Of a stretch of DNA of 64,000 bases, positions 1-64,000 are shown piece after piece. The notes below the pieces were generated by a model. The model had not been told where the DNA came from and searched no databases. It saw only the letters and a list, made by a program, of their open reading frames with translations. This DNA is from Trametes villosa (taxonomy: Eukaryota > Basidiomycota > Agaricomycetes > Polyporales > Polyporaceae), in NCBI GenBank assembly GCA_002964805.2, contig PUDQ02000094.1, positions 1-64,000 of the forward strand, written 5' to 3'. The translations under genes and the position numbers were made by a program. The first letter of the stretch is position 1. The number at the start of each line of letters is the position of its first letter.

Positions 1-532
1 CATGCTCGAGAAGGGCATGAGGGGGATGCCACCAGTCTGTGGCATCGGCGCGCTCGAGCTGGGCGCGCTCTGGAATGCAGGACCCGCTTGATGCGGGAAC
101 TGGAAGCCGCCGCCGTACGGAAACCCGTAGGCGGGCATGCCCTGCGAGAAGGCATGCGGGAACTGCTGGGGGTGGGTTACCCCCGGCATGGACGAGAATG
201 CGGGAGCTGCCGCTTGTTGCGGCAGCAGGAACTGCGAGGGTTGGGGGAAGGGGATGTTTTGTTGTTGAGGGGCCGCAGGTTGCGACCCCTGTTGCTCCGA
301 GGCTTGCTGCCCGGAGCTGCTGGCTTGCGTGTTGTCTTGCGGGGCGTCGTTCATGGCGCGGGCGTCGTTGTTGGTGGTGGTGGTGAGGTGGCAGAGGTCG
401 GTTATGACCCTGCACTCGCGAGGTCGCCGTCTTAAAGCGCCGGCGGAGTCCGAACGCGTCGGTGGCTGCCTCGCGCACGCGAGTCTGCACGTGACGTACT
501 ACTTCACGGTCACGCGCTCTCTGCGCGTGCTC
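1..532 (-). CDS. Third ORF downstream of pol (ORF3), copy 1, partial
   Basis: Counterpart of the ORF at 57174-58910, with the same position about 70 bases after the pol stop and the same sequence apart from substitutions and an 18-bp in-frame difference (about 250-275). The encoded N-terminal part is rich in Pro, Gln, His and Phe/Gly-containing stretches. No ATG is conserved at the start: copy 2 has an ATG at 58793 where this copy has GTG (near 410-425). After the pol TAG, two in-frame stops (TAG, TGA) precede this ORF in both copies, so simple read-through from pol cannot make it. Function unknown. Its place between pol and the 3' LTR is where env-like genes sit in other Ty3 elements, but I see no signal peptide or membrane anchor. 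Confidence 0.55.
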
Positions 533-601
533 TATCCTTCACCACGACTACTCACTCGGGTAGTCTTGACCACGAAGCGCATGTTGCGCTTCGTACATCC
601 G

Positions 602-3600
602 CTAAGTCTTGGCGGATGTTTTCTTGGGCAACGCGCGCCAAGATGACACGCCCATTAAACGACAATACTCGTCTAATGCTACGAGCTCCTTACAGTGCTC
701 GTAGGGTTCCCATGTATGGTCCCCCATCGTCCACCGCACGTGGAACTGGCACTTATTGCCATTCCACTCGTGGCCGATAATCTCTTCCACCAACCATTCG
801 GTGGAGTCTTCATTGCCGAAGTCGTAATACGACTTCGCCTCACGATGCGGAAATACCGCATCGTCGTTTGGCTCATAGCGTCGTAATAGCGACGCGTGGA
901 ACCGAGGGTGTATCCTTCGGTTCCGGAGTTCTTCTGGTAACTCCAGTACGTAGTTTGACGTACTGGGTATGCTTTCAATTATAGCATACGGTCCGATGTA
1001 CTTAGGCACGAGTTTTCGTGCCCGGCCCTTAGGTATCGACAAATTCTTTGTCGATAGGTATACCTTGTCCCCGACTTCAAAGTCGGGTTCGGCTTGCCTA
1101 TGCTTATTCGCATAGTGTGTCTGGCGCACTCGCGCCTCGATGATGGCATCATGCGCCATCTCCAAGTTCGCCTTGGCTCTGAGTGCGAACTCTCGCACTC
1201 CTCGAAACGGAGTGTCCATTCCGATTCCGTTCATAGAACGCGGGAGATACCCGTAGTTCAACTCGAACGGAGCGAACCCTGTGGTAGAACTTACCGCAGA
1301 GTTGATAGCGAACTCCGCTATCGGTAGCTTCTCATACCAGTCCAACTGGTCTGGAGCTACCAGTGCACGGAGTATCTGCGACACTGAGCGTATACTACGC
1401 TCAGATAATCCATCCGTCTGTGGATGGAACGACGTGGACATAAGCAGCTTCGCCCCCATAAGGCGATGCAGTTCCTTCCAGAACTTGGAAGTGAACTTCG
1501 AGTCTCTATCAGAGACTATGGAGTCCGGTAGCCCGTGTAGACGGACTACTTCCCTGAAGTAGACCAGCGCCAGGTCTGACGCTGTGTCGGTTGTCTTGAT
1601 GGGTATGAGGTGTACCATCGAGGTCAACCGACAGACTACAATCCATATGTAGTCGTATCCGTGCGAGGGCGGAAACGGACCGAAGAAATCCATGGACATA
1701 GACGTCCATGGCACCGTGGGTATCGGTAGCGAGTGTAACAGCCCTATAGGGGGCTGTGTACTTATTTTCGTGGTGTGGCACGCGCCGCACGAAATGCAGA
1801 ACTTGTCTACATCCTTGCGTAACGCGGGCCACCAAAACCACTTGCGCACGTACTCTGACGTGCGCTGAGGTCCAAGATGTCCAAGCGCGCTATGCGCTTG
1901 GTCTAACACGAGCTCCTGAAGGGCCCGTTTCCGATACAGACCACGAGGTATGCATAATACCTCGTCGCCTTCACGGTTCTTGGTGTATATCACACCCTCG
2001 CGCATTACGAATGCGCGATGCTGAGTAGGCCGTTCCAGTATTTTCTGGAACGTCGGGTCATTAACATAACCTGACTTGACGGCTTTCAGGAAGCCGTCGT
2101 CTCCTTCTACCCAGACACGCAAAGAGGGACCCGCAGATAGCGAGTCCGACAGCATCACATTGTCGCTGTCCGGGGTTGCTGCAGTCACCGAGATAGGTGC
2201 GTGTGCAGCATAACGAGCCGACTCTACGACTCGTTCCTCTATTGGTTCTTGCACGCGTGTAGCGTGCGCGTTATCTGTCTCTAGCTGCGCGAGTTTCCGC
2301 GCAGATCGACGCAACACTCGAGCTGCGCGTAGCTCGATGAGTCGGGAGAAGGGGAGATCATCCCCTTCAGGATCTAGCCGCAAGTCGGCGTTAACATAGT
2401 CGAAATCTTCGGCTAGTTCCTCTATGTCGTCGTGTTCGAAGTAGCGGGATAAGCAGTCCGCTACTTTGTTTAGGTTACCTGGAATATAGGTAATCGTCTT
2501 GTCGAACCTCGACAAGAATTCGTACCACCGTATCTGACGGTGGTTAGGACGCTCGAGTCCCTCAAGGAACTCGAGAGCTCTATGGTCAGTGACTATATTG
2601 AGCTTTCGTCCTATGAGCTTGTCCTCCCACTTGAACAAGCCTTCCATGATGGCTAGAGCTTCTTGCTCGTAGGTGCGATACGCCCGTTGTGCGGACGTAA
2701 ATTTCTTCGACAGGAACCCGGCTGGCCTGCAAGTTTGCCAGTCGGGTCCTTGCCCGTATAACGCTCCGAGTCCATACACGGACGCATCACAGATCAACCA
2801 AATGGGATCTGTGGAAGCCGGATCTATCGGCTTCAGTATGGGCACCTTACACGCGAGTGCTTTGATAGACTCAAAACACTTGTCGTGCAGTGCGCGCCAT
2901 ACAAACGGACGGTCGTTATGGACCATGTCCGATAACGGCGATGTGTACGCCGTTACATCTGGCATAAAATGTGCCAGATAGTTTACTAGCCCGAGGAACC
3001 GCTGCACCTCGTTATACGAGCGAGGTGTTCGCCAGTTCCTGATACGGCTCATCTTGTCCGTATCGGCGTGTAGTCCCTTGTCATCTATTCGGTGACCGAG
3101 ACAATCCAAGTCTTTGGAGTATAAGTCGCACTTGCTGCGGCTTAGGAAAAGCTTCGCCTCTCGAAGCTTTTCGAACACTATCCTTAAGTGTTCTTCGTGC
3201 TCCTCCTTGGAGTCCGAAAATACGAAAATGTCGTCCAAATAGACATGGACGAACCTTCCGATACAGTCACGGAATATGGCTGTCATTAGACGTTGGAATG
3301 TGGACGGGGCGTTGGTGTCGCCCTGTTGCATGACCTCGCTCACGAACGTCCCGTAAGGCGTCGCGAACGCGGTCTTCCACACGTCCTCCGCAACTATGCG
3401 GATCTGTTCGTAGGCGTCGGACAGATCAATCTTCGAGCGATACTTCGCTCGAGCAACGTCCATCCGGATCTGGTCTTGATCCGGAAACGGTGTCAGGTCG
3501 TGCACCGTGTTCTGGTTTCGTTGTCGCGCATCGAGTACGGTGCGCAGCTTGCCATTCTTCTTGGCAACGCACAGCAGAGGCGCTGCTTGCGTGACCGTTA

Positions 3601-4123
3601 CCGGTCGCCACCAGCCTGCCTTCACATAGCGATTGATTTTCGCTATGAGCTCTGGCTTCACCACGTCCGCGCAACGTGGGAGATGATAGCGATATTTCTT
3701 CGCTTCATCGATGAGCGGAATGTGGTGATTGATCTCCCGGAACGGCGGGAGATGCTCCGGCGCAGGACGCATAATGTCCTCGGTGGCCGCATACCAGCGG
3801 TCACGAAGAGCTTTCAGCTCCTCCTCTTCCTCGTCTATGACGAACCCAGCGTGGGTTCGTCGGATCTGTTCGTCTTCCCACTGCTCCTTGGCTATCTTGT
3901 CCAAGAGCTCGTTGATGCCGTATGGGTCCTCGTACCCATACTTGTCCCTTCTAGGACCTCGCGACGAATGCATCGTCGGAATGAATTTTTCGCCAACGTT
4001 CGGCGGCGAGCTATCTTTGGCTCGCCCTTGGTGTCGTTCAGGAATCTTAACGGTTTCTACACCGTTCCCTCCCCCTCCTGACGACCCTCCGGACTTGTCG
4101 TAACGAGAGTGGGGAGGTTCCAC
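602..4123 (-). CDS. pol: Ty3/gypsy Pol: RT, RNase H, integrase, chromodomain
   Basis: About 1170 residues and apparently intact. In order: reverse transcriptase with the YLDD active-site box (around residue 290, VHVYLDDIFVFS); RNase H with an Asp in LICDASVYGLG, a Glu in YEQEALAIMEG and an Asp in VTDHRALEFL; integrase with an HHCC zinc module (HSALGHL ... CISCGACH), catalytic Asp in MDFFGPFP, Asp in SDRDSKF and Glu in GLSERSIRS; and a C-terminal chromodomain (EEIIGHEWNG ... DHTWEPYEHC). The frame is the same as gag and is open up to the gag TAG (4148-4150). The first codon assigned here is GTG and the first Met is about residue 51, so expression by UAG read-through from gag is more likely than independent initiation. 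Stop is TAG at 602-604. Confidence 0.93.
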   Translation of the reverse strand: MEPPHSRYDKSGGSSGGGGNGVETVKIPERHQGRAKDSSPPNVGEKFIPTMHSSRGPRRDKYGYEDPYGINELLDKIAKEQWEDEQIRRTHAGFVIDEEEEELKALRDRWYAATEDIMRPAPEHLPPFREINHHIPLIDEAKKYRYHLPRCADVVKPELIAKINRYVKAGWWRPVTVTQAAPLLCVAKKNGKLRTVLDARQRNQNTVHDLTPFPDQDQIRMDVARAKYRSKIDLSDAYEQIRIVAEDVWKTAFATPYGTFVSEVMQQGDTNAPSTFQRLMTAIFRDCIGRFVHVYLDDIFVFSDSKEEHEEHLRIVFEKLREAKLFLSRSKCDLYSKDLDCLGHRIDDKGLHADTDKMSRIRNWRTPRSYNEVQRFLGLVNYLAHFMPDVTAYTSPLSDMVHNDRPFVWRALHDKCFESIKALACKVPILKPIDPASTDPIWLICDASVYGLGALYGQGPDWQTCRPAGFLSKKFTSAQRAYRTYEQEALAIMEGLFKWEDKLIGRKLNIVTDHRALEFLEGLERPNHRQIRWYEFLSRFDKTITYIPGNLNKVADCLSRYFEHDDIEELAEDFDYVNADLRLDPEGDDLPFSRLIELRAARVLRRSARKLAQLETDNAHATRVQEPIEERVVESARYAAHAPISVTAATPDSDNVMLSDSLSAGPSLRVWVEGDDGFLKAVKSGYVNDPTFQKILERPTQHRAFVMREGVIYTKNREGDEVLCIPRGLYRKRALQELVLDQAHSALGHLGPQRTSEYVRKWFWWPALRKDVDKFCISCGACHTTKISTQPPIGLLHSLPIPTVPWTSMSMDFFGPFPPSHGYDYIWIVVCRLTSMVHLIPIKTTDTASDLALVYFREVVRLHGLPDSIVSDRDSKFTSKFWKELHRLMGAKLLMSTSFHPQTDGLSERSIRSVSQILRALVAPDQLDWYEKLPIAEFAINSAVSSTTGFAPFELNYGYLPRSMNGIGMDTPFRGVREFALRAKANLEMAHDAIIEARVRQTHYANKHRQAEPDFEVGDKVYLSTKNLSIPKGRARKLVPKYIGPYAIIESIPSTSNYVLELPEELRNRRIHPRFHASLLRRYEPNDDAVFPHREAKSYYDFGNEDSTEWLVEEIIGHEWNGNKCQFHVRWTMGDHTWEPYEHCKELVALDEYCRLMGVSSWRALPKKTSAKT

Positions 4124-4170
4124 TCTTGTGGAACTCGCTACGCTGTCCTACTGCTTAGGTTTAGCAGTAC
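4115..4170 (-). promoter_or_regulatory. Candidate UAG read-through site between gag and pol
   Basis: A single TAG (4148-4150) separates gag from pol in the same frame. A perfect 7-bp hairpin (arms 4163-4169 and 4149-4155) overlaps the first two bases of the stop. A second 7-bp hairpin with a 4-base loop (arms 4128-4134 and 4117-4123) begins 13 bases after the stop. No ATG lies near the pol start. UAG suppression with downstream RNA structure is how gammaretroviruses make Gag-Pol. Caution: hairpins of this size occur throughout this element, so their presence here is not specific. Confidence 0.45.
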
Positions 4171-7100
4171 CTTCGAATTGGAATCGAGGAACCCATTTCT
4201 TGGGTTCGGGTTTCGCAGTCGTCGAAACCTCAGGATCGAATAACGGCAAACTTTTGCCGTTGATTACTACCGTACCTGCACGGAAGTCTAGGATTACTCC
4301 ATGCTTCCTGCAGAAGGTAGTTCCCAACACGACATCGTACTTATCGATGTCTACTACGTCAAAGTATTGCGTAGTATTCACAGAGCCCACCTTGAGCTCT
4401 GCTTGCGCACCATAATTGATGCGCGTCTTGCTGCCCTTGGTTCCCAATTGCAGCCCTACAGGCTGCGCCAGATCGATACGATCTGCGCGACTCAGATACG
4501 CCAACTCTGGCATAATCGAATCGGTCGTGCAGCCCGAGTCGAATAAGGCCAGAGCTGTGACCTTATTGATTGTGATCTCAGCGCATAACGTGCGCTGGGC
4601 CTGGAGCGTGCGCACAGGTTGCGCCGCGGGATCGTCTATACGACGTATCTTGTTGTCGTATAACCAGGCCTGCTTGTACCCTCGCGTGGGTGCAACCGCC
4701 ATGGTGTGTAACCGAAGAGGCTCAGGTTCGGCCTCTTCCAACGGTGCAATACGCATCGCGATGAAGTATTCATCTGCATCTCCCTCTCCAGGAGATGCGT
4801 AATGATCCTCGTCGGGATCATACTGAGATCCTTCCAGACCATAGTCTGACAACGGATATTCTCCGTTATCGTCTGGGCTATCCGCAAGAGCCTCGGGTTC
4901 AGGCTCTTGATCCTCGGGACGAGTTGCCGTGTTGTCGTCGGCAACGTCTTGTTGTGTAGACGGCTCGTTGCCGTCGTCCGACGTGTCGTCGATGACACGC
5001 TGAGCGAACATCCGCTGTACTGTAGCGGATTTCTTCCCGTAGTTGGGACATTTCGCGTCGCTCGCGAAGTGGCCTATTTGACCACAGGAATAGCACTTAA
5101 GAGGTGCTTTCTGAGTCTTATCAATCTGCGCAGTTGACGCGGATTGCTGCACCGCGCCAGACTGACGCGGTACCGAACCACCTCGCACGTCTGTCGAAGG
5201 GCGTTTAAAGCCAGTAGTAGCTTTAGGTGTCGTAATATTATTACTACGGGAAGCCGAAGCCGTTGGCTTCCTAAGTACATTACGCACTCCTCGTTGCGGG
5301 CGTGCCTCTACCGTCGGCTTAGCACCGGTGTTCGGTATAGTATGTGCTCGCGAAGGTTCGCGAGCTAACTTCCGAAGCCGCATAGCGCGCGACTTCTGCT
5401 CAATATCTTGAGCCACTTGGTACAATTGTGCCAAGTCGTGTTCTTGAGGAGACATACCGTTAACAACGGTAAGTAGGTACTCGATGTCTTCGGGTAACGC
5501 CTCAATGAACTTCCTACGCAATTGGAAGGGCGTAGGCTTCTCCCACATCCTTTCGGATATGTACAGCAGCTTCTCATATAAAGCTGCAACCCCTCCGTCA
5601 CTGGAGCGGTAAACTAGCGAAGCATACTGTTGCTCCGCAAGTAGGTTCAAATCCTTATGGATGAACCTACGATAGAGTGCTATAACAGTCTCCTCGAATA
5701 TCCAGTCGCGCTTATCGCGCGACGGAGACTGTATAGTGTTGTAGAACCACGTAGCGGCATCACCGCTAAGTGCAGTGCCCAATATTCGGACACGGTCACG
5801 GTCCATCCTAGGACCCGTGATCCTCAACGTGTTGAAGTACTCGAGGAGGCCTCGCAGCCATACCTCGAGTGCGTCGAGATCGTCCTTCCCCTCGTATGTC
5901 TTGGGTGGTGCAAGTTTCGCCACCTTCAAGTACGCAGGGGGATCACCCTCTGGAGGTGATCCAACCATCTCATCTATCATCCGCACGAGACGGCTGATCG
6001 TTACACCATCACGAGGCCCTACTACAGGCCCCGTGTATGCCAGCGGTTCCGTAGCTTCCGCTGGCTGCATAGGAGGTAATCCTCCGTAATATGCAGACGC
6101 TCCCATTGAACGTCGAGGGTGTTTCCAGTCCCATAGTCCAGGCGGCCGTTCTTGACGGTACGCGGGTCCTTGGGACGCAGACATTGGCTCAGCGGGATAA
6201 TCGCTGGGCGAGGATGGAATTGGCTGCGCGACATGCGCAGCCCTAGTCGACCCTTGCGGATTATCGAATGCAACGTTCCGAGTAGGAACGGCATTCTGTA
6301 CATCGCCAGTTCGACGGTTTGATGAGGACGGCGGCAGTTGCGCCGTCGTGTGCGGTGGATCATACAGCCCCGCACGACTCAGTCGTTCAATCCGGCCAGC
6401 GACGATACGCTGGCGAGGATCCAATAGTGCATCCTCTACTTCGCGATCATCCGCGAAGTTCTCCATTTGCGGATCAGCAGCTGAGCTGATATGTGTATCT
6501 ATGGTTGCCCTTGTCATAGGCAACTCGTCGCTTTCATCCTCACCAGCCACGATAGGCTGATGAATGTGGTGCCCTGCATCGGCATCCTCACTTACCGCTA
6601 TAGCGCGAGCGGTAAGGTCCTCCTCGTCTTCTTCGTCCATTAGGTCACCTAGGCCTAATTCCGCTAATGCGGACTGCAGAGCGAGGTTCGTCTCGTTTTC
6701 TGCCTCGAGTATCTGCTTCTGCAGCAGACGGAATCGTTTCTTCGATTCCCGAACTACCATGCGCAACGGCGCAAGGTTCAGTGTCGGTGCCGCCGACACT
6801 GACGAGCTCGCAGCCAACTGCTGCGAGCGTCCCTCACGCAGATCCTGCCAGTCTTGCCCAATGTTGGCAAGACTCCGACTATTAAGCGAGCTCGCAGCGG
6901 AGCCCGATCGTCGTGACGGGCCTGCTTGGTCTGAAGCCGGTCGTCCAGCATGCACGCTGGCAGTCGCACGACCCCTAGTAGGGTTCGTGGTATCGTCTAA
7001 GCCGCCGGATACCACTGATTGTGGTATCGAGGGTCCACCCTCGCCCTCTGTAGATCGAGGGAGTGACGTGGCGGGTTGACCCGTGCCGAACTCAGCGCGG

Positions 7101-7177
7101 GGGGGTTGGTTCGAGGTAGAAGTCGAGGCCCGCGGAGTTCGCGGGTCCGTGGGGTTGTTTGAGCTGTGGTGGCTCAT
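4148..7177 (-). CDS. gag: Ty3/gypsy Gag with aspartic protease
   Basis: 1009 residues from a true ATG at 7175-7177. The N-terminal third is low-complexity and acidic, with a charged, probably coiled-coil stretch (residues about 130-190). A retrotransposon Gag domain follows at about residues 400-610 (DALEVWLRGLLEYFN ... FEETVIALYRRFIH). One zinc knuckle is at about 700 (CYSCGQIGHFASDAKC), with spacing C-x2-C-x4-H-x6-C, two residues longer after His than the usual x4. The C-terminal protease has the catalytic box LALFDSGCTTDSI at about 890. It ends at TAG 4148-4150, followed in the same frame by pol. Synonymous positions are shaped into hairpins almost continuously. Confidence 0.9.
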   Translation of the reverse strand: MSHHSSNNPTDPRTPRASTSTSNQPPRAEFGTGQPATSLPRSTEGEGGPSIPQSVVSGGLDDTTNPTRGRATASVHAGRPASDQAGPSRRSGSAASSLNSRSLANIGQDWQDLREGRSQQLAASSSVSAAPTLNLAPLRMVVRESKKRFRLLQKQILEAENETNLALQSALAELGLGDLMDEEDEEDLTARAIAVSEDADAGHHIHQPIVAGEDESDELPMTRATIDTHISSAADPQMENFADDREVEDALLDPRQRIVAGRIERLSRAGLYDPPHTTAQLPPSSSNRRTGDVQNAVPTRNVAFDNPQGSTRAAHVAQPIPSSPSDYPAEPMSASQGPAYRQERPPGLWDWKHPRRSMGASAYYGGLPPMQPAEATEPLAYTGPVVGPRDGVTISRLVRMIDEMVGSPPEGDPPAYLKVAKLAPPKTYEGKDDLDALEVWLRGLLEYFNTLRITGPRMDRDRVRILGTALSGDAATWFYNTIQSPSRDKRDWIFEETVIALYRRFIHKDLNLLAEQQYASLVYRSSDGGVAALYEKLLYISERMWEKPTPFQLRRKFIEALPEDIEYLLTVVNGMSPQEHDLAQLYQVAQDIEQKSRAMRLRKLAREPSRAHTIPNTGAKPTVEARPQRGVRNVLRKPTASASRSNNITTPKATTGFKRPSTDVRGGSVPRQSGAVQQSASTAQIDKTQKAPLKCYSCGQIGHFASDAKCPNYGKKSATVQRMFAQRVIDDTSDDGNEPSTQQDVADDNTATRPEDQEPEPEALADSPDDNGEYPLSDYGLEGSQYDPDEDHYASPGEGDADEYFIAMRIAPLEEAEPEPLRLHTMAVAPTRGYKQAWLYDNKIRRIDDPAAQPVRTLQAQRTLCAEITINKVTALALFDSGCTTDSIMPELAYLSRADRIDLAQPVGLQLGTKGSKTRINYGAQAELKVGSVNTTQYFDVVDIDKYDVVLGTTFCRKHGVILDFRAGTVVINGKSLPLFDPEVSTTAKPEPKKWVPRFQFEGTAKPKQ

Positions 7178-7279
7178 TCTTGCTGGATGCGGATGGGGGT
7201 TGCTAGGGGATTAGAGTTCGATGACGTGGTTGCACGTCGAGCCCCAAATCGGGCGATTCTAACACGGTAGAGTAAAAAA

Positions 7280-7568
7280 GTGTTAAACTCACGAATGTCG
7301 GGCACTTCTGATGCCCGCAGTCTCCAAGTACTCTGGTCCGGGCTCTATTAGGGCTCGGCGTACTCGGGAGATGGTGGGGCAGTTGTAGAAGGCTGCCCTC
7401 ACCAGACGCGCGGGCTCCGAATACCCGCGCGTCGTACGCGTCTATCTACTACATGATATCTACGCGGTATCTTATCCTAGCGCAACTAGCGCCAGGTACT
7501 GGTTGCGACATAGCGCAACTAGCGCTATGTCCTACAAGAACCCGTAACGACCGCGGAGGGTCGTTACA
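7280..7568 (-). repeat. 5' LTR of gypsy copy 1 (289 bp)
   Basis: Begins TG and ends CA on either strand. A second copy lies at 35085-35372 with about 95% identity by eye, which fixes both ends. Internal inverted repeats include GTAACGACC (7544-7552) with GGTCGTTAC (7559-7567), at the element's 5' edge, and two copies of the TAGCGC/GCGCTA pair. The sequence just inside the LTR (7261-7279) does not start with TGG, so no ordinary tRNA primer site is evident. Confidence 0.88.
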
Positions 7569-8461
7569 TACTGCCAGGACGCGTGCGGGTGTTAAACGCG
7601 ATAGCTGATGGTGGTGAGGGTGAACGAAGCATTCCATCAGGAATCCAGGCTCAATACTATTTACCTGCGCTAAGGAGCTCATCGAGCTGTATGTGGTATT
7701 GACCTCGCCCTACTATCGCCTCGAGGCTTGCCGTGAGCGCTGTAGCAATCATGGGGAATCAGCAAGAACAAGTAAGTTGAGGGCATCGGCAGTGCGCTCA
7801 CATTCGGTAGCCATGACTCGACACCGCTATCCCGCGCACACACGAAACGAGCAGAAGGGGGAGAGCAGGGGATGCAGTGTGAGGATGAGTGCGCCGGGGA
7901 GCTACTGAAGTGCTGAGTCGCAGGACCAGCGGGCGAATAGACGCCGCGAGCGGGGCATGACCCCAAGATATCTAGCACAACATGAGGCGCGGATCCGCAT
8001 CAGGGGGCCCGTCGAGACGTCCCCGTACCAGCTGGCCAAATCGTCCACGAACCGCGGCCATGTGTTTTGTCCGGGTTCACCGGGCGGCGCCGTGCTTCGT
8101 GGGCTTGCTCTGATGGTAGAACGTCGTCAGCAACTAGCTCGTAGCCTTACACTGGTCGCACCCCGCGGACTCCCACATGACCGGCACAGCGAACTTCTCG
8201 TGGGATACGCATCGATAAAGCAATATTAAGAAGTCGACCAACATGAAAGCATAGCAAACAGCAACACAACGTAGATATAGCGAGCGGGGAATACGGATGA
8301 GAGCAGAAAGCAGGCTTGGCAAGGTGAAGCGTAGGGAATAGGGAATGTATGGGGTAAGGAGCGTGGTGGGAGGCTAGACGATATTCAAGATATTCAAAAA
8401 GCACGTCCTGGGTTCATAGCCCCATCGGGTCTCACGGACGGCGGGGGCTACTACGGAGGAA
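7569..8461. other. No gene recognised
   Basis: Sequence flanking the gypsy LTR. Short open frames exist on both strands but none has recognisable motifs or a convincing splice pattern. It may be the remains of the locus into which copy 1 inserted. Confidence 0.4.
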
Positions 8462-8830
8462 CTAGTGGGCGCCGTGAGACTCAATGAGACAAGGAAAACG
8501 TAACGGACTCACCCGCAGCTTCAGCATCAGAGACTTGACGCCGGAAGACCCGTTTGTGGTTCCCATGCGATCATGAGAACCGCGAGGGTTGTCACCAGCA
8601 GGAGGGGCTAGCGTCGAAACGTAGTTGCTAAGCTGCTGGACTTCCGCGCCGATAGTCGTGTGGGTGATACGCAGCGTCTCCAATGCAGCCCCAATGTGCC
8701 CATGCACGTTAGCTAGAGCAGCAAGTCGGCCTCTCATGGTATCGAAGTGCATGCGCTCTTCATCTTCATTCGCAAATGCGACATCGGAGACGTAGAAGCG
8801 GCTGGTGAATGCCACATTCAGATTGTGCAC
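8462..8830 (-). CDS. Hypothetical coiled-coil exon
   Basis: Open frame of about 120 residues. The N-terminal 70 residues look like a helical, heptad-rich segment (RLAALANVHGHIGAALETL ...), followed by a Pro/Gly-rich tail. A good splice donor (GTGAGT) lies near 8505-8510, so the coding exon probably ends there and the last residues are intronic. I do not recognise the family. It could be a fragment of a larger minus-strand gene extending to about 9.2 kb. Confidence 0.3.
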   Translation of the reverse strand: MHNLNVAFTSRFYVSDVAFANEDEERMHFDTMRGRLAALANVHGHIGAALETLRITHTTIGAEVQQLSNYVSTLAPPAGDNPRGSHDRMGTTNGSSGVKSLMLKLRVSPLRFPCLIESHGAH

Positions 8831-9486
8831 GCTATTGTTTATCGAGACCGGTAGAGCGACTTACTTCATGTTCGAGCTACGTGGAGGACGGTTGCGAATC
8901 ACTCCTAGGCAAGGTGCGTAGCGCGGTCTATTACTGAAGTCATGGCTTCAGTCGACGCTTCACGCTCGAGAACGTGAATACTCACAGCTGTGCGTATGCG
9001 AGGCGCTCCGGTGCCTCTGAAACTGGGAGAGGCCAGCGGTGGACGTAGTGACAGTATGCAGACGAGCTGAGCGTCCGAGTGAGTGAGTCGCGGGCAAGAG
9101 TGAACACCTTGGGGCGCTCGCAGGCCGCGTGAGGTCGTAAGCGGAGTCCGATTTGCCCATCTCCACGTGCCACTTAGCTCGCTCTAAGTCTGACTGATGC
9201 CTGATCATCCTGCTGCCCAGCCAGTCTCGCCTACGCTCATTGCGACTGCTTAGGTCGCCTCTATCAAGGGCGCACGACCGCGGACAATTGAGCGCTCCTA
9301 GTTAGCGGCTCCTTGTGTCACGACTCACGCGCATGGACGACACGGCCCCAGGTGCGTGCGCCTCCGACATGCGGAAGACGCCTGCTGTGGTCCACTTTAC
9401 TTCATCATCTTGGGCCTCCGCATACCCCGGGCGCACTCCTAGCCCCTCCTTCCGCGCCTGTACTCGCGCCTGTACTCAACGCCTTT
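8831..9486. other. No gene recognised
   Basis: A minus-strand open frame (8960-9208) could be an upstream exon of the 8.5-8.8 kb fragment, but there is no motif to support it. The plus-strand promoter of the 9487 gene would lie here; I see no clear TATA box. Confidence 0.3.
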
Positions 9487-11201
9487 ATGGACGACGCCCA
9501 GCTTGGTATCCCTGTCGACCGTTCAAAGGACCCATTCCCCGACACCCCCAGCCAAGGGAGTCCTGTCGTGCAGCTCTTCCGGTCTGAAAGTAGCTCGGAT
9601 GGCGAAACCGACAAGCAGGACAGCATACCACTGAAGCCCGCTTCTGCGGCGGTCTGCGATCCTTCGGAGACGGGGGGCGAGGTCACGACTCTTGTCTCGA
9701 CGTTCGCTGAGTGGAAGTTGCGGTCGCGGCCGAACTCTCCCAAGGCTACTGAAGGAGAAACACCTCGCCCTTCGTCTCCTGATCCATCCTCTACGCGTAT
9801 TGCTCTTACGGTGCAGCGCCAGCAGGTAGGCTCGTCACCCCCGCGAATCAATGGGCTCTGTATTAAACCCTTTGGATCATGCAGAAGGGAGTGCTGAGGC
9901 GGGTTGATGCGATCGAAGCGGAGTGGACTCTGGCGCGAGAGACGTTCTCAGACGCTCTTCAATCGGCAACCCAGGTTCTGTTGAAAACCCAGCGTGAGTT
10001 CGCTTCGCTTCCCCAGCGTCATGCTCGTGACCGCGCTGACGCTCAGACTCATAGATACTGCCCTAAGCGAGCGGCGGAACATCGCGAAGTTGCACCAGAC
10101 CTCCGCAGAACAACTGCAGGGTCTCGAAGGCCACTTACGCAAAGCTCAGCAGCATATCACAACGCTACAAGCCCAGCATGTCACCGAGCGTGGACGACTC
10201 GAGCAGCTGTCCGGCGATCTCACTCTCTTGTGGGAACGCCAAGAGGACATCAGCACTCGGCTTCAGCGTGCGGAGGCTTGCGAGCAACAAGTCCAGTCGT
10301 TGAGCGAGCGACTACAGGAGCTCATCGACGAGATCAGAGTGCAAGGCGCGGGCGATGCGTCCAATCGACCTTCCACGCCAGCATCTTTACAGCAAGAGCT
10401 GTCTCATAGCGTGGTCTGCGCGCCTGCGATAACCCATGTGAGTCCTCAATTTGCACCGGTGTTCATATTCGCTCGGCTAACGATGCACGATGCGTGGCGC
10501 TACAGTCAAACGTCCGCCGTGGTCTAGACGTCGGCAGCGTTAGGAACTCGGGCGGTGATGGGGACCTGGCCGCCGATGACACGGTCGCAACGCGCTGCGG
10601 TCCTGCAGCTCAAAGCGGCTCAGGAGATGCGGAGGCCCCACTCGTCTCTGCAGAGGCCCCGCTCGTCTCGGACGACACAGCCAACGACGACAGCCCCGTC
10701 ACTGTCGGGGGTTGGGTCGTCCACGGCACTCCCATCAAGACCACTCCCGTCCTCGGCGACCTGGCCGCTGATCGTGGGTCAACCGCCGACGGCGGTCCAG
10801 TCGCTCTGGGAGATCTAGGTACCACAGGAGACCAGATGAACTCTTACGGCTCCGCCTCAGGTCCCCGAGCCTCCTGGAGCCTTCTTCTGTACATCTCGGT
10901 GAGCGTATACGACTCCCTTTGAGCGTCTCCGCTCACATGCGCCCTCTCACTGCAGCTTGCCCTCGTACAGGACGAGTTCGGACGCGTGCGGGAGGCATTC
11001 CGCGCCATGAAGGCTGCATATTCCTCCCTAGCACCCTTGGAGAAGCTTCGCGGCGTTACTCGCATCGGCACGCCCCGAGAAGCCGTCGCAGTTGCGGTTA
11101 TATCTTCTGTCGTCAGTGTCGGTATCTGCTCGGTATGGGTGTGGCGCTACACTGGTCGTGCCCTCGACGATGCGCCGATATGGAAATCCTTGGAGGATTG
11201 A
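9487..11201 (+). CDS. Coiled-coil protein with C-terminal membrane segment, unknown function
   Basis: Start ATG at 9487 (MDDAQLGIPVDRSKDPF). Exons fit 9487-9825, 9885-9993 and 10055-10437 by splice signals and phase; the boundaries between 10.5 and 10.96 kb are uncertain. The final exon starts about 10960 and stops at TGA 11199-11201. The product has a Ser/Pro-rich N-terminus, a long heptad coiled coil (from about residue 130, e.g. LERRNIAKLHQ-like and GLEGHLRKAQQHITTLQ) and a C-terminal hydrophobic helix (AVAVAVISSVVSVGICSVW) followed by a short tail, the layout of a tail-anchored membrane protein. It lies 186 bp upstream of the tnp2 gene in the same direction and may be its companion gene within one element, or an unrelated host gene. 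Confidence 0.5.
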
Positions 11202-11386
11202 CCACGGGCTGTGCCAGGCAAGTCTTCGCTATCTCAATATGTACGATATCGGTTATGTTATATGCTATCGCGATTGCCATGTGCGCACGTGCAAGCCCTC
11301 GCGCCGCCTGCGTCCTGAGCAGACATCCCGTCCCCACTCACGACGACTCGGCGCGACCGCTGACAACCCGCGCGTCCTCCACGTTC

Positions 11387-14300
11387 ATGTCTGACAACAA
11401 CGCTCCCTGCTTCTGTAGTGCCTGTCTTCTGGACACGTACGAGAATGAACATGGAAAGCGCGTCCCGGGTGCTCGACAGCCGGCCCGCGCCCGACGTACG
11501 CATGCGATAGAGGATCGCAAACGAGAAGTCATGGCCAAGCGCGCAGCCAGGGACGCGGAGACCGCTGCAAGTTCTATCCTGCTTGCGACACTTGAGACAG
11601 CGTCCGACGCTTTCCCGCGGAACTCCGAGAGTGCACCTGAACCGCCACCTGCACCATCCAGTGACGGCGTGGGCCAAGCCGACGACGAACGATGGCCACG
11701 GCTGTCACAGGCACAGGTGAGGGATGCGCTACGCTATGGTATGCCATCGCGTCACCACCACTGACGCTTGAGAGGGGCAGACTACGTCCCTCGGCCAGCC
11801 AAGTCCCCAGCACGATGCCCCGCAATCTCTGCAACAGGTAAGCACTATGTTCAGCGTGATTTCTTCGTTAATAACTACTATTAGGACCCTGAAAACATCA
11901 CGATCGCCCGCAAGGCTGAACTGTCGGCGGTGGAAAGTTCATTGCACCATTGCTCCCGTCGGGTGCCTCGGACAGCTTGCCTGTCTTTCTCTGCGACACC
12001 CAACACTAGTAACGATGCGATCGCTCCTCTCGCGCGAGATCACGAGGAGAGCTGCGAGTTCCAAGGCTACCGTGACTGGCTCCGGAAGGAGATGGCCCGT
12101 TTCGACAGCTCACTTCCGCCGATAGGGGACAAGGACGCCGACCAAAGACGCTCAGCTCTCATCCGGAAGATGGCCTCCGAGCTACGGCGTCTTGACCGCC
12201 TCGAGGAGTTTTGCTGGGATCGTGAAAAGATCCTAGCGCGAGTCCCTGGCTTCTATTTTCCTCCCAACGCGTCCTCGCCGATCGTCGTCTCTCCAGGTAT
12301 GATCGTTCTCGACGACTGATCTGTATGTCACTCACATCCGTCTCCTATCCAGGCTCAGTATCACTACGGCGAGACATGCAACCATTCCTCGTCGCTGCGC
12401 TCGTCATGGTGTGCATTCTGCACTCTTTGGCGCACGTTTCCCGCCCGGTCGCGAACCTGGTACTCACGACTATCAAAGTCGTCATCCTTGGCGCGATCAT
12501 GGTCTCTGGCGGCTCGTCGTCATTGACTAGGGAGCAGCGCGCCCTTCTTTCGAAGGTCCCATCCGATGTCCGAACGGCCATGAAGATGCTCGATCTGGAG
12601 CCCGACATTGTCGTGTATGCGTCTTGCCCGAAGTGCTTCTCCATCTACGCGCCGCGCCCGCCATCCGAGCACGAGGGTCAGACGTACCCCTCGACATGCA
12701 CCTTCAGAGAAACAGACAAGCCTCCGTGCGGCGAAGCCCTTCTTGAAGCGAAGGATCGTCGTCAAGCACGCCGCAAACGCAAGGTCGGGAAGACACGAGT
12801 CAAGAACATCGAAGGCGGTGTTCCTCGCCGCCCATATCCGTATCGCAAGATGAAGTCCTGGGTCGCGGAGATGCTCTCGCGCCCTGGGCTTGCGGGGAAG
12901 CTGAAGGCGGGGTGGGATAGGCTGCGCGCCGGTACGTCTTCGTCGTGGGGTGACATCATGGATGCCCCCGCGTTACGCAACTTCGTCGGGCCAGATGGGC
13001 ACACGCCGTTCTCTGTACAGCCGGATGGGTCAATCCATCTCGTATTCTGCCTATTCATCGACTGGTTCAACCCATATGGCAACAAACAGGCCGGAAAGTC
13101 GCACTCAGTGGGCGCGGTATACATGGCTTGCCTCACCCTCCCCCCTCATCTCCGCTACCGCCCAGAGAATATATATCTCGTCGCCATCATCCCCGGTCCC
13201 CATGAACCGCACCTCCATCAGCTCAATCACCTTCTCGCACCCCTAGTCGACGAACTCATCGAATTCTGGGACAGAGGCATCTACCTAGGCAAGGTCCCCG
13301 GGAGGACTATGGAGATCTTGGTTCGCGCCGCGGTCATCCCACTCGTATGCGACTTGCCTGCTCTCCGGAAGACTGCTGGTTTTGCCCACCACTCGGCGCG
13401 TCGCTTCTGCTCCTTCTGTCCACTCTCTCGCGATGATATCTGCAATCTCGACAGACACACCTGGCCGCGCCCTTGGTCGTGGAGCGAGCACCTCCGTGCG
13501 GCTGAGCAATGGCGGGATGCTGCTACGGATGCCGAACGTGCTCAGCTCTTTGATCAGCACGGCTTACGCTGGTCCGAGCTACTCAGGCTGCCGTACTGGG
13601 ATCCAACCCAGTTCGCCCTCCTCGACGCGATGCATAACCTTCTTCTAGGCGAGTTCCATCACCACTGCATCACAGTCTGGGACCTCAAGACTGCTGAGGA
13701 TCGCGGCAGCAAACGGAAGCGCCTCGTCGTCCAAACACCGCAGATGCAACAGTCCGCTCTGCAGCGCATCGCAGATGGCCTCTGGAAGGGGTCTCATAGC
13801 ATGGTAGCGTCTGTCCGAAAGGACTATCTGGAGGTGGTCGTCAAGTACAACTCCATCGTCGTCTCAACACCTACGCCGACGAAATCCGATCTGGCTACGG
13901 CACTCGCCAATTGGGTATGTACTATCGTTACCCTCCGCTATCCTTTATCATTTCTGATCGTTCTCAGGTTGCCGCTGCTCCTATGGGTGTCGCATCGCTG
14001 CTCCTACCTCCCGTACTCCCCTACCTGACCGAGCAATTTCATTTGCTCCCCAGTGCAGCCGAGCCTGAATCCTTCGGCCGCAAGGTGTTCACGGGCGCCG
14101 TGCTTGAGGAGATCAGAAAGGACATCCGCGCGTGCTATCTTCCTAGCTGGTTGCCGAAGCCCCCTCGCAATCTCGGCAGTGCGAGCCACGGCAAGCTCAA
14201 GGCAGACCACTGGCGTACCGCATGCTCAGTAAACATGGTTATCACCCTAGTCCGCCTCTGGGGACGCCCATCCGCCAGTGAGGACGAGAGGCTCGCCCTG

Positions 14301-15457
14301 GAGAACTTCCTGCATCTCGTTGTCGCTGTCGACCTGGCTACTCGGTATACTATGTCCACCGAGCGGGCTCAATCCTTCGATAACCACATGCTCGAATATC
14401 TTCGCGGCCTGCGGTCCTTGTACGGAGCTAGTTTTGTCCCTAACCACCACCTCTCCCTCCATCTCATCGACTGCCTTGTGCTCTTCGGCCCCACGTTTGG
14501 CTGGTGGGCGTTTCCGTTCGAACGGTACAACGGACTGATACAGCGACTGAATACGAACAACAGGCCCGGTACGTCTATTCTACCGTACAAATGTGAAGAT
14601 CTTCGCTGACTATCCGTATTAATACTAGCGGATATGCCGGAAACATTCATGCATTACTTCTACATCGGTATGAGATTGCGGTGGATGCTCGCGTCCGAAC
14701 CCTGGCCGGACAGCGAAGAATTCCAGGAGTTTGTCCAGGCGTTCCGAAACACCTTCGACGAGGCCTCGCGCGGCAGCCGTATTGGCGAAGTATCGTATCC
14801 AGGACCAGACATTGGTGCTGCCGGCGTTCGTTCTGGGGGCACACAGGTGGAGCTCGAGGAACCCCTATACGATGCTTTGTTGGAGTTTGTGAACTCTCGC
14901 TTGGCCCCCACCCAGCTACGCTACGCCTCCCGCTATCACCCCTTGAGCGACGATGACGAGCGCCCCTTCTTCCCTTTGCACGCAACCTTCTTCCCAACCG
15001 TGACCCACGCCGGGGTTATCTTCGGAACACGCGAAGACGGGTTGCGAAACTCGTTCGTCCTCTTCCAACGATCCGGTGGCGGCGCGGCGAGCAGTGCAGG
15101 TACGCCCGTCGCGGGGCAGATCCATCGCATCTTCGAGCATACTCGCCTCGAAGGCGGCTCTCCTGTTACGGAAACCCACCTCATCGTGCGGGAATTCGGC
15201 ACCCTCTCCGATACCCATCGAGAGCTCGACCCTTATCAACGATTCCCTGACCTTGGGGCGTGGCTCTGCTACAACGAGCTCACCGATATCCAGCACGTTG
15301 TCCGGCTACAAGATATCGTGTCCCACTTTGCCGCTTACATCTACACTCCTGAAGACATAGGCAGAGAATGCCTTGTTGTGCGGTCCCTAGATAGGGTGAG
15401 TCTCGCAATTGATGGTTTCCACACAACCGGCACACTGATATAACATAATAGAGCTGA
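11387..15457 (+). CDS. tnp2-type (CACTA/EnSpm superfamily) transposase, intact
   Basis: Seven exons agree in splice signals and phase: 11387-11716, 11781-11837, 11885-12296, 12353-13914, 13968-14568, 14629-15395 and 15452-15457. They give 1244 residues with no internal stop. The N-terminus has a Cys cluster (CFCSAC). A hydrophobic stretch follows (FLVAALVMVCILHSLAH), then the tnp2 core: a Cys pair (ASCPKCFSIYAP), HLVFCLFIDWFNPYGNK, PPHLRYRPENIYLVAIIPGP, a second Cys pair (FCSFCPL), RWSELLRLPYWDP and DAMHNLLLGEFHHHC. This order is that of the large tnp2 family of Agaricomycetes, and the C-terminal half also matches that group (VVRLQDIVSHFA). CACTA ends and the 3-bp target duplication were not found, so the element borders are unknown. 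Confidence 0.85.
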
Positions 15458-15639
15458 GTATCATACAATACTACACCCTGGCTATATGCTATATCACCTC
15501 GAGTACCACCTCCCCCTCCATCACGCCGCCCCACGCGCGCTGAAAACCGCAGGAGATCTCGCATTATTCATGATAGGTGAGTTGTACAGGTTGACTGTGA
15601 ACGACAGGAGTGAATACGTACCCTAGCTCGGCGGAAAGA

Positions 15640-16520
15640 CCGGTTGTCCGCGTGAACTGGCCGTAGCGGTGAGCGGACGCGTCGGAACGCGAGGGACGTG
15701 TCTGAGCGGTGAGCGGGTGCACCGCGATTGCGGGCACGCGCATGGCGCGTAGCATGTGCGCGTGCCGTAGTGGTGGACGTGCGCGTCGGAGTGGCGGCCA
15801 CGGGCGCGCGCGCGCGCATGGCACGCGACGATTGAGGGCGGCGGCGGACGTGCGCGTCGGATTAGCGATTGCGTGCGCGCGCGTGCGTATGCACGAGTGC
15901 GCCTGCACATGGCTGGTGCAAGACGTCGGAGTGGCGTCTGCGGAGTCGTGCGCCGTCGGTCAGCCGGGCGGGCGGATGCGCGCGTGGGCGTGTCGAAGCG
16001 GTGAGAGCGCGCGGATATGCTCGCCGTAGCTCCGCATTGTCGATGAGCGCAGGCGCCGCGGTGCCGCAGATCTGCGTCAGAATGGCGGGCGGGTGGGCTA
16101 GAGCAGTAGGCGGGCGCGGTGATGTGGCGGGCGGACGGGCGGGCGGACGCCCCGCCGTAGATCGCTGGGGTGGCGTGAACGGGGCCGCCGGAGTGGCGGA
16201 CGAGGGCGTGTTGCGGGTGGGCGTCCTGCGGGATCATAAGCGGCGAGGCGTGCCGTTGTCCGCGCACGGGTTGGTCGAGCGGCGAGCGCGGCCTAGCCTT
16301 GAGGAGTCGGTGACGGAAACTGCGGCCGGAAACGCGGCGCGCGGAGAAACGGGTCGTGCATCTCCGACGTACTCGAGGGCGCGTTCGGGGCTCTTCCGAG
16401 TGGCCTGCGTCGCGTGGGGGCGTGTACCCGCGTCGTGCGGGCGACGTGGAGTGTCGCCGTGCCGCGTGGCCTCTTGACTCGTGTAGTTGTGCGTCGTCGC
16501 GCGACGTGGTGTGGTGCGGT
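15640..16520. repeat. GC-rich degenerate repeat region
   Basis: Very GC-rich, with many near-copies of a GTCGGAGTGGCG-like and GTGCGCGTCGG-like motif. Long open frames exist on both strands (for example 15623-16588 minus), but they translate to Arg/Ala/His/Pro-rich sequence of no family and arise from base composition. Not interpreted as coding. Confidence 0.6.
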
Positions 16521-17500
16521 GCGGGGTGGTACCAACCCCTTTCCGGGGACATTATAGGCAGCCTATTCGTGTCGGATTTCAGCGACACCGAAATTGTGGG
16601 AATAGGTTGAGTTCTCCATACCTTTCTAATCCCTCAGGGCGTCCAGCTTACCTTGCCTAACCCCCGCCTTTCCAAGGCCCTATCTGCAGGTCGGCAAGGT
16701 AAGATGTCCTGCGCATTTCCTATGCCTTTCCGGGGCCCGAAAGTCTAGATATCCTGTCGATTATCGGGGACGACGATAGTGTTAGGATAGGCAGTGTATT
16801 CTGAACATTTTCGGTCCTCGTGAAGGAGACCATACCTGGCTGCCGCAAGGCAAACAAATCTGGTCCAGGATACTGATCGTTTCCGCGCCGGACATTTAAC
16901 CTAACCGTGCTACTGCCTCTGTCCCGTTTATACCACGGAAAGGTATCCTCATGTGCGCACCGATACGATTTAGATCTGTTTACCTTTGGAGGCGTACAAA
17001 ATCGTTGGTAAAGGATGGTATAAGCCAAGCTATGCGTGCCTACAAAATGTCATCGGCATGCCCCGACCAGCTTTGCTGCCGCAACCATTTCCCACCCCTT
17101 CTCTGGCGCCCCTTCTGGCGCCCTGCCTGTGGTGACAGCCGAAAATGCTGCAACTCAGATCTAGAGGCACAAGACTTACTTAGGCTCCTCATGCAGCATC
17201 CCGCATTCAGATTGCCATAGGCCGTAGCTCGGGACATGGTGAGGTCCCTCACCCCGCATACAGCTAGCACCCCTCTGACTGATGCAACGTTCAAATTCTC
17301 GCCGTATGACGCAAAGAAATCGAGCCAGGTTTCACATACACTGACTGAGCGAGCTCACCGTGCACGCGGCTTCAATGACGAATACAGCCGACGAACGTTT
17401 TCCAGGCGCGCGAGCCCTGATACGAAGCCCCAGGGCTCGTACTAGGCTCGTAAACCAGCCTCACGTTCGGGGGTGGAAGACAATCGTTCCTCCCGAAGGG
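16521..17500. other. No gene recognised
   Basis: Contains a 102-codon minus-strand open frame (16720-17028) without recognisable motifs and several CCTTTCC/GGAAAGG-like repeats. No convincing gene. Confidence 0.35.
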
Positions 17501-17827
17501 AGGCTGGAACGATGTGTGAGAGGGGGTGCAGAGGTCCCCCGTGGGAACTGCGGAGTTTGAACCCCCCTCTGGCCCTTCGCGAGTCCGCTCGGTTTGTGCA
17601 CAGAAACTCGTCAGAAAATTGCCAGGGCTTTATGGATGAATTACACACTCTTCGTATAACTCTCAGCATAGATGGAGGCCGTGAGCAGGTATTGGGCTCG
17701 CAGCATCGGCGAGGCCGTAGCCACAGGTCGAGCGCCCGCCACCCCGTTCGCGATTTGCCCCTGAAATTGGAACTCCGGCGTTCCCACGGGGGACCTCTGC
17801 ACCCCCTCTCACACATCGTTCTAGCCT
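17501..17827. mobile_element. Fold-back / MITE-like element
   Basis: Terminal inverted repeats of 48 bp, 17501-17548 and 17780-17827, differ by one base (G/A). They flank about 230 bp of non-coding sequence, and a weaker inverted similarity continues inward (CGGAGTT ...). An 11-bp direct repeat, CTAGGCTCGTA, occurs at 17442-17452 and 17826-17836, so the right copy abuts the right arm but the left copy is 48 bp away. It is therefore not a clean target duplication. No transposase. Confidence 0.6.
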
Positions 17828-18032
17828 AGGCTCGTACATGGACAGCGTTGCAAAGGGAGTTCGAGAGCAATGCACGTCCGTACTACGAACATCACATCTG
17901 TTATTCAAACTTGTTCTACATCACGGTACACCCCGTCTGAGTGAGAGGCTGGAAACTGCCGACACGCCTCGTCGAAAGACTCTTCGTAGTCGCGCCCACG
18001 GCTTAAAAGCTGAGATAATAACATGCGCCAGG

Positions 18033-21000
18033 TTAAGCGAACACGAAATTAGCCTGCAGATGGCTGTAGTTGGGCGTACCTGAGGGCGTGGCGATATTGT
18101 CGAGGTGCGAGAGCACTGCTATCTGGGCCGAGAGGGCGGAATTCTGGGAGGAGAGCGAGTCGACTTTGGAAGATAGCTCGGCGTACTGCACGGCTGTGGC
18201 AGCGTTCTTGGACGTCAGATCGCATATCTGAGAAGCCATGGTGGATATGCGCGCCCGTAGCTCTTCGCTTTCGGGTCGCAGTGTGTGAGAACCGTCCTGT
18301 GTGGCGTACTTGACGGTGTAGTCTTCTTTGTTCCTGTCGGCGCCCGCCCCGCGCGTGTGTGCCAGGACCGAAGGGACCCGGACGGGTTCAGAGCCTGTGG
18401 ATGACCTCTGAATCGCGAAGTGTAGAGTGCGGGTTGATGGCTCATGTTGCGGCACCTCCGAGTCGTACGGTGGCGTGGCCGAAAGCACATTTGTGACGGA
18501 TGCTATCTCGACGTTTGGGCTTCCAATGTCACAGCGTGCGTTGGATGCCCGATGATGTGTCTAGGATGCGTGTCTCTTAGCTCTGGCGATGCACTCCCGA
18601 CACCTTACTAAACAAGAGCGCACCTCCAATCGAAAGGCTGCTCTCCCGGCCCCGTTACCAGGAACATGGGCGGACACAGCGTATGTATCGTCCGAGATGC
18701 CGACAGCTATGCCGCCCGCGCCGAAGGACGACGCAGAGCGAACAATCCCCGTGGAAGTCGTAGATGGGCTGAGTGTGAGCGGAACAATGGTAGGACCTGC
18801 TGGTACAGCTGTATCATACAAACACAACACTGTGTTGCCGCTACGCCGCGGCTGGACTCTGCTCAAGCTGCTGTCGCCAGAATCGGGGGAGTCATCGTCC
18901 ATAGAGCCATCTGCAAGTCCACAAGCACCAGTAGCAGCGCCGTCGTGAGTCGCAATAAAGTTCCCATCGAAGACACCCAGCGTGTCCATTAATGGAGTGG
19001 AGGACACGGAGGACGAGCCCGCCTGGACTCCAGACGTCACACGAGGGATCTTCGAGTCGGAGAAACCGTGCTCAGGCGGGGTGTCGCCATAGGTTCCTTG
19101 CCGGAATACCATGTCGCCATCGAAAGCTGTGGTCGACTGGGGAGAGAGGGAGGCAGCGAGGTGTTCCTGTAGAATGACGACCGTCGGTCAGAGCCAGATG
19201 CGGTCAACAAAGTGGACACAATTTTTGATCGCGTGAACTCACCTCTACGGGAAAGAGACTCTCTGCGGAGGAATAGGCCATTAAGTTGTACTCGAGGATG
19301 CTGTCCTCGTACCCAAGCTCCTTATCTGCATCGCCTAAGTTCGTAATGATTTCGGGTTCGAGGATGTGACTAAACTCCGCGCTGATCTCCACAAAAAGCC
19401 ACACACTTGTGGAGTCCAGAACCGAGCCCCAGCTGTTTGGACGGCGTTCTAGGGCGAGTCGCAAAACTCGATCATGGTTTGGCTTTTCAGGATCAGAATG
19501 GAGGTGAAAGTCGGCAGTGTCAGTGAGCGCGAGAGATTTGTTGAGCCTCCGAACATGGCTGATGACACTGGATTCAGTAACCGCAGGATGGCATGCCTGT
19601 GGGTTGTTTAGCGAGCAGGGAGTGACACCGAGAGACGGGTGGGAAGCGGGGTTGGTGACGGATACATGAAACTTGAAGTGCGTAGAACGATTCCGGCGTA
19701 CTTGGTTGAAGATAGATGTTAGGGCCGTGCGGGCTTTAAGTCCGGAACCGGTCGGAGTTGACAGCTCCGAAGCGTGGGAAAGCGGAGCTCCGAACTCCGA
19801 AGGCGCGGGAAAGTGGACCTGGGCTTCGGAGGTCGGACTTGTCGGACGTAGCGGAGCGGAGGTCCGAACGGAGGCCCACACAAGTGAGGACTTCAGCGAA
19901 GCTATTAGCAACGCCAGAGACCCTTGCCACTTGTCCTCAGATTTCAGAGGTGGACAGGTCCGATGTCCGGAGGTCCGACACCGGAATGTCGGACTTACTG
20001 GACTAGGAAGGTCGGAGCTACCAGACGACGAGCGGAGGAAGCGGAACAGATGTATTGGGAAGGAAGTAGAGCGAGTGTGTGGATGAAGGGGTAAACGAGT
20101 CAACGAGATATCCGAACTGAGTAGCTACAACATACCAGCTACGTATATATAGACTACGAGCTAATTGTTATGCCACAACAATAAGAGCGGACTAATAAGG
20201 AAGGTCAAAGCGGAATAGGGTCGGAAGTCGGGGAAGACAATAAGGCTATTGTTCTAATCAGAATTGAAGCGGAAAAGCGGAGTAAGTAAGTCCGAAACAT
20301 CGGACAAGCGGAGTTGAAGTCCGATAAGTGCGGAGTAAGCGGAGTTAAGTCCGATAAGAGCGGACTTAGCGGACCAAAAGCGGAGTAAATGCGGAGTAAA
20401 AGCGGACCAAAGCGGAGTTGAGTCCGCAGGTGTCAGAGGTCGCACGGGGCGTAACAATAGATATCCTTAACCGGATGGACTGGAGGCCGGGAGAGGACGG
20501 GTGTGGATGTGTCAGGGTGATCTCCAGCGTGGTTCGTGCCCACTTGTGCACAACCTGTAAAGGAGATACCGTGAAGCCGAGTTCACCGAGGTTTCTGACA
20601 CTGCAAGGCGCGAGGGCGAAGGCGATGTCATCCACGCCATTGAGCAAGGCCCAGAGATCGAGGTCGGGCAGAAACTGCATCTTCGGTTTTTGAGGATCCG
20701 ATTTCTGGAGCCGGGCCTGGAAAGAGAGCTCGGCCACCTCCGGCTTGACATGCTCCAGGAGCTGTGTGAGCGCCGCCGGAGTCAAGTATACGGTCACGGT
20801 GTGGAGAAGCCCGACACCACAATGCAAGTAGCAGGTGCGACAAGGTTTGAGTGGATCATAGTTGCCGATGAGGGATCCCCGCCCAAGGCTGCCCCAAGTG
20901 GAGGTTGACGGTGGGAGAGGCAGCGCTATGAGGTTCCCTAGGGGGTCCTCGCATTGTAGGAGGGCGAGCCTATCCAACGGGTCACGGCCCTGTAAACATT

Positions 21001-21240
21001 AATTGCTGGCACGGACGAATGTACCCTCCACCGGGCCACTCGAGGATGGGTGGGAACTTTTGTGACAGCTCCCCAAGATTGAAACAGAGCAACTGCAAGC
21101 AGACACCTTGAGGAGTGAAGACGCAGTTCAAGGGCGGGACATCCTTGATTCCTTTGAGGCGGAGCTGCGATGAGAACTGAATAGGAGGGGCTTCCATGTC
21201 ATTTGATGAACTCTGAACCTGGAAGGCTGTAAGCGGCACA
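18033..21240 (-). pseudogene. Unknown multi-exon gene split by a solo LTR
   Basis: Exonic blocks on the minus strand: about 21240-21000 (PLTAFQVQSSSNDMEAPP ...), 20990-20457, then after the LTR 19711-19250, about 19170-18610 and 18560-18033. A 48-bp intron (GTAAGG ... CCTAG) accounts for the in-frame TAG at 18561. If one target-duplication copy is removed, the exon reads straight across the LTR site (RISIFNQV), so the gene was intact before insertion. The C-terminal exon is a probable coiled coil (EELRARISTMASQICDLTSK). I do not recognise the family. The true start is not identified. Confidence 0.5.
19717..20456 (-). repeat. Solo LTR (740 bp) of the TCCG-rich LTR family
   Basis: Ends TG ... 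CA, flanked by a perfect 5-bp duplication ATAGA (19712-19716 and 20457-20461). Minus orientation relative to the element at 26601-30457. It is almost identical to the solo LTR at 44064-44802, and both differ from the LTRs of the full element by small indels in the middle, so two subfamilies are present. Confidence 0.93.
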
Positions 21241-21392
21241 AAGAGAGGTCTTCAGTCTGTGAGAGAACGACTATGATTGCATAGTACTGTACCTGTAAGC
21301 CGCACAAAGAGAGGCTACAAGTACTAGTAAGTAACATGTAAGAAACACATAGGTAATGAGGGACTTACTCTTCAGTCTGTGAGAGAACGACT
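21227..21392 (-). repeat. Direct repeats: one copy with, one without a 54-bp intron-like insert
   Basis: Plus-strand order: a (21227-21248), h (21249-21272), 20-bp spacer, a' (21293-21314), 54 bp (21315-21368), h' (21369-21392). h and h' are identical over 24 bp; a and a' differ at one or two bases. On the minus strand the 54 bp begins GTAAGT and ends TTGTAG, so removing it as an intron turns h'-a' into exactly the contiguous h-a found downstream. A TATATAAGG box (about 21420-21430, minus) lies just upstream. See the matching locus at 22621-22773. Confidence 0.75.
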
Positions 21393-21429
21393 GAAGAGCA
21401 GAGGCCTGCAGAGTCCTCCTTATATACTA

Positions 21430-22600
21430 CTGAGGGAGGACGATGAATAAGCATAGAGCAGAAATCATATGACCGTCCAGAGGACACTGACTGAGCGAGG
21501 AGGTACGCTGACTGAGCGAAGGTAGGACGATGAGTAAGAATGAGGCATGTGATGTCCATGGCTGAGTAACACTAAGCTCCAGACGGATCTAGAATAGTCA
21601 GGAGCATCGTAGAACGTACCAGAAGCATAGGTAGGGATGGTAGGATGCCGAGTATGTACAGAACAAAAGAATATACGTATATGGTAAGTAGGAAAGTCCA
21701 TGCCGGCATATCGTAGACACACGGCCACTAGCACTGCCACTCCCGGTCCGGCACAGCCGTAGACACGGAAGTTCAACATCATCCCCGGTCCCAATTTGGT
21801 GCGCCGGGGATGACACCGGTGTGAACTCCAGCGCCTAACGTCGGGCCCGCGCCTCGGCCGGCGATGACATTGTCGCGTCGTTGGACTTGTGAAAGTCCGC
21901 GGAATGGTGAATCTCCCGCTCTCCCAGTCTACCGGCAGCTGCCGGCCACCTGTGGCGCCTCTTCACGCTCAGCTCGTCATAACCATCGGGCGGCTGACGC
22001 CACATCGGCTTCACTTCAGCTTGAGCTGTCTCCTCGCACTGTACAAGCCTACGTTCCGAGTATACGTTCGCGCAGTAGAACACGGTGAACATCTGGCAGT
22101 CGAGAGCGCCGCGGCTGGCTTGTCCCCCCTCCCGGCCATGGTTGCTGTGCAGTGCTCGCTGACAGAGCTATGATACAACTGAGGCAACCGCGCAGTACGG
22201 CCTAATAGCGCAACTATAGGACGGCCGTGGTCGACTTGGAGGAGGGGGCGGAGGACGAAGGGCGAAGGGAGAGGCTGACGGATCAAGCGCACTACGGTGG
22301 GCACACTGAGGACGGCCACAAACCCAGGTGGACGTGCGTGTGCATGGTTTCTGTACATCTCGTATGTGCTAGCCGCTCCGTTCACGGTCCCCATCAGCGT
22401 GCCGCCAGTCCGGTCAAGGTACCACCCTGGAGAACTTGAAGGAGACCCTCGCTCTCAATCATGCTGCCATGCAACGGCTCGATTAACGAACTACCCGTTC
22501 CCGCTCATGTACTCAGATGTATTGCCATATTCCCGATACCGCTGTAGTATTACCCTAGGCTAGTAGGACCACAAACATATGTAAAAGGCCTGGCATACTA
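21430..22600. other. No gene recognised
   Basis: Open frames on both strands (for example 22011-22394 minus, 21889-22173 plus) lack recognisable motifs. The region lies between two repeat clusters and may be part of an LTR-type element whose ends I could not define, or missing N-terminal sequence of the velvet gene. Confidence 0.3.
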
Positions 22601-22620
22601 CCTCATACTACTGTCAGAAT

Positions 22621-22773
22621 CTGTAGAAGAGATCCTCAGCAGTCTGTATGGCAGACTGACTAAGATGTATTAACTGTATCTGTAGAAGAGATCTACACTA
22701 GCATGTGAGTAATAGGAAGGTACAGTAAGCAAAGGAAAGACATACCCTCAGCAGTCTGTATGGCAGACTGACT
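22621..22773 (-). repeat. Second repeat cluster with the same intron-plus / intron-minus layout
   Basis: Plus-strand order: a (22621-22634), h (to 22661), 18-bp spacer, a' (22680-22693), about 53 bp, h' (22746-22773). h and h' match over about 27 bp and form a CAGTCTG/CAGACTG hairpin; a and a' match over 14 bp. On the minus strand the insert 22745-22693 runs GTATGT ... GTGTAG, and removing it makes h'-a' identical to the contiguous h-a. The sequences are unrelated to those of 21227-21392, but the order and spacings are the same. Confidence 0.7.
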
Positions 22774-22858
22774 GAGGGAGAGAGAGAGAGAGGATGCCAG
22801 CACTCTGCGTGCTGGCAGTGGCTGTGCTCGCCTTATCTACCAAGTCCGGATATAGTAG

Positions 22859-24324
22859 GTGCGCTATCTACGGGCGCTTATCCGGCGCTCACTACATTCC
22901 AACACACTCCCGGGTGTTGAATCTTTCGCCGTGACGGGAGGCTTTCCGAGCCACGGGGCTCAACCACATGTTGCCAATATCCAACGTGGTGACCCAGATA
23001 TTGTCGCCTGGATTGGACCCTTCCCGATCCGCGAGAGCGCGCTGTGCAGCGAGATGCTCACCGGCGAGACGTTCATGCAGGCGGATACGGTAGACTAAGG
23101 TAGGCCTCGCACAGAATCGACTACGTCGTGATGGGGGTGTAACACCGTGACATCCAGCACGTGCTCCGGGGTTATCGAAATGTTATGAACGCGATTTGCG
23201 ACTGAAGTATCATACGGCTCCAGAAGGCGCTGTGAGAGCTTGCACAGACCTCTAGAGCATCACTCTGCAGTTTTTAGGATGTAATGCCCAAGAGGAGGTG
23301 CTGTGAGAGGGCAGCATTCAGGGCGCCTATGACCACTTATCGCACAGAACAAATGTCCGCCCACGGCAATGCACTCCGGTCTGCACGGAAAAATCGATAG
23401 GCTCATTTTCTAGCCACTCGACCGACTGGCTGTTTCCCAGAGATTGTTGCCTGACTCATTTAGCACAATCTCTGTGAAAGCTCTTGGGAAGAGAGTGAGT
23501 GTACGTGTTCGCATTCGATTTTATGCTCCCGCACCCCCCCAAAACGAGCTGAGTGTGACGCTCGTGCATCACGTGACGTAGTCGAGTCTGTGCGAGGCCT
23601 ACCTTACAACGGCAAGCAGGAGGCCATGTTCATTTTCTCCGTGAGTATTGCAGCTCGACTCCTGGCGTGTCGTGTTCGATCTGACGGATAACTCAGGACA
23701 TCGCCGTCAGGGCCGAAGGCATGTTCATCCTGCGCTACCGCATGATGAACCTGACGTCCCAGATTGGTTCTCCCCCGCCACACCGCATTCTCGCCGAATG
23801 CTTCGGCGGCCCCTTCAGGGTGTACTCCACTAAAGAGTTCCCGGGACTGCCCCCTTTGACCGCGCTCACAACGGTTAGTCTCTCTACTACACGCGAGGCA
23901 CACGAGCCTCGTCTGGGACAGCCCTCTGGATATCAACGTTAGCAGTGCTCTCCCGTAATCCGTACAGCACCTCTCTCGGTACCACATCCGCGTCAACCTG
24001 CGCGAAAGTGAGCACAAGCGCCGCACAAAGTCTGAGATGGAGGCAGACGAGGCAGCACTCGCGTCGAGCCGCGCCCTCGTCCCCAGGGAGCCCCTAGCTG
24101 CTTCTCCCGCTTTCGTTGCAGGACCGCCGTGCGCGGCGGGGGCAGAGCAGTACTCGCCCACCATGTCCATCGGGTCCTCGAACTGGTCCGAGCCCTATAC
24201 CGGGCCCTCGGCTTGGCCTCAGACGCGGTCGGGAGGCGCGCGTAGGCCCCAGACCCAACGCGGGCGCGGCTTCCGCCTGCGGGGCGGATCAGACGAGGAT
24301 GGGAGCAGCAAAGGGTGTCGTTGA
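22859..24324 (+). pseudogene. Velvet-domain regulator gene, split by a MITE
   Basis: Exonic parts: up to 23097 (DPDIVAWIGPFPIRESALCS ...), resuming at 23607 and ending 23640; 23697-23873; 23968-24324 (stop TGA 24322-24324). Signature velvet sequence: DIAVRAEGMFILRYRMMNL, ILAECFGGPFRVYSTKEFPGL and RYHIRVNLRESEHKRR. Velvet proteins (VeA/VelB/VosA family) are nuclear regulators of fungal development and secondary metabolism. Dropping the MITE and one TA restores a continuous frame through the site. The 5' end of the domain is not evident upstream of 22.9 kb, so the gene is probably truncated there too. The C-terminal 80 residues are low-complexity (Gly/Arg-rich). Confidence 0.75.
23098..23604. 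mobile_element. MITE (507 bp) with TA target duplication
   Basis: Terminal inverted repeats of about 30 bp start AGGTAGGCCTCGCACAGA at both ends and differ at one base, then continue with a 2-base indel. The element is flanked by TA (23096-23097 and 23605-23606), the Tc1/mariner-type target. It has no coding capacity. It sits inside a velvet-domain exon, which reads continuously without it. Confidence 0.88.
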
Positions 24325-25131
24325 ATTGTTCACAGTCGTGCCGTCATACCCCCGGCTTGACGTGTGCCGTCCTCCAACACCCCGGATCAGGGTGCATCGT
24401 CCTCCGAAGCCCCGGATGGTGTCCGCCCCGCATTGAGCGCAGCTCGTGTATGCTTGTCTTTCTTGTACACACTCGTCCCGACCCGTTCCCAGACCCTTGC
24501 TCGTTTTCGCCGTTCGCATACATTTTTCGCGGTGCGTGTGTCTGTGTATGTACCGTGGTGTTCCTGGCGCCTTGCTGGGCAGTAGGGATCACCACGGGTC
24601 AACCCGCGGGTGTTTTCGAGCAACCCCTACCCGTACCCGCTGAACCCGTACCCGCCGACCCGTGGGTTGCGGTGGGTGGCGGGTTAAGCACCGAGTCGCG
24701 CGGGTCGGGCGCTACCCGTACCCGCCACGGGTAGGAGCTTGGGTTAGGGCAAGATACACTGTAGTCCACAAGGCAAGAACACCCTCTGCTCGCACATCGG
24801 GCAGGCCTCCAGCAACGTCAACGGTATACACACAATGTATATAGACATACAGCCATAATATAACATGCATAGCTAGCCAAGAGCACCGCTAACTAGGCCA
24901 CAAACACTGCGGGCAGCCTCGCGCCGGCCCGAACTCCATCAGCCACAAGCACCCCGCGCAGGCGTGCGACGCGCGCGACGAGAACAGCTGCGTGAACACT
25001 GCGTGCGCGGAACGAGAACAGCCGCGAACACCGTGCGCACCCAGAACGAGAACGGCCGCCAACATTGCGCGTGCCGTGGCGCGAGGCACGCGATGAGGAC
25101 CCGCAGGCCGCGGCTCTCTAGAGCTCGGCCG

Positions 25132-25701
25132 TCACAAGCCATCAACCTAAGAACAAGATAGAGTTAGTCGGAGGCAGCGTGAACAGCAAAGGGTGGGCTT
25201 ACCTGGAACTCCGCTCGCACCCACTCAAGCAACAGCTCGAGCTGACGCTCTCCGGAGAGATCCCGTGCTCGAGACATCTCGAGCATCCTCTCGGCGATGC
25301 GCGCCCAGTCCGGCGAGTTGTGTGCGTGCGCGCCGGCTGTGGCGAAGTGAATGAGTGTGCGCGCGAGCCCTCGGAGCGCCGCGCGCTGTTGCTCTGTCGT
25401 TGTGGCACAGATGATGCCGCCGCCGTTGGGATTGTCGAGCAGGTTGAGCCAGCCTTGCCAGCGCGCAAGCGAGCTCACCAGCTCGACGTAATCGTTCGGT
25501 ACCACGAACTGTAGGTTAGGTTAGTATTAAGCAAAGGCCGTGGCTGATTTTACTCACATTGACCACCGTCGTCGCATCCTCCAGCTGTGCCATGATGACC
25601 GTGAAAGAACCATGCTGTGGGCTTGTCCACGAGTCGATGACAAGGGCGAGCGATGGAGCGACCACCGCGGAGGCTGGCGCGTCAGAGAGCGAAGAGGCCA
25701 T
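25132..25701 (-). CDS. Small accessory gene inside hAT element A, unknown function
   Basis: ATG at 25699-25701. Exons 25701-25558, 25508-25203 and 25146-25132 have good GT-AG borders and matching phase, giving about 154 residues ending in TGA. The product is soluble-looking and helical (DYVELVSSLARWQGWLNLL ..., RIAERMLEMSRARDLSG). No family recognised. It lies downstream of the transposase in the same direction and inside the terminal repeats, so it should be mobilised with the element. Either a captured host gene or a second element protein. Confidence 0.5.
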
Positions 25702-26600
25702 GGAGGGATAGAGCGCAGGCGCAGGAGCACGGGCGGGATAAGGAGAGAGATGGGGGATGAGGGCGGTGTGTAGAGCGCCGCGCCACCGTGCGTGCTTATA
25801 TGTGCCACAGGTTGGCGGGCGTACCTAAGCAGACCGCGGGCTGCTGGTGATCGCTATCTAGGGGGGAAATCAGTCGCGCAACGATGATAATCGTCCCGCC
25901 AGGGCACCGCGCACATCGATGGCGATCGCGCGGTGGTGCGCGCGCACGGGCAAACACCAGAGCACCGGTGGTATTGGTACTACAAGGGTTAGATCTATGA
26001 GGAACTGCGCACGCGCGCATGCGTGCGAGGCGCACCAGCACGATCAGCGCAGCAGACGATATATTCTACGATAGACGACGGGTATAGTCAGTACATACAT
26101 GCACCGGGTGCGCGTGCGCGTGCGAGGGTCTGGCGGATGGGTGCGCGAGGTCCTTATGCTCGAGGGGCCGGTTCGTCGAGCGCGGGCATGCGCGCAGCGT
26201 CGTAGAGGTCCTTCGAGTCGACTAGACCGTGCTTGGACCAGACTCCAAGGCACATACTTGCGCGGGTGCTCTCGGCGGTCAAGCGGTTGCGGACATGCGA
26301 GAGGAGTAGACGGCCCCGGCTAAAAACGCGCTCAACCTCAACAGAGGTTGCTAAATCGCGCAAGAGTTAGTTTGACGAGGCAGACAGTAACCAGGCGCGT
26401 GTTTACTCACCAGGGATGTTGAGGTAGTCCAGTGCCATCCTGGACAACCGCGGGTATTTCTGACGGCGGCCCTGCCACCACTCGATCAGGTTGTCGACTC
26501 CCTCGAGGTCGGCGGCGAGATACTGCTTCAGCTCGTCCGAGTCGACGCGTGCACCCTGTGCAGCCATGAACGCCATATTGTCGAACATGTTGCTGCTGCG

Positions 26601-27367
26601 TGTTACGCCCCGTGCGACCTCCGACACCTGCGGACTCAACTCCGCTTTGGTCCGCTCTTACTCCGCTTTTACTCCGCTTTTGGTCCGCTAAGTCCGCTCT
26701 TATCGGACTTAACTCCGCTTACTCCGCACTTATCGGACTTAACTCCGCTTGTCCGCTTGTCCGACGTTTCGGACTTACTTACTCCGCTTTTCCGCTTCAA
26801 TTCCGATTAGAACAATAGTCTTATTGTCTTCCCCGATTTCCGACCTTATTCCGCTTTCTACCTTCCTTATTAGTCCGCTCTTATTGTTGTGGCATAACAA
26901 TTAGCTCGTAGTCTATATATACGTAGCTGGTATGTTGTAGCTACTCAGTTCGGATATCTCGTTACTCGTTACCCACCTCGTTGACTCGTTTACCCCTACA
27001 TCTGTACACTCCTTCTACTTCCCTCTAAATCTACTTCTTCCGCTTCCTCCGCTCATCGTCCGGTAGCTCCGACCTTCCTAGTCTGGTAAGTCCGACATTC
27101 CGGCGTCGGACCTCCGGACATCGGACCTGTCCACCTCCGAAATCTGAGGACAAGTGGCAAGGGTCTCTGGCGTTGCTAATAGCTTCGCTGAAGTCCTCCC
27201 TTGTGTGGGCCTCCGTTCGGACCTCCGCTCCATTACGTCCGACAAGTCCGACCTCCGAAGCCCAGGTCCGCTTTCCCACGCCTTCGGAGTTCGGAGCTCC
27301 GCTTTCCCACGCTTCGGAGCTGTCAACTCCGACCGGTTCCGGACTTAAAGCCCGCACGGCCCTAACA
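26601..27367 (+). repeat. 5' LTR of the gag-only element (767 bp)
   Basis: Starts TGTTACGCCCCGTGCG and ends CACGGCCCTAACA. A TATA-like CTATATATA lies at about 26913-26921. Extremely rich in TCCG: between 26641 and 26760 there are ten TCCG and two CGGA. Confidence 0.95.
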
Positions 27368-27394
27368 GTATATCCGAACTCCCCGAGACCCTCC

Positions 27395-28582
27395 ATGGCT
27401 GCCCAATCCGACGACGTCTTCAGGGGTTTCTCCGCCAGGAAGCCCCGCAACACCTCCGCACCCACCCATCCTTCTCCGACACGTTCCCCCAACCCCTTCA
27501 GACAAGTCCCATCACCTCCCCGCAACTCCAGCATCCTTTTTGGCACCTCCAACCCCTTCTTTGGCAACTCCGCACCTCCGACGTTTTGGTCCGCACCTCC
27601 GATCAACTCCGCTCCGCAACTCCGTTCCTCCGCACCTCCGCAGTTTTCCCACGCTCCCTCCGCCCCTTCGGACCAAGCCCAGGACCTTGCCGGAGCTCTC
27701 GCGCTCCTCTCCCAGGTCCTATCCCGCACTTCCGCCCCTTCCTCTGAGCGCAACAATGTCCGCGAGCCTGACCAGTTTGACGGTTCCAACTCCGACGAAC
27801 TCCGACTTTTTCTCACGCAGCTGGAGTTGGTCTTCAGGGCACGCCCGGAGAACTTCAACTCCGACGAGAAGAAGGTCACGTACGCGCTCTCGTACCTCAA
27901 GGGGACCGCTTTGCTGTGGTTCGAGCCCTATCTCCTCGAGGGTTACTCCGAGGAGCCACCCCTCTTCCTTTCGGACTTCGGAGTCTTCCTGGAGGAGCTT
28001 CGGACCAACTTCGGACCTCATGACGTGACGGGTGACGCTGAGCGTGACCTAGAGGCACTCCAGATGTCCGACTTGGACCAGATCGGGACATACATCACGG
28101 AGTTCAACCGGCTGGCCACTCAGGCCCGGTGGGGCACCTCCGCCCTCCGCTACCAGTTCTATCGTGGCCTCCCGGACCGCCTCAAGGACCACATCTCCCG
28201 CATCGGCAAGCCCGACTCCCTCTACACCCTCCGCACCCTTGCACAGTCGCTCGACAAGCGCCACTGGGAGCGCAAGTCCGAGCAACTCCGCACGTCCGCT
28301 TCGCCAACTCCGACCACCTCCGACGGCAACTCCGACACTGAGGACAACTCCGAGGACCTCCTGGACACCATGTCCGACCGCTCCGACGCCCGTACTCCGA
28401 ACTCCGACACGTCAAGTCCGCTCTGGCGGACTTCGGAGCTCGAGGAGGCCGAAACTCCGAAATCCCGGCCTGCAACTCCGGAGTTTGCGGTTTTGGACAC
28501 GGCGGTCGAGAAGGCTCACGAGGAGCCCTCTAGTCCGCTCCCTGAAGCCCCGGAGGACCTGGAATCGGACGTGGAGGTCTAG
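27395..28582 (+). CDS. gag: Ty3/gypsy-type Gag, without protease or pol
   Basis: 395 residues from ATG 27395-27397, 27 bp inside the 5' LTR. The N-terminal 120 residues are Ser/Pro/Asn-rich. A retrotransposon Gag domain follows (about residues 140-310: FDGSNSDELRLFLTQLELVF, YLKGTALLWFEPYL, IGTYITEFNRLATQ, RYQFYRGLPDRLKDHI). The C-terminal 80 residues are acidic. No CCHC zinc knuckle is present. The capsid-like domain is therefore kept without the usual nucleic-acid-binding knuckle or any enzyme. Confidence 0.9.
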   Translation: MAAQSDDVFRGFSARKPRNTSAPTHPSPTRSPNPFRQVPSPPRNSSILFGTSNPFFGNSAPPTFWSAPPINSAPQLRSSAPPQFSHAPSAPSDQAQDLAGALALLSQVLSRTSAPSSERNNVREPDQFDGSNSDELRLFLTQLELVFRARPENFNSDEKKVTYALSYLKGTALLWFEPYLLEGYSEEPPLFLSDFGVFLEELRTNFGPHDVTGDAERDLEALQMSDLDQIGTYITEFNRLATQARWGTSALRYQFYRGLPDRLKDHISRIGKPDSLYTLRTLAQSLDKRHWERKSEQLRTSASPTPTTSDGNSDTEDNSEDLLDTMSDRSDARTPNSDTSSPLWRTSELEEAETPKSRPATPEFAVLDTAVEKAHEEPSSPLPEAPEDLESDVEV

Positions 28583-29698
28583 TCCGACCTCCGCTACCCT
28601 GCCCTGGCGGAGTTCCCGTGCTCCGACCCCTCTGTAATGGCAGGATCCTCATTCCCGCACGGACTTCATTTTTTCCCTCATCTCCGACGTCTCCGCACTC
28701 CGACCACATTTCCGACCCCCGATCTCCGCCGGTTTCTCCGAAACTCCGCACACACCTCCGTCAGCCACCCCCGCACCCCCACGCTCATTTTCATATTTTT
28801 CGGATCTCAACTCCGGCCTACAACTCCGATACGCTACTGTCAACTCCGACAACTCCGCGTTTTCGCTGTTTCTGAGGCCACCTCCGATTCTCTCCTTTGG
28901 ATGAGAATACTCCGACAGTGGCCCGTCACCTCCGCTTGACCCCCGTCTATGCCACGCCTAGGGTACCGCAAGCCTCCTCACCTTACAATCTGCTGATTGG
29001 CCGAGCGAGCGCTGCAACTTCACCCAGACCCGCATACCCGGTGGCCCCGTACTCCGCTTTGGCGCCTTTCCGACCTCCGACAACTCCGGTTTTCGGACCT
29101 CCGGACCTCCTCTCCATGGGTACTGCACCCCTGGATGAGCCCCGGACCTCTGACCCTCCGCAATCCCCCCATTTCCTCCGCTATTGGCGCATTTCTGGCT
29201 GCCTCCACTCGCGGTTTACTCCGGTTCAACTCCGGGGTGAACTAAGAGTTCTGTCCGCTCCGACTGGCCTAGGAGGGGGAGAGCAGCTGTGCGCCTCCGC
29301 CCTGCTCCGACCTCCGATGCAACTCCGCAATTTTTCGGACCTCGGCGACTCCGGCAGTCGCGCAACTCTGACAACTCCGCTTTTTCGCGTTTTGGCCAGT
29401 CGTTGCTCCCTACTCCAGCCGCCCACCTCCGTACTCCCTTCCTACACCCCCAACTCCGACCCTGCACCCTCCTGGTCCGCACTCCGGACCTTTACATCCG
29501 ATCTCCGCATTTTTCGGCCCTGCAACTCCGCGTTTTTGACCCTTGGACTTCACTACTCCGCTTTTTTCCGTTTTCTTACCCTTTTACTTACCCTTCCTTC
29601 TATTTCCTTTCAACGCCTTCACCTCCGCCTTCGGACTCCCACCCCGACCTCTAGTCGCTCTCAAGGCCCTCAGGGGTTCGGGCCTAGTGGGAGGGCAC
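28583..29698 (+). other. Non-coding spacer between gag and 3' LTR
   Basis: 1.1 kb rich in ACTCCG/CTCCG. The long open frames across it (for example 28897-29994) are composition artefacts: they continue into the LTR and show no domain. It takes the place where pol would be in an autonomous element. Confidence 0.7.
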
Positions 29699-30457
29699 TG
29701 TTACGCCCCGTGCGACCTCCGACACCTGCGGACTCAACTCCGCTTTGGTCCGCTCTTACTCCGCTTTTACTCCGCTTTTGGTCCGCTAAGTCCGCTCTTA
29801 TCGGACTTAACTCCGCTTACTCCGCACTTATTGGACTTAACTCCGCTTGTCCGACGTTTCGGACTTACTTACTCCGCTTTTCCGCTTCAATTCCGATTAG
29901 AACAATAGTCTTATTGTCTTCCCCGATTTCCGACCTTATTCCGCTTTCTACCTTCCTTATTAGTCCGCTCTTATTGTTGTGGCATAACAATTAGCTCGTA
30001 GTCTATATATACGTAGCTGGTATGTTGTAGCTACTCAGTTCGGATATCTCGTTACTCGTTACCCACCTCGTTGACTCGTTTACCCCTACATCTGTACACT
30101 CCTTCTACTTCCCTCTAAATCTACTTCTTCCGCTTCCTCCGCTCATCGTCCGGTAGCTCCGACCTTCCTAGTCTGGTAAGTCCGACATTCCGGCGTCGGA
30201 CCTCCGGACATCGGACCTGTCCACCTCCGAAATCTGAGGACAAGTGGCAAGGGTCTCTGGCGTTGCTAATAGCTTCGCTGAAGTCCTCCCTTGTGTGGGC
30301 CTCCGTTCGGACCTCCGCTCCATTACGTCCGACAAGTCCGACCTCCGAAGCCCAGGTCCGCTTTCCCACGCCTTCGGAGTTCGGAGCTCCGCTTTCCCAC
30401 GCTTCGGAGCTGTCAACTCCGACCGGTTCCGGACTTAAAGCCCGCACGGCCCTAACA
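29699..30457 (+). repeat. 3' LTR of the gag-only element (759 bp)
   Basis: Same ends as the 5' LTR. It lacks one GTCCGCTT unit present near 26750 and has T instead of C at 29831; otherwise I see no differences in the parts compared. Confidence 0.95.
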
Positions 30458-33400
30458 CTGCGCGTGGACGTGGCGGTGGACTCCTAGATAGTGGCATGAG
30501 AAGCTGCTAGCAAGCTAGCATGGGGTAAGTACGCACCTTGGACGCCGAGGCTGGCGTTTCGTTGCAGACCTGGTCATCTTCTGGAGCAGGAGCACGGTCA
30601 GCGTACTTGCTCTCAAACTGCTCTCGCACAAGGCCCTCGGCGACGTCGATCCATTCTGGCTCCCAGCCGGCTTTCTCGAAATACGCCCTCTTGTAGCTGG
30701 GGTGGAGAACTGGGAGCGTAAGGCAAGTTAGCGGGTCAAAACAAGCTACAAAGGGCGTTGGCACTCACTCATCGCGATGCGGTACGCCTCAGACGCATCA
30801 GTAAGTTCGTAGTACTTGTTGAGCGTTCGTTTTGAGAGGCCTAGCGCAGTCCGGATGGCGGGATCGTATTTTGCCGTCTGCTGATGCTTGGTTGCGAGCT
30901 GCTGGTCTATGAGGTCCATGGCCGGAATAACGGTCGCCAGATTGGGTGTTCCACGGCTGAAGAACTGAGTGGCATCTTTGAAAACCTAGTTGCAGGAGGA
31001 GGATGAATGCCGAGCAGCAGAGAGGCAGCAGGGCGGAGAGGGAGGCAGACGAAGGTTTAAGGTTCGTCAGCACGCATGGTAGGACAAGGAATAGAGTTAA
31101 GGTTCAAACCTTGAGGACGTCGGCGAGCTGGCTGACAATAGTCCACTCGCGCGCGCACAGCTCGAACTTGCGCAGGCCAAGATCTCTATCTGCACACATC
31201 GCATCGACTGCCTTGCGGTACTCCAGCGCAACCACGAGCATCTCGTAAGTGGAATTCCAACGTGTTCGTACGTCGCACGGGATCAGCCGCTCAGCAAGCT
31301 TCAGGTCCGCCAGGAGCTTCTTGTACGCAGGGAGAAGAAGCGTGCTCGAGTTCACGACTTTCCACGCAAACTGACGCAGCTAAAAGGTACGCGCAACGTT
31401 CTCAGTGGTCTCCATAGCGGGTGTATTCGCGCACACACTCACCTTGGTCAGCACCATCCGTACAGGTCGGATTTGCCGCTCGAACACCTCCCGCTCCTCG
31501 TCGGTCATCGCGGCCATCTCATCTACCCAGCCGTCAGGATCCTCCTCGCCCTCCGCCGCTTTCGGGAGCTCCAAGTCAAGCTCATCAAGCTCGGTGTCGT
31601 CATCCGAACCAGCCAGGGCCGCGTCGAGCTCGCGCGAGAGCTCGTTGAGCTCGGCCTCCTCCGCGCTCTCTTCTAGGTCGGGATCTCGACCCGCTTTCGC
31701 CTTGGGTACGTCAAACTGCCTCAGTAGCGTCTTCACGACTAAATTGAGCACATGCGCGAAGCAGCGCACACGTCCGAGGCTCCCCTCAAACGCATCAAGG
31801 TGCTCCCCAAGGACGTCGACCATGACGTCGTTCGGGGAAGCATTGTCGCATGCCAGCCCGAGCATCTGCCGCCCTATCGTCAACATCACGCGCACGCCCT
31901 TCTCGACAACACGACACACCTTATCCGCAATGCCGAAATCACGCAGGACCTCCAAGAATGCGTCCGCGAGGTTCTGACCGGAGTGCGACTGCAACACGAC
32001 CGCGCGCACTGAGTATTAGGAACATGTACGTAAGGACGCAGACGCACCTCAGCCACCTCAACGAGATCGAGGAGCATGCTGATCGGCTTCTCTTTGTACA
32101 GGAAGTGCACTGTTATTGCCACAAACGCGCGGTGATTGGGTGATGTCCACGCGTCTGTGGCAAAGCTCAGGTCGCCTTCGTACTCCTGGAGAAGCCTCGC
32201 AAGCTTCTCGCGCGTCCGCTTGAACACGATCTTGACGTCACGCGCAACGGTCGATGGAGATGGTATCCAGTAGGCCGGCCGCCCGGTCCTCATGAGGCAA
32301 TGGAACCCCGGATCGCTGACGATAACGTGCGGGCGCAGGCTCTCGGTAACCCATTTGACTATCTCCACTCTAGTGCAGACAGCGTGAGACGAACATCGTG
32401 TACATTGAGCGGATGCCATACCTCATTTCTGTGCGCGTGTGCTCGCGATGCGAATACGTCACCTGCCCTTTCTTCCGCTCAAAGGTGGCGGTGATCTTCC
32501 CGTCGCGCTGCAACCCCCCGACAATCTTCTCCCGAGCCTCATGTATATTCGCGGCGGCGTCGGCGAGCTTCAGCGGCTCTTCGCCCCAACACTTCTTGAC
32601 GTGGCGGCACATGTTGCTAGTTGAACTCGCGTCGCGCTTGTCGAGGAACCGCCGACATTCAAACTGACAGCCTTTGGCAGCGCACTTGAAGACATGCGCT
32701 CGGCGGCCCTCCTCATAGACGATCTGCGGTGTAGGCTTGTAGAAAGCGTACACCGCCGATGTCCAGTCCGCGCGAAGCCGCTCTGTGACCGCGGCATGGT
32801 CAGTTTAGTGTTTGGGCTGCAGCGGGTAGCACTAACCGAGTTCCGCCTCAGAGCTTTCCTCTTCCGACTCGGAGCTCTTGCCAGGGACGCTCGCGTCTGC
32901 GGCCTCGTCTGCGCTACCGGCATCGCCGTCCGCGCTCGCATCGACATCAATGACTGGGGCCTGGGAGCGCACGCGCGAACGCGAAGATGTTGTGTTGTCG
33001 TTGTCGACGTCAATGACATTGTCGGAAGCGCAGGACTTGCCGTTCGTCGATGAGCGGGCCTTCTTGGCTGCACTCGCTTTGCGGGAGGTGGAAGCTTGCC
33101 GTTTTGGCATCGCGAGGGTGACAATGGAGACTTGGGTGGATTTTCGCGTGGCGCGTGGTAGCTACAGTGTACACATCCCACTGCGCAGGCCCCCAGGCCT
33201 CTGCATGACTAATAACTATACAGTTCTGAGGCGCAAAAATTGCCTTTTATACCCGGCAAGCTGTGCTTATCGCTGACGAGCGCCCAGCGTTCAGTAGAGC
33301 TACAGATATAGAAGGCAAGTGGCACGGGTAGGCGCACGGGTCACGGGTCCGCTGCGGGTACGGGTGCTCTGCACGGCGGGTGCCTCTACACCTACCCGTA

Positions 33401-33463
33401 CCTGTACCCGGGTGACCCGTACCCGTGACCCGTGGCGGGTTACGGTACCCTTGGTGATCCCTA

Positions 33464-34351
33464 CCAGTGGGCAGGATGCATTGCTCAGATCTGTCGTGTT
33501 CGTGTCCTCGTTGCATTTCCGGTCGCATGCTGTATACTCGTAGCCCATCGGGCCTGTACATATATCACCTTGTCCTGCGCACCCAGCCTGCCATCTCACG
33601 GGTGATGCCCGATGCAGATCTTGATCGTTTTCACGGGCGCTTAGAGACGGAACCGGGAACTCTACTCAACGCTATGCCATTTGCTGCTGGCATCACACTA
33701 GCTCTCCTTGGACAACTAAGTCTTCCATAGGGGCACTCGGACATCAGTTGAAAACCCTACACAATTCTAGCTCCCCGTCCCGACACAAGCTTCGCGGCCC
33801 CCCATCCGTACTGTGCCTTTACCAAGATGGCTCATTGTCGCTACTCATCAGCAAGAAGCACAGGGGACAGCCAGAGCGATTCAAACGTGCGTACAATCTA
33901 AAAGGAAGTCGCTGGCATATGACCTTACGTTTTTGGATTCACAGACGGGTAGCACGCAGAGCAGATGTGCCAGTGAGCGGCATGAGTCTGTATCGTGGCT
34001 CGCCTCGAACATGCCGTTACATCTTCTACGTCCTTGAATTTGTACACCTTGAAGCACACCGGGCCCTTGATCACCAGGGCGAGCTGATCTCACACGCTTC
34101 GTCATATGGAACTCCTGGAGGGCAAGGTTCACGTTCGAGGGTTGGGCGCAGAACGTAAAGCGCACTACGTATCTACAAGTGCCGACAACCGGTACCTCTC
34201 GGCTTACGGGATATAACGGGTGATTGCCGGGAATGCCATGGCGTTTCTCATGAAGCTCGTTTAAGAGAAACCCTGAAAATGGGTGGGTAAGCTCGATATC
34301 GTCCGTTAGTTCTCTTGCAGCCTCTCTGTCGTTGAGGACTACTGGCACGCC
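33464..34351. other. No gene recognised
   Basis: Sequence between hAT element A and the P450 start. A minus-strand open frame (33881-34348) begins at GTG, not ATG, and shows no motif; a plus-strand frame (33748-34158) is equally unsupported. The P450 promoter should lie at the right edge. Confidence 0.35.
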
Positions 34352-35084
34352 ATGGCTCTCCTAGAGCCTAGCTCCAGCGTCCCGTCACTCGCAGCTTCCT
34401 TTGCTCTCTGTATCGCACTTGTCTTCCTCGCAGGATCAGCCCTAGGATGGAGAACACGCTCTCGAGGCCTTCTGCTGCCTCCTGGTCCAATACCTCTCCC
34501 CATCATCGGCAATCTGTTTGACTTTCCCAAGGACAAGGCTTGGACCGGCTTCCGCGAGATGAGCCGGAAGCACGGTGAGTGGCAGAACTGTATCACTTCT
34601 CTGACAGAGCATCGAAACTAAGAACTCTACTCTAGGCGAGATCGTACACCTTAATGTACTTGGACAATCCGTGGTTGTGCTCGGGTCTGCCAGCGTTGTA
34701 ATCGAGTACCTCGAGAAGCGGTCGAGGAACTCAGCCGATAGGGCGCCGAGCCCCGTATTCGACCTGTGCGTATCTTGTGCATTCTCTACCGATTACCGTG
34801 ACGCTGACCGCGGCTCAGATCTGGGCAGCTATTCAACTTTGCCATCCTGCGCTACGGGCAGTGGTGGAGGCAACACCGCCGCGCATTCTGGCAACAATTC
34901 CACCCGGGCGCTGTGGCGAAGTACAACCGAATTCAACTCACCCACACACACCGATTCCTAGGGCGGCTTCTCCAATCCCCTTCGAGAGCAACCGACCACG
35001 TCGGATTGTGGGTGTCTGACTCGATCGACATATCCCCGGTCCGTCTGCGTACGACTAACCTTCATTCCTTCAGCTCTCTGTCAG
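34352..35084 (+). pseudogene. Cytochrome P450, 5' remnant cut by a gypsy LTR
   Basis: ATG at 34352. Exons 34352-34574, 34636-34765 and from 34819, with canonical GT-AG introns. N-terminal membrane anchor (SFALCIALVFLAGSALGW), proline hinge (LLLPPGPIPLPIIGNLFDFP) and the early helices typical of Agaricomycete P450s (FNFAILRYGQWWRQHRRAF, FHPGAVAKYNRIQ). A further intron (GTGTCTG ... TTCAG) and the first 11 bases of the next exon are followed directly by the LTR at 35085. The ExxR and haem-binding regions are absent from the window, so this cannot encode an active enzyme. Confidence 0.85.
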
Positions 35085-35372
35085 TGTAAAACTCACGGGT
35101 GTCGGGCACTTCTGATGCCCGCAGTCTCCTAGTACTCTGGTCCGGGCTCTATTAGGGCTCGGCGTACTCGGGAGATGGTGGGGCAGTTGTAAAAGGCTGC
35201 CCTCACCAGATGCGCGGGCTCCGAATACCCGCGCGTCGTACGCGTCTATCTACTACATGATATCTACGCGGTATCTTATCCTAGCGCAACTAGCGCTAGG
35301 TACTGATCGCGACATAGCGCAACTAGCGCTATGTCCTACAAGAACCCCTAACGACCACGGAGGGTCGTTACA
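35085..35372 (-). repeat. 3' LTR of a truncated gypsy element (same family as copy 1)
   Basis: 288 bp, near-identical to 7280-7568 and in the same orientation. On the minus strand it is preceded by a polypurine tract (AGAGGGGGAGAG, 35373-35384), which marks it as a 3' LTR with internal sequence to the right rather than a solo LTR. The internal part is continued at 40680 beyond hAT element B. Confidence 0.85.
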
Positions 35373-35432
35373 CTCTCCCCCTCTAGACCTGTTGTACGGG
35401 TCTACAATAGAATAATATAGTGAAAGGAACGA
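35373..35432 (-). mobile_element. 3' terminal internal piece of the truncated gypsy element
   Basis: Polypurine tract and short non-coding sequence adjoining the 3' LTR. Removing hAT element B and one copy of CTGCTGAT joins this segment to 40672 onward. Confidence 0.7.
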
Positions 35433-35856
35433 CTGCTGATTAGTGTTGCAGGGTCCTGTCCCAGGACCAGTCCGGGACCGGTACAGGACCGTAACTGGAC
35501 CAGTAAAGACTGGACCAGGACTGATCCCACAGCGGTCCTGGTCCTGGTTCAGTCCCGGTCCTTCAGCCTCACGGAATTTTGAAGGACTGAGCAGGACCGC
35601 TGGGGACTGGTCAAGGACCGCAGGACAGGACCGCACGGAACCGGTCCAGGACCACTTAATGACCGGTCTTTTAAGCCTGTAGTAGCACTTGCTATATGCA
35701 GAACAGTTATCTTATCACGAGAGATAGTCAGCCCGCGGCGAGCGTGCACAGCTTCAATCGCGCACATGGCTAACCAACACTGATCTAATACAAAACTATC
35801 CGACCAGACGGTATCGTCCTTCCATCAACATCCTCGCTTCTCGACATCGTGACACA

Positions 35857-38800
35857 ATGGCGCAGTCCAAAACGGGTAGCAGTAGCCGAGCCGGTACAAA
35901 GCGAAAGCAAGACGAGCGCAGTGCAAGCGAAGGTGAAGGCCAAAAAGGGGATCGAGGCAAGGGAAGTAAGACGGCGAAGAACGGGAAGAAGGGCAGCAGC
36001 GCGGCGAAAAAGAAGAAAGCGCAGAGTGATAGCGATGAAGACGAGTCCCCGGTAGAGGACGAGGACGAGAAGGAAGAAGACGACGACGAGGACGAGAAAA
36101 TAGAGGGCAGCACCGAGACGGAGGAGGCGGATGACGAGACCGTGACCAAAAAAAGGCGTAAGGCCCCGAAGAAGAAGAAAAAGCGGCAGCCTAACGGCGG
36201 CGAGGAAGAACCTATCGAGGTGAGTACGCATTAGTACACAAAGCGTCGCCACCCGTTGCTGACGTCTGGGTGAACTCGCCTTGTAGGTCTCAGACGGCAC
36301 GGGGGACGAGCTCGCGCTCCCACAACGTTCGCGCTTGAAGAGCGAGATGGCTCGCGACCTTCGGCTCATGTTCTCCAAGCTCCAGGACGTGCGGTTCACG
36401 GGCTCGAAGGGGAAATCCGTCACGGAAAGGGGCCGCTGGTGCGAGATCTGCCGGTGAGTAGGCTTAACATGACTGTCAGGGAGCTGGATAGAAGATGTAC
36501 TCACGTTCATGCGGTAGGGAGAACAAGAAGTTGAAGCAGGAGAAGGGGGGCCGCGCCGGGTGGTACAAGGGCGGTAACTCGACCTTGAGGCGACACATCG
36601 CCTCCGCACACTACGAGGAGTATGCGCGAAGGTGCAAAGACGAGGGAATCGAAGAGCAAGAGGCCGCCGTCCCACTAGATGTACGAGAGAAGCGAAAGCG
36701 AGCGGCGGCCGCAGAGGCTAAGGGCAAGGAGGAGAAGGAGGGCAAGGGGAGAGGGCAGACGACGCTCGACGGGGTTGTCCGTAAGGTTCAGGCCCCGACG
36801 TCGTTCTCGCAGGAGGTAATTTTGGACGCCGTCACGAAGCACATCGTGTGCGGTGACCAGGTGCGTGTATTCTCACGCGAGCATTGTGTTTATGTTCAAA
36901 CTCTAACTCTAATTCTACTCGCTGCCGCTGCAGGCTCTCCTCCTCGCCGACACCCCCACCTTCACCAACTGTCTGGTGGCAATGCGCCCCAAAACTAGCA
37001 AAAGCGAGCTCCCAACGCGGTCGATCATACGGACGAACATCAAGAACCACTTCGTGGACTTCATGACCGACTTACAGGCCGCTATCAAGGCTGCGCCGGG
37101 AGACGTCTCCTCGCTCTGGGACCTTTGGACGGCGCCCCACACCTCGGACGGCTATTTCGGCCTCCTGGTCCAATGGATCGAGGTCGGCTCAACCGAGGGC
37201 GAAGATGCGCCCGCGCCCTGGCGGTTTCACGTCGAAGTTGCGGCACTCCACAAGATCCATGGCGACCACGGAGGAGCCAATCTCGGGCGGCACTTCATCC
37301 GGTGCCTCGACCGGTGCGGGGTGACGTCGCAGGAGCACTCGAAGGTACGTACACTGGCATGTGTGCTGGCGAGTTTTCACTGATCCATGCGGCGCCCCGG
37401 ACAGCTTGGGCACATCACTAACGACAACGCCTCGAATAATACCACCGCCGCGGCCCAAATCGCCGCACGCCTGAAGAAGCGAGGGGTGGCAGAGCGGTGG
37501 GTACCGGAGGAGCGGCAACTTAGGTGAGCCTCTCCCTTCCTTCTCAACCACCCCGGGCATGTGCATGCTGTGAGGTGCGGGCTACACGTGTGCGGCAACC
37601 GGCGACCGGAGGCAACGCGGGTGCGCGCAACCGAAGAACACCTCGACTACAAGCCGGCCGGTGCCCACATAGGATCCGGCGCCCCGCCTCTCACAGCAAC
37701 GCGTCGACGACACCCGCGTGCCCGTCCACGGCATCACTCGGGGAGCCGCAAGTGTACGCACAGCCGCCGCGGGGGCCCTGATGACGCGGCCTGCCCATAT
37801 CAGTACGTCCGCCTCTCTGACGCGCACGCACATGCAACTTACATCTATTACCGGGCCGTCCTAGTCGTGAACGGCCCCGACCAGCTTTGTGCACACGCAA
37901 CAGCGATCGGCCGGCGGATGAGGTACATGCACAAGACCACGCACTCGCACACACCCTCCGCACACGCACTCACCCTCCGCACGCGCGCACACATCATGCA
38001 CGCGGACGCGGACGCAGGTGGCACACAAGAACGCGCCAACGCGTGCACGGCCACGTACACGGACGCGACCTCGATCGCGCCTCGATCGCGCCAACGAGCA
38101 CGGGCGCAATTACGAACGCGGGCGCGACTTCGAACCCGAACGCGACTTCGAATGCGGACGCGGACACGACGACGAACGCGACGGCGAACGCGCACGGCGT
38201 GCAACCATGGACGCCGGCGCGACCACGGACGCCGGCACGACCACGGACACCGGCACGCGTGCGAACGCGGGTGCGAGTGCGAACGCGGGTGCGAGTGCGA
38301 CTCGGAACTCGGGCGCGACTTCGAAAGCGGACGCGGACACGAGCACGAACTCGACGAAGAATGCGACGACGACCGCGCACGGCGTGCAACCACGGACGCC
38401 GGCGCGACCACGGACGCCGGTGCGACCACGAACGCGGCCGCAACCACGAACGCGGGCGTGGCCACGAACGCGGCCGCGGACACGAGCACGAGCAGGAGCA
38501 CAAGCGCGAACACGACCGCGCACGCAGTACAATCACGGCCACGACCATGACCACGAGTGCGAACGCGGCCGCGAGAACGACCACGAGCACCAGTGCGAAC
38601 ACGGCCGCGGACGGCAGGCACGCACGCACGCCGCATGCCCACACACGCACGTCCGCACACGCGTGCACGCGCTCGGGGCCCGACGAGCACGCCTTGGTGT
38701 ACTAACATACTCTAATTACAGCTGTTTTGGTCACGTCATACAGTTGGGGGTCGAGGACTTCATGAAGGAGGTCACTCAGATCGCCGTCGTGGAGTCCAAA

Positions 38801-40388
38801 CAGGCGATATGGGAATACGACCCCCAGCTCCCGGAGAATCGCATCGCGTCGGGCGGCCTTGACTCGATCGCCGTCCTGCGCACTCTCGCAATCAAGGTAT
38901 GCCCAGAACTTGTTGCGCATGCCATTGCTGACGCCCCTAGTAGATCCAAGCATCCGGGCCGCGCAAAGAAGTGTTCCAACGCTACCAGCGCGAGAGCGGG
39001 ATTGACGAACCGCGCGTCATCCCTTTGCACAGCAACATCCGCTGGGGCAGCGCATCGGGCATGTGCAATCGCGCATACGAGCTGCGCGAGGTGAGGACTG
39101 CGAATCGCCGCGCGCTGGGTGCATAACTGATACTATGATCTCATCAGGCGATTGACGCGTTCGTGGCAACCGCGGACATGAAGTTCGGTCCGATTACCAC
39201 CATTCGCGTTCGCGGCAAGATCACGAAGAAGATCCCTTGGACCGCCTTCCAGCTGTCGCCTGACGACTGGGACCGCGTGCGTCTATGCGGCGAGATCCTA
39301 ATGGTGCGCTTGTCGTTGGCGTCGCGGTGCTCGAGCTGTACTAACCTCTCCATTAGGATGCAAACCGGTTTCACCAGATCTGTTCCTCGACACGCGTCCC
39401 GACGTTGCACCAGGTAATACCGGCCATCGAGGCGCTGTCGTCACGTTGGGAGAAGAAGGCCGCCGACGAAGAATACGCGATCTTCCACAGCGCGCTCAAC
39501 CGTGGACTCGCGAAGCTCACCAAGTACTACAAGAAATTCGACAACACGCGGGTGTACGTCCTGGCCTTACGTACGTATGCGCTGTCCGTTTTCTCTCGTG
39601 TTCATTGGCTCACCGGTCTCAGTCCTTCATCCATATTACAAGCTTGCTTACATCGAGCAAATGTGGGGCGGGGAAGAAGAGTACGAGGAGGATGTCGCGG
39701 CCGGCAACGCTGATGCCCGCAACTGGCAAGCGTATGCCAATGAGATCGTCGAGAAGGCTGTAAGTGTGGTGACCTCCCTGCGCGCTCCTAACTCACTTGT
39801 CCTTGACAGATGCAGGAGTACTGGCCCAAGCGCATGGTCGGGAAGGGGACGGCTGTACCTGCTGCACCTGATGTTGTGGATGGTCAGTATGGTGAAGATG
39901 AGTACGACCGTGCCCGTGCACAACGCGTCCGTGCCGCTGCTACCAAGGGATGGAAGGTTGAGCTGGACCAGTACCTCTCCGACCCCTCCGCCAATGTGAC
40001 AAAGGATACAGACACTGTCAAGTGGTGGTCGGTGCGTGACATCTGTGCGCCTGCATGAAGCCATTACTTACCACCTTTGCAGACACATGCCAGCGTCTAC
40101 CCGACCCTGGCACGCATGGCATTGGATATACTGCCCATTGCTGCTGCCTCTGTGGGCGCTGAGGCTCTCTTCTCCCAGGGGAAGGAGGTTTTGACTGACC
40201 GTCGCTCTCGCTTGGACCCCGAGCTCTTCGAGCAGACACAGTGCCTCAACTTCGCCTGGAAGCCTACTATTGAGGACTGGGCTAGGCTCAACGACAAGCT
40301 GACGGTGGATGTCTTCATGCAGGACTTTGAGTTCATGTATGCAGAGGAGATGGCCATGGCTGAGGATACAGATGTAGATTCTGAGTAG
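35857..40388 (+). CDS. hAT transposase B
   Basis: ATG at 35857, stop TAG 40386-40388, about twelve exons with good splice sites (approximately 35857-36220, 36288-36452, 36519-36858, 36934-37345, 37405-37523, 38721-38896, 38942-39091, 39148-39312, 39355-39571, 39623-39761, 39810-40028, 40083-40388). N-terminus: Lys/Glu-rich, likely nuclear localisation. BED-type zinc finger split over two exons (WCEICR ... STLRRHIASAH). Core blocks: DLWTAPHTSDGYFGL, ITNDNASNN, CFGHVIQLGVEDF and SNIRWGSASGM. C-terminal dimerisation block: AAASVGAEALFSQGKEVLTDRRSRL. No stop or frameshift seen. The 1.2-kb intron after 37523 is unusually long for this genome. Confidence 0.85.
37524..38720 (+). repeat. Long repeat-filled intron of hAT transposase B
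   Basis: A 1.2-kb intron between ...VPEERQLR and CFGHVIQLG..., where other introns are about 50-80 bp. From about 37980 to 38690 it is made of CGCGAACGCGG- and CACGACCACGG-like units. A higher-order duplication of about 185 bp starts at the CGCACGGCGTGCAACCA motif (38191 and 38376). Long open frames on both strands here are due to the repeat. Confidence 0.75.
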
Positions 40389-40679
40389 ATATAGCATCTC
40401 ATAATACAGACTGTGCTTGGATGAACATCTGGCTTGGACTTGATGATAATTTGAATGAAAGGACTGGTCCTGGACCGTCAGGACCAGTCCGGACCGGAAA
40501 ACGGTCCAGGACCGGTCTGGACCGGGGACAGGACCGCGGTCCTTTGCGGTCTTTCAAGGACCGCGGTCCTGGTCCAGTCCTACATAATTAGACCAGTCCT
40601 GTCCTGGTCCCAGTCCTGGTCCTCCTTCCGAGGGGGCAAAAGACCGGACAGGACCGGACCCTGCAACACTACTGCTGAT

Positions 40680-41490
40680 ATTCGCAGTCATAGCACTATA
40701 TGATACAAAGAGTTGCGCATAGTGCGTGCGCAACTCACATATACAATGAGTCAGTGAGCCAAGTAGGCTCACGGTGTGGTCACAGTAGTGCAGTGGGATA
40801 TATACACGACTGCAAATGGTAGCAGTCATTCCACTACACTACCATGGTATGGTAGTGTGTTTGTTTTAGGGTTTTATGGATGCGCGCACCGTGAGGTGCG
40901 GCTATATACATTAGTACCGCAACTATGGCGGACGAACCGATCAATTTTTGACGCAGATCGGTTGTGTTATGCCCGAGGAGACGATAATACCGTCTCCTAC
41001 AGGGACTGCAAATATTTGCAGTCATACCGTCGTGGTATACGACGAGTGCATGACGGTTGCACTCGAAGATTTGTTATTAGACACCTACGCGGTGTCATCG
41101 TGGGGCAATGACGGGGTGAGAGTGTCGGACATTCCTTAGGCGCCATCCGATGACTCGGGAGGGCTCCCGAGGGCGCGGAGGGCGGGCCGGCCTCGGGATC
41201 CCACTCGAGGGGATACAATTGTTCGCGAGGGACCTGTGAGGTCATCGAGAGATCGAGGCCGTCATCCCGATGCACTGCACCAACATCCCGAGGGCATCGC
41301 GTAGGCAAACCGAACCTCCAGATATCACTGATCCATCGTGATATCTAAGCGTCCTCCCAAGGCCATCGGGTACCTCCCGGGCACCTCGGGTGCCTGACCG
41401 AAAGACCGGGAGGGCAAAAATTGCCTCGGGGCAGTCCCGATGGTGCGAAGCGTACCCCGAGAGCCCCGAGTACGCCATGAGCTGGAGGGG
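40680..41490 (-). mobile_element. Internal 3' remnant of a hairpin-rich gypsy element
   Basis: Continuation of the element whose 3' LTR is at 35085-35372. No coding sequence recognised. Dense short inverted repeats, such as the perfect 20-bp palindrome at 41004-41023, GTGAGCC/GGCTCAC (about 40755-40773) and GACACC/GGTGTC (about 41080-41096), are of the same style as copy 1. The right boundary is not defined. Confidence 0.6.
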
Positions 41491-41654
41491 CTTAGTTCAC
41501 GGTTGAGGTTCTATAGAACTACTTACTATACGACTTTCAAAGGCAGACTTACCAGTTAGTGACTCGATGTTATCCGTCTTTTCTTGCACGGCTTCTACTG
41601 TTTGAACAAATGTTAGTAAACTGAAGAGGGTTAGACTGAAGGTAAATGTCAACG

Positions 41655-41737
41655 CGCACCTGTGGGGACTCGAACCCAGGACCTTCTGAGTTAATAAGCG
41701 CCGAGCCACGCGATCAAAACCACTACGCCAATGGTCC
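41655..41737 (-). pseudogene. tRNA-like sequence with pol III A and B boxes
   Basis: On the minus strand there is an A box TGGCGTAGTGG (41720-41730) and a perfect B box GGTTCGAGTCC (41666-41676) with tRNA-like spacing. The acceptor ends do not pair, the T stem pairs poorly and no proper anticodon stem forms. It is therefore a decayed tRNA gene or the tRNA-derived head of a SINE, not a working tRNA. Confidence 0.5.
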
Positions 41738-42399
41738 TTTACTTCCTTTGTTTGCAGACCTAATACATCGAGACCTGATTACCCCTTACTTAGAGTATTA
41801 TCGAGTAGGAATCCCATTGCACCTCTCATCGGCGGAGGACTGCACCCTCTCCATTGCTCGTCGCTGACGGTGTAGGAGACGCGTGAACTGTGTGCATATA
41901 TTGTGGGAAGGATACATTGTACAGGTACATACTCCGCTTGCAAGAAACAGGACTGATACTACTTCGCCCGCGACCTAGTCACCCTGGTTGAACGCCTCGC
42001 CGATGACTCTTGGATGCCTGCCTCGCTCGGGGGAGTCGACGGCTGCGCAAGGTCCTCCGGGGCTCCGCTCGTGTTTCCGGTTTTCTTTTGGCCGCCGCGT
42101 TTGGCGGGAGCCTTCCGCGGGACCGGGCGAACAGCCTCCTCGAGGGGCCCAGAGTCCACTGGTACTGGCAAGAGGTTTACCGAGATTGCAGGGTTCCCGT
42201 CGAGCTCTACGTTGGCCAATGCCTCAGTCAGCGATTCAGAGCTGACTGGGTGATGCTCGGCTGTGGGCAGCGGGGCGATCGGGGGCGGCTGCGACTGCAG
42301 CACCTGGGATGGGAGCGACGACTCGCCCAAGTTCTGTGCGGGGCGCGCGACGGGGCGAGGGCGGGGCGGCACGCGTTTCTACGCGGGTGGGGGAACCGC

Positions 42400-43010
42400 G
42401 ACGTCCTGCGGCTGCGAGGACGGCGGTGCGCACGGGTGCTGCGAGGTGTGCGGCGCAGAGGGCGGCGGCGCATCCGCCCCTTGCGGCGCGTGTTGCTGCT
42501 GCTGCTGCTGCGAAGGCGGTGGCGGCGCGTACGGCTCCTGCGGGACGTACGGCGCGGAGGGCGGCGCCGCGTACGGGTGCTGCGAGTTGTAGGGCGCCGA
42601 GGGCGGCGGCGGCGGGTGCAGATGCTGTGAGGTGCGCGGCGCGTGGGGGTTCTGCTGCTGCGAGGGCGGGGACAGCGCGTGGGGGTGCTGCGAGGCGTAC
42701 AGAGCGGAGGGCGGCGGCGCGTACAGCGGCTGCGAGGTGTACGGCGCCGAGGGCGGCGGCGCGTGCGGGTGCTGCGAGGGCGGCGGCAGCGCGCGCTGTT
42801 GGTGCGAGGGGTGCGGCGCCGAAGGCGGCGGCGCGTGCGGGTGCTGCTGCTGCTGCGAGGGCGGCGGGGGCGGCGCGTGCAGTTGCTGCGAGGTGTGCAG
42901 CGACGGCGGCGGGTGCTGCTGCTGCGAGGGCGGGAGCGGCGCGTGCGGGTGCTGCGAGGGCGGTGGCGGCGCGTGCGAGTGCTGCGAGGAGTACGGGGCC
43001 GAGGGCGAAG
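42400..43010 (-). repeat. Coding minisatellite (Pro/Ser/Gln/His repeats)
   Basis: About twenty imperfect units of roughly 30-36 bp encode variants of PPPSAPYTSQHPHA. Because the unit is GC-rich and in-phase, all six frames stay open, which explains the overlapping long open frames here. Confidence 0.75.
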
Positions 43011-44063
43011 GCGCGGAGGGGATGAACTCGAACTCCTCCTCGGACGTGGAATCACGGGGCGCGACGGGGATAGACTGACTGGAGATGGAAGAGACAGGAA
43101 TAGGGCGGACACGGGAGCTCCTGGAGGACAAGGTTGACGTTGACGTTGACGGTGCTGCAGAGTGGGCGTACGAGACCTGGGAAGACGTGGGAGGGATTGA
43201 GAACTCAGGGCCGCTGGACGTGACAGGAGGAGGGGCGAGCGGTGCTCCTCCTTGGGAAACGCGTGAGGGGTTGCTCGCGCTGCTCTGGGGAGCTTGGACA
43301 TCGTCATCGGAGAAGGTAGGGGCCTCGTCAAGCTCCACCGTGACTTCTCCTTCGAGATCCGCAAAATCGCGACCTGTCTGATACGCGCTGCCTCCCGCCT
43401 CGTCCCCTGCAAGATCTCGGTGTGGGAGACCACGGAAGACCTCCTTCTCGATCGACTCGATGAGGAAAGCTATACGAGGGGTGTTGCGGTGGAATATCAG
43501 GGTCCTGAGGTACTCCTCGTAGGCTGACAGGTAGTCGATCTTAGAAATCGCGCCCTTCTCCTCGAAACTCGTGTCGGCCGAGAGGAGGTAGCGTACCTGT
43601 CAAAGAAATGAGTTGGTTAGAAACGCTTCCGGCGCGTGATCAGAAGAACGCACTCCTACGCCGGCGAAAGCAATCATGCCGAACGTCACGGCCCTGATCT
43701 GCCATACCATACCCGCGGATGTTCCCCAAGGTTTCTCCCTCTCCAGGGCGGCCTCTCCGTACAGCATCAGCCGGATGAACTGCCGGGAAGCACGTTAGCA
43801 CACTCTGTGGGAAGCTGAAGATCGAAATGTAATCACATACCTTCCATACCGTGTCATTCCTGAAAATATACTTCGTCTCATCGAACGCATTGGCAGGCGT
43901 TTGAGGGAAGAGAATTCGGACCCACGGGTCCTTCGGGTTCCGGCCGCTGCGCCAATGCCGAACTTGAGGGTCCTGATCGAGGATGTCTAGATAGTTGTCG
44001 CCGGTCTCGATGAATAGGAGGGGGTTGAGTTCGGACTTCATGTGAGAGAAGATCTGCGCTCGC

Positions 44064-44802
44064 TGTTAGGGCCGTGCGGGCTTTAAGTCCGGAACCGGTC
44101 GGAGTTGACAGCTCCGAAGCGTGGGAAAGCGGAGCTCCGAACTCCGAAGGCGCGGGAAAGCGGACCTGGGCTTCGGAGGTCGGACTTGTCGGACGTAGCG
44201 GAGCGGAGGTCCGAACGGAGGCCCACACAAGTGAGGACTTCAGCGAAGCTATTAGCAACGCCAGAGACCCTTGCCACTTGTCCTCAGATTTCAGAGGTGG
44301 ACAGGTCCGATGTCCGGAGGTCCGACACCGGAATGTCGGACTTACTGGACTAGGAAGGTCGGAGCTACCAGACGACGAGCGGAGGAAGCGGAACAGATGT
44401 ATTGGGAAGGAAGTAGAGCGAGTGTGTGGATGAAGGGGTAAACGAGTCAACGAGATATCCGAACTGAGTAGCTACAACATACCAGCTACGTATATATAGA
44501 CTACGAGCTAATTGTTATGCCACAACAATAAGAGCGGACTAATAAGGAAGGTCAAAGCGGAATAGGGTCGGAAGTCGGGGAAGACAATAAGGCTATTGTT
44601 CTAATCAGAATTGAAGCGGAAAAGCGGAGTAAGTAAGTCCGAAACGTCGGACAAGCGGAGTTAAGTCCGATAAGTGCGGAGTAAGCGGAGTTAAGTCCGA
44701 TAAGAGCGGACTTAGCGGACCAAAAGCGGAGTAAAAGCGGAGTAAGAGCGGACCAAAGCGGAGTTGAGTCCGCAGGTGTCAGAGGTCGCACGGGGCGTAA
44801 CA
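44064..44802 (-). repeat. Solo LTR (739 bp) of the TCCG-rich LTR family
   Basis: TG ... CA ends with a perfect 5-bp duplication CTCGC (44059-44063, 44803-44807). Nearly identical to the solo LTR at 19717-20456. Inserted in a coding exon. Confidence 0.93.
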
Positions 44803-45634
44803 CTCGCCGCCTCCTCATGTTCGTCATGATCTTGCTCTTCTGGTCTTTGATCGCAGAGGACAGCTAGTACGCGAGGGCGTTAGCGATTCTGCACGCGCTG
44901 AGAGAGGGATGGGTACGCACCTCGCTTATGACATACGCGTTGGTTATGTGAGGGAGTAGGTCATGCGGTACGAGGCGGGAGAACTGCGCGGCCTCGGCAT
45001 GATCAAGGGCGGCGGCGCGAACCTCCAAGATCAAGGTCTCCGGGTAGCGAGTTGCCTTATCGTAAGGATCGACGCTCTCGGCGCGCGCGATGAGAGCAAA
45101 GACCTTAGAGTCCTTGCTTGGAGCCCACGGTTTGTAGATGATAGAATACTTGCGGCCGATGGTGCGGAAATCGTATTGAAGCGGCTGGAGCGCGTTCCTG
45201 CGGCGGTCCTGATCGTGCGGCCCCGCCGCGGCCGACGCCGACGACGTGATGCCCTCGGAGGCGGAGTCCTGAGGAGGCGTGTCCGGCGAGGCCTTCTTCT
45301 TCTTCCCTTTCTTACGAGCCCTGGAGCCTTCGCCCATCAGTACTCGCATCTGGAGGTCCCGTATCTGCTGCTCATATTGCTGCTGTTCGACCTGCATCTG
45401 GTGCATTTGCTGCACGAAAGGCCTATCAGTATGATGCCGACGGAGTCGTCGGAGTGGGCGTACCTCCCGCGTCATGCGAAAGGCCGCCGCGTGGGCCTCG
45501 AAGTCGCCTTGGCTCCAGCCCTGCGCAAAATGCGTGTCGTCGTCATCATCGTCGTCATCGTCCGAACCTTCGGTCGGCGGGACATGTTCGGCGGGACCCG
45601 GGGGATGAGCGGGAAGAGGTTGCGAGCGCTGCAT

Positions 45635-46225
45635 GTCGGGGGCGGAGGCGGAGGCGGGGCTTGGAGGCGATGAGAGGAGTGTGGGGGACGGTCGAGGACA
45701 CGGCTCGCCCTATAACGAAGCTGGGGAAAAACTCCGTGAACACACGCGTGAAGCGTCGCATGAATAGACTCACCTCGTGCACGGCCCAGAACTACGAGAG
45801 AAAGGGCACCACATACGTAAGGCGTTCGGTTGGGAGCAGGCAGGCGCTGCTATCTACACATCAGTTCTATTCCGTGGGACACACTGGGAGTCATCTGATG
45901 CAAGCGGCATAATGTCGCGCATGGAAGAGCTGGAGGAAGGGAGAGAGACGATCCACGAGTAACTCCGCAAGACGAGAGTCGGGACCCGGACAGAAACTGC
46001 TGACAGCCAAACAGAGAATTGTATGTACAGAGAATGTAGAAAAGTTCGTGATCATGGCTGGTCGAGTAGAGATCAGCCACAGCGTGTAGCGCGGGCTAGA
46101 CCCCGTGGAAATCGACGCACCTTGCTCCTACACTTTGGGACAGTCCAGCTGATAGTCATACGTCAACTTCTCTGTAACAGTTAGTCATGGGTGCCGACAC
46201 CGAGCGGCCCAGACGTACCACAGAT
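45635..46225. other. Intergenic, no gene recognised
   Basis: Divided between the upstream region of the Pro/Gln-rich gene and the 3' flank of the dioxygenase gene. No supported feature. Confidence 0.4.
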
Positions 46226-47842
46226 TCATTGAGCAGCGTTCTGGAGCTCGTCCGAGGTACTCCACATGTCAACGCCCCGCAGCCACCGCTGCTCGCCACT
46301 GAGAGCGTGCACGCCGCCCTCCGCGTCGAAGTCCTTCTGGGATTTGCTGCCGCACTCCACCCATCTGAACAGCCCGCCAGCTGAGTATTGTGTGAACGAG
46401 CTCCTGTGCTCAAAATCCTGGACGACGGTGTTGGAGTGTCGCAAGATCGCCGACGGGATAAGTATCAGTGCGCCCGGCGGAAATTCAATCATTAGGTTCA
46501 AGTCCCAGAGAAGGAGATGTCCTCCTTCTCGGGGATCGAACCTCCCGATTGCAGTGATCGCGCACCATCCTGCAGGAAGGTTGAGATGGTCAGTATGCAC
46601 ATGCGTGGCGACCTGGGGTCCGAGATTGAACGTCGCGCAGCCGAAAACGCTCTTCCGAAAATTCGCCTTCAGCGCGACATTGTCGCGCAGAAGCATCTTC
46701 ATCGTGGCGCTGTAGTAGTCGTGCAGCCGAGGTGCAAACAGCTTGAAAGCGGCTGCTCATTGTCGCCATCAGCTAGATGATATTGTTAATACAGGGATAG
46801 GGAACTCACCATCGCCGAAACCCGCGATGCGCCGTATGGCTTGGTTGTCAAGCAATTGCGCAATGACCTTCTTATTGTGCGCGGAGTGCGAGAGGTTACT
46901 GACGCGCTATATTGTCGGACACATTTAGTCGCGAATCACTCAAGAGGAGCGAGATGGATTACCTTCTGCCCTCCACCGTAGGAGATACCGGCCGCGATGG
47001 CGGGAAACGAGCCTCGGCGGTGGATCAGCTGCTTGGCGTCGAGCTTGTAGGCCGACCTTGCTATGTCGAACGCCTTCTGAGCGTCGACGTTGACCTTCGC
47101 CCACCCCTCAGTATCCCTGGGACTTCCGGCAAGGACAGCGAAGACGCGGGAAGCGTCGTCTAGTAAAGGGACTGGCTCCCTGTTTGTTGTGAGAGACCTG
47201 TATGAGCGACCGACGAATAGCGCAGATATGACACTTACCGTCCATCCCATTCAATGTACTGGAACCCGAGCTCGAGGGCGTCCGCCTTGGTAAGGGCACG
47301 ACTATCCGCAGGGTCCTTAGGAAGGCGGCGGCCGACAAAGCCCGTGCTGGCGACCGTGCTCTTCTTGGCCGTGTGCACGTTCTTGGACGAAGTACCCATC
47401 TCTGTAAACGGAGAATCTCGTGAATATCTGTATTGAACGCACAGATCGAGAACAAACCTGTTATATTGAAGCTCACTGTCATCACGTTCGCCCGACGCCG
47501 GTGTTTGAGAGATGCGAACTTGATGTGTCGATCCAGAGAGGCCTGCACGAGTTCCTGCTTTGCGTGACTGTCCCGGGCTGCCTGACGGCGCTGTTTGGAG
47601 CGTGCTTTGTCTCGGGATTTCGCGGAGTCCAACCGGGTCATCTGCCCCCGAGACTTCTCAGGCGCGGTCCTGCCTTCAAAGAGAGGCGGAGGGTTTCTGC
47701 AGCAGGAGATCAATACGTTCTTCGTGAGCTATGGTAAGAGAACGTACTGGTCTAGCGGTAGCTCGTCTTCGTCGGGGAGCGCAGATGTCACCGCGGCGTG
47801 CGCGAGCAGCCGGGCCTTCTCCATCAAGTCGACGAGAGCCAT
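46226..47842 (-). CDS. TET/JBP-type 2-oxoglutarate/Fe(II) dioxygenase, intact
   Basis: Start ATG 47840-47842. Exons 47842-47748, 47696-47458, 47401-47239, 47179-46963, 46906-46810 and 46752-46226 keep phase and have GT-AG introns, giving 445 residues. The catalytic domain is at the C-terminus: HxD iron ligands in THVHTDHLNLPAGWC, the core GGHLLLWDLNLMIEFPPGAL, a distal His in ILRHSNT, and a basic 2-oxoglutarate-side segment in FTQYSAGGLFRWV. The N-terminus is basic (KSRDKARSKQRRQAARDSH), suiting a nuclear protein. TET/JBP enzymes oxidise 5-methylpyrimidines in DNA. Basidiomycetes have expanded, transposon-associated families of them (Iyer and colleagues 2014, from memory). Another 2-oxoglutarate dioxygenase family is possible; a start further upstream (to about 47888) is also possible. 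Confidence 0.72.
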
Positions 47843-48831
47843 GCCGACTTTGAGCGGGGCACTACCGTAGTGGGCGGACGGCGGCAATCTGCATGTCGAT
47901 GAGGCCTGGCCGAGTGCGAATGGTAAGTTTATGAGAATAGCTGGAGGAGCGAGTGGAGGGTACCATTGCAGCATGAAAGGGGCTGAAATAGAGCCGTGAT
48001 TAGTACAGGGGAGACGCTCCATGATGAGCACCATGCATCGAAGCGCAGTGGAAAGGGGATGGAGGACATGTTCAGCACACCAAGGCTGCCATTCCGGACG
48101 CAACACATAGTAGCATTCACGCGGTTTCCAGGGTCGGATACTCGTCGCGATTGCATACAATGGATGGCCGTAATGCAAGCCCCGGGGGTAGTGCGCAGGA
48201 GCTCGTCAACTATGGGGGAGCGGTGCTTACCTTTCGGCTTGAGGCTGAAAGGGTGAGTGCCGTGCAATCGGATGAGGTGGGCGCCGCTGTAGTCAACTGG
48301 GAGTGGCGGGCAGAGGCGGGAATTGGGGAGAGAGAAGACAGCGGCGGCGGGGTACTTATGCAAAATGGAACAATGGGGGATCCTGCGAGGGCTAGATGAA
48401 GTATTAGCCATGCGTAGCCATGGCCAGGACAATGGACGATCTCCGCTTACTTGTGGCTATAGGTACTAAGCGCCAAGGGCCGCGCAAGCCTTGTGGGGTT
48501 TTCCATTCACTCGGCCATATGCTGAGCGTCGGCCGTCCCATGAGTTGTGGCGCTCCAGGGGGTTGGCGCATTGTCCTGCTGTTCACAACGTGCAGCAGCA
48601 GCCTCGAACTGCCCCAGTGTTCGCCCGACCCCAATCGCCGCCGCGCCGTGCCGCGACAGAGGTTGTCTCAGTCTGTCACTACAATCGTCGTAATCAATAG
48701 CACCATTTCTCGACACTCGTGTAAAGACAAATTCGCACCTGTAGACTCGCAGTCGCCGGCGACGTATTAGTTCTCGGGGCGGGCTATGGCGGTCGTGGAG
48801 CCGACGGGCTGGTAAGGTACCGGTACCTAGG
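47843..48831. other. No gene recognised
   Basis: Upstream region of the dioxygenase gene. A minus-strand frame (47929-48432) has no motif and includes sequence that would be promoter or 5' UTR. Nothing else supported. Confidence 0.35.
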
Positions 48832-50267
48832 TTAGGCCCACGCTGGGCGTCGCGACGACGGTAAACTGGCAGGGCACGTCGAGAGCGCGGGTATTGAGGC
48901 CCACAACTCCGAACTCCTCCAACTGCTTCTCGTGCTGCTACTCCAGGAAGGCCGTGATTGAGACTTCTTCAGTCGCCTCGTCGAGTGCTTCCTTCTCCTT
49001 GAATCCGCCGTCTGCCATCCGAGTGGGCTCCATGCGGCGGAACTCGCCCTCGAATAAGTACTGTGAGAGAGGAAGAGAGAGAGGGCAAGAGCAATAAACG
49101 TTAGCGTGCGGATACTGTACGTGGTGCGTGCAAGAGATGCGCACCATGCAAAAGATATGCTGGATGAAAGCCAGAGACTGAAGCGGAGGAAGAGGAAGAG
49201 CAAGCGGAGAGAGGTGGCGAAGCGAGGCGAGGCGAAGCGACCATGCGAGCGAACCCTCGATCCCGGAAATGGGCAATACCACAGAGGAAGAGGATAATGG
49301 AGGGATAGATCGATGCACGGGAGCTGGAGTACAATGGTATAGTGCACCGTCCGATGCGAGGCAAGAGGAGGGCGGGGAGGGAAGCGATGAGCGTGAATAG
49401 GATGAAGAGGGGAGGGGGAAGGGGCGCTCAATCGACCACTGTGGCCGACGCCAGGACGCGCAGGCGCACCGTCGCGCGCACGAGCCTGAGTAGCAGCACG
49501 ACGCAGCGGTAGTCGACTAGATGCACGGCGACGCGCGCGCGAACATGTCATCGCCCTTCGCCTTCTTCACCGTCGTCGGCGCCGCGCGCGCGTACGCCGC
49601 GGCCACGCCAACGTCGAGACTTGACGAGGACGAGTCCATGGTGATCGGGGTGCCGATGGTGCGCGACCGTACGACGTGCACGTTGTGGTCCTCGTACCCC
49701 GAGCGGGGTTGAGGGCGGCGCGGAGCTGTACCCGAGCGGGATCGAGGGCGGCGCGGAGCTCGAGGGCGATGTCAACGTCGACATTGACGACTCGGAGTGT
49801 CGGGTGTGTTTGGCGCAGACGACGTCTTGAGCATCGTCGACCGGCCGCGGCGCACGGGCGTGGACGCGGGCGCGTGACTCGGGGCGTACGTGTTTCCCTC
49901 GTGGACGGGGGTGAGGGACGAGGGGCGTGATGGGCTCCGGGAGCGACATCGACGGGCCTTGGATAGGACATGTCGTGAATGCAGGCGGGGACGTCACGGC
50001 GTTCGCCTGGGTGTACGGCGTCGTCGAGGACGCGGGCGAGGGCACGGGCGTGGAGAGGACGCAGGTGTGGTAGGGCCCGTTGCCCTTCAAGTGGAGGCGC
50101 ACCTTCTGCTGGAACTCCTTGTGCGGGTTAGCGTTGATGTTGAGCTGCCACCCGAGGTAAACGCACACCTCGCACTCCATTTGCTTGATTTTGCTGACCG
50201 CGAACATGCCTCCTCGCCGAGGGCTGTCAAGGAAGATCGAGCGCGGTCGTCTTATGGTTGCGGGCAT
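48832..50267 (-). pseudogene. Cyclin-like gene fragment
   Basis: After a splice acceptor (TTGACAG) near 50230, the frame reads GGMFAVSKIKQMECEVCVYLGWQLNI ... EFQQKVR, which resembles the end of the cyclin N-terminal box of Pho80/PCL-type fungal cyclins, followed by a Ser/Thr/Pro-rich tail. The preceding exons that should carry the first cyclin helices are not found upstream. The frame changes downstream (about 49.8-49.5 kb) are uncertain, and whether the 48.8-49.3 kb segments belong to the same gene is unclear. Probably a 5'-truncated gene. Confidence 0.45.
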
Positions 50268-50964
50268 GCGGCGGCAGTTGCGGGCGTGTGGCGGTAGTCG
50301 CGGGGGTACAGCGGCAGTCGCGGGTCATCCTCAACTCGGTGCCCCATGCTTTAAGAGCCATCGTGCGTGCCTGGTGCGATGGCGAGGGCGGTCGTGCTGC
50401 ATTCGCGGACGCTCGAGCGAGCCCCGATGCCTGCCGTGAGTCGTCCCTAGGCGTCGTGCCCCGGCTGCAACAGCCATCGCGCCTTGCATGATGGTGGGGG
50501 GCATCGTCTTGCGAATCGCGATGCGAGCGGGTCGACGAGCGGCACTATCGCGAGTCCTCGCCCCACACAGGCTGAGGGTGGTCACCCTGTGGCGGGCGTG
50601 GACGTGCGAGTGCTCGGGCGTTGGACGCTGGACGCTTGTCGTCCCCCAGCTTCGCGCCTAGGGTTGCAGCGACGACGCCGAGCGGACTGTAGTCGGTGGC
50701 GCAGCCTGGGCAAGCACTGCACAAGCATATTACCGTACTGTTGCTGAGGACGCACAAGACGATAATGGATTACCAGGAAGATCACATACATGGCTAATGG
50801 CACTAGTGCTGGTATCAGGGAGAACAGCGTGATGCTAAGTAGCCGTCATAAGAGTCTAAACACAAGAGTATCGGTTACTAACTTTCGATTGAACCCCTAA
50901 ATAGAGTAAGCAGAGTACTTGCCTTCATCTCCACACGAGTTCGGCGTGGTGCGCCAGCCAAGTC
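50268..50964. other. No gene recognised
   Basis: GC-rich sequence with open frames of no recognisable family. Confidence 0.35.
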
Positions 50965-51414
50965 TTACGCCGCCGTGCTAGGTGGTGTATCCCACGCGCT
51001 TGGAGTGGGTGCCCGTACTCTCTTGCGGTAGCGCGACTGGTTGTTTGAGCCGATACAGCTAGAGTCGATGTACCACGAGCGGGGTACCGCAGGATCCTCC
51101 GTGTCGCTTTCTAATTCGCTTTCTTCCCGGTCCTTGAACATGTCGCGAGTGCGCTTGAGAGGGCGCCCTCTGCCCTGGGGCTGGGTTCGTGGCTGGACGC
51201 GCGGCACCATCTTGACTGGGGGAAGCGACTGTTCATACGCAAAGTCGCGGGCCTTGATGCCATACTTAGCGAGTACGGCGGCGTGGTTCTCGACCGTCTG
51301 GTCGTTTTGCTTGTGGCCGGAGCGTTCCGAGTCCGAGTCCGAGTCGGAAGGCGGAGACCGCTGTGACCGTGCTTGTAGTAGGGGTAGGGAGTGTTGCAGA
51401 TCCTCCATAGACAT
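50965..51414 (-). CDS. Hypothetical acidic/AT-hook-like protein
   Basis: ATG 51412-51414, 149 residues to a stop at 50965. Contains an alternating Ser/Asp run (PPSDSDSDSERSG), a central ordered-looking part (NHAAVLAKYGIKARDFAYEQ) and an AT-hook-like GRGRPLKR. It lies about 500 bp downstream of the Plavaka transposase in the same direction and could be a companion gene, or a 3' exon of a larger gene. Family not recognised. Confidence 0.4.
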   Translation of the reverse strand: MSMEDLQHSLPLLQARSQRSPPSDSDSDSERSGHKQNDQTVENHAAVLAKYGIKARDFAYEQSLPPVKMVPRVQPRTQPQGRGRPLKRTRDMFKDREESELESDTEDPAVPRSWYIDSSCIGSNNQSRYRKRVRAPTPSAWDTPPSTAA

Positions 51415-51910
51415 AGAGATAAGTAGAATACAGATGGCAAGCCAGAAGTTCGACTTACGGATAAGACTCTCATGGTGGAGAGGTGTGCACGGTGGTTGTG
51501 CGCGATAGAAAGGTGAATGGGGAATGTCGCCGACTCCTCGACGTGCACAGCCACATCGCGGGAATTCTCTCAGACTCGCTGAATCTGTGTCCCCTCCGAC
51601 CGCGATGCGCGCTGACTCGAGCCTTGCTTGCGCAATTATACCTAGATCCTTGGCTGAACTCGGATTTCCTCAACGCGCGTGCTCGGGACGCCAGCCGGAG
51701 CGCCGCATGTCATTCAAGGCAGGAAGGCGGTCGTCGCGGCCCCACTGGCTTCTTTAGTCACCCGTCCGAGTCGCAATACTTTTGGTATGTTCTTCCGGTG
51801 TGACTGCAGCCACCGCCGTCGGCGTACTTATGTTCATTGCGAAGTCATCGGCACAGTGAGTAGGCCGAGCGTGAGAATAGGTACTGGTAGTAGTAATGCT
51901 TGGAGTAGTG

Positions 51911-54900
51911 CTAGGTATTCCACTCCGGGACCGCTCTCCTCAGCCGCAAGAACATATCCCCGTCGAGTGTGTCAATAACTACGTAGTTCGAGGCCCGGGT
52001 GCCGTCACCTTCCCCGTCCTTCATTATCAGTGCACCCCGGAGAATCGATTGGGCTGGAATGAACATGGAGCTTTCCGGGCCACTTGTGGCACGCAACCGA
52101 CACAGTCCGAGCTCGCGATCCACGTTCCGCCGGGCGCGGATGATGTTGAATGGCTTGACGAAAGCGATGGGATACTGGATATCCCGGAAGGTGACCAGGA
52201 AGACCAGCTTGAGTTGCGCAAAGCCGATCGTTTGCTCGTTGGCGTGGTAAATGACGAAGTCGTATCGTGGGGTGTTCTGGAATCTGGGATTGCATCGGAG
52301 GTTGTCTGTCTCGAGACGCCAGCTGACGACGGACTCGTAGTCGACCTTAATGAAACGAGATTCCATGATCTGCCATATGTGAATAGTCGATGAATAAATA
52401 TTGGAGGCTGTCGACCCAGGGCACGAAGCTTACCTCGTCCTCCGGCTTGAGAGTCTGATAAACTACACCTGGCGCGGCAATTTGCAGGGAGTTCAGATAC
52501 TGTTGTAGCCGAATGCGAAAGCGAGAGTAGTCAGAGTCTACTTCGGGCGGATGTTGTGCCTCGAGCTCCGCAAGCGAGCATAGGGGCTGCCGAGCACCCA
52601 AGTAAATGTGGTGGAATCGGAAGGGCTCGATTTCGGAGGTGTCAGGTGGAGAAGAGACCTGCGATGTCATGAGTTGATCGAGGGCATCGATGCGGGCGTC
52701 CAAGGTCTTGCAGACTGATAAGCGGTGTTCAATCTGAGAGACCTGAGAGTATTTTGACATGAGAATCAGTTATGTTGCACAAGCCTGGTAGGACTCACCT
52801 GGATGTCAGTGTCCTTGAAGTTTGTTTGTCCTTGGTAGATGGTTTTCAGAGGCCCGTGCATGTGCTCGAACGGTTTTGTGTTGAAGTTCCGGCTCGCGCC
52901 TTTTGAGACGATGTCGTCGATGAGGTGCTGGTGCGCATGAAGCTTGGGAAAGCTCCAGTTCTTGTCCTCATACTTGGCCGCGTAAGCCTACAATGTGAAT
53001 GGTCAGCCAATCTAGGAGCAAATGAATGTGCGGGCAATAGGACTGTGAATACCTGAATGGCTGTTGAAAACCGGGTAAGCTCTGTGGCGTACATTTGTAG
53101 GGTATCCTGAGTCTGAACCTCCAGGCCTGCCAGAATATCCAACACCATGTAGCGTCGGATGCACTGGAGAAGCAAGAGTCCACGGGCAGAGCGATATCGC
53201 TGCATAACCGCATAGCTAGCCTGGACTAAGACCTAGACTCGGAGACATGTCAGTACAGTGGACTAGGCCAAGACATGGGCTCACGACTTTGGATATGTCT
53301 TCATATTTTGTTCCATCTGTGAAATTGACTGCTACGACAGCCTTGAAGTGATTCAGATCAGGCCAGGGTGGAGTCGCATTGAGCCTGATTAAGATGGGTG
53401 GCAAGAATTAGTATTGAAAATGCAGGGTGAATTATTTGCATACTGGGCGTTAATTTCCTGTACTGCTGCTTGTCCTAGCAGCTCACGCACCACCCACTGG
53501 AATTGTGCGAAGAGATGGTCACTGAATAAACCACCATGATATGCGTGCAGTCTGTCCCAAGAAAGCGCCCTATACACATTACATGTAAGGACTTTCCAGA
53601 AGACGTTCTGAGTAATCAAACATGTGAGATTACTAGTACTGTGAAAATCGCAGAGGGAAGTCCATACCTCCACTGGGCGGAGCCCCAGCGGCTTGAGCAA
53701 GTCGTTCAGGGCAGTGACGGTGACTGCGGGATCATCCTTTTGTGCCACGAGCTCCTGTGCAACCTTCTGGTCTCGCAGGGGCCAGAGCGGATGGACGCCC
53801 AAGACCGCCTGCTCAGCCTGAGGCACGAGACAGACAGGACAGGGACAGAGCCCACGCATGCCACGGGTGAGCGCCATCATGGTCCTGTAGTGCCAGCGAG
53901 TTTGTCAGTCATGCTGTCAACATTTGTGCTAACACGCCAGACGCACTGTTCCTCGTAATCGGCGATGAGCATGAGGATGACAGGGTAAAGGGTACGAATA
54001 ACACCATCACCGCATTTGACCCTATATCCAGTCTTGGCGTACGGCGCCAGATCAGCGAGCAAGAACTCGAACACCTTGTGCCAGACAACACGTTTGTGGG
54101 TGGTGAAGCCAGGCTTGCCCTCTTCTTCTTCATCTTCAACCTGATCATAGCCATATCAGTTTCTGGTTGCACTGGAGCAGCAAACACTTACAATCGGCAA
54201 GAAGCCGACTACTTCTGCTCTGCCGTACTTGTCGCTACCACGGATGTCGGATGCAAGGTTATCGATGCGTGCCATGATGGGATAGCCCTTTTGACCTCCG
54301 AACGACGACAGGCGTGTTTTGTCTGCATACAGGCTGTACACCAGGGCATCGCCATCCTCGGGTATCTCAGACTATGGACGCATAAGCCTGTATCACAACC
54401 TGTGAACATGACGACCGAACACCGTACCTCTGCATCCCACCACCCATCCGCCGTTGAGGGATTGTCGACGACGCGCATCCAGACGCCTTCGGAGCTCCTC
54501 TTGTACTTCCGAGATGCATGCCAGTTGAACTTCGGCGCGAGAACCGGATCGCGAACGAGTGACATGCCCCACTTGAAGAGAGGCCGGCAGAGAGTGGTAT
54601 ACTCGCGGAGCGTCTCCTTGTACTTCACGGTGAAGTCGTGCGGCTTATACTATACATCCTTAAGTATCATACATAGAGGCGGACGACATGGAAGAACAGA
54701 CATTCGTGGAAACATCAGCCGCAACCTCCCAAGCCCGCTTGACATCGTTGGATGACTTGAAGCTGAACGCCGAGGGCTTGGCCATGATGTGCTGAACCAG
54801 CTCCAGCAGCCCGCCGACCTGCTCCTGGTTGAGCCCCGCCTTTGTCGTGAACGCCGCAAACTCGTAGTCGATGCGGGACGTGAACGGTTCCCAGGGCGTC

Positions 54901-55694
54901 AAGTTCAGCCTGGCGGGGTCCAGCGGCTCGGATGGCGGGTCCGGTTTGTAGTTCTCGAAACGGGCAATTTCCGGGGATTTCCGGGCATGCGGGTGGTAGA
55001 CAGTGAGGAAGTCATCCTCGTAAAGGTCGGCAGGAGCGTTGTGGAGGATGGGAGGTTCGAAGGAGGGGAGGCGGAGCGTCATTGGATCAGGAGCGCCCGG
55101 CGCTTGGACGGGGTCACCGAAGACGGCCTGCAGCGGCGCAGTGTTCGTGGGCCCGGCCGAAAGGGACTCGACATCTGGGACGTCCTCAACAGAAACCGAT
55201 CCTAGGGACAGGGTTAGTAGGCATCTGTGCAGGTGTGTATGGGCACGTACGCCGTTGCCGATGATCATCGTGGATGGGCGGGTTCACGGGGATGTCGTGC
55301 ACGGCAGCTAAGGCGACGTTGTGAAGCTCTAACGCCGGAAGAGTAAGCTCAGTACTCACCACTGGCCATGGTCGCGTGCGCGTGCGGCTCCTCCACAGGC
55401 GGTGGCGGCGGTACGTCCGAGTCCTGCAATCCCGACGCTACCGGCGCCGCTGCGGCGAGGGGTATGTTAGGGCCAGCTTGAGGTTCTGATGAAGTATCAG
55501 TACTGAGAATTGTACAGAGAATGTAAACAGTACGTACCAGCGAGCAAATGATCAGCTAGTTCCTGCGCGGCGTCCTCGATCCGTCTGCGCAGATTGCAGG
55601 CGCGTAAATGCGAGGGCATCCCATTCGGGTTGTACAAGGTCCCGCATCTCGGGCAGGGAGCCTTCGCCTCGGTCGGCTTTCTTCCTCGCTTCAT
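51911..55694 (-). CDS. Plavaka-type transposase
   Basis: ATG 55692-55694. Multi-exon: 55694-55538 (a C2HC-like finger, CPRCGTLYNPNGMPSHLRAC), 55485-55360, about 55200-54670, 54640-54430, 54350-54180, 54110-53900, then a series to 51911. Diagnostic Plavaka blocks: FNWHASRKYKR, VVDNPSTADGWWDAE, YSLYADKTRLSSFGGQKGYPI (with the first catalytic Asp), VVGFLPI, ILMLIADYEEQCVWR, CPCPVCLVPQ, ALSWDRLHAYHGGLFSDHLF and KPFEHMHGPLK. These are DDE transposases of basidiomycete transposons. I did not verify every splice border, so intactness is not proven, but no stop or frameshift stands out. Terminal repeats were not located. Confidence 0.82.
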
Positions 55695-55795
55695 GGTGAA
55701 CCTGGAGCGGATCGCGGAGGGACAGTAGAGACTGGGGACAACGCTATTGTGGCAAGGTTGAGGGCACAACTCTACTTCCAGCGCTGCCGCGCCGC

Positions 55796-57292
55796 TCAGA
55801 TAAGTTCGCACTCACTATAGATCCTCGGCTTGATGATATGAGCTTGATGGTATAACAGGACTATTCGACAGCGGGCCACAGCAATGTAGATACAGTTAAG
55901 AACAAGACGAGAGTGGTGGTACAGGACACCGCGCCCTGCGCAACCCCGCGCGATCCTCTGTGATACCATCGCGAAGCCTCCCGCGATCGCTTGATCGGCG
56001 CGATAACGATCTCGGAATCGCGAGTGCCGCACGAGTTCATCGAGATATCTCAGGCACCCGCGTCTGGCATCCGGAGGGCCGCTCCGGGCTTGGAGGTAGC
56101 GCTCGAGGGGCGGGCCATGCTCCCGAGCGCCTCCCGTTGGCCGCGAGAAAGATCCCGAGGGGGCCGGAGGGCGCTCCGAGGTTGGCGCCCTCGGGATGCC
56201 CCTAAGCTTTCTCCGACAAGGGGAGGATCCCTGCTCACCCGTCGCGTTCTCGCTCTCGTCGTGCCTGTCGCTAGTAGCGGCAGGCAGTTGGGAAGGTCCG
56301 GCGACGGGTGCCTCCTGCATGTCCTCCATCGCGCGAGCGGGGGAGTACGGCGGAGGTGGGACTCCGTCATCGGGATGGGTACCCGTCACTACGTGTGACG
56401 GGGTCGAGGCAATGCTCGACGGTTCGGCGACCGCAGTTATGGCGGTCGCGGTGGTGGTGGTGGACGCGTCGGTCATGTCGACGTCGTCGGTGGTAACGGC
56501 AGGCGCCTCGGGCGCCTGCGGGGGTGCGGGTGCTGGCGCGGGTGCTGGTGCTGGTGCGGGCGCGGGTGCAGGTGCGGGCGCATTGGGTGGCGGTAGTGGG
56601 CCGCCTGTAGCGACCGGTCCCAGGTCCTGTGAACTGGGCACGACTCCGACGTTGAGGGTCGAATTCGGGCCGCCATCCATTTGAGGCAGCGACGACCGAA
56701 GGTCGCGCCCGTTCCGCTCGTTGCGGCACAGTCTCGCGAGCGGTAGGAACCGCTCCGCAGCCGTTGGGGTAAGGCCGCGCGCCGCAAACCAGCGCGCTAG
56801 GTGGAACAACGTCGTGCTTGCGACGTCGTTGGGGTAGGGGCCCGGGTGGTAGCTAGTACCTACGGGGTACTGCCCCTGCTCTACCACGTAACAGTAGAGC
56901 CCCGGCACTGAGGAGAGCCAGTGGGCGAGGGTCACCCAGTGCCCTCGCGGCCCCAGTGGCGTGCTGCGCGGCAGCATCGCTCGAACGTCAACGTGGTATT
57001 CCACGCTGTGCGTTGTAGGAAGCCCATTTGGCTCCCGCTCCATCCACTGAGGGATACGGCGCTCATCAACGCCGTACCAGGCCTGCCACACAGCAGGCGG
57101 GTCACTGAAGCTCGGCTGGTTTGGGGCCGGCGCCGTGCGCTGGGCACGCAGCTTCAGCTTGACCTCCCGCCACTCAGCGGGCGTCCGCTTGCGCGAGAGG
57201 GTTGACGACGGCGGCGGCAAGTGCGCCGTCGACGCATGCTCGAGTCCAGGGGGGGGTGTTTCCCCGGGAGTCGGCTCGTTGAAACGCCGCAA
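55796..57292 (-). CDS. ORF4 of the gypsy element, probably the continuation of ORF3
   Basis: About 500 codons, opening without an ATG (a TTG at 57292). Ordered part: DPPAVWQAWYGVDERRIPQWM, TLAHWLSSVPGLYCYVVEQG, TTLFHLARWFAARGLTPTAAERFLPLARLCRNER; then an (AP)n stretch, Ser/Pro-rich sequence and a tail. The last 45 codons (from about 55930) may be flanking DNA. It overlaps the end of ORF3 in another frame. A run of eight G (57249-57256) at the overlap is where a one-base slip would fuse them into one protein. No known family. Confidence 0.5.
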   Translation of the reverse strand: MRRFNEPTPGETPPPGLEHASTAHLPPPSSTLSRKRTPAEWREVKLKLRAQRTAPAPNQPSFSDPPAVWQAWYGVDERRIPQWMEREPNGLPTTHSVEYHVDVRAMLPRSTPLGPRGHWVTLAHWLSSVPGLYCYVVEQGQYPVGTSYHPGPYPNDVASTTLFHLARWFAARGLTPTAAERFLPLARLCRNERNGRDLRSSLPQMDGGPNSTLNVGVVPSSQDLGPVATGGPLPPPNAPAPAPAPAPAPAPAPAPAPPQAPEAPAVTTDDVDMTDASTTTTATAITAVAEPSSIASTPSHVVTGTHPDDGVPPPPYSPARAMEDMQEAPVAGPSQLPAATSDRHDESENATGEQGSSPCRRKLRGIPRAPTSERPPAPSGSFSRPTGGAREHGPPLERYLQARSGPPDARRGCLRYLDELVRHSRFRDRYRADQAIAGGFAMVSQRIARGCAGRGVLYHHSRLVLNCIYIAVARCRIVLLYHQAHIIKPRIYSECELI

Positions 57293-58910
57293 TCAGCGGC
57301 GGTGGCGCCTCTCGACGCCACGACGATTGTAGCTGGTTAAGGCCAGCCACTCCGGTGTACTCCGAGTGGGAGTTCACTTGACCAATTAGGTTGCGGATGC
57401 GGTGAGCCGCCTCACCCGTATCACGGCGAGCAGCCATGATGATGTTGTTGGCGTCCGCGACGGACACCGGCACGTAGTTGTACCAGTGCCCCGCAAGACG
57501 CGGGTCCGAATCGGTGGGGAGGGCCAACAGGTGGTACGGCCACCCGGGGACCCTCGCCACATCCGTCGCTGGTTGCGGCGGAGGTTGCGTGCCAAACGGC
57601 GCGCCCTGACCCGGAGCATGTGCCGGGCCAGTGTCGCGACGAGCACGACGATACCGGTTTTGAGAGACGAGTCTCTCGATCCGCCTCTCGTCGATATCGT
57701 CGTCCTCGTCGCTCGTCGCGTTCTCCCAGTCCACCATAGGGTGGTCCCGGTCCGCGGATGTCGACGAGGTCGGCATCGCCGTCGAGTTTGACGGTCCTGC
57801 CACGTTTGGCGTCGTCATCTGCGACGCTCCAGTCCTCGATGGTCCTGCCCCGCTGGGCAGCGACACGATCGGCATCAAGCTGGGCCCAGCAGACGGCGCT
57901 GAGCTCCTTGATGTCGACGCGAACGACCTATCGTTCGCAGTATCCCTCCTCCGAGGGCTGAGTTCCCTCGGGTCGCGTCGTTGTTCGTCGCGCGGAGGCG
58001 ACGCCCTCCTGTGCCGAGCCCGACTGAGCTCAGCCTCCAACTGCGAGCGCACTTCATCGCGCTCGCGCTCGTACTTGTCGCGCTCCTGGTGAGCGGCCTC
58101 GCGCTCGCTCCGGTACCTGTCCCGGATCGACTTCGTCTCGTTGACGAGCTCCTTCATCTTCTGGAGCTTCGCCTCGAGCTCCGCGATCCGATCGCGGCTC
58201 CTCCCCTCCTCCACCCTCTGGTGCTCCTCGAAGTGCCGCCAGAACCGCTGCTGCAGTTCTGACTGGACGCGCGTCTGCGCGTCCCGGAACGTCGAGTCTG
58301 ACGCCGCCGAGTTGTAGTGGCGGACAAAGTCCGCGCACACAGCGCAGTTGTCGCTGTGCGCGACCAACAAATGTTGGCCCGCTACGGGCGCCCAGGTCAT
58401 GCTCGAGAAGGGCATGAGGGGGATGCCACCAGTCTGTGGCATCGGCGCGCTCGAACTGGGCGCGCTCTGGAATGCAGGACCCGCTTGATGCGGGAACTGG
58501 AAGCCGCCGCCGTACGGAAACCCGTAGGCGGGCATGCCCTGCGAGAAGGCATGCGGGAACTGCTGGGGGTGGGTTACCCCCGGCATGGACGAGAACGCGG
58601 GAGCTGCTGCTTGTTGCGGCAGCAGGAACTGATGAGGTTGGGGGAAGGGGCCGCTGGTTGCGACCCCTGTTGCTCCGAGGCTTGCTGCCCGGAGCCGCTG
58701 GCTTGTGTGTTGTCTTGGGGGGTGTCGTTCATGGCGCGGGCGTTGTTGTTGGTGGTGGTGGTGAGGTGGCAGAGGTCGGTTATGACCCTGCATTCGCGAG
58801 GTCGCCGTCTTAAAGCGCCGGTGGAGTCCGAACGCGTCGGTGGCTGCCTCGCGCACGCGAGCCTGCACGTGACGTACTACTTCACGGTCACGCGCTCTCT
58901 GCGCGTGCAC
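57174..58910 (-). CDS. ORF3 downstream of pol: coiled-coil protein, unknown function
   Basis: 578 codons open from a GTG at 58910; the first ATG is at 58793 (MQGHNRPLPPHHHHQQQ). N-terminal 150 residues are Pro/Gln/His/Phe-rich. A Cys-pair motif follows (HSDNCAVCADFVRHYNSA), then a long charged coiled coil (about residues 225-310: IAELEAKLQKMKELVNETKS ...), an Arg/Ser-rich stretch and a C-terminal part (VARVPGWPYHLLALPTDSDP, DANNIIMAARRDTGEAAHRI). Copy 1 has the same ORF at the same place. It has no signal peptide or membrane helix, so it does not look like an envelope protein. Expression must involve re-initiation, splicing or a separate transcript, since stops separate it from pol. Confidence 0.6.
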   Translation of the reverse strand: MHAQRARDREVVRHVQARVREAATDAFGLHRRFKTATSRMQGHNRPLPPHHHHQQQRPRHERHPPRQHTSQRLRAASLGATGVATSGPFPQPHQFLLPQQAAAPAFSSMPGVTHPQQFPHAFSQGMPAYGFPYGGGFQFPHQAGPAFQSAPSSSAPMPQTGGIPLMPFSSMTWAPVAGQHLLVAHSDNCAVCADFVRHYNSAASDSTFRDAQTRVQSELQQRFWRHFEEHQRVEEGRSRDRIAELEAKLQKMKELVNETKSIRDRYRSEREAAHQERDKYERERDEVRSQLEAELSRARHRRASPPRDEQRRDPRELSPRRRDTANDRSFASTSRSSAPSAGPSLMPIVSLPSGAGPSRTGASQMTTPNVAGPSNSTAMPTSSTSADRDHPMVDWENATSDEDDDIDERRIERLVSQNRYRRARRDTGPAHAPGQGAPFGTQPPPQPATDVARVPGWPYHLLALPTDSDPRLAGHWYNYVPVSVADANNIIMAARRDTGEAAHRIRNLIGQVNSHSEYTGVAGLNQLQSSWRREAPPPLIAAFQRADSRGNTPPWTRACVDGALAAAVVNPLAQADAR

Positions 58911-58979
58911 TGTCCTTCACCATGACTACCCACTCAGGTAGTCTTGACCACGAAGCGCATGTTGCGCTTCGTACATCCG

Positions 58980-61484
58980 CTAAGTCTTGGCGGATGTTTT
59001 CTTGGGCAACGCGCGCCAAGCAGATACGCCCATTAGACGACAATATTCGTCTAATGCTACGAGCTCCTTGCAGTGCTCGTAGGGTTCCCAGGTATGGTCC
59101 CCCATCGTCCACCGCACGTGGAACTGGCACTTGTTGCCATTCCATTTGTGGCCGATAATCTCTTCCACCAACCATTCGGTGGAGTCTTCATTGCCAAAGT
59201 CGTAATACGACTTCGCCTCACGATGTGGGAATACCGCATCGTCGTTTGGCTTATAGTGTCGTAATAGCGACGCGTGGAACCGAGGGTGTATCCTTCGGTT
59301 CCGGAGTTCTTCTGGTAGCTCCAGTACGTAGTTTGACGTACTGGGTATGCTTTCGATTATAGCATACGGTCCGATGTATTTAGGCACGAGCTTTCGTGCT
59401 CGGCCCTTAGGTATCGACAAATTCTTTGTCGATAGGTATACCTTGTCCCCGACTTCAAAGTCGGGTTCGGCTTGCCTATGCTTATTCGCATAGTGTGTCT
59501 GGCGCACTCGCGCCTCGATGATGGCATCATGCGCCATCTCCAAGTTCGCCTTGGCTCTGAGTGCGAACTCTCGCACTCCTCGAAACGGAGTGTCCATTCC
59601 GATTCCGTTCATAGAACGCGGGAGATACCCGTAGTTCAACTCGAACGGAGCGAACCCTGTGGTAGAACTTACCGCAGAGTTGATAGCGAACTCCGCTATC
59701 GGTAGCTTCTCATACCAGTCCAACTGGTCTGGAGCTACCAGTGCACGGAGTATCTGCGACACTGAGCGTATACTACGCTCAGATAATCCATCCGTCTGTG
59801 GATGGAACGACGTGGACATAAGCAGCTTCGCCCCCATAAGGCGATGCAACTCCTTCCAGAACTTGGAAGTGAACTTCGAGTCTCTATCAGAGACTATGGA
59901 GTCCGGTAGCCCGTGTAGACGGACTACTTCCCGGAAGTAGACCAGCGCCAGGTCTGACGCTATGTCGGTTGTCTTGATGGGTATGAGGTGTACCATTGAG
60001 GTTAACCGACAGACTACAATCCATATGTAGTCGTATCCGTGCGAGGGCGGAAACGGGCCGAAGAAATCCATGGACATAGACGTCCATGGAACCGTAGGTA
60101 TCGGTAGCGAATGTAACAGCCCTATAGGGGGCTGTGTACTTATTTTTGTGGTGTGGCACACGACGCACGAAATGCAGAATTTATCTACATCCTTGCGCAA
60201 TGCGGGCCACCAAAACCACTTGTGCACGTACTCTGACGTGCGCTGAGGTCCAAGATGTCCAAGCGCGCTATGCGCTTGGTCTAACACGAGCTCTTGAAGG
60301 GCCCGTTTCCGATACAGACCACGAGGTATACACAATACCTCGTCGCCTTCACGGTTCTTGGTGTATATCACACCCTCGCGCATTACGAATGCGCGATGCT
60401 GAGTAGGCCGTTCCAGTATTTTCTGGAACGTCGGGTCATTAACATAACCTGACTTGACGGCTTTCAGAAAGCCGTCGTCTCCCTCTACCCAGACACGCAA
60501 TGAGGGACCCGCAGAGAGCGAGTCCGACAGCGTCACGTTGTCGCTGTTCGTGGGCACTGCAGTTACCAAAACAGGTGCATGTGCAGCGTAACGAGCCGAT
60601 TCTACGACTCGTTCCTGTATTGGTTCTTGCACGCGTGCAGCGTGCGTGTTTTCTGCTTCTAACTGTGCGAGTTTTCGCGCGGATCGACGCAGGACTCGAG
60701 CTGCACGTAGCTCGATGAGTCGGGAGAAGGGGAGATCATCCCCTTCAGGATCTAGCCGCAAGTCGGCATTAACATAGTCGAAATCTTCGGCTAGTTCCTC
60801 TATGTCGTCGTGTTCGAAGTAGCGGGACAAACAGTCCGCTACTTTGTTCAGTTTACCTGGAATATAGGTAATCGTCTTGTCGAACCTCGATAAGAATTCG
60901 TACCACCGTATCTGACGGTGGTTAGGACGCTCGAGTCCCTCAAGGAACTCGAGAGCTCTATGGTCAGTGACTATATTGAGCTTTCGTCCTATGAGCTTGT
61001 CCTCCCACTTGAACAAGCCTTCCATGATGGCGAGAGCTTCTTGCTCGTAGGTGCGATACGCCCGTTGTGCGGACGTAAATTTCTTCGACAGGAACCCGGC
61101 TGGCCTGCAAGTTTGCCAGTCGGGTCCTTGCCCGTATAACGCTCCGAGTCCATACACGGACGCATCACAGATCAGCCAAATGGGATCTGCGGAAGCCGGA
61201 TCTATCGGCTTCAGTATGGGCACCTTACACGCGAGTGCTTTGATAGACTCAAAGCACTTGTCGTGCAGTGCGCGCCATACGAACGGACGGTCGTTATGGA
61301 CCATGTCCGATAACGGCGATGTGTACGCCGTTACATCTGGCATAAAATGTGCCAGATAGTTCACTAGTCCGAGGAACCGCTGCACCTCGTTATACGAGCG
61401 AGGTGTCCGCCAGTTCCTGATACGGCTCATCTTGTCCGTATCGGCGTGTAGTCCCTTGTCATCTATTCGGTGACCGAGGCAATC
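58980..61484 (-). CDS. pol: Ty3/gypsy Pol, copy 2, 5'-truncated
   Basis: Nearly identical to residues from LGHRIDDKGLHADTDKM onward of copy 1: the last part of RT, RNase H (LICDASVYGLG), integrase (HSALGHL ... CISCVVCH; MDFFGPFP; SDRDSKF; GLSERSIRS) and chromodomain. RT catalytic YLDD lies upstream of the break and is absent. The codons upstream of 61484 belong to the LTR of the inserted element. Stop TAG 58980-58982. Frame otherwise open. Confidence 0.9.
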   Translation of the reverse strand, partial: DCLGHRIDDKGLHADTDKMSRIRNWRTPRSYNEVQRFLGLVNYLAHFMPDVTAYTSPLSDMVHNDRPFVWRALHDKCFESIKALACKVPILKPIDPASADPIWLICDASVYGLGALYGQGPDWQTCRPAGFLSKKFTSAQRAYRTYEQEALAIMEGLFKWEDKLIGRKLNIVTDHRALEFLEGLERPNHRQIRWYEFLSRFDKTITYIPGKLNKVADCLSRYFEHDDIEELAEDFDYVNADLRLDPEGDDLPFSRLIELRAARVLRRSARKLAQLEAENTHAARVQEPIQERVVESARYAAHAPVLVTAVPTNSDNVTLSDSLSAGPSLRVWVEGDDGFLKAVKSGYVNDPTFQKILERPTQHRAFVMREGVIYTKNREGDEVLCIPRGLYRKRALQELVLDQAHSALGHLGPQRTSEYVHKWFWWPALRKDVDKFCISCVVCHTTKISTQPPIGLLHSLPIPTVPWTSMSMDFFGPFPPSHGYDYIWIVVCRLTSMVHLIPIKTTDIASDLALVYFREVVRLHGLPDSIVSDRDSKFTSKFWKELHRLMGAKLLMSTSFHPQTDGLSERSIRSVSQILRALVAPDQLDWYEKLPIAEFAINSAVSSTTGFAPFELNYGYLPRSMNGIGMDTPFRGVREFALRAKANLEMAHDAIIEARVRQTHYANKHRQAEPDFEVGDKVYLSTKNLSIPKGRARKLVPKYIGPYAIIESIPSTSNYVLELPEELRNRRIHPRFHASLLRHYKPNDDAVFPHREAKSYYDFGNEDSTEWLVEEIIGHKWNGNKCQFHVRWTMGDHTWEPYEHCKELVALDEYCRLMGVSAWRALPKKTSAKT

Positions 61485-61940
61485 TGTCGCGGAGCTAGGC
61501 CCGGCACGACGAGGTACTGCACACAACTAAGAAAACTAAAACGATCTAACTCCCGGGGTGGTGGACGAAAGTCTCACAACACCTGAGCGTAGGTTCTCAC
61601 GGCGAATCTAGCCCAAAGACCAAGTTAACATTCAGAACATAAGAGCGAATACAAAACAAGGCTTACCTAGCCCAAAGACCAAGAGGTCAAGATGAGGGCT
61701 AGGGTCGCTACAGGGGTCCTTATATACTAAGCAAGGGGGGCCAAACATGTACAAATGTAGAGGTGGTCTGTGCGCACAATGCACTCAACCTGCAGGTAGG
61801 GATCAGGTGATGAGTCCCGTGATCTATCTACTCTAACTCTAAGTCCCGTGCGTGCTAAGTACCGTAGAATGGCCGTAGAAAAGCAGGAGAAATGCGGAAA
61901 AATATGGAAAAATACAGGGCGTCTAGTCGTCTCCATGACA
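61485..61940 (-). repeat. 3' LTR of the Tf2-like gypsy (456 bp)
   Basis: Minus strand begins TGTCATGGAGAC and ends GCTCCGCGACA. A TATATAAGG-type TATA box lies at about 61719-61729 (minus). The left end is fixed by loss of homology between copies 1 and 2 of the host element; the right end by the polypurine tract. Confidence 0.88.
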
Positions 61941-61951
61941 TTACCCCCCCT

Positions 61952-63994
61952 CTACTGTCCATCGTCCCTGATGGACCCACGGCCCGGGAAGCGTCCGCCC
62001 TCCCAGTCGCGGTCCGGAGGCGCAGCGTTGGTGAAGGTCACCCGCGGTTGCCATGGAAGGTTCTTGAAGTCGACGGCCTGGATCTTTCGAGGTGCGCTGG
62101 GCGCGCGCTTGTGGAACTCGGCTACCTTTTCCGGCGCGTTGGTCAGGTTTGATGCCGGTTCCCAGCTGTCCTCGCCCTCGCCGTACCCCTTCCAGCGCAC
62201 GAGGTATTGTAGCTGGTTACGGTAGCGGCGGCTATCCAGGATCCGATCAACTGCGTATTCTTCTTCTCCTTCCACTTCCACGGGTTCGGGTGGCGGTGGT
62301 AAGCGTCCGTTCACCTCGTTCCCCCTCCATGGGGATAGACGGTCAACGTGGAACACGTTGTGAAGCTTGAGGGCGGGGGGAAGGGCCAAGCGATAGTCGA
62401 GGTCTCCGATCCGTTCAGTGACTTCGAACGGACCGAGCTGCCGGGGTCCTAGCTTAGGCGTGGCTTGATGGATGTGTATGTTCTTGGCCGTGAGCCAGAC
62501 CCGGTCGCCGACCTTGAACGTGTGAGCTTTCCGCTTGCCGTCTTCGTAAGCTTGCTTCATGCGCTCTTTACTCATGCGCAGTGCCGCTTCCGCCTCCTTC
62601 CGTGCTTCCCGGAGCTTGGTGAGCCGAGCGTCGAGTGATGGGATCTGCGTGGGGCGTCCCGCCGGGATGGTGAAGTCCGGTCGGTAGCCGTATAGGACTT
62701 CGAATGGGGTCTGTCCATGTGCCGTCTGTACCCGCAAGTTGAGTACGAACTCCGCCGTAGGAAGTAGGTCCGCCCAGTCGTCCTGTCGCTTGTCGCAGTA
62801 GATCCGGAGGTATTGCTCGACCTCCTGATTGGCTCGCTCTGTCTGCCCATTTGCCATAGGGTGATACGCCGTGGTGAGACCGCTTTCGATGCCAAGGCGC
62901 TTGTACAGGGCCCTGGTGACTCGTGCGGCGAACTGGGGTCCTCGGTCCGACACGATCTTCTGGGGAATGCCGTGAAGCCGGAAGATGGTCTGATAGTGCA
63001 GTTCGCCTATCCCTTCGGCGGTGACGGTGTCGGTGGTGGCTACGAGGTGGACTTGCTTACTGTACAGGTCGACATACGTGGTGATGGCGTTGAACCCTTT
63101 CGACGAGGGTAGACCCGTGATGAGATCCACGCCCATGACGACCCACGGTCCTTCAGGTACTTCGTGGGGCTGAAGCGTCGCGTGGGGGTGCGCGGCGGCC
63201 TTGTAGCGCTGGCACCGGTCACACCCAAGGACGTACTTCTCGACAAACCCGCTAATCCCCGGCCACCAGTACAACCGGCTTACCAACTCCAGTGTCCCGT
63301 GCTTGCCCGGGTGTCCAGCCGTAGGCGCATCGTGGCATTGCCGGACGATGGCCTCCCTAAGTCCTTCCTCGGGCGGGATGTACAACCGACCACGGTAGTA
63401 CACCAGCCCACCCTCCTCTTCCCATTCCCATGTCCCATCCGTCAACTTCCGCGGCCCGTCCTTCCGTAGGGCTTCCAAACCCTTCAGGACTTCCGCCTCC
63501 CTTCTACTGCTCTCCCTGATCCTTCCATCCAGCGGGTTCTCTACCCGAAGCGCCGCGGCGGCAATGGCCACAAAGTGCTCGGGTTTGAGCACGATCTGAT
63601 CCCGGTTGTCCTCGGCATCACTGACTTGGAGCTCCGAGATTCGAGACAGGGGGTCGGCCTGCGTGTTGGCCGTGCCCGGCTTGTGTGTGAGCGTGAAATC
63701 GAAGCGAGAGAGCCAGAGCGCCCAGCGGGCCTGTCGTCGGGTAAGGTTCTGGGCGGTCTTCCAGTGTTCGAGGTTGCGATGATCGGTGATGATTTCGAAG
63801 GGTTCGGGTAATCCTTCCAGGAAGTGGCGCCAATCCTCCAATGCTCGCACGATGGCCATGAGTTCACGATCGTAGATCTCGTAGTTCCGGTCCGCCTCGG
63901 TCATAGACTCGGACCGAAACGCCACAGGGTGCCACAGCCCGTCTTCCAGCTTCTGTAGCAGAACCCCGCCGGTCGCGTATCCGGAGGCGTCCAC
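61952..63994 (-). CDS. pol: Tf2-like Pol: RNase H, integrase, chromodomain (N-terminus off window)
   Basis: 680 codons, open to the window edge. Starts within RNase H (MDASGYATGGVLLQ; YEIYDRELMAIVRAL; ITDHRNLEHW). Integrase: zinc module (HDAPTAGHPGKHGT ... CDRCQRYK), catalytic Asp in MGVDLITGLP, Asp in VSDRGPQF and Glu in GQTERANQEVEQ. GPY/F-type end (LGPRQLGPFEVTERIGDLDY), then chromodomain (EYAVDRILDSRRYRN, YLVRWKGYGEGEDSWEPASN). No lesion seen. Unlike the hairpin-rich family, its coding sequence shows no tiling of inverted repeats. Confidence 0.93.
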   Translation of the reverse strand: MDASGYATGGVLLQKLEDGLWHPVAFRSESMTEADRNYEIYDRELMAIVRALEDWRHFLEGLPEPFEIITDHRNLEHWKTAQNLTRRQARWALWLSRFDFTLTHKPGTANTQADPLSRISELQVSDAEDNRDQIVLKPEHFVAIAAAALRVENPLDGRIRESSRREAEVLKGLEALRKDGPRKLTDGTWEWEEEGGLVYYRGRLYIPPEEGLREAIVRQCHDAPTAGHPGKHGTLELVSRLYWWPGISGFVEKYVLGCDRCQRYKAAAHPHATLQPHEVPEGPWVVMGVDLITGLPSSKGFNAITTYVDLYSKQVHLVATTDTVTAEGIGELHYQTIFRLHGIPQKIVSDRGPQFAARVTRALYKRLGIESGLTTAYHPMANGQTERANQEVEQYLRIYCDKRQDDWADLLPTAEFVLNLRVQTAHGQTPFEVLYGYRPDFTIPAGRPTQIPSLDARLTKLREARKEAEAALRMSKERMKQAYEDGKRKAHTFKVGDRVWLTAKNIHIHQATPKLGPRQLGPFEVTERIGDLDYRLALPPALKLHNVFHVDRLSPWRGNEVNGRLPPPPEPVEVEGEEEYAVDRILDSRRYRNQLQYLVRWKGYGEGEDSWEPASNLTNAPEKVAEFHKRAPSAPRKIQAVDFKNLPWQPRVTFTNAAPPDRDWEGGRFPGRGSIRDDGQ

Positions 63995-64000
63995 TTCTAC

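Follow-up and report, generated by a model that had tools for sequence, protein, structure and literature searches.

A real excess of short perfect hairpins, mainly in synonymous and non-coding positions, along a Ty3/gypsy element of Trametes villosa

Our analysis showed that a Ty3/gypsy element of Trametes villosa, lying at the start of a 64,000-nucleotide stretch of contig PUDQ02000094.1 (positions 1 to 64,000; hereafter the window), carries a real excess of short perfect hairpins, about seven-fold in pol, and that this pattern resides mainly in synonymous positions and non-coding parts. The chances seem to us about even that the nucleotide sequence of this clade is under weak, pervasive selection to form local, perfect Watson-Crick hairpins, their stems measuring about 7-10 bp.

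The assignment to Ty3/gypsy, made in a first-pass annotation of the sequence, is borne out by the order of reverse transcriptase (RT), RNase H and then integrase in pol, by LTRs with TG...CA ends and by a gag with a zinc knuckle (Table 1). The Pfam domains of pol are RVT_1 (187-346), RT_RNaseH (438-540), Integrase_H2C2 (733-787) and rve (807-900), the last at 26.9 bits, under its cut-off of 32.6. The LTR of this copy has a 97.6% match to the 3' LTR of the C10 copy. Pfam searches gave no match for the two ORF3 frames of the second copy or for five other ORFs in the window. The region 40461-41122 was considered as an LTR and rejected, positions 40668-41122 being a 3' non-coding fragment, and the ORF at 12325-14028 was rejected as a host-like gene, its Pfam match being a tnp2 transposase.

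Table 1. Parts of the hairpin family and control sequences in the window.
Feature	Coordinates	Strand	Remarks
5' LTR, 288 bp	7281..7568	-	TG...CA ends; perfect hairpins, e.g. 7544-7552/7559-7567
ORF1, gag with zinc knuckle, 1009 aa	4148..7177	-	19.5 hairpins/kb
pol (RT, RNase H, integrase), 1173 aa	602..4123	-	19.9 hairpins/kb
ORF3, first part	1..353	-	ORF cut by contig end; 855 aa in the C10 copy
10-bp hairpin	572..594	.	between pol and ORF3
Dense spot, six perfect hairpins	898..1056	.	the 160 bases quoted in the first-pass annotation
Second copy, pol part	58980..61490	-	97% protein identity; 20.3 hairpins/kb
Second copy, ORF3 part	57174..58910	-	16.7 hairpins/kb
3' non-coding fragment of hairpin family	40668..41122	-	rich in hairpins
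Further LTR of hairpin family	35083..35372	-	same U3 hairpins; preceded by some 3' internal sequence
Tf2-like pol, negative control	61952..63994	-	3.4 hairpins/kb
tnp2 transposase ORF	12325-14028		Pfam; 2.3 hairpins/kb

Hairpins were counted per kb as perfect inverted repeats with arms of at least 6 and loops of 1-12, and compared with the mean of 60 codon shuffles preserving protein and codon use, a comparison that had been named beforehand as the refuting test. The observed density was 19.9 against 2.8 in pol (shuffles: sd 0.8, maximum 4.3), 19.5 against 3.3 in gag, 20.3 against 3.2 in the pol of the second copy and 16.7 against 4.7 in its ORF3; shuffles that also preserve codon-boundary dinucleotides left the picture unchanged. 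In keeping with the expectation that the density would exceed that of the Tf2-like pol, the latter has 3.4 (2.7 shuffled), and the tnp2 ORF has 2.3 (2.2 shuffled). Every part of the element examined (pol, gag, ORF3, LTR) is rich in hairpins, the LTR/UTR at 7178-7640 having 15.1/kb as a raw density without shuffle comparison. The ten hairpins quoted in the first-pass annotation are all in place and all perfect. In the rest of the window, 22 of the 23 2-kb blocks of 8001-54000 have 1.5-6.5/kb, the exception being 40001-42000 (12.5/kb). Of 30 other RT loci of the genome, 29 are near shuffled levels; in the one that stands out, L033 (z 3.6), an upstream repeat common to the flanks of L009 and L021 holds 5 of the 10 stems of 7+. 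Only inverted repeats whose spacer is about 1-15 long show the excess, which peaks at 5-7. Chance or a compositional artefact, for which we found no support, can practically be dismissed: it is refuted by the shuffles for protein, codon use and boundary dinucleotides, and no comparable excess is seen in direct or mirror repeats, in other genomic elements or elsewhere in the window.

The hairpins had been described as tiled end to end almost without gaps, which overstates their packing: arms make up 28% of pol, and hairpins with their loops 39%. Gaps between pol hairpins resemble random placement, except that neighbours abut directly a little more often than expected (gap 0: 3 vs 0.9 +- 1.0 expected; gap up to 4: 9 vs 8.3 +- 2.6). 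By arm length, the observed densities are 19.9 (n6), 8.5 (n8) and 1.1 (n10) per kb; the helices end abruptly and the loops are AT-rich. A fixed-span ruler of 20-23 nt for stem plus loop, first hinted at by an SD of 3.14 vs 3.68 with loops permuted, was rejected because the arm-loop anticorrelation is also present in codon-shuffled hairpins (-0.195, vs -0.296 here), because most simulated sequences show a similar mean span and because the spans of the 76% family, measured on few hairpins, are longer.

The trait is graded inside one clade of one genome. From a top density of 20/kb it falls to 7-9/kb in a sister subfamily at 76%, where the positions are mostly different (4 centres are common to both subfamilies, out of 29 and 69), and two 59% relatives have 2.7/kb and, in a 1-kb piece only, 10/kb. 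The nearest named proteins among the best 120 of 854 significant protein matches are from Trametes pubescens and T. sanguinea, at 76%; a further protein relative, P0001, stands at 86%. In IMG/VR, one stretch fitted a pattern and none of the relatives was confirmed.

Comparison of 22 copies with a reference, the counts being taken over copies without independence, showed shared synonymous variants to be four- to five-fold rarer inside arms than outside. At third positions of pol, shared variants are found at 9/361 arm sites (2.5%), 84/663 of the rest (12.7%) and 27/149 loop sites (18.1%), with an arm/rest odds ratio of 0.18 (p 5e-9) and no depletion in loops; for synonymous sites as such, the figures are 13/359 in arms and 113/809 outside (ratio 0.26). 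No arm depletion was seen for shared variants at first and second codon positions (8/699 vs 16/1340) or for singletons at third positions of pol (26/361 vs 57/663, odds ratio 0.83, p 0.47). As shared variants are depleted in arms and private ones are not, the arms are retained during propagation. In the 3' non-coding region and LTR, where seven sequences were compared with the C10 copy, 19/947 arm cells differ, against 63/1182 of the rest and 25/336 in loops (p 6e-5). The constraint recurs in the sister subfamily (L021 vs L022, arms of at least 8: 3/72 vs 185/1071, p 0.002), an observation on the side of selection, hairpin positions being mostly independent between the two subfamilies. It is weak at 74-79% identity, where L065 differs at 22.0% in arms vs 28.8% outside and L064 at 17.5% vs 24.1%; this weakness, like the lack of arm depletion at first and second codon positions, speaks against selection.

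Simulation suggests that the cause may be selection of about 0.5-0.7 scaled units per base pair rather than a mutational bias: perfect short stems would be favoured across the element, and changes that break an arm would be removed during propagation while loops stay free. With a stem threshold of 7 bp, the simulated densities per kb are 15.9 (n6), 5.9 (n8) and 0.7 (n10) at S 0.5/bp, and 24.5, 8.9 and 1.5 at S 0.7/bp. The simulated arm constraint is 0.24 and 0.16, respectively, the observed 0.26 being somewhat weaker, and the simulated n8/n6 ratio of 0.37 is under the observed 0.43. A weak preference for perfect stems 7 bp long or longer approaches density, arm lengths and constraint jointly, in settings picked after the fact (2 of 12 come close); none of an earlier set of 5 selection settings fits. 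Hundreds of hairpins, each of them selected, make a heavy demand, which speaks against selection.

Two mutational explanations also have to be weighed. The reverse transcriptase could fold back or switch template, the nascent cDNA folding on itself and one arm being copied from the other, with one-step births and mismatch repair; pairing that is strictly Watson-Crick, near symmetry of the strands, stems that end abruptly and restriction to one element clade are all as expected from such copying, which is published for rRNA genes (PMC8794818), and the 8+/6+ arm proportion is above the point-mutation simulation settings. We nevertheless regard it as unlikely. Under fold-back copying, 50% of arm changes should be passed on to the partner arm, and many compensated pairs would be expected. 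The compensation test proposed in the first-pass annotation came out almost empty among family copies, with one private pair in 16,439 pair cells (in L016, in a hairpin that crosses the end of pol), 0 shared pairs in pol vs 4.4 expected (P 0.012) and 0 shared among 479 non-coding pair cells with loops up to 12. Relatives gave some: 1, 3 and 7 pairs against those 90, 79 and 74% identical. L063 shows one pair once the loop limit is raised to 14, and L064 and L065 show more; these and the private pair in L016 count in favour of fold-back. Where hairpins vary, nearly all differences are single changes at about 3% divergence, older births being saturated, and no multi-base birth was seen within that divergence. 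There is also no left/right asymmetry of arm changes relative to L019 (55 vs a null of 65.6 +- 7.9, synonymous sites being saturated) and no amino-acid drag (changed on L001 only, 18/300 arm codons vs 43/808 others), and selection with a stem threshold accounts equally for the long arms. Template switching inside hairpins, suggested earlier as what keeps the arms perfect, is not supported; as an older origin of the hairpins it is possible. A mutational ratchet, in which unpaired positions mutate faster, paired ones are shielded and the sequence drifts into lasting paired states, would suit the ranking of shared variants from arms through the rest to loops, the near strand symmetry, the AT-rich loops, the near lack of compensated pairs and the absence of amino-acid drag. 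We hold it to be improbable, because shielding does not match density, arm lengths and constraint together (five-fold: n6 10-12, n8 1-2 per kb; fifteen-fold: 23.2 and 5.2; observed 20 and 8.5) and because singletons show no arm depletion. Moreover, A>G and T>C, read from majority to minority, account for 43 of the 140 shared changes, so that C deamination alone cannot be the agent of a ratchet.

Folding of the sense genomic RNA, selected for packaging or stability as in RNA viruses with genome-scale ordered structure, is to our minds more improbable again. The GORS of RNA viruses is an excess of local folding across coding sequence at synonymous sites, which is also seen here: the sense folding energy of L001 pol is -36.9 per 100 nt vs -25.5 in 20 codon shuffles (z -21.8), so that in pol the energy lies below the sequence-order controls. 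The sense-strand excess is slightly larger in 4 of 5 sequences, and longer stems are slightly AT-richer (rho -0.15, p 0.03). The antisense strand, however, is almost as extreme (-35.8 vs -25.4, z -21.2), and the G.U share of predicted pairs is below shuffles on both strands (L001: sense 6.5% vs 11.9%, antisense 7.2% vs 13.9%; L019: 7.5% vs 10.7%, and 10.5% vs 15.2%). G.U and A.C are similarly frequent among shared minor alleles in arms (14 and 10), single ones (41 and 42), non-coding arm variants (8 vs 5) and standing one-mismatch stems in L001 (13 and 14). The pattern is therefore not that of a genomic strand tolerant of G.U, moderate tolerance still being compatible with the shared and non-coding counts; ordinary folding of the sense RNA is a poor fit, there being no clear sparing of G.U. 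The loop table shows no tetraloop preference, and few hairpin centres are common to the two subfamilies. Unlike GORS, this is an LTR retrotransposon whose two strands are affected to about the same degree, with few G.U pairs and with perfect short stems that end abruptly. Selection on RNA structure, one of the causes first proposed, thus keeps the support of the arm constraint and of a close simulation in a form unlike ordinary sense-strand folding. Were RNA stability the target of selection, G.U should be spared and the helices should be tolerant; that G.U resembles A.C and that the helices end abruptly counts against selection here.

If weak selection for perfect hairpins is the cause, its agent may act on both polarities, a low-confidence suggestion based on neither strand being much favoured and on G.U not being clearly spared. 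A candidate is silencing evasion, in which the transcript and antisense small-RNA guides would both fold on themselves; folding of single-stranded cDNA is an alternative candidate. It is conceivable, though doubtful, that the sequences reflect a strand-symmetric second code, in which perfect short self-complementarity would be selected across the genome of the element, independently of position and protein, possibly as a sequence-wide defence against homology-based silencing.

The element shares its LTRs, gag zinc knuckle and RT-RNase H-integrase order with the Ty3/gypsy elements (Metaviridae) of Polyporales, and differs from them in an extra 855-aa ORF downstream of pol and perhaps in hairpin saturation of coding and non-coding parts, Trametes relatives being compared as proteins only. 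Monttinen and Loytynoja (2022, PMC8794818) describe template-switch mutations that give rise to RNA hairpins and preserve them, and these hairpins are likewise perfect, short-range and Watson-Crick; that account concerns RNA genes and DNA replication, whereas here close copies are nearly without compensated pairs and arm changes are removed. Yeast Ty3 also has a structured genomic RNA (PMC11381356); the abstract of that work reports 5' palindromes that serve dimerisation and a core that is folded, and makes no mention of hairpins throughout, unlike here. The earlier statement that no description of the pattern was known agrees with our searches of open-access literature, which found none. The pattern resembles a hidden second layer of selection on the DNA or RNA of the element. 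With an approximately seven-fold excess in synonymous codons of pol, graded among relatives, and a measurable constraint, it opens to testing an old question: whether a mobile element can have its entire coding sequence moulded by selection on nucleic-acid folding, and what such selection would be directed against. Silencing evasion, if true, would add a new type of counter-defence; were the cause mutational instead, a reverse transcriptase would have a mutational bias of a new kind.

The hairpin-rich element is a Ty3/gypsy LTR retrotransposon with a zinc knuckle in gag, RT, RNase H and integrase domains in pol, and a third ORF (ORF3) of 855 aa in the C10 copy, another copy of the element; two frames tested from copy 2, the second copy in the window, gave no Pfam match for ORF3. 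The contig end at the window start cuts into ORF3, and in copy 2 it is broken into two overlapping frames. In the C10 copy the 5' portion has been replaced (L061 1706-4433): the LTR matches over about its first 112 bases only and the first part of gag is missing, with unrelated sequence between the two. Genome-wide (46.7 Mb, 140 contigs), 39 pol matches were scored among 227 candidates, with protein identities of 97-100% (26 matches), 75-76% (6) and 57-59% (7). The closest named proteins, among the best 120 of 854 significant matches, are from Trametes, at 76%, which makes a polypore the probable host.

Coordinates of the LTR and third ORF (window positions unless a genome locus is named)
Feature	Position	Strand
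LTR, 288 bp	7281-7568	minus
Third ORF, downstream of pol	L062 313-2880 (C10 copy); window 1-353 and 55796-58910	

Hairpins were counted as perfect inverted repeats with arms of 6 or more and a loop length of 1-12. Taking 60 shuffles that preserve protein and codon use as the null, we found 19.9 hairpins/kb in pol (602-4123, minus strand) against a shuffle mean of 2.8 (maximum 4.3), 19.5 against 3.3 in gag, 20.3 against 3.2 in copy-2 pol and 16.7 against 4.7 in copy-2 ORF3. The Tf2-like pol (61952-63994) has 3.4 (2.7 in shuffles); for 12325-14028, an ORF that Pfam identifies as a tnp2 transposase, the figure is 2.3 (2.2). The ten hairpins quoted in the first-pass annotation were all found and are all perfect, and the high density it described holds against both the shuffles and the Tf2-like pol. 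Its picture of tiling almost without gaps goes too far: arms make up 28% of pol and hairpins with their loops 39%. Gaps between hairpins in pol are consistent with random placement, save that abutting pairs are slightly in excess (3 vs 0.9 +- 1.0). Arms of at least 8 number 30 in the window pol copy (L001) vs about 1 in shuffles. The inverted-repeat excess stops at spacers of about 15 and has no comparable counterpart among direct or mirror repeats. Elsewhere in the window, 40461-40609 holds dense GGTCC/GGACC palindromic repeats, including an inverted repeat with 16-bp arms, adjoining a 3' fragment.

Hairpin density is graded across the clade. Another main-family pol, L012, is close to L001 at 19.6 hairpins/kb; six copies of the 76% group carry 6.9-8.7, with an excess over shuffles of z 5.8-7.3 in the five tested; and in the 57-59% group the values are 2.7 (z 0.0) in L030, at 59%, 5.0 (z 2.7) in L068 and 10.0 (z 4.3) in a 1-kb piece of L069. 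Among other RT loci, tested as the best 30 of 150 RVT_1 matches (several being copies of one family), z lies between -1.3 and 1.7 in 29, the lone exception being L033 (z 3.6, much of it from an upstream repeat). A repeat at about 250-540 of L033, also present at L009 303-589 and L021 29-317 (95-98% identical to L033), has many perfect hairpins with 7-11 bp arms; similarity to the element's pol was not seen. An LTR-like stretch of a related family, at about 650-870 of locus L043, has three hairpins near its start, positioned as in the window LTR with quite different sequence; its inner part matches window 7219-7457 at 71% identity. L019, of the 76% group, and L001 have only 4 hairpin centres in common (of 29 and 69 centres, respectively), and the two subfamilies therefore acquired most of their hairpins separately, through codons for almost the same protein.

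Pairing in the hairpins is strictly Watson-Crick and nearly strand-symmetric. The G.U share of predicted pairs in L001 is 6.5% in sense vs 11.9% in shuffles (antisense 7.2% vs 13.9%), in L019 7.5 vs 10.7% (10.5 vs 15.2%) and in L030 11.9 vs 11.9% (12.2 vs 14.3%). Folding energy per 100 nt in L001 is -36.9 vs -25.5 in sense and -35.8 vs -25.4 in antisense; L030 too has a mild sense folding excess (z -4.0). Arm minor alleles give G.U vs A.C in 14 vs 10 shared and 41 vs 42 private cases, with 8 vs 5 in the non-coding part and 7 vs 8 in the 76% family, so that a moderate G.U preference may be compatible with these counts. Past the stem ends complementarity equals background, loops are AT-rich, and GC is slightly lower in longer stems. 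C makes up 18.6% of loop bases in L001 pol, against 26.5% outside hairpins, and A is abundant there; over the whole element A is favoured at first loop positions.

Constraint on the arms was measured by projecting 22 other main copies on L007, a genome copy in which hairpins were called and which was excluded from variant counts; sites were kept where at least 12 copies, L007 included, gave coverage (5927 of 6519). In third codon positions of pol, shared variants (present in at least two copies) occur at 9/361 arm sites, 84/663 other sites and 27/149 sites in loops (odds ratio 0.18 for arms against the rest, p 5e-9), whereas private variants occur at 26/361 vs 57/663 (odds ratio 0.83, not significant). 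The flanks give 8/718 vs 42/1374 for shared and 49/718 vs 85/1374 for private variants. Pol first and second positions show no arm depletion of shared variants (8/699 vs 16/1340); synonymous sites give 13/359 in arms vs 113/809, and nonsynonymous sites 4/701 vs 18/1650, too few to decide. Since shared variants are depleted in arms and private ones are not, the arms are preserved during copy propagation and afterwards, judging by the private variants, decay no differently from other DNA. The somewhat richer C>T and G>A content (majority to minority) of private variants in main-copy pol (101/155 vs 80/140 shared) matches the expectation for post-insertion decay. Seven sequences compared with C10 over the LTR and the non-coding 3' region differ at 19/947 arm, 63/1182 other and 25/336 loop cells (p 6e-5). 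Within the 76% family (L021 vs L022, hairpins from L019), synonymous differences fall at 3/72 sites in arms of 8+ vs 185/1071 in the rest (p 0.002) and at 11/140 in arms of 6+ vs 168/966. The contrast is weaker against more distant non-coding relatives, L063, L064 and L065, with arm differences of 5.6, 17.5 and 22.0% vs 13.0, 24.1 and 28.8% outside arms.

The first-pass annotation had also proposed that reverse transcriptase switches template within hairpins, and the test it suggested, a search for compensating arm changes among family copies, came back nearly empty. If polymerase fold-back repaired the arms, half of the repaired changes would be expected to be copied into the partner arm, but pol has 0 compensated pairs vs 4.4 expected at 80% repair of arm changes (P 0.012), and the whole projected region has one in 16,439 pair cells, private to the main copy L016. 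The non-coding parts have 0/479 with loops up to 12, against about 16 copied of some 31 missing arm changes by our own arithmetic, in which copies are not independent; loops up to 14 add one further pair, in L063. Almost all differences in hairpins variable among copies are single changes, and arms are not enriched in amino-acid changes (18/300 arm codons vs 43/808 others). Compensated pairs do appear at larger distance, with 1, 3 and 7 against L063, L064 and L065 (90, 79 and 74% identity), at least 2 of the last 7 in a poorly aligned stretch, alongside 0, 2 and 4 non-pairing double changes. We consider such copying unlikely, and mutational shielding, whereby paired sites merely mutate less, a little more doubtful still. 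In simulations of synonymous evolution of the element's protein (7 shielding settings including neutral, 5 selection settings and 12 more afterwards), five-fold shielding gave 10-12 hairpins/kb (1-2 with arms 8+) and fifteen-fold 23.2 (5.2), vs observed targets of 19.9, 8.5 with arms 8+ and an arm constraint of 0.26. Selection counting stems from 5 or 6 bp up gave no fit in 5 settings. Selection on stems of at least 7 bp, at 0.5 and 0.7 scaled units/bp, gave 15.9 and 24.5 hairpins/kb, 5.9 and 8.9 with arms 8+, and constraint of 0.24 and 0.16, with a ratio of 8+ to 6+ arms of 0.37 vs 0.43 observed; this is a post hoc fit in 2 of 12 settings, and its constraint measure and the polymorphism ratio can be compared only roughly. 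Weak selection alone can thus, in the model, approach density, arm lengths and constraint jointly.

Our search of open-access papers found no description of a hairpin-saturated retrotransposon; PMC8794818 comes nearest on mechanism and PMC11381356 on structure. The best-supported account, to which we give about an even chance, is that one clade of a fungal Ty3/gypsy element is under pervasive, weak selection to form perfect hairpins locally, which would act via synonymous and non-coding positions. Of the selection on RNA structure suggested in the first reading, the selection finds broad support in arm constraint and simulation. A nearly strand-symmetric pattern without clear G.U tolerance speaks against ordinary folding of the genomic RNA and would rather suggest an agent acting on both polarities, perhaps small-RNA guides with the RNAs they target, or cDNA in single-stranded form.
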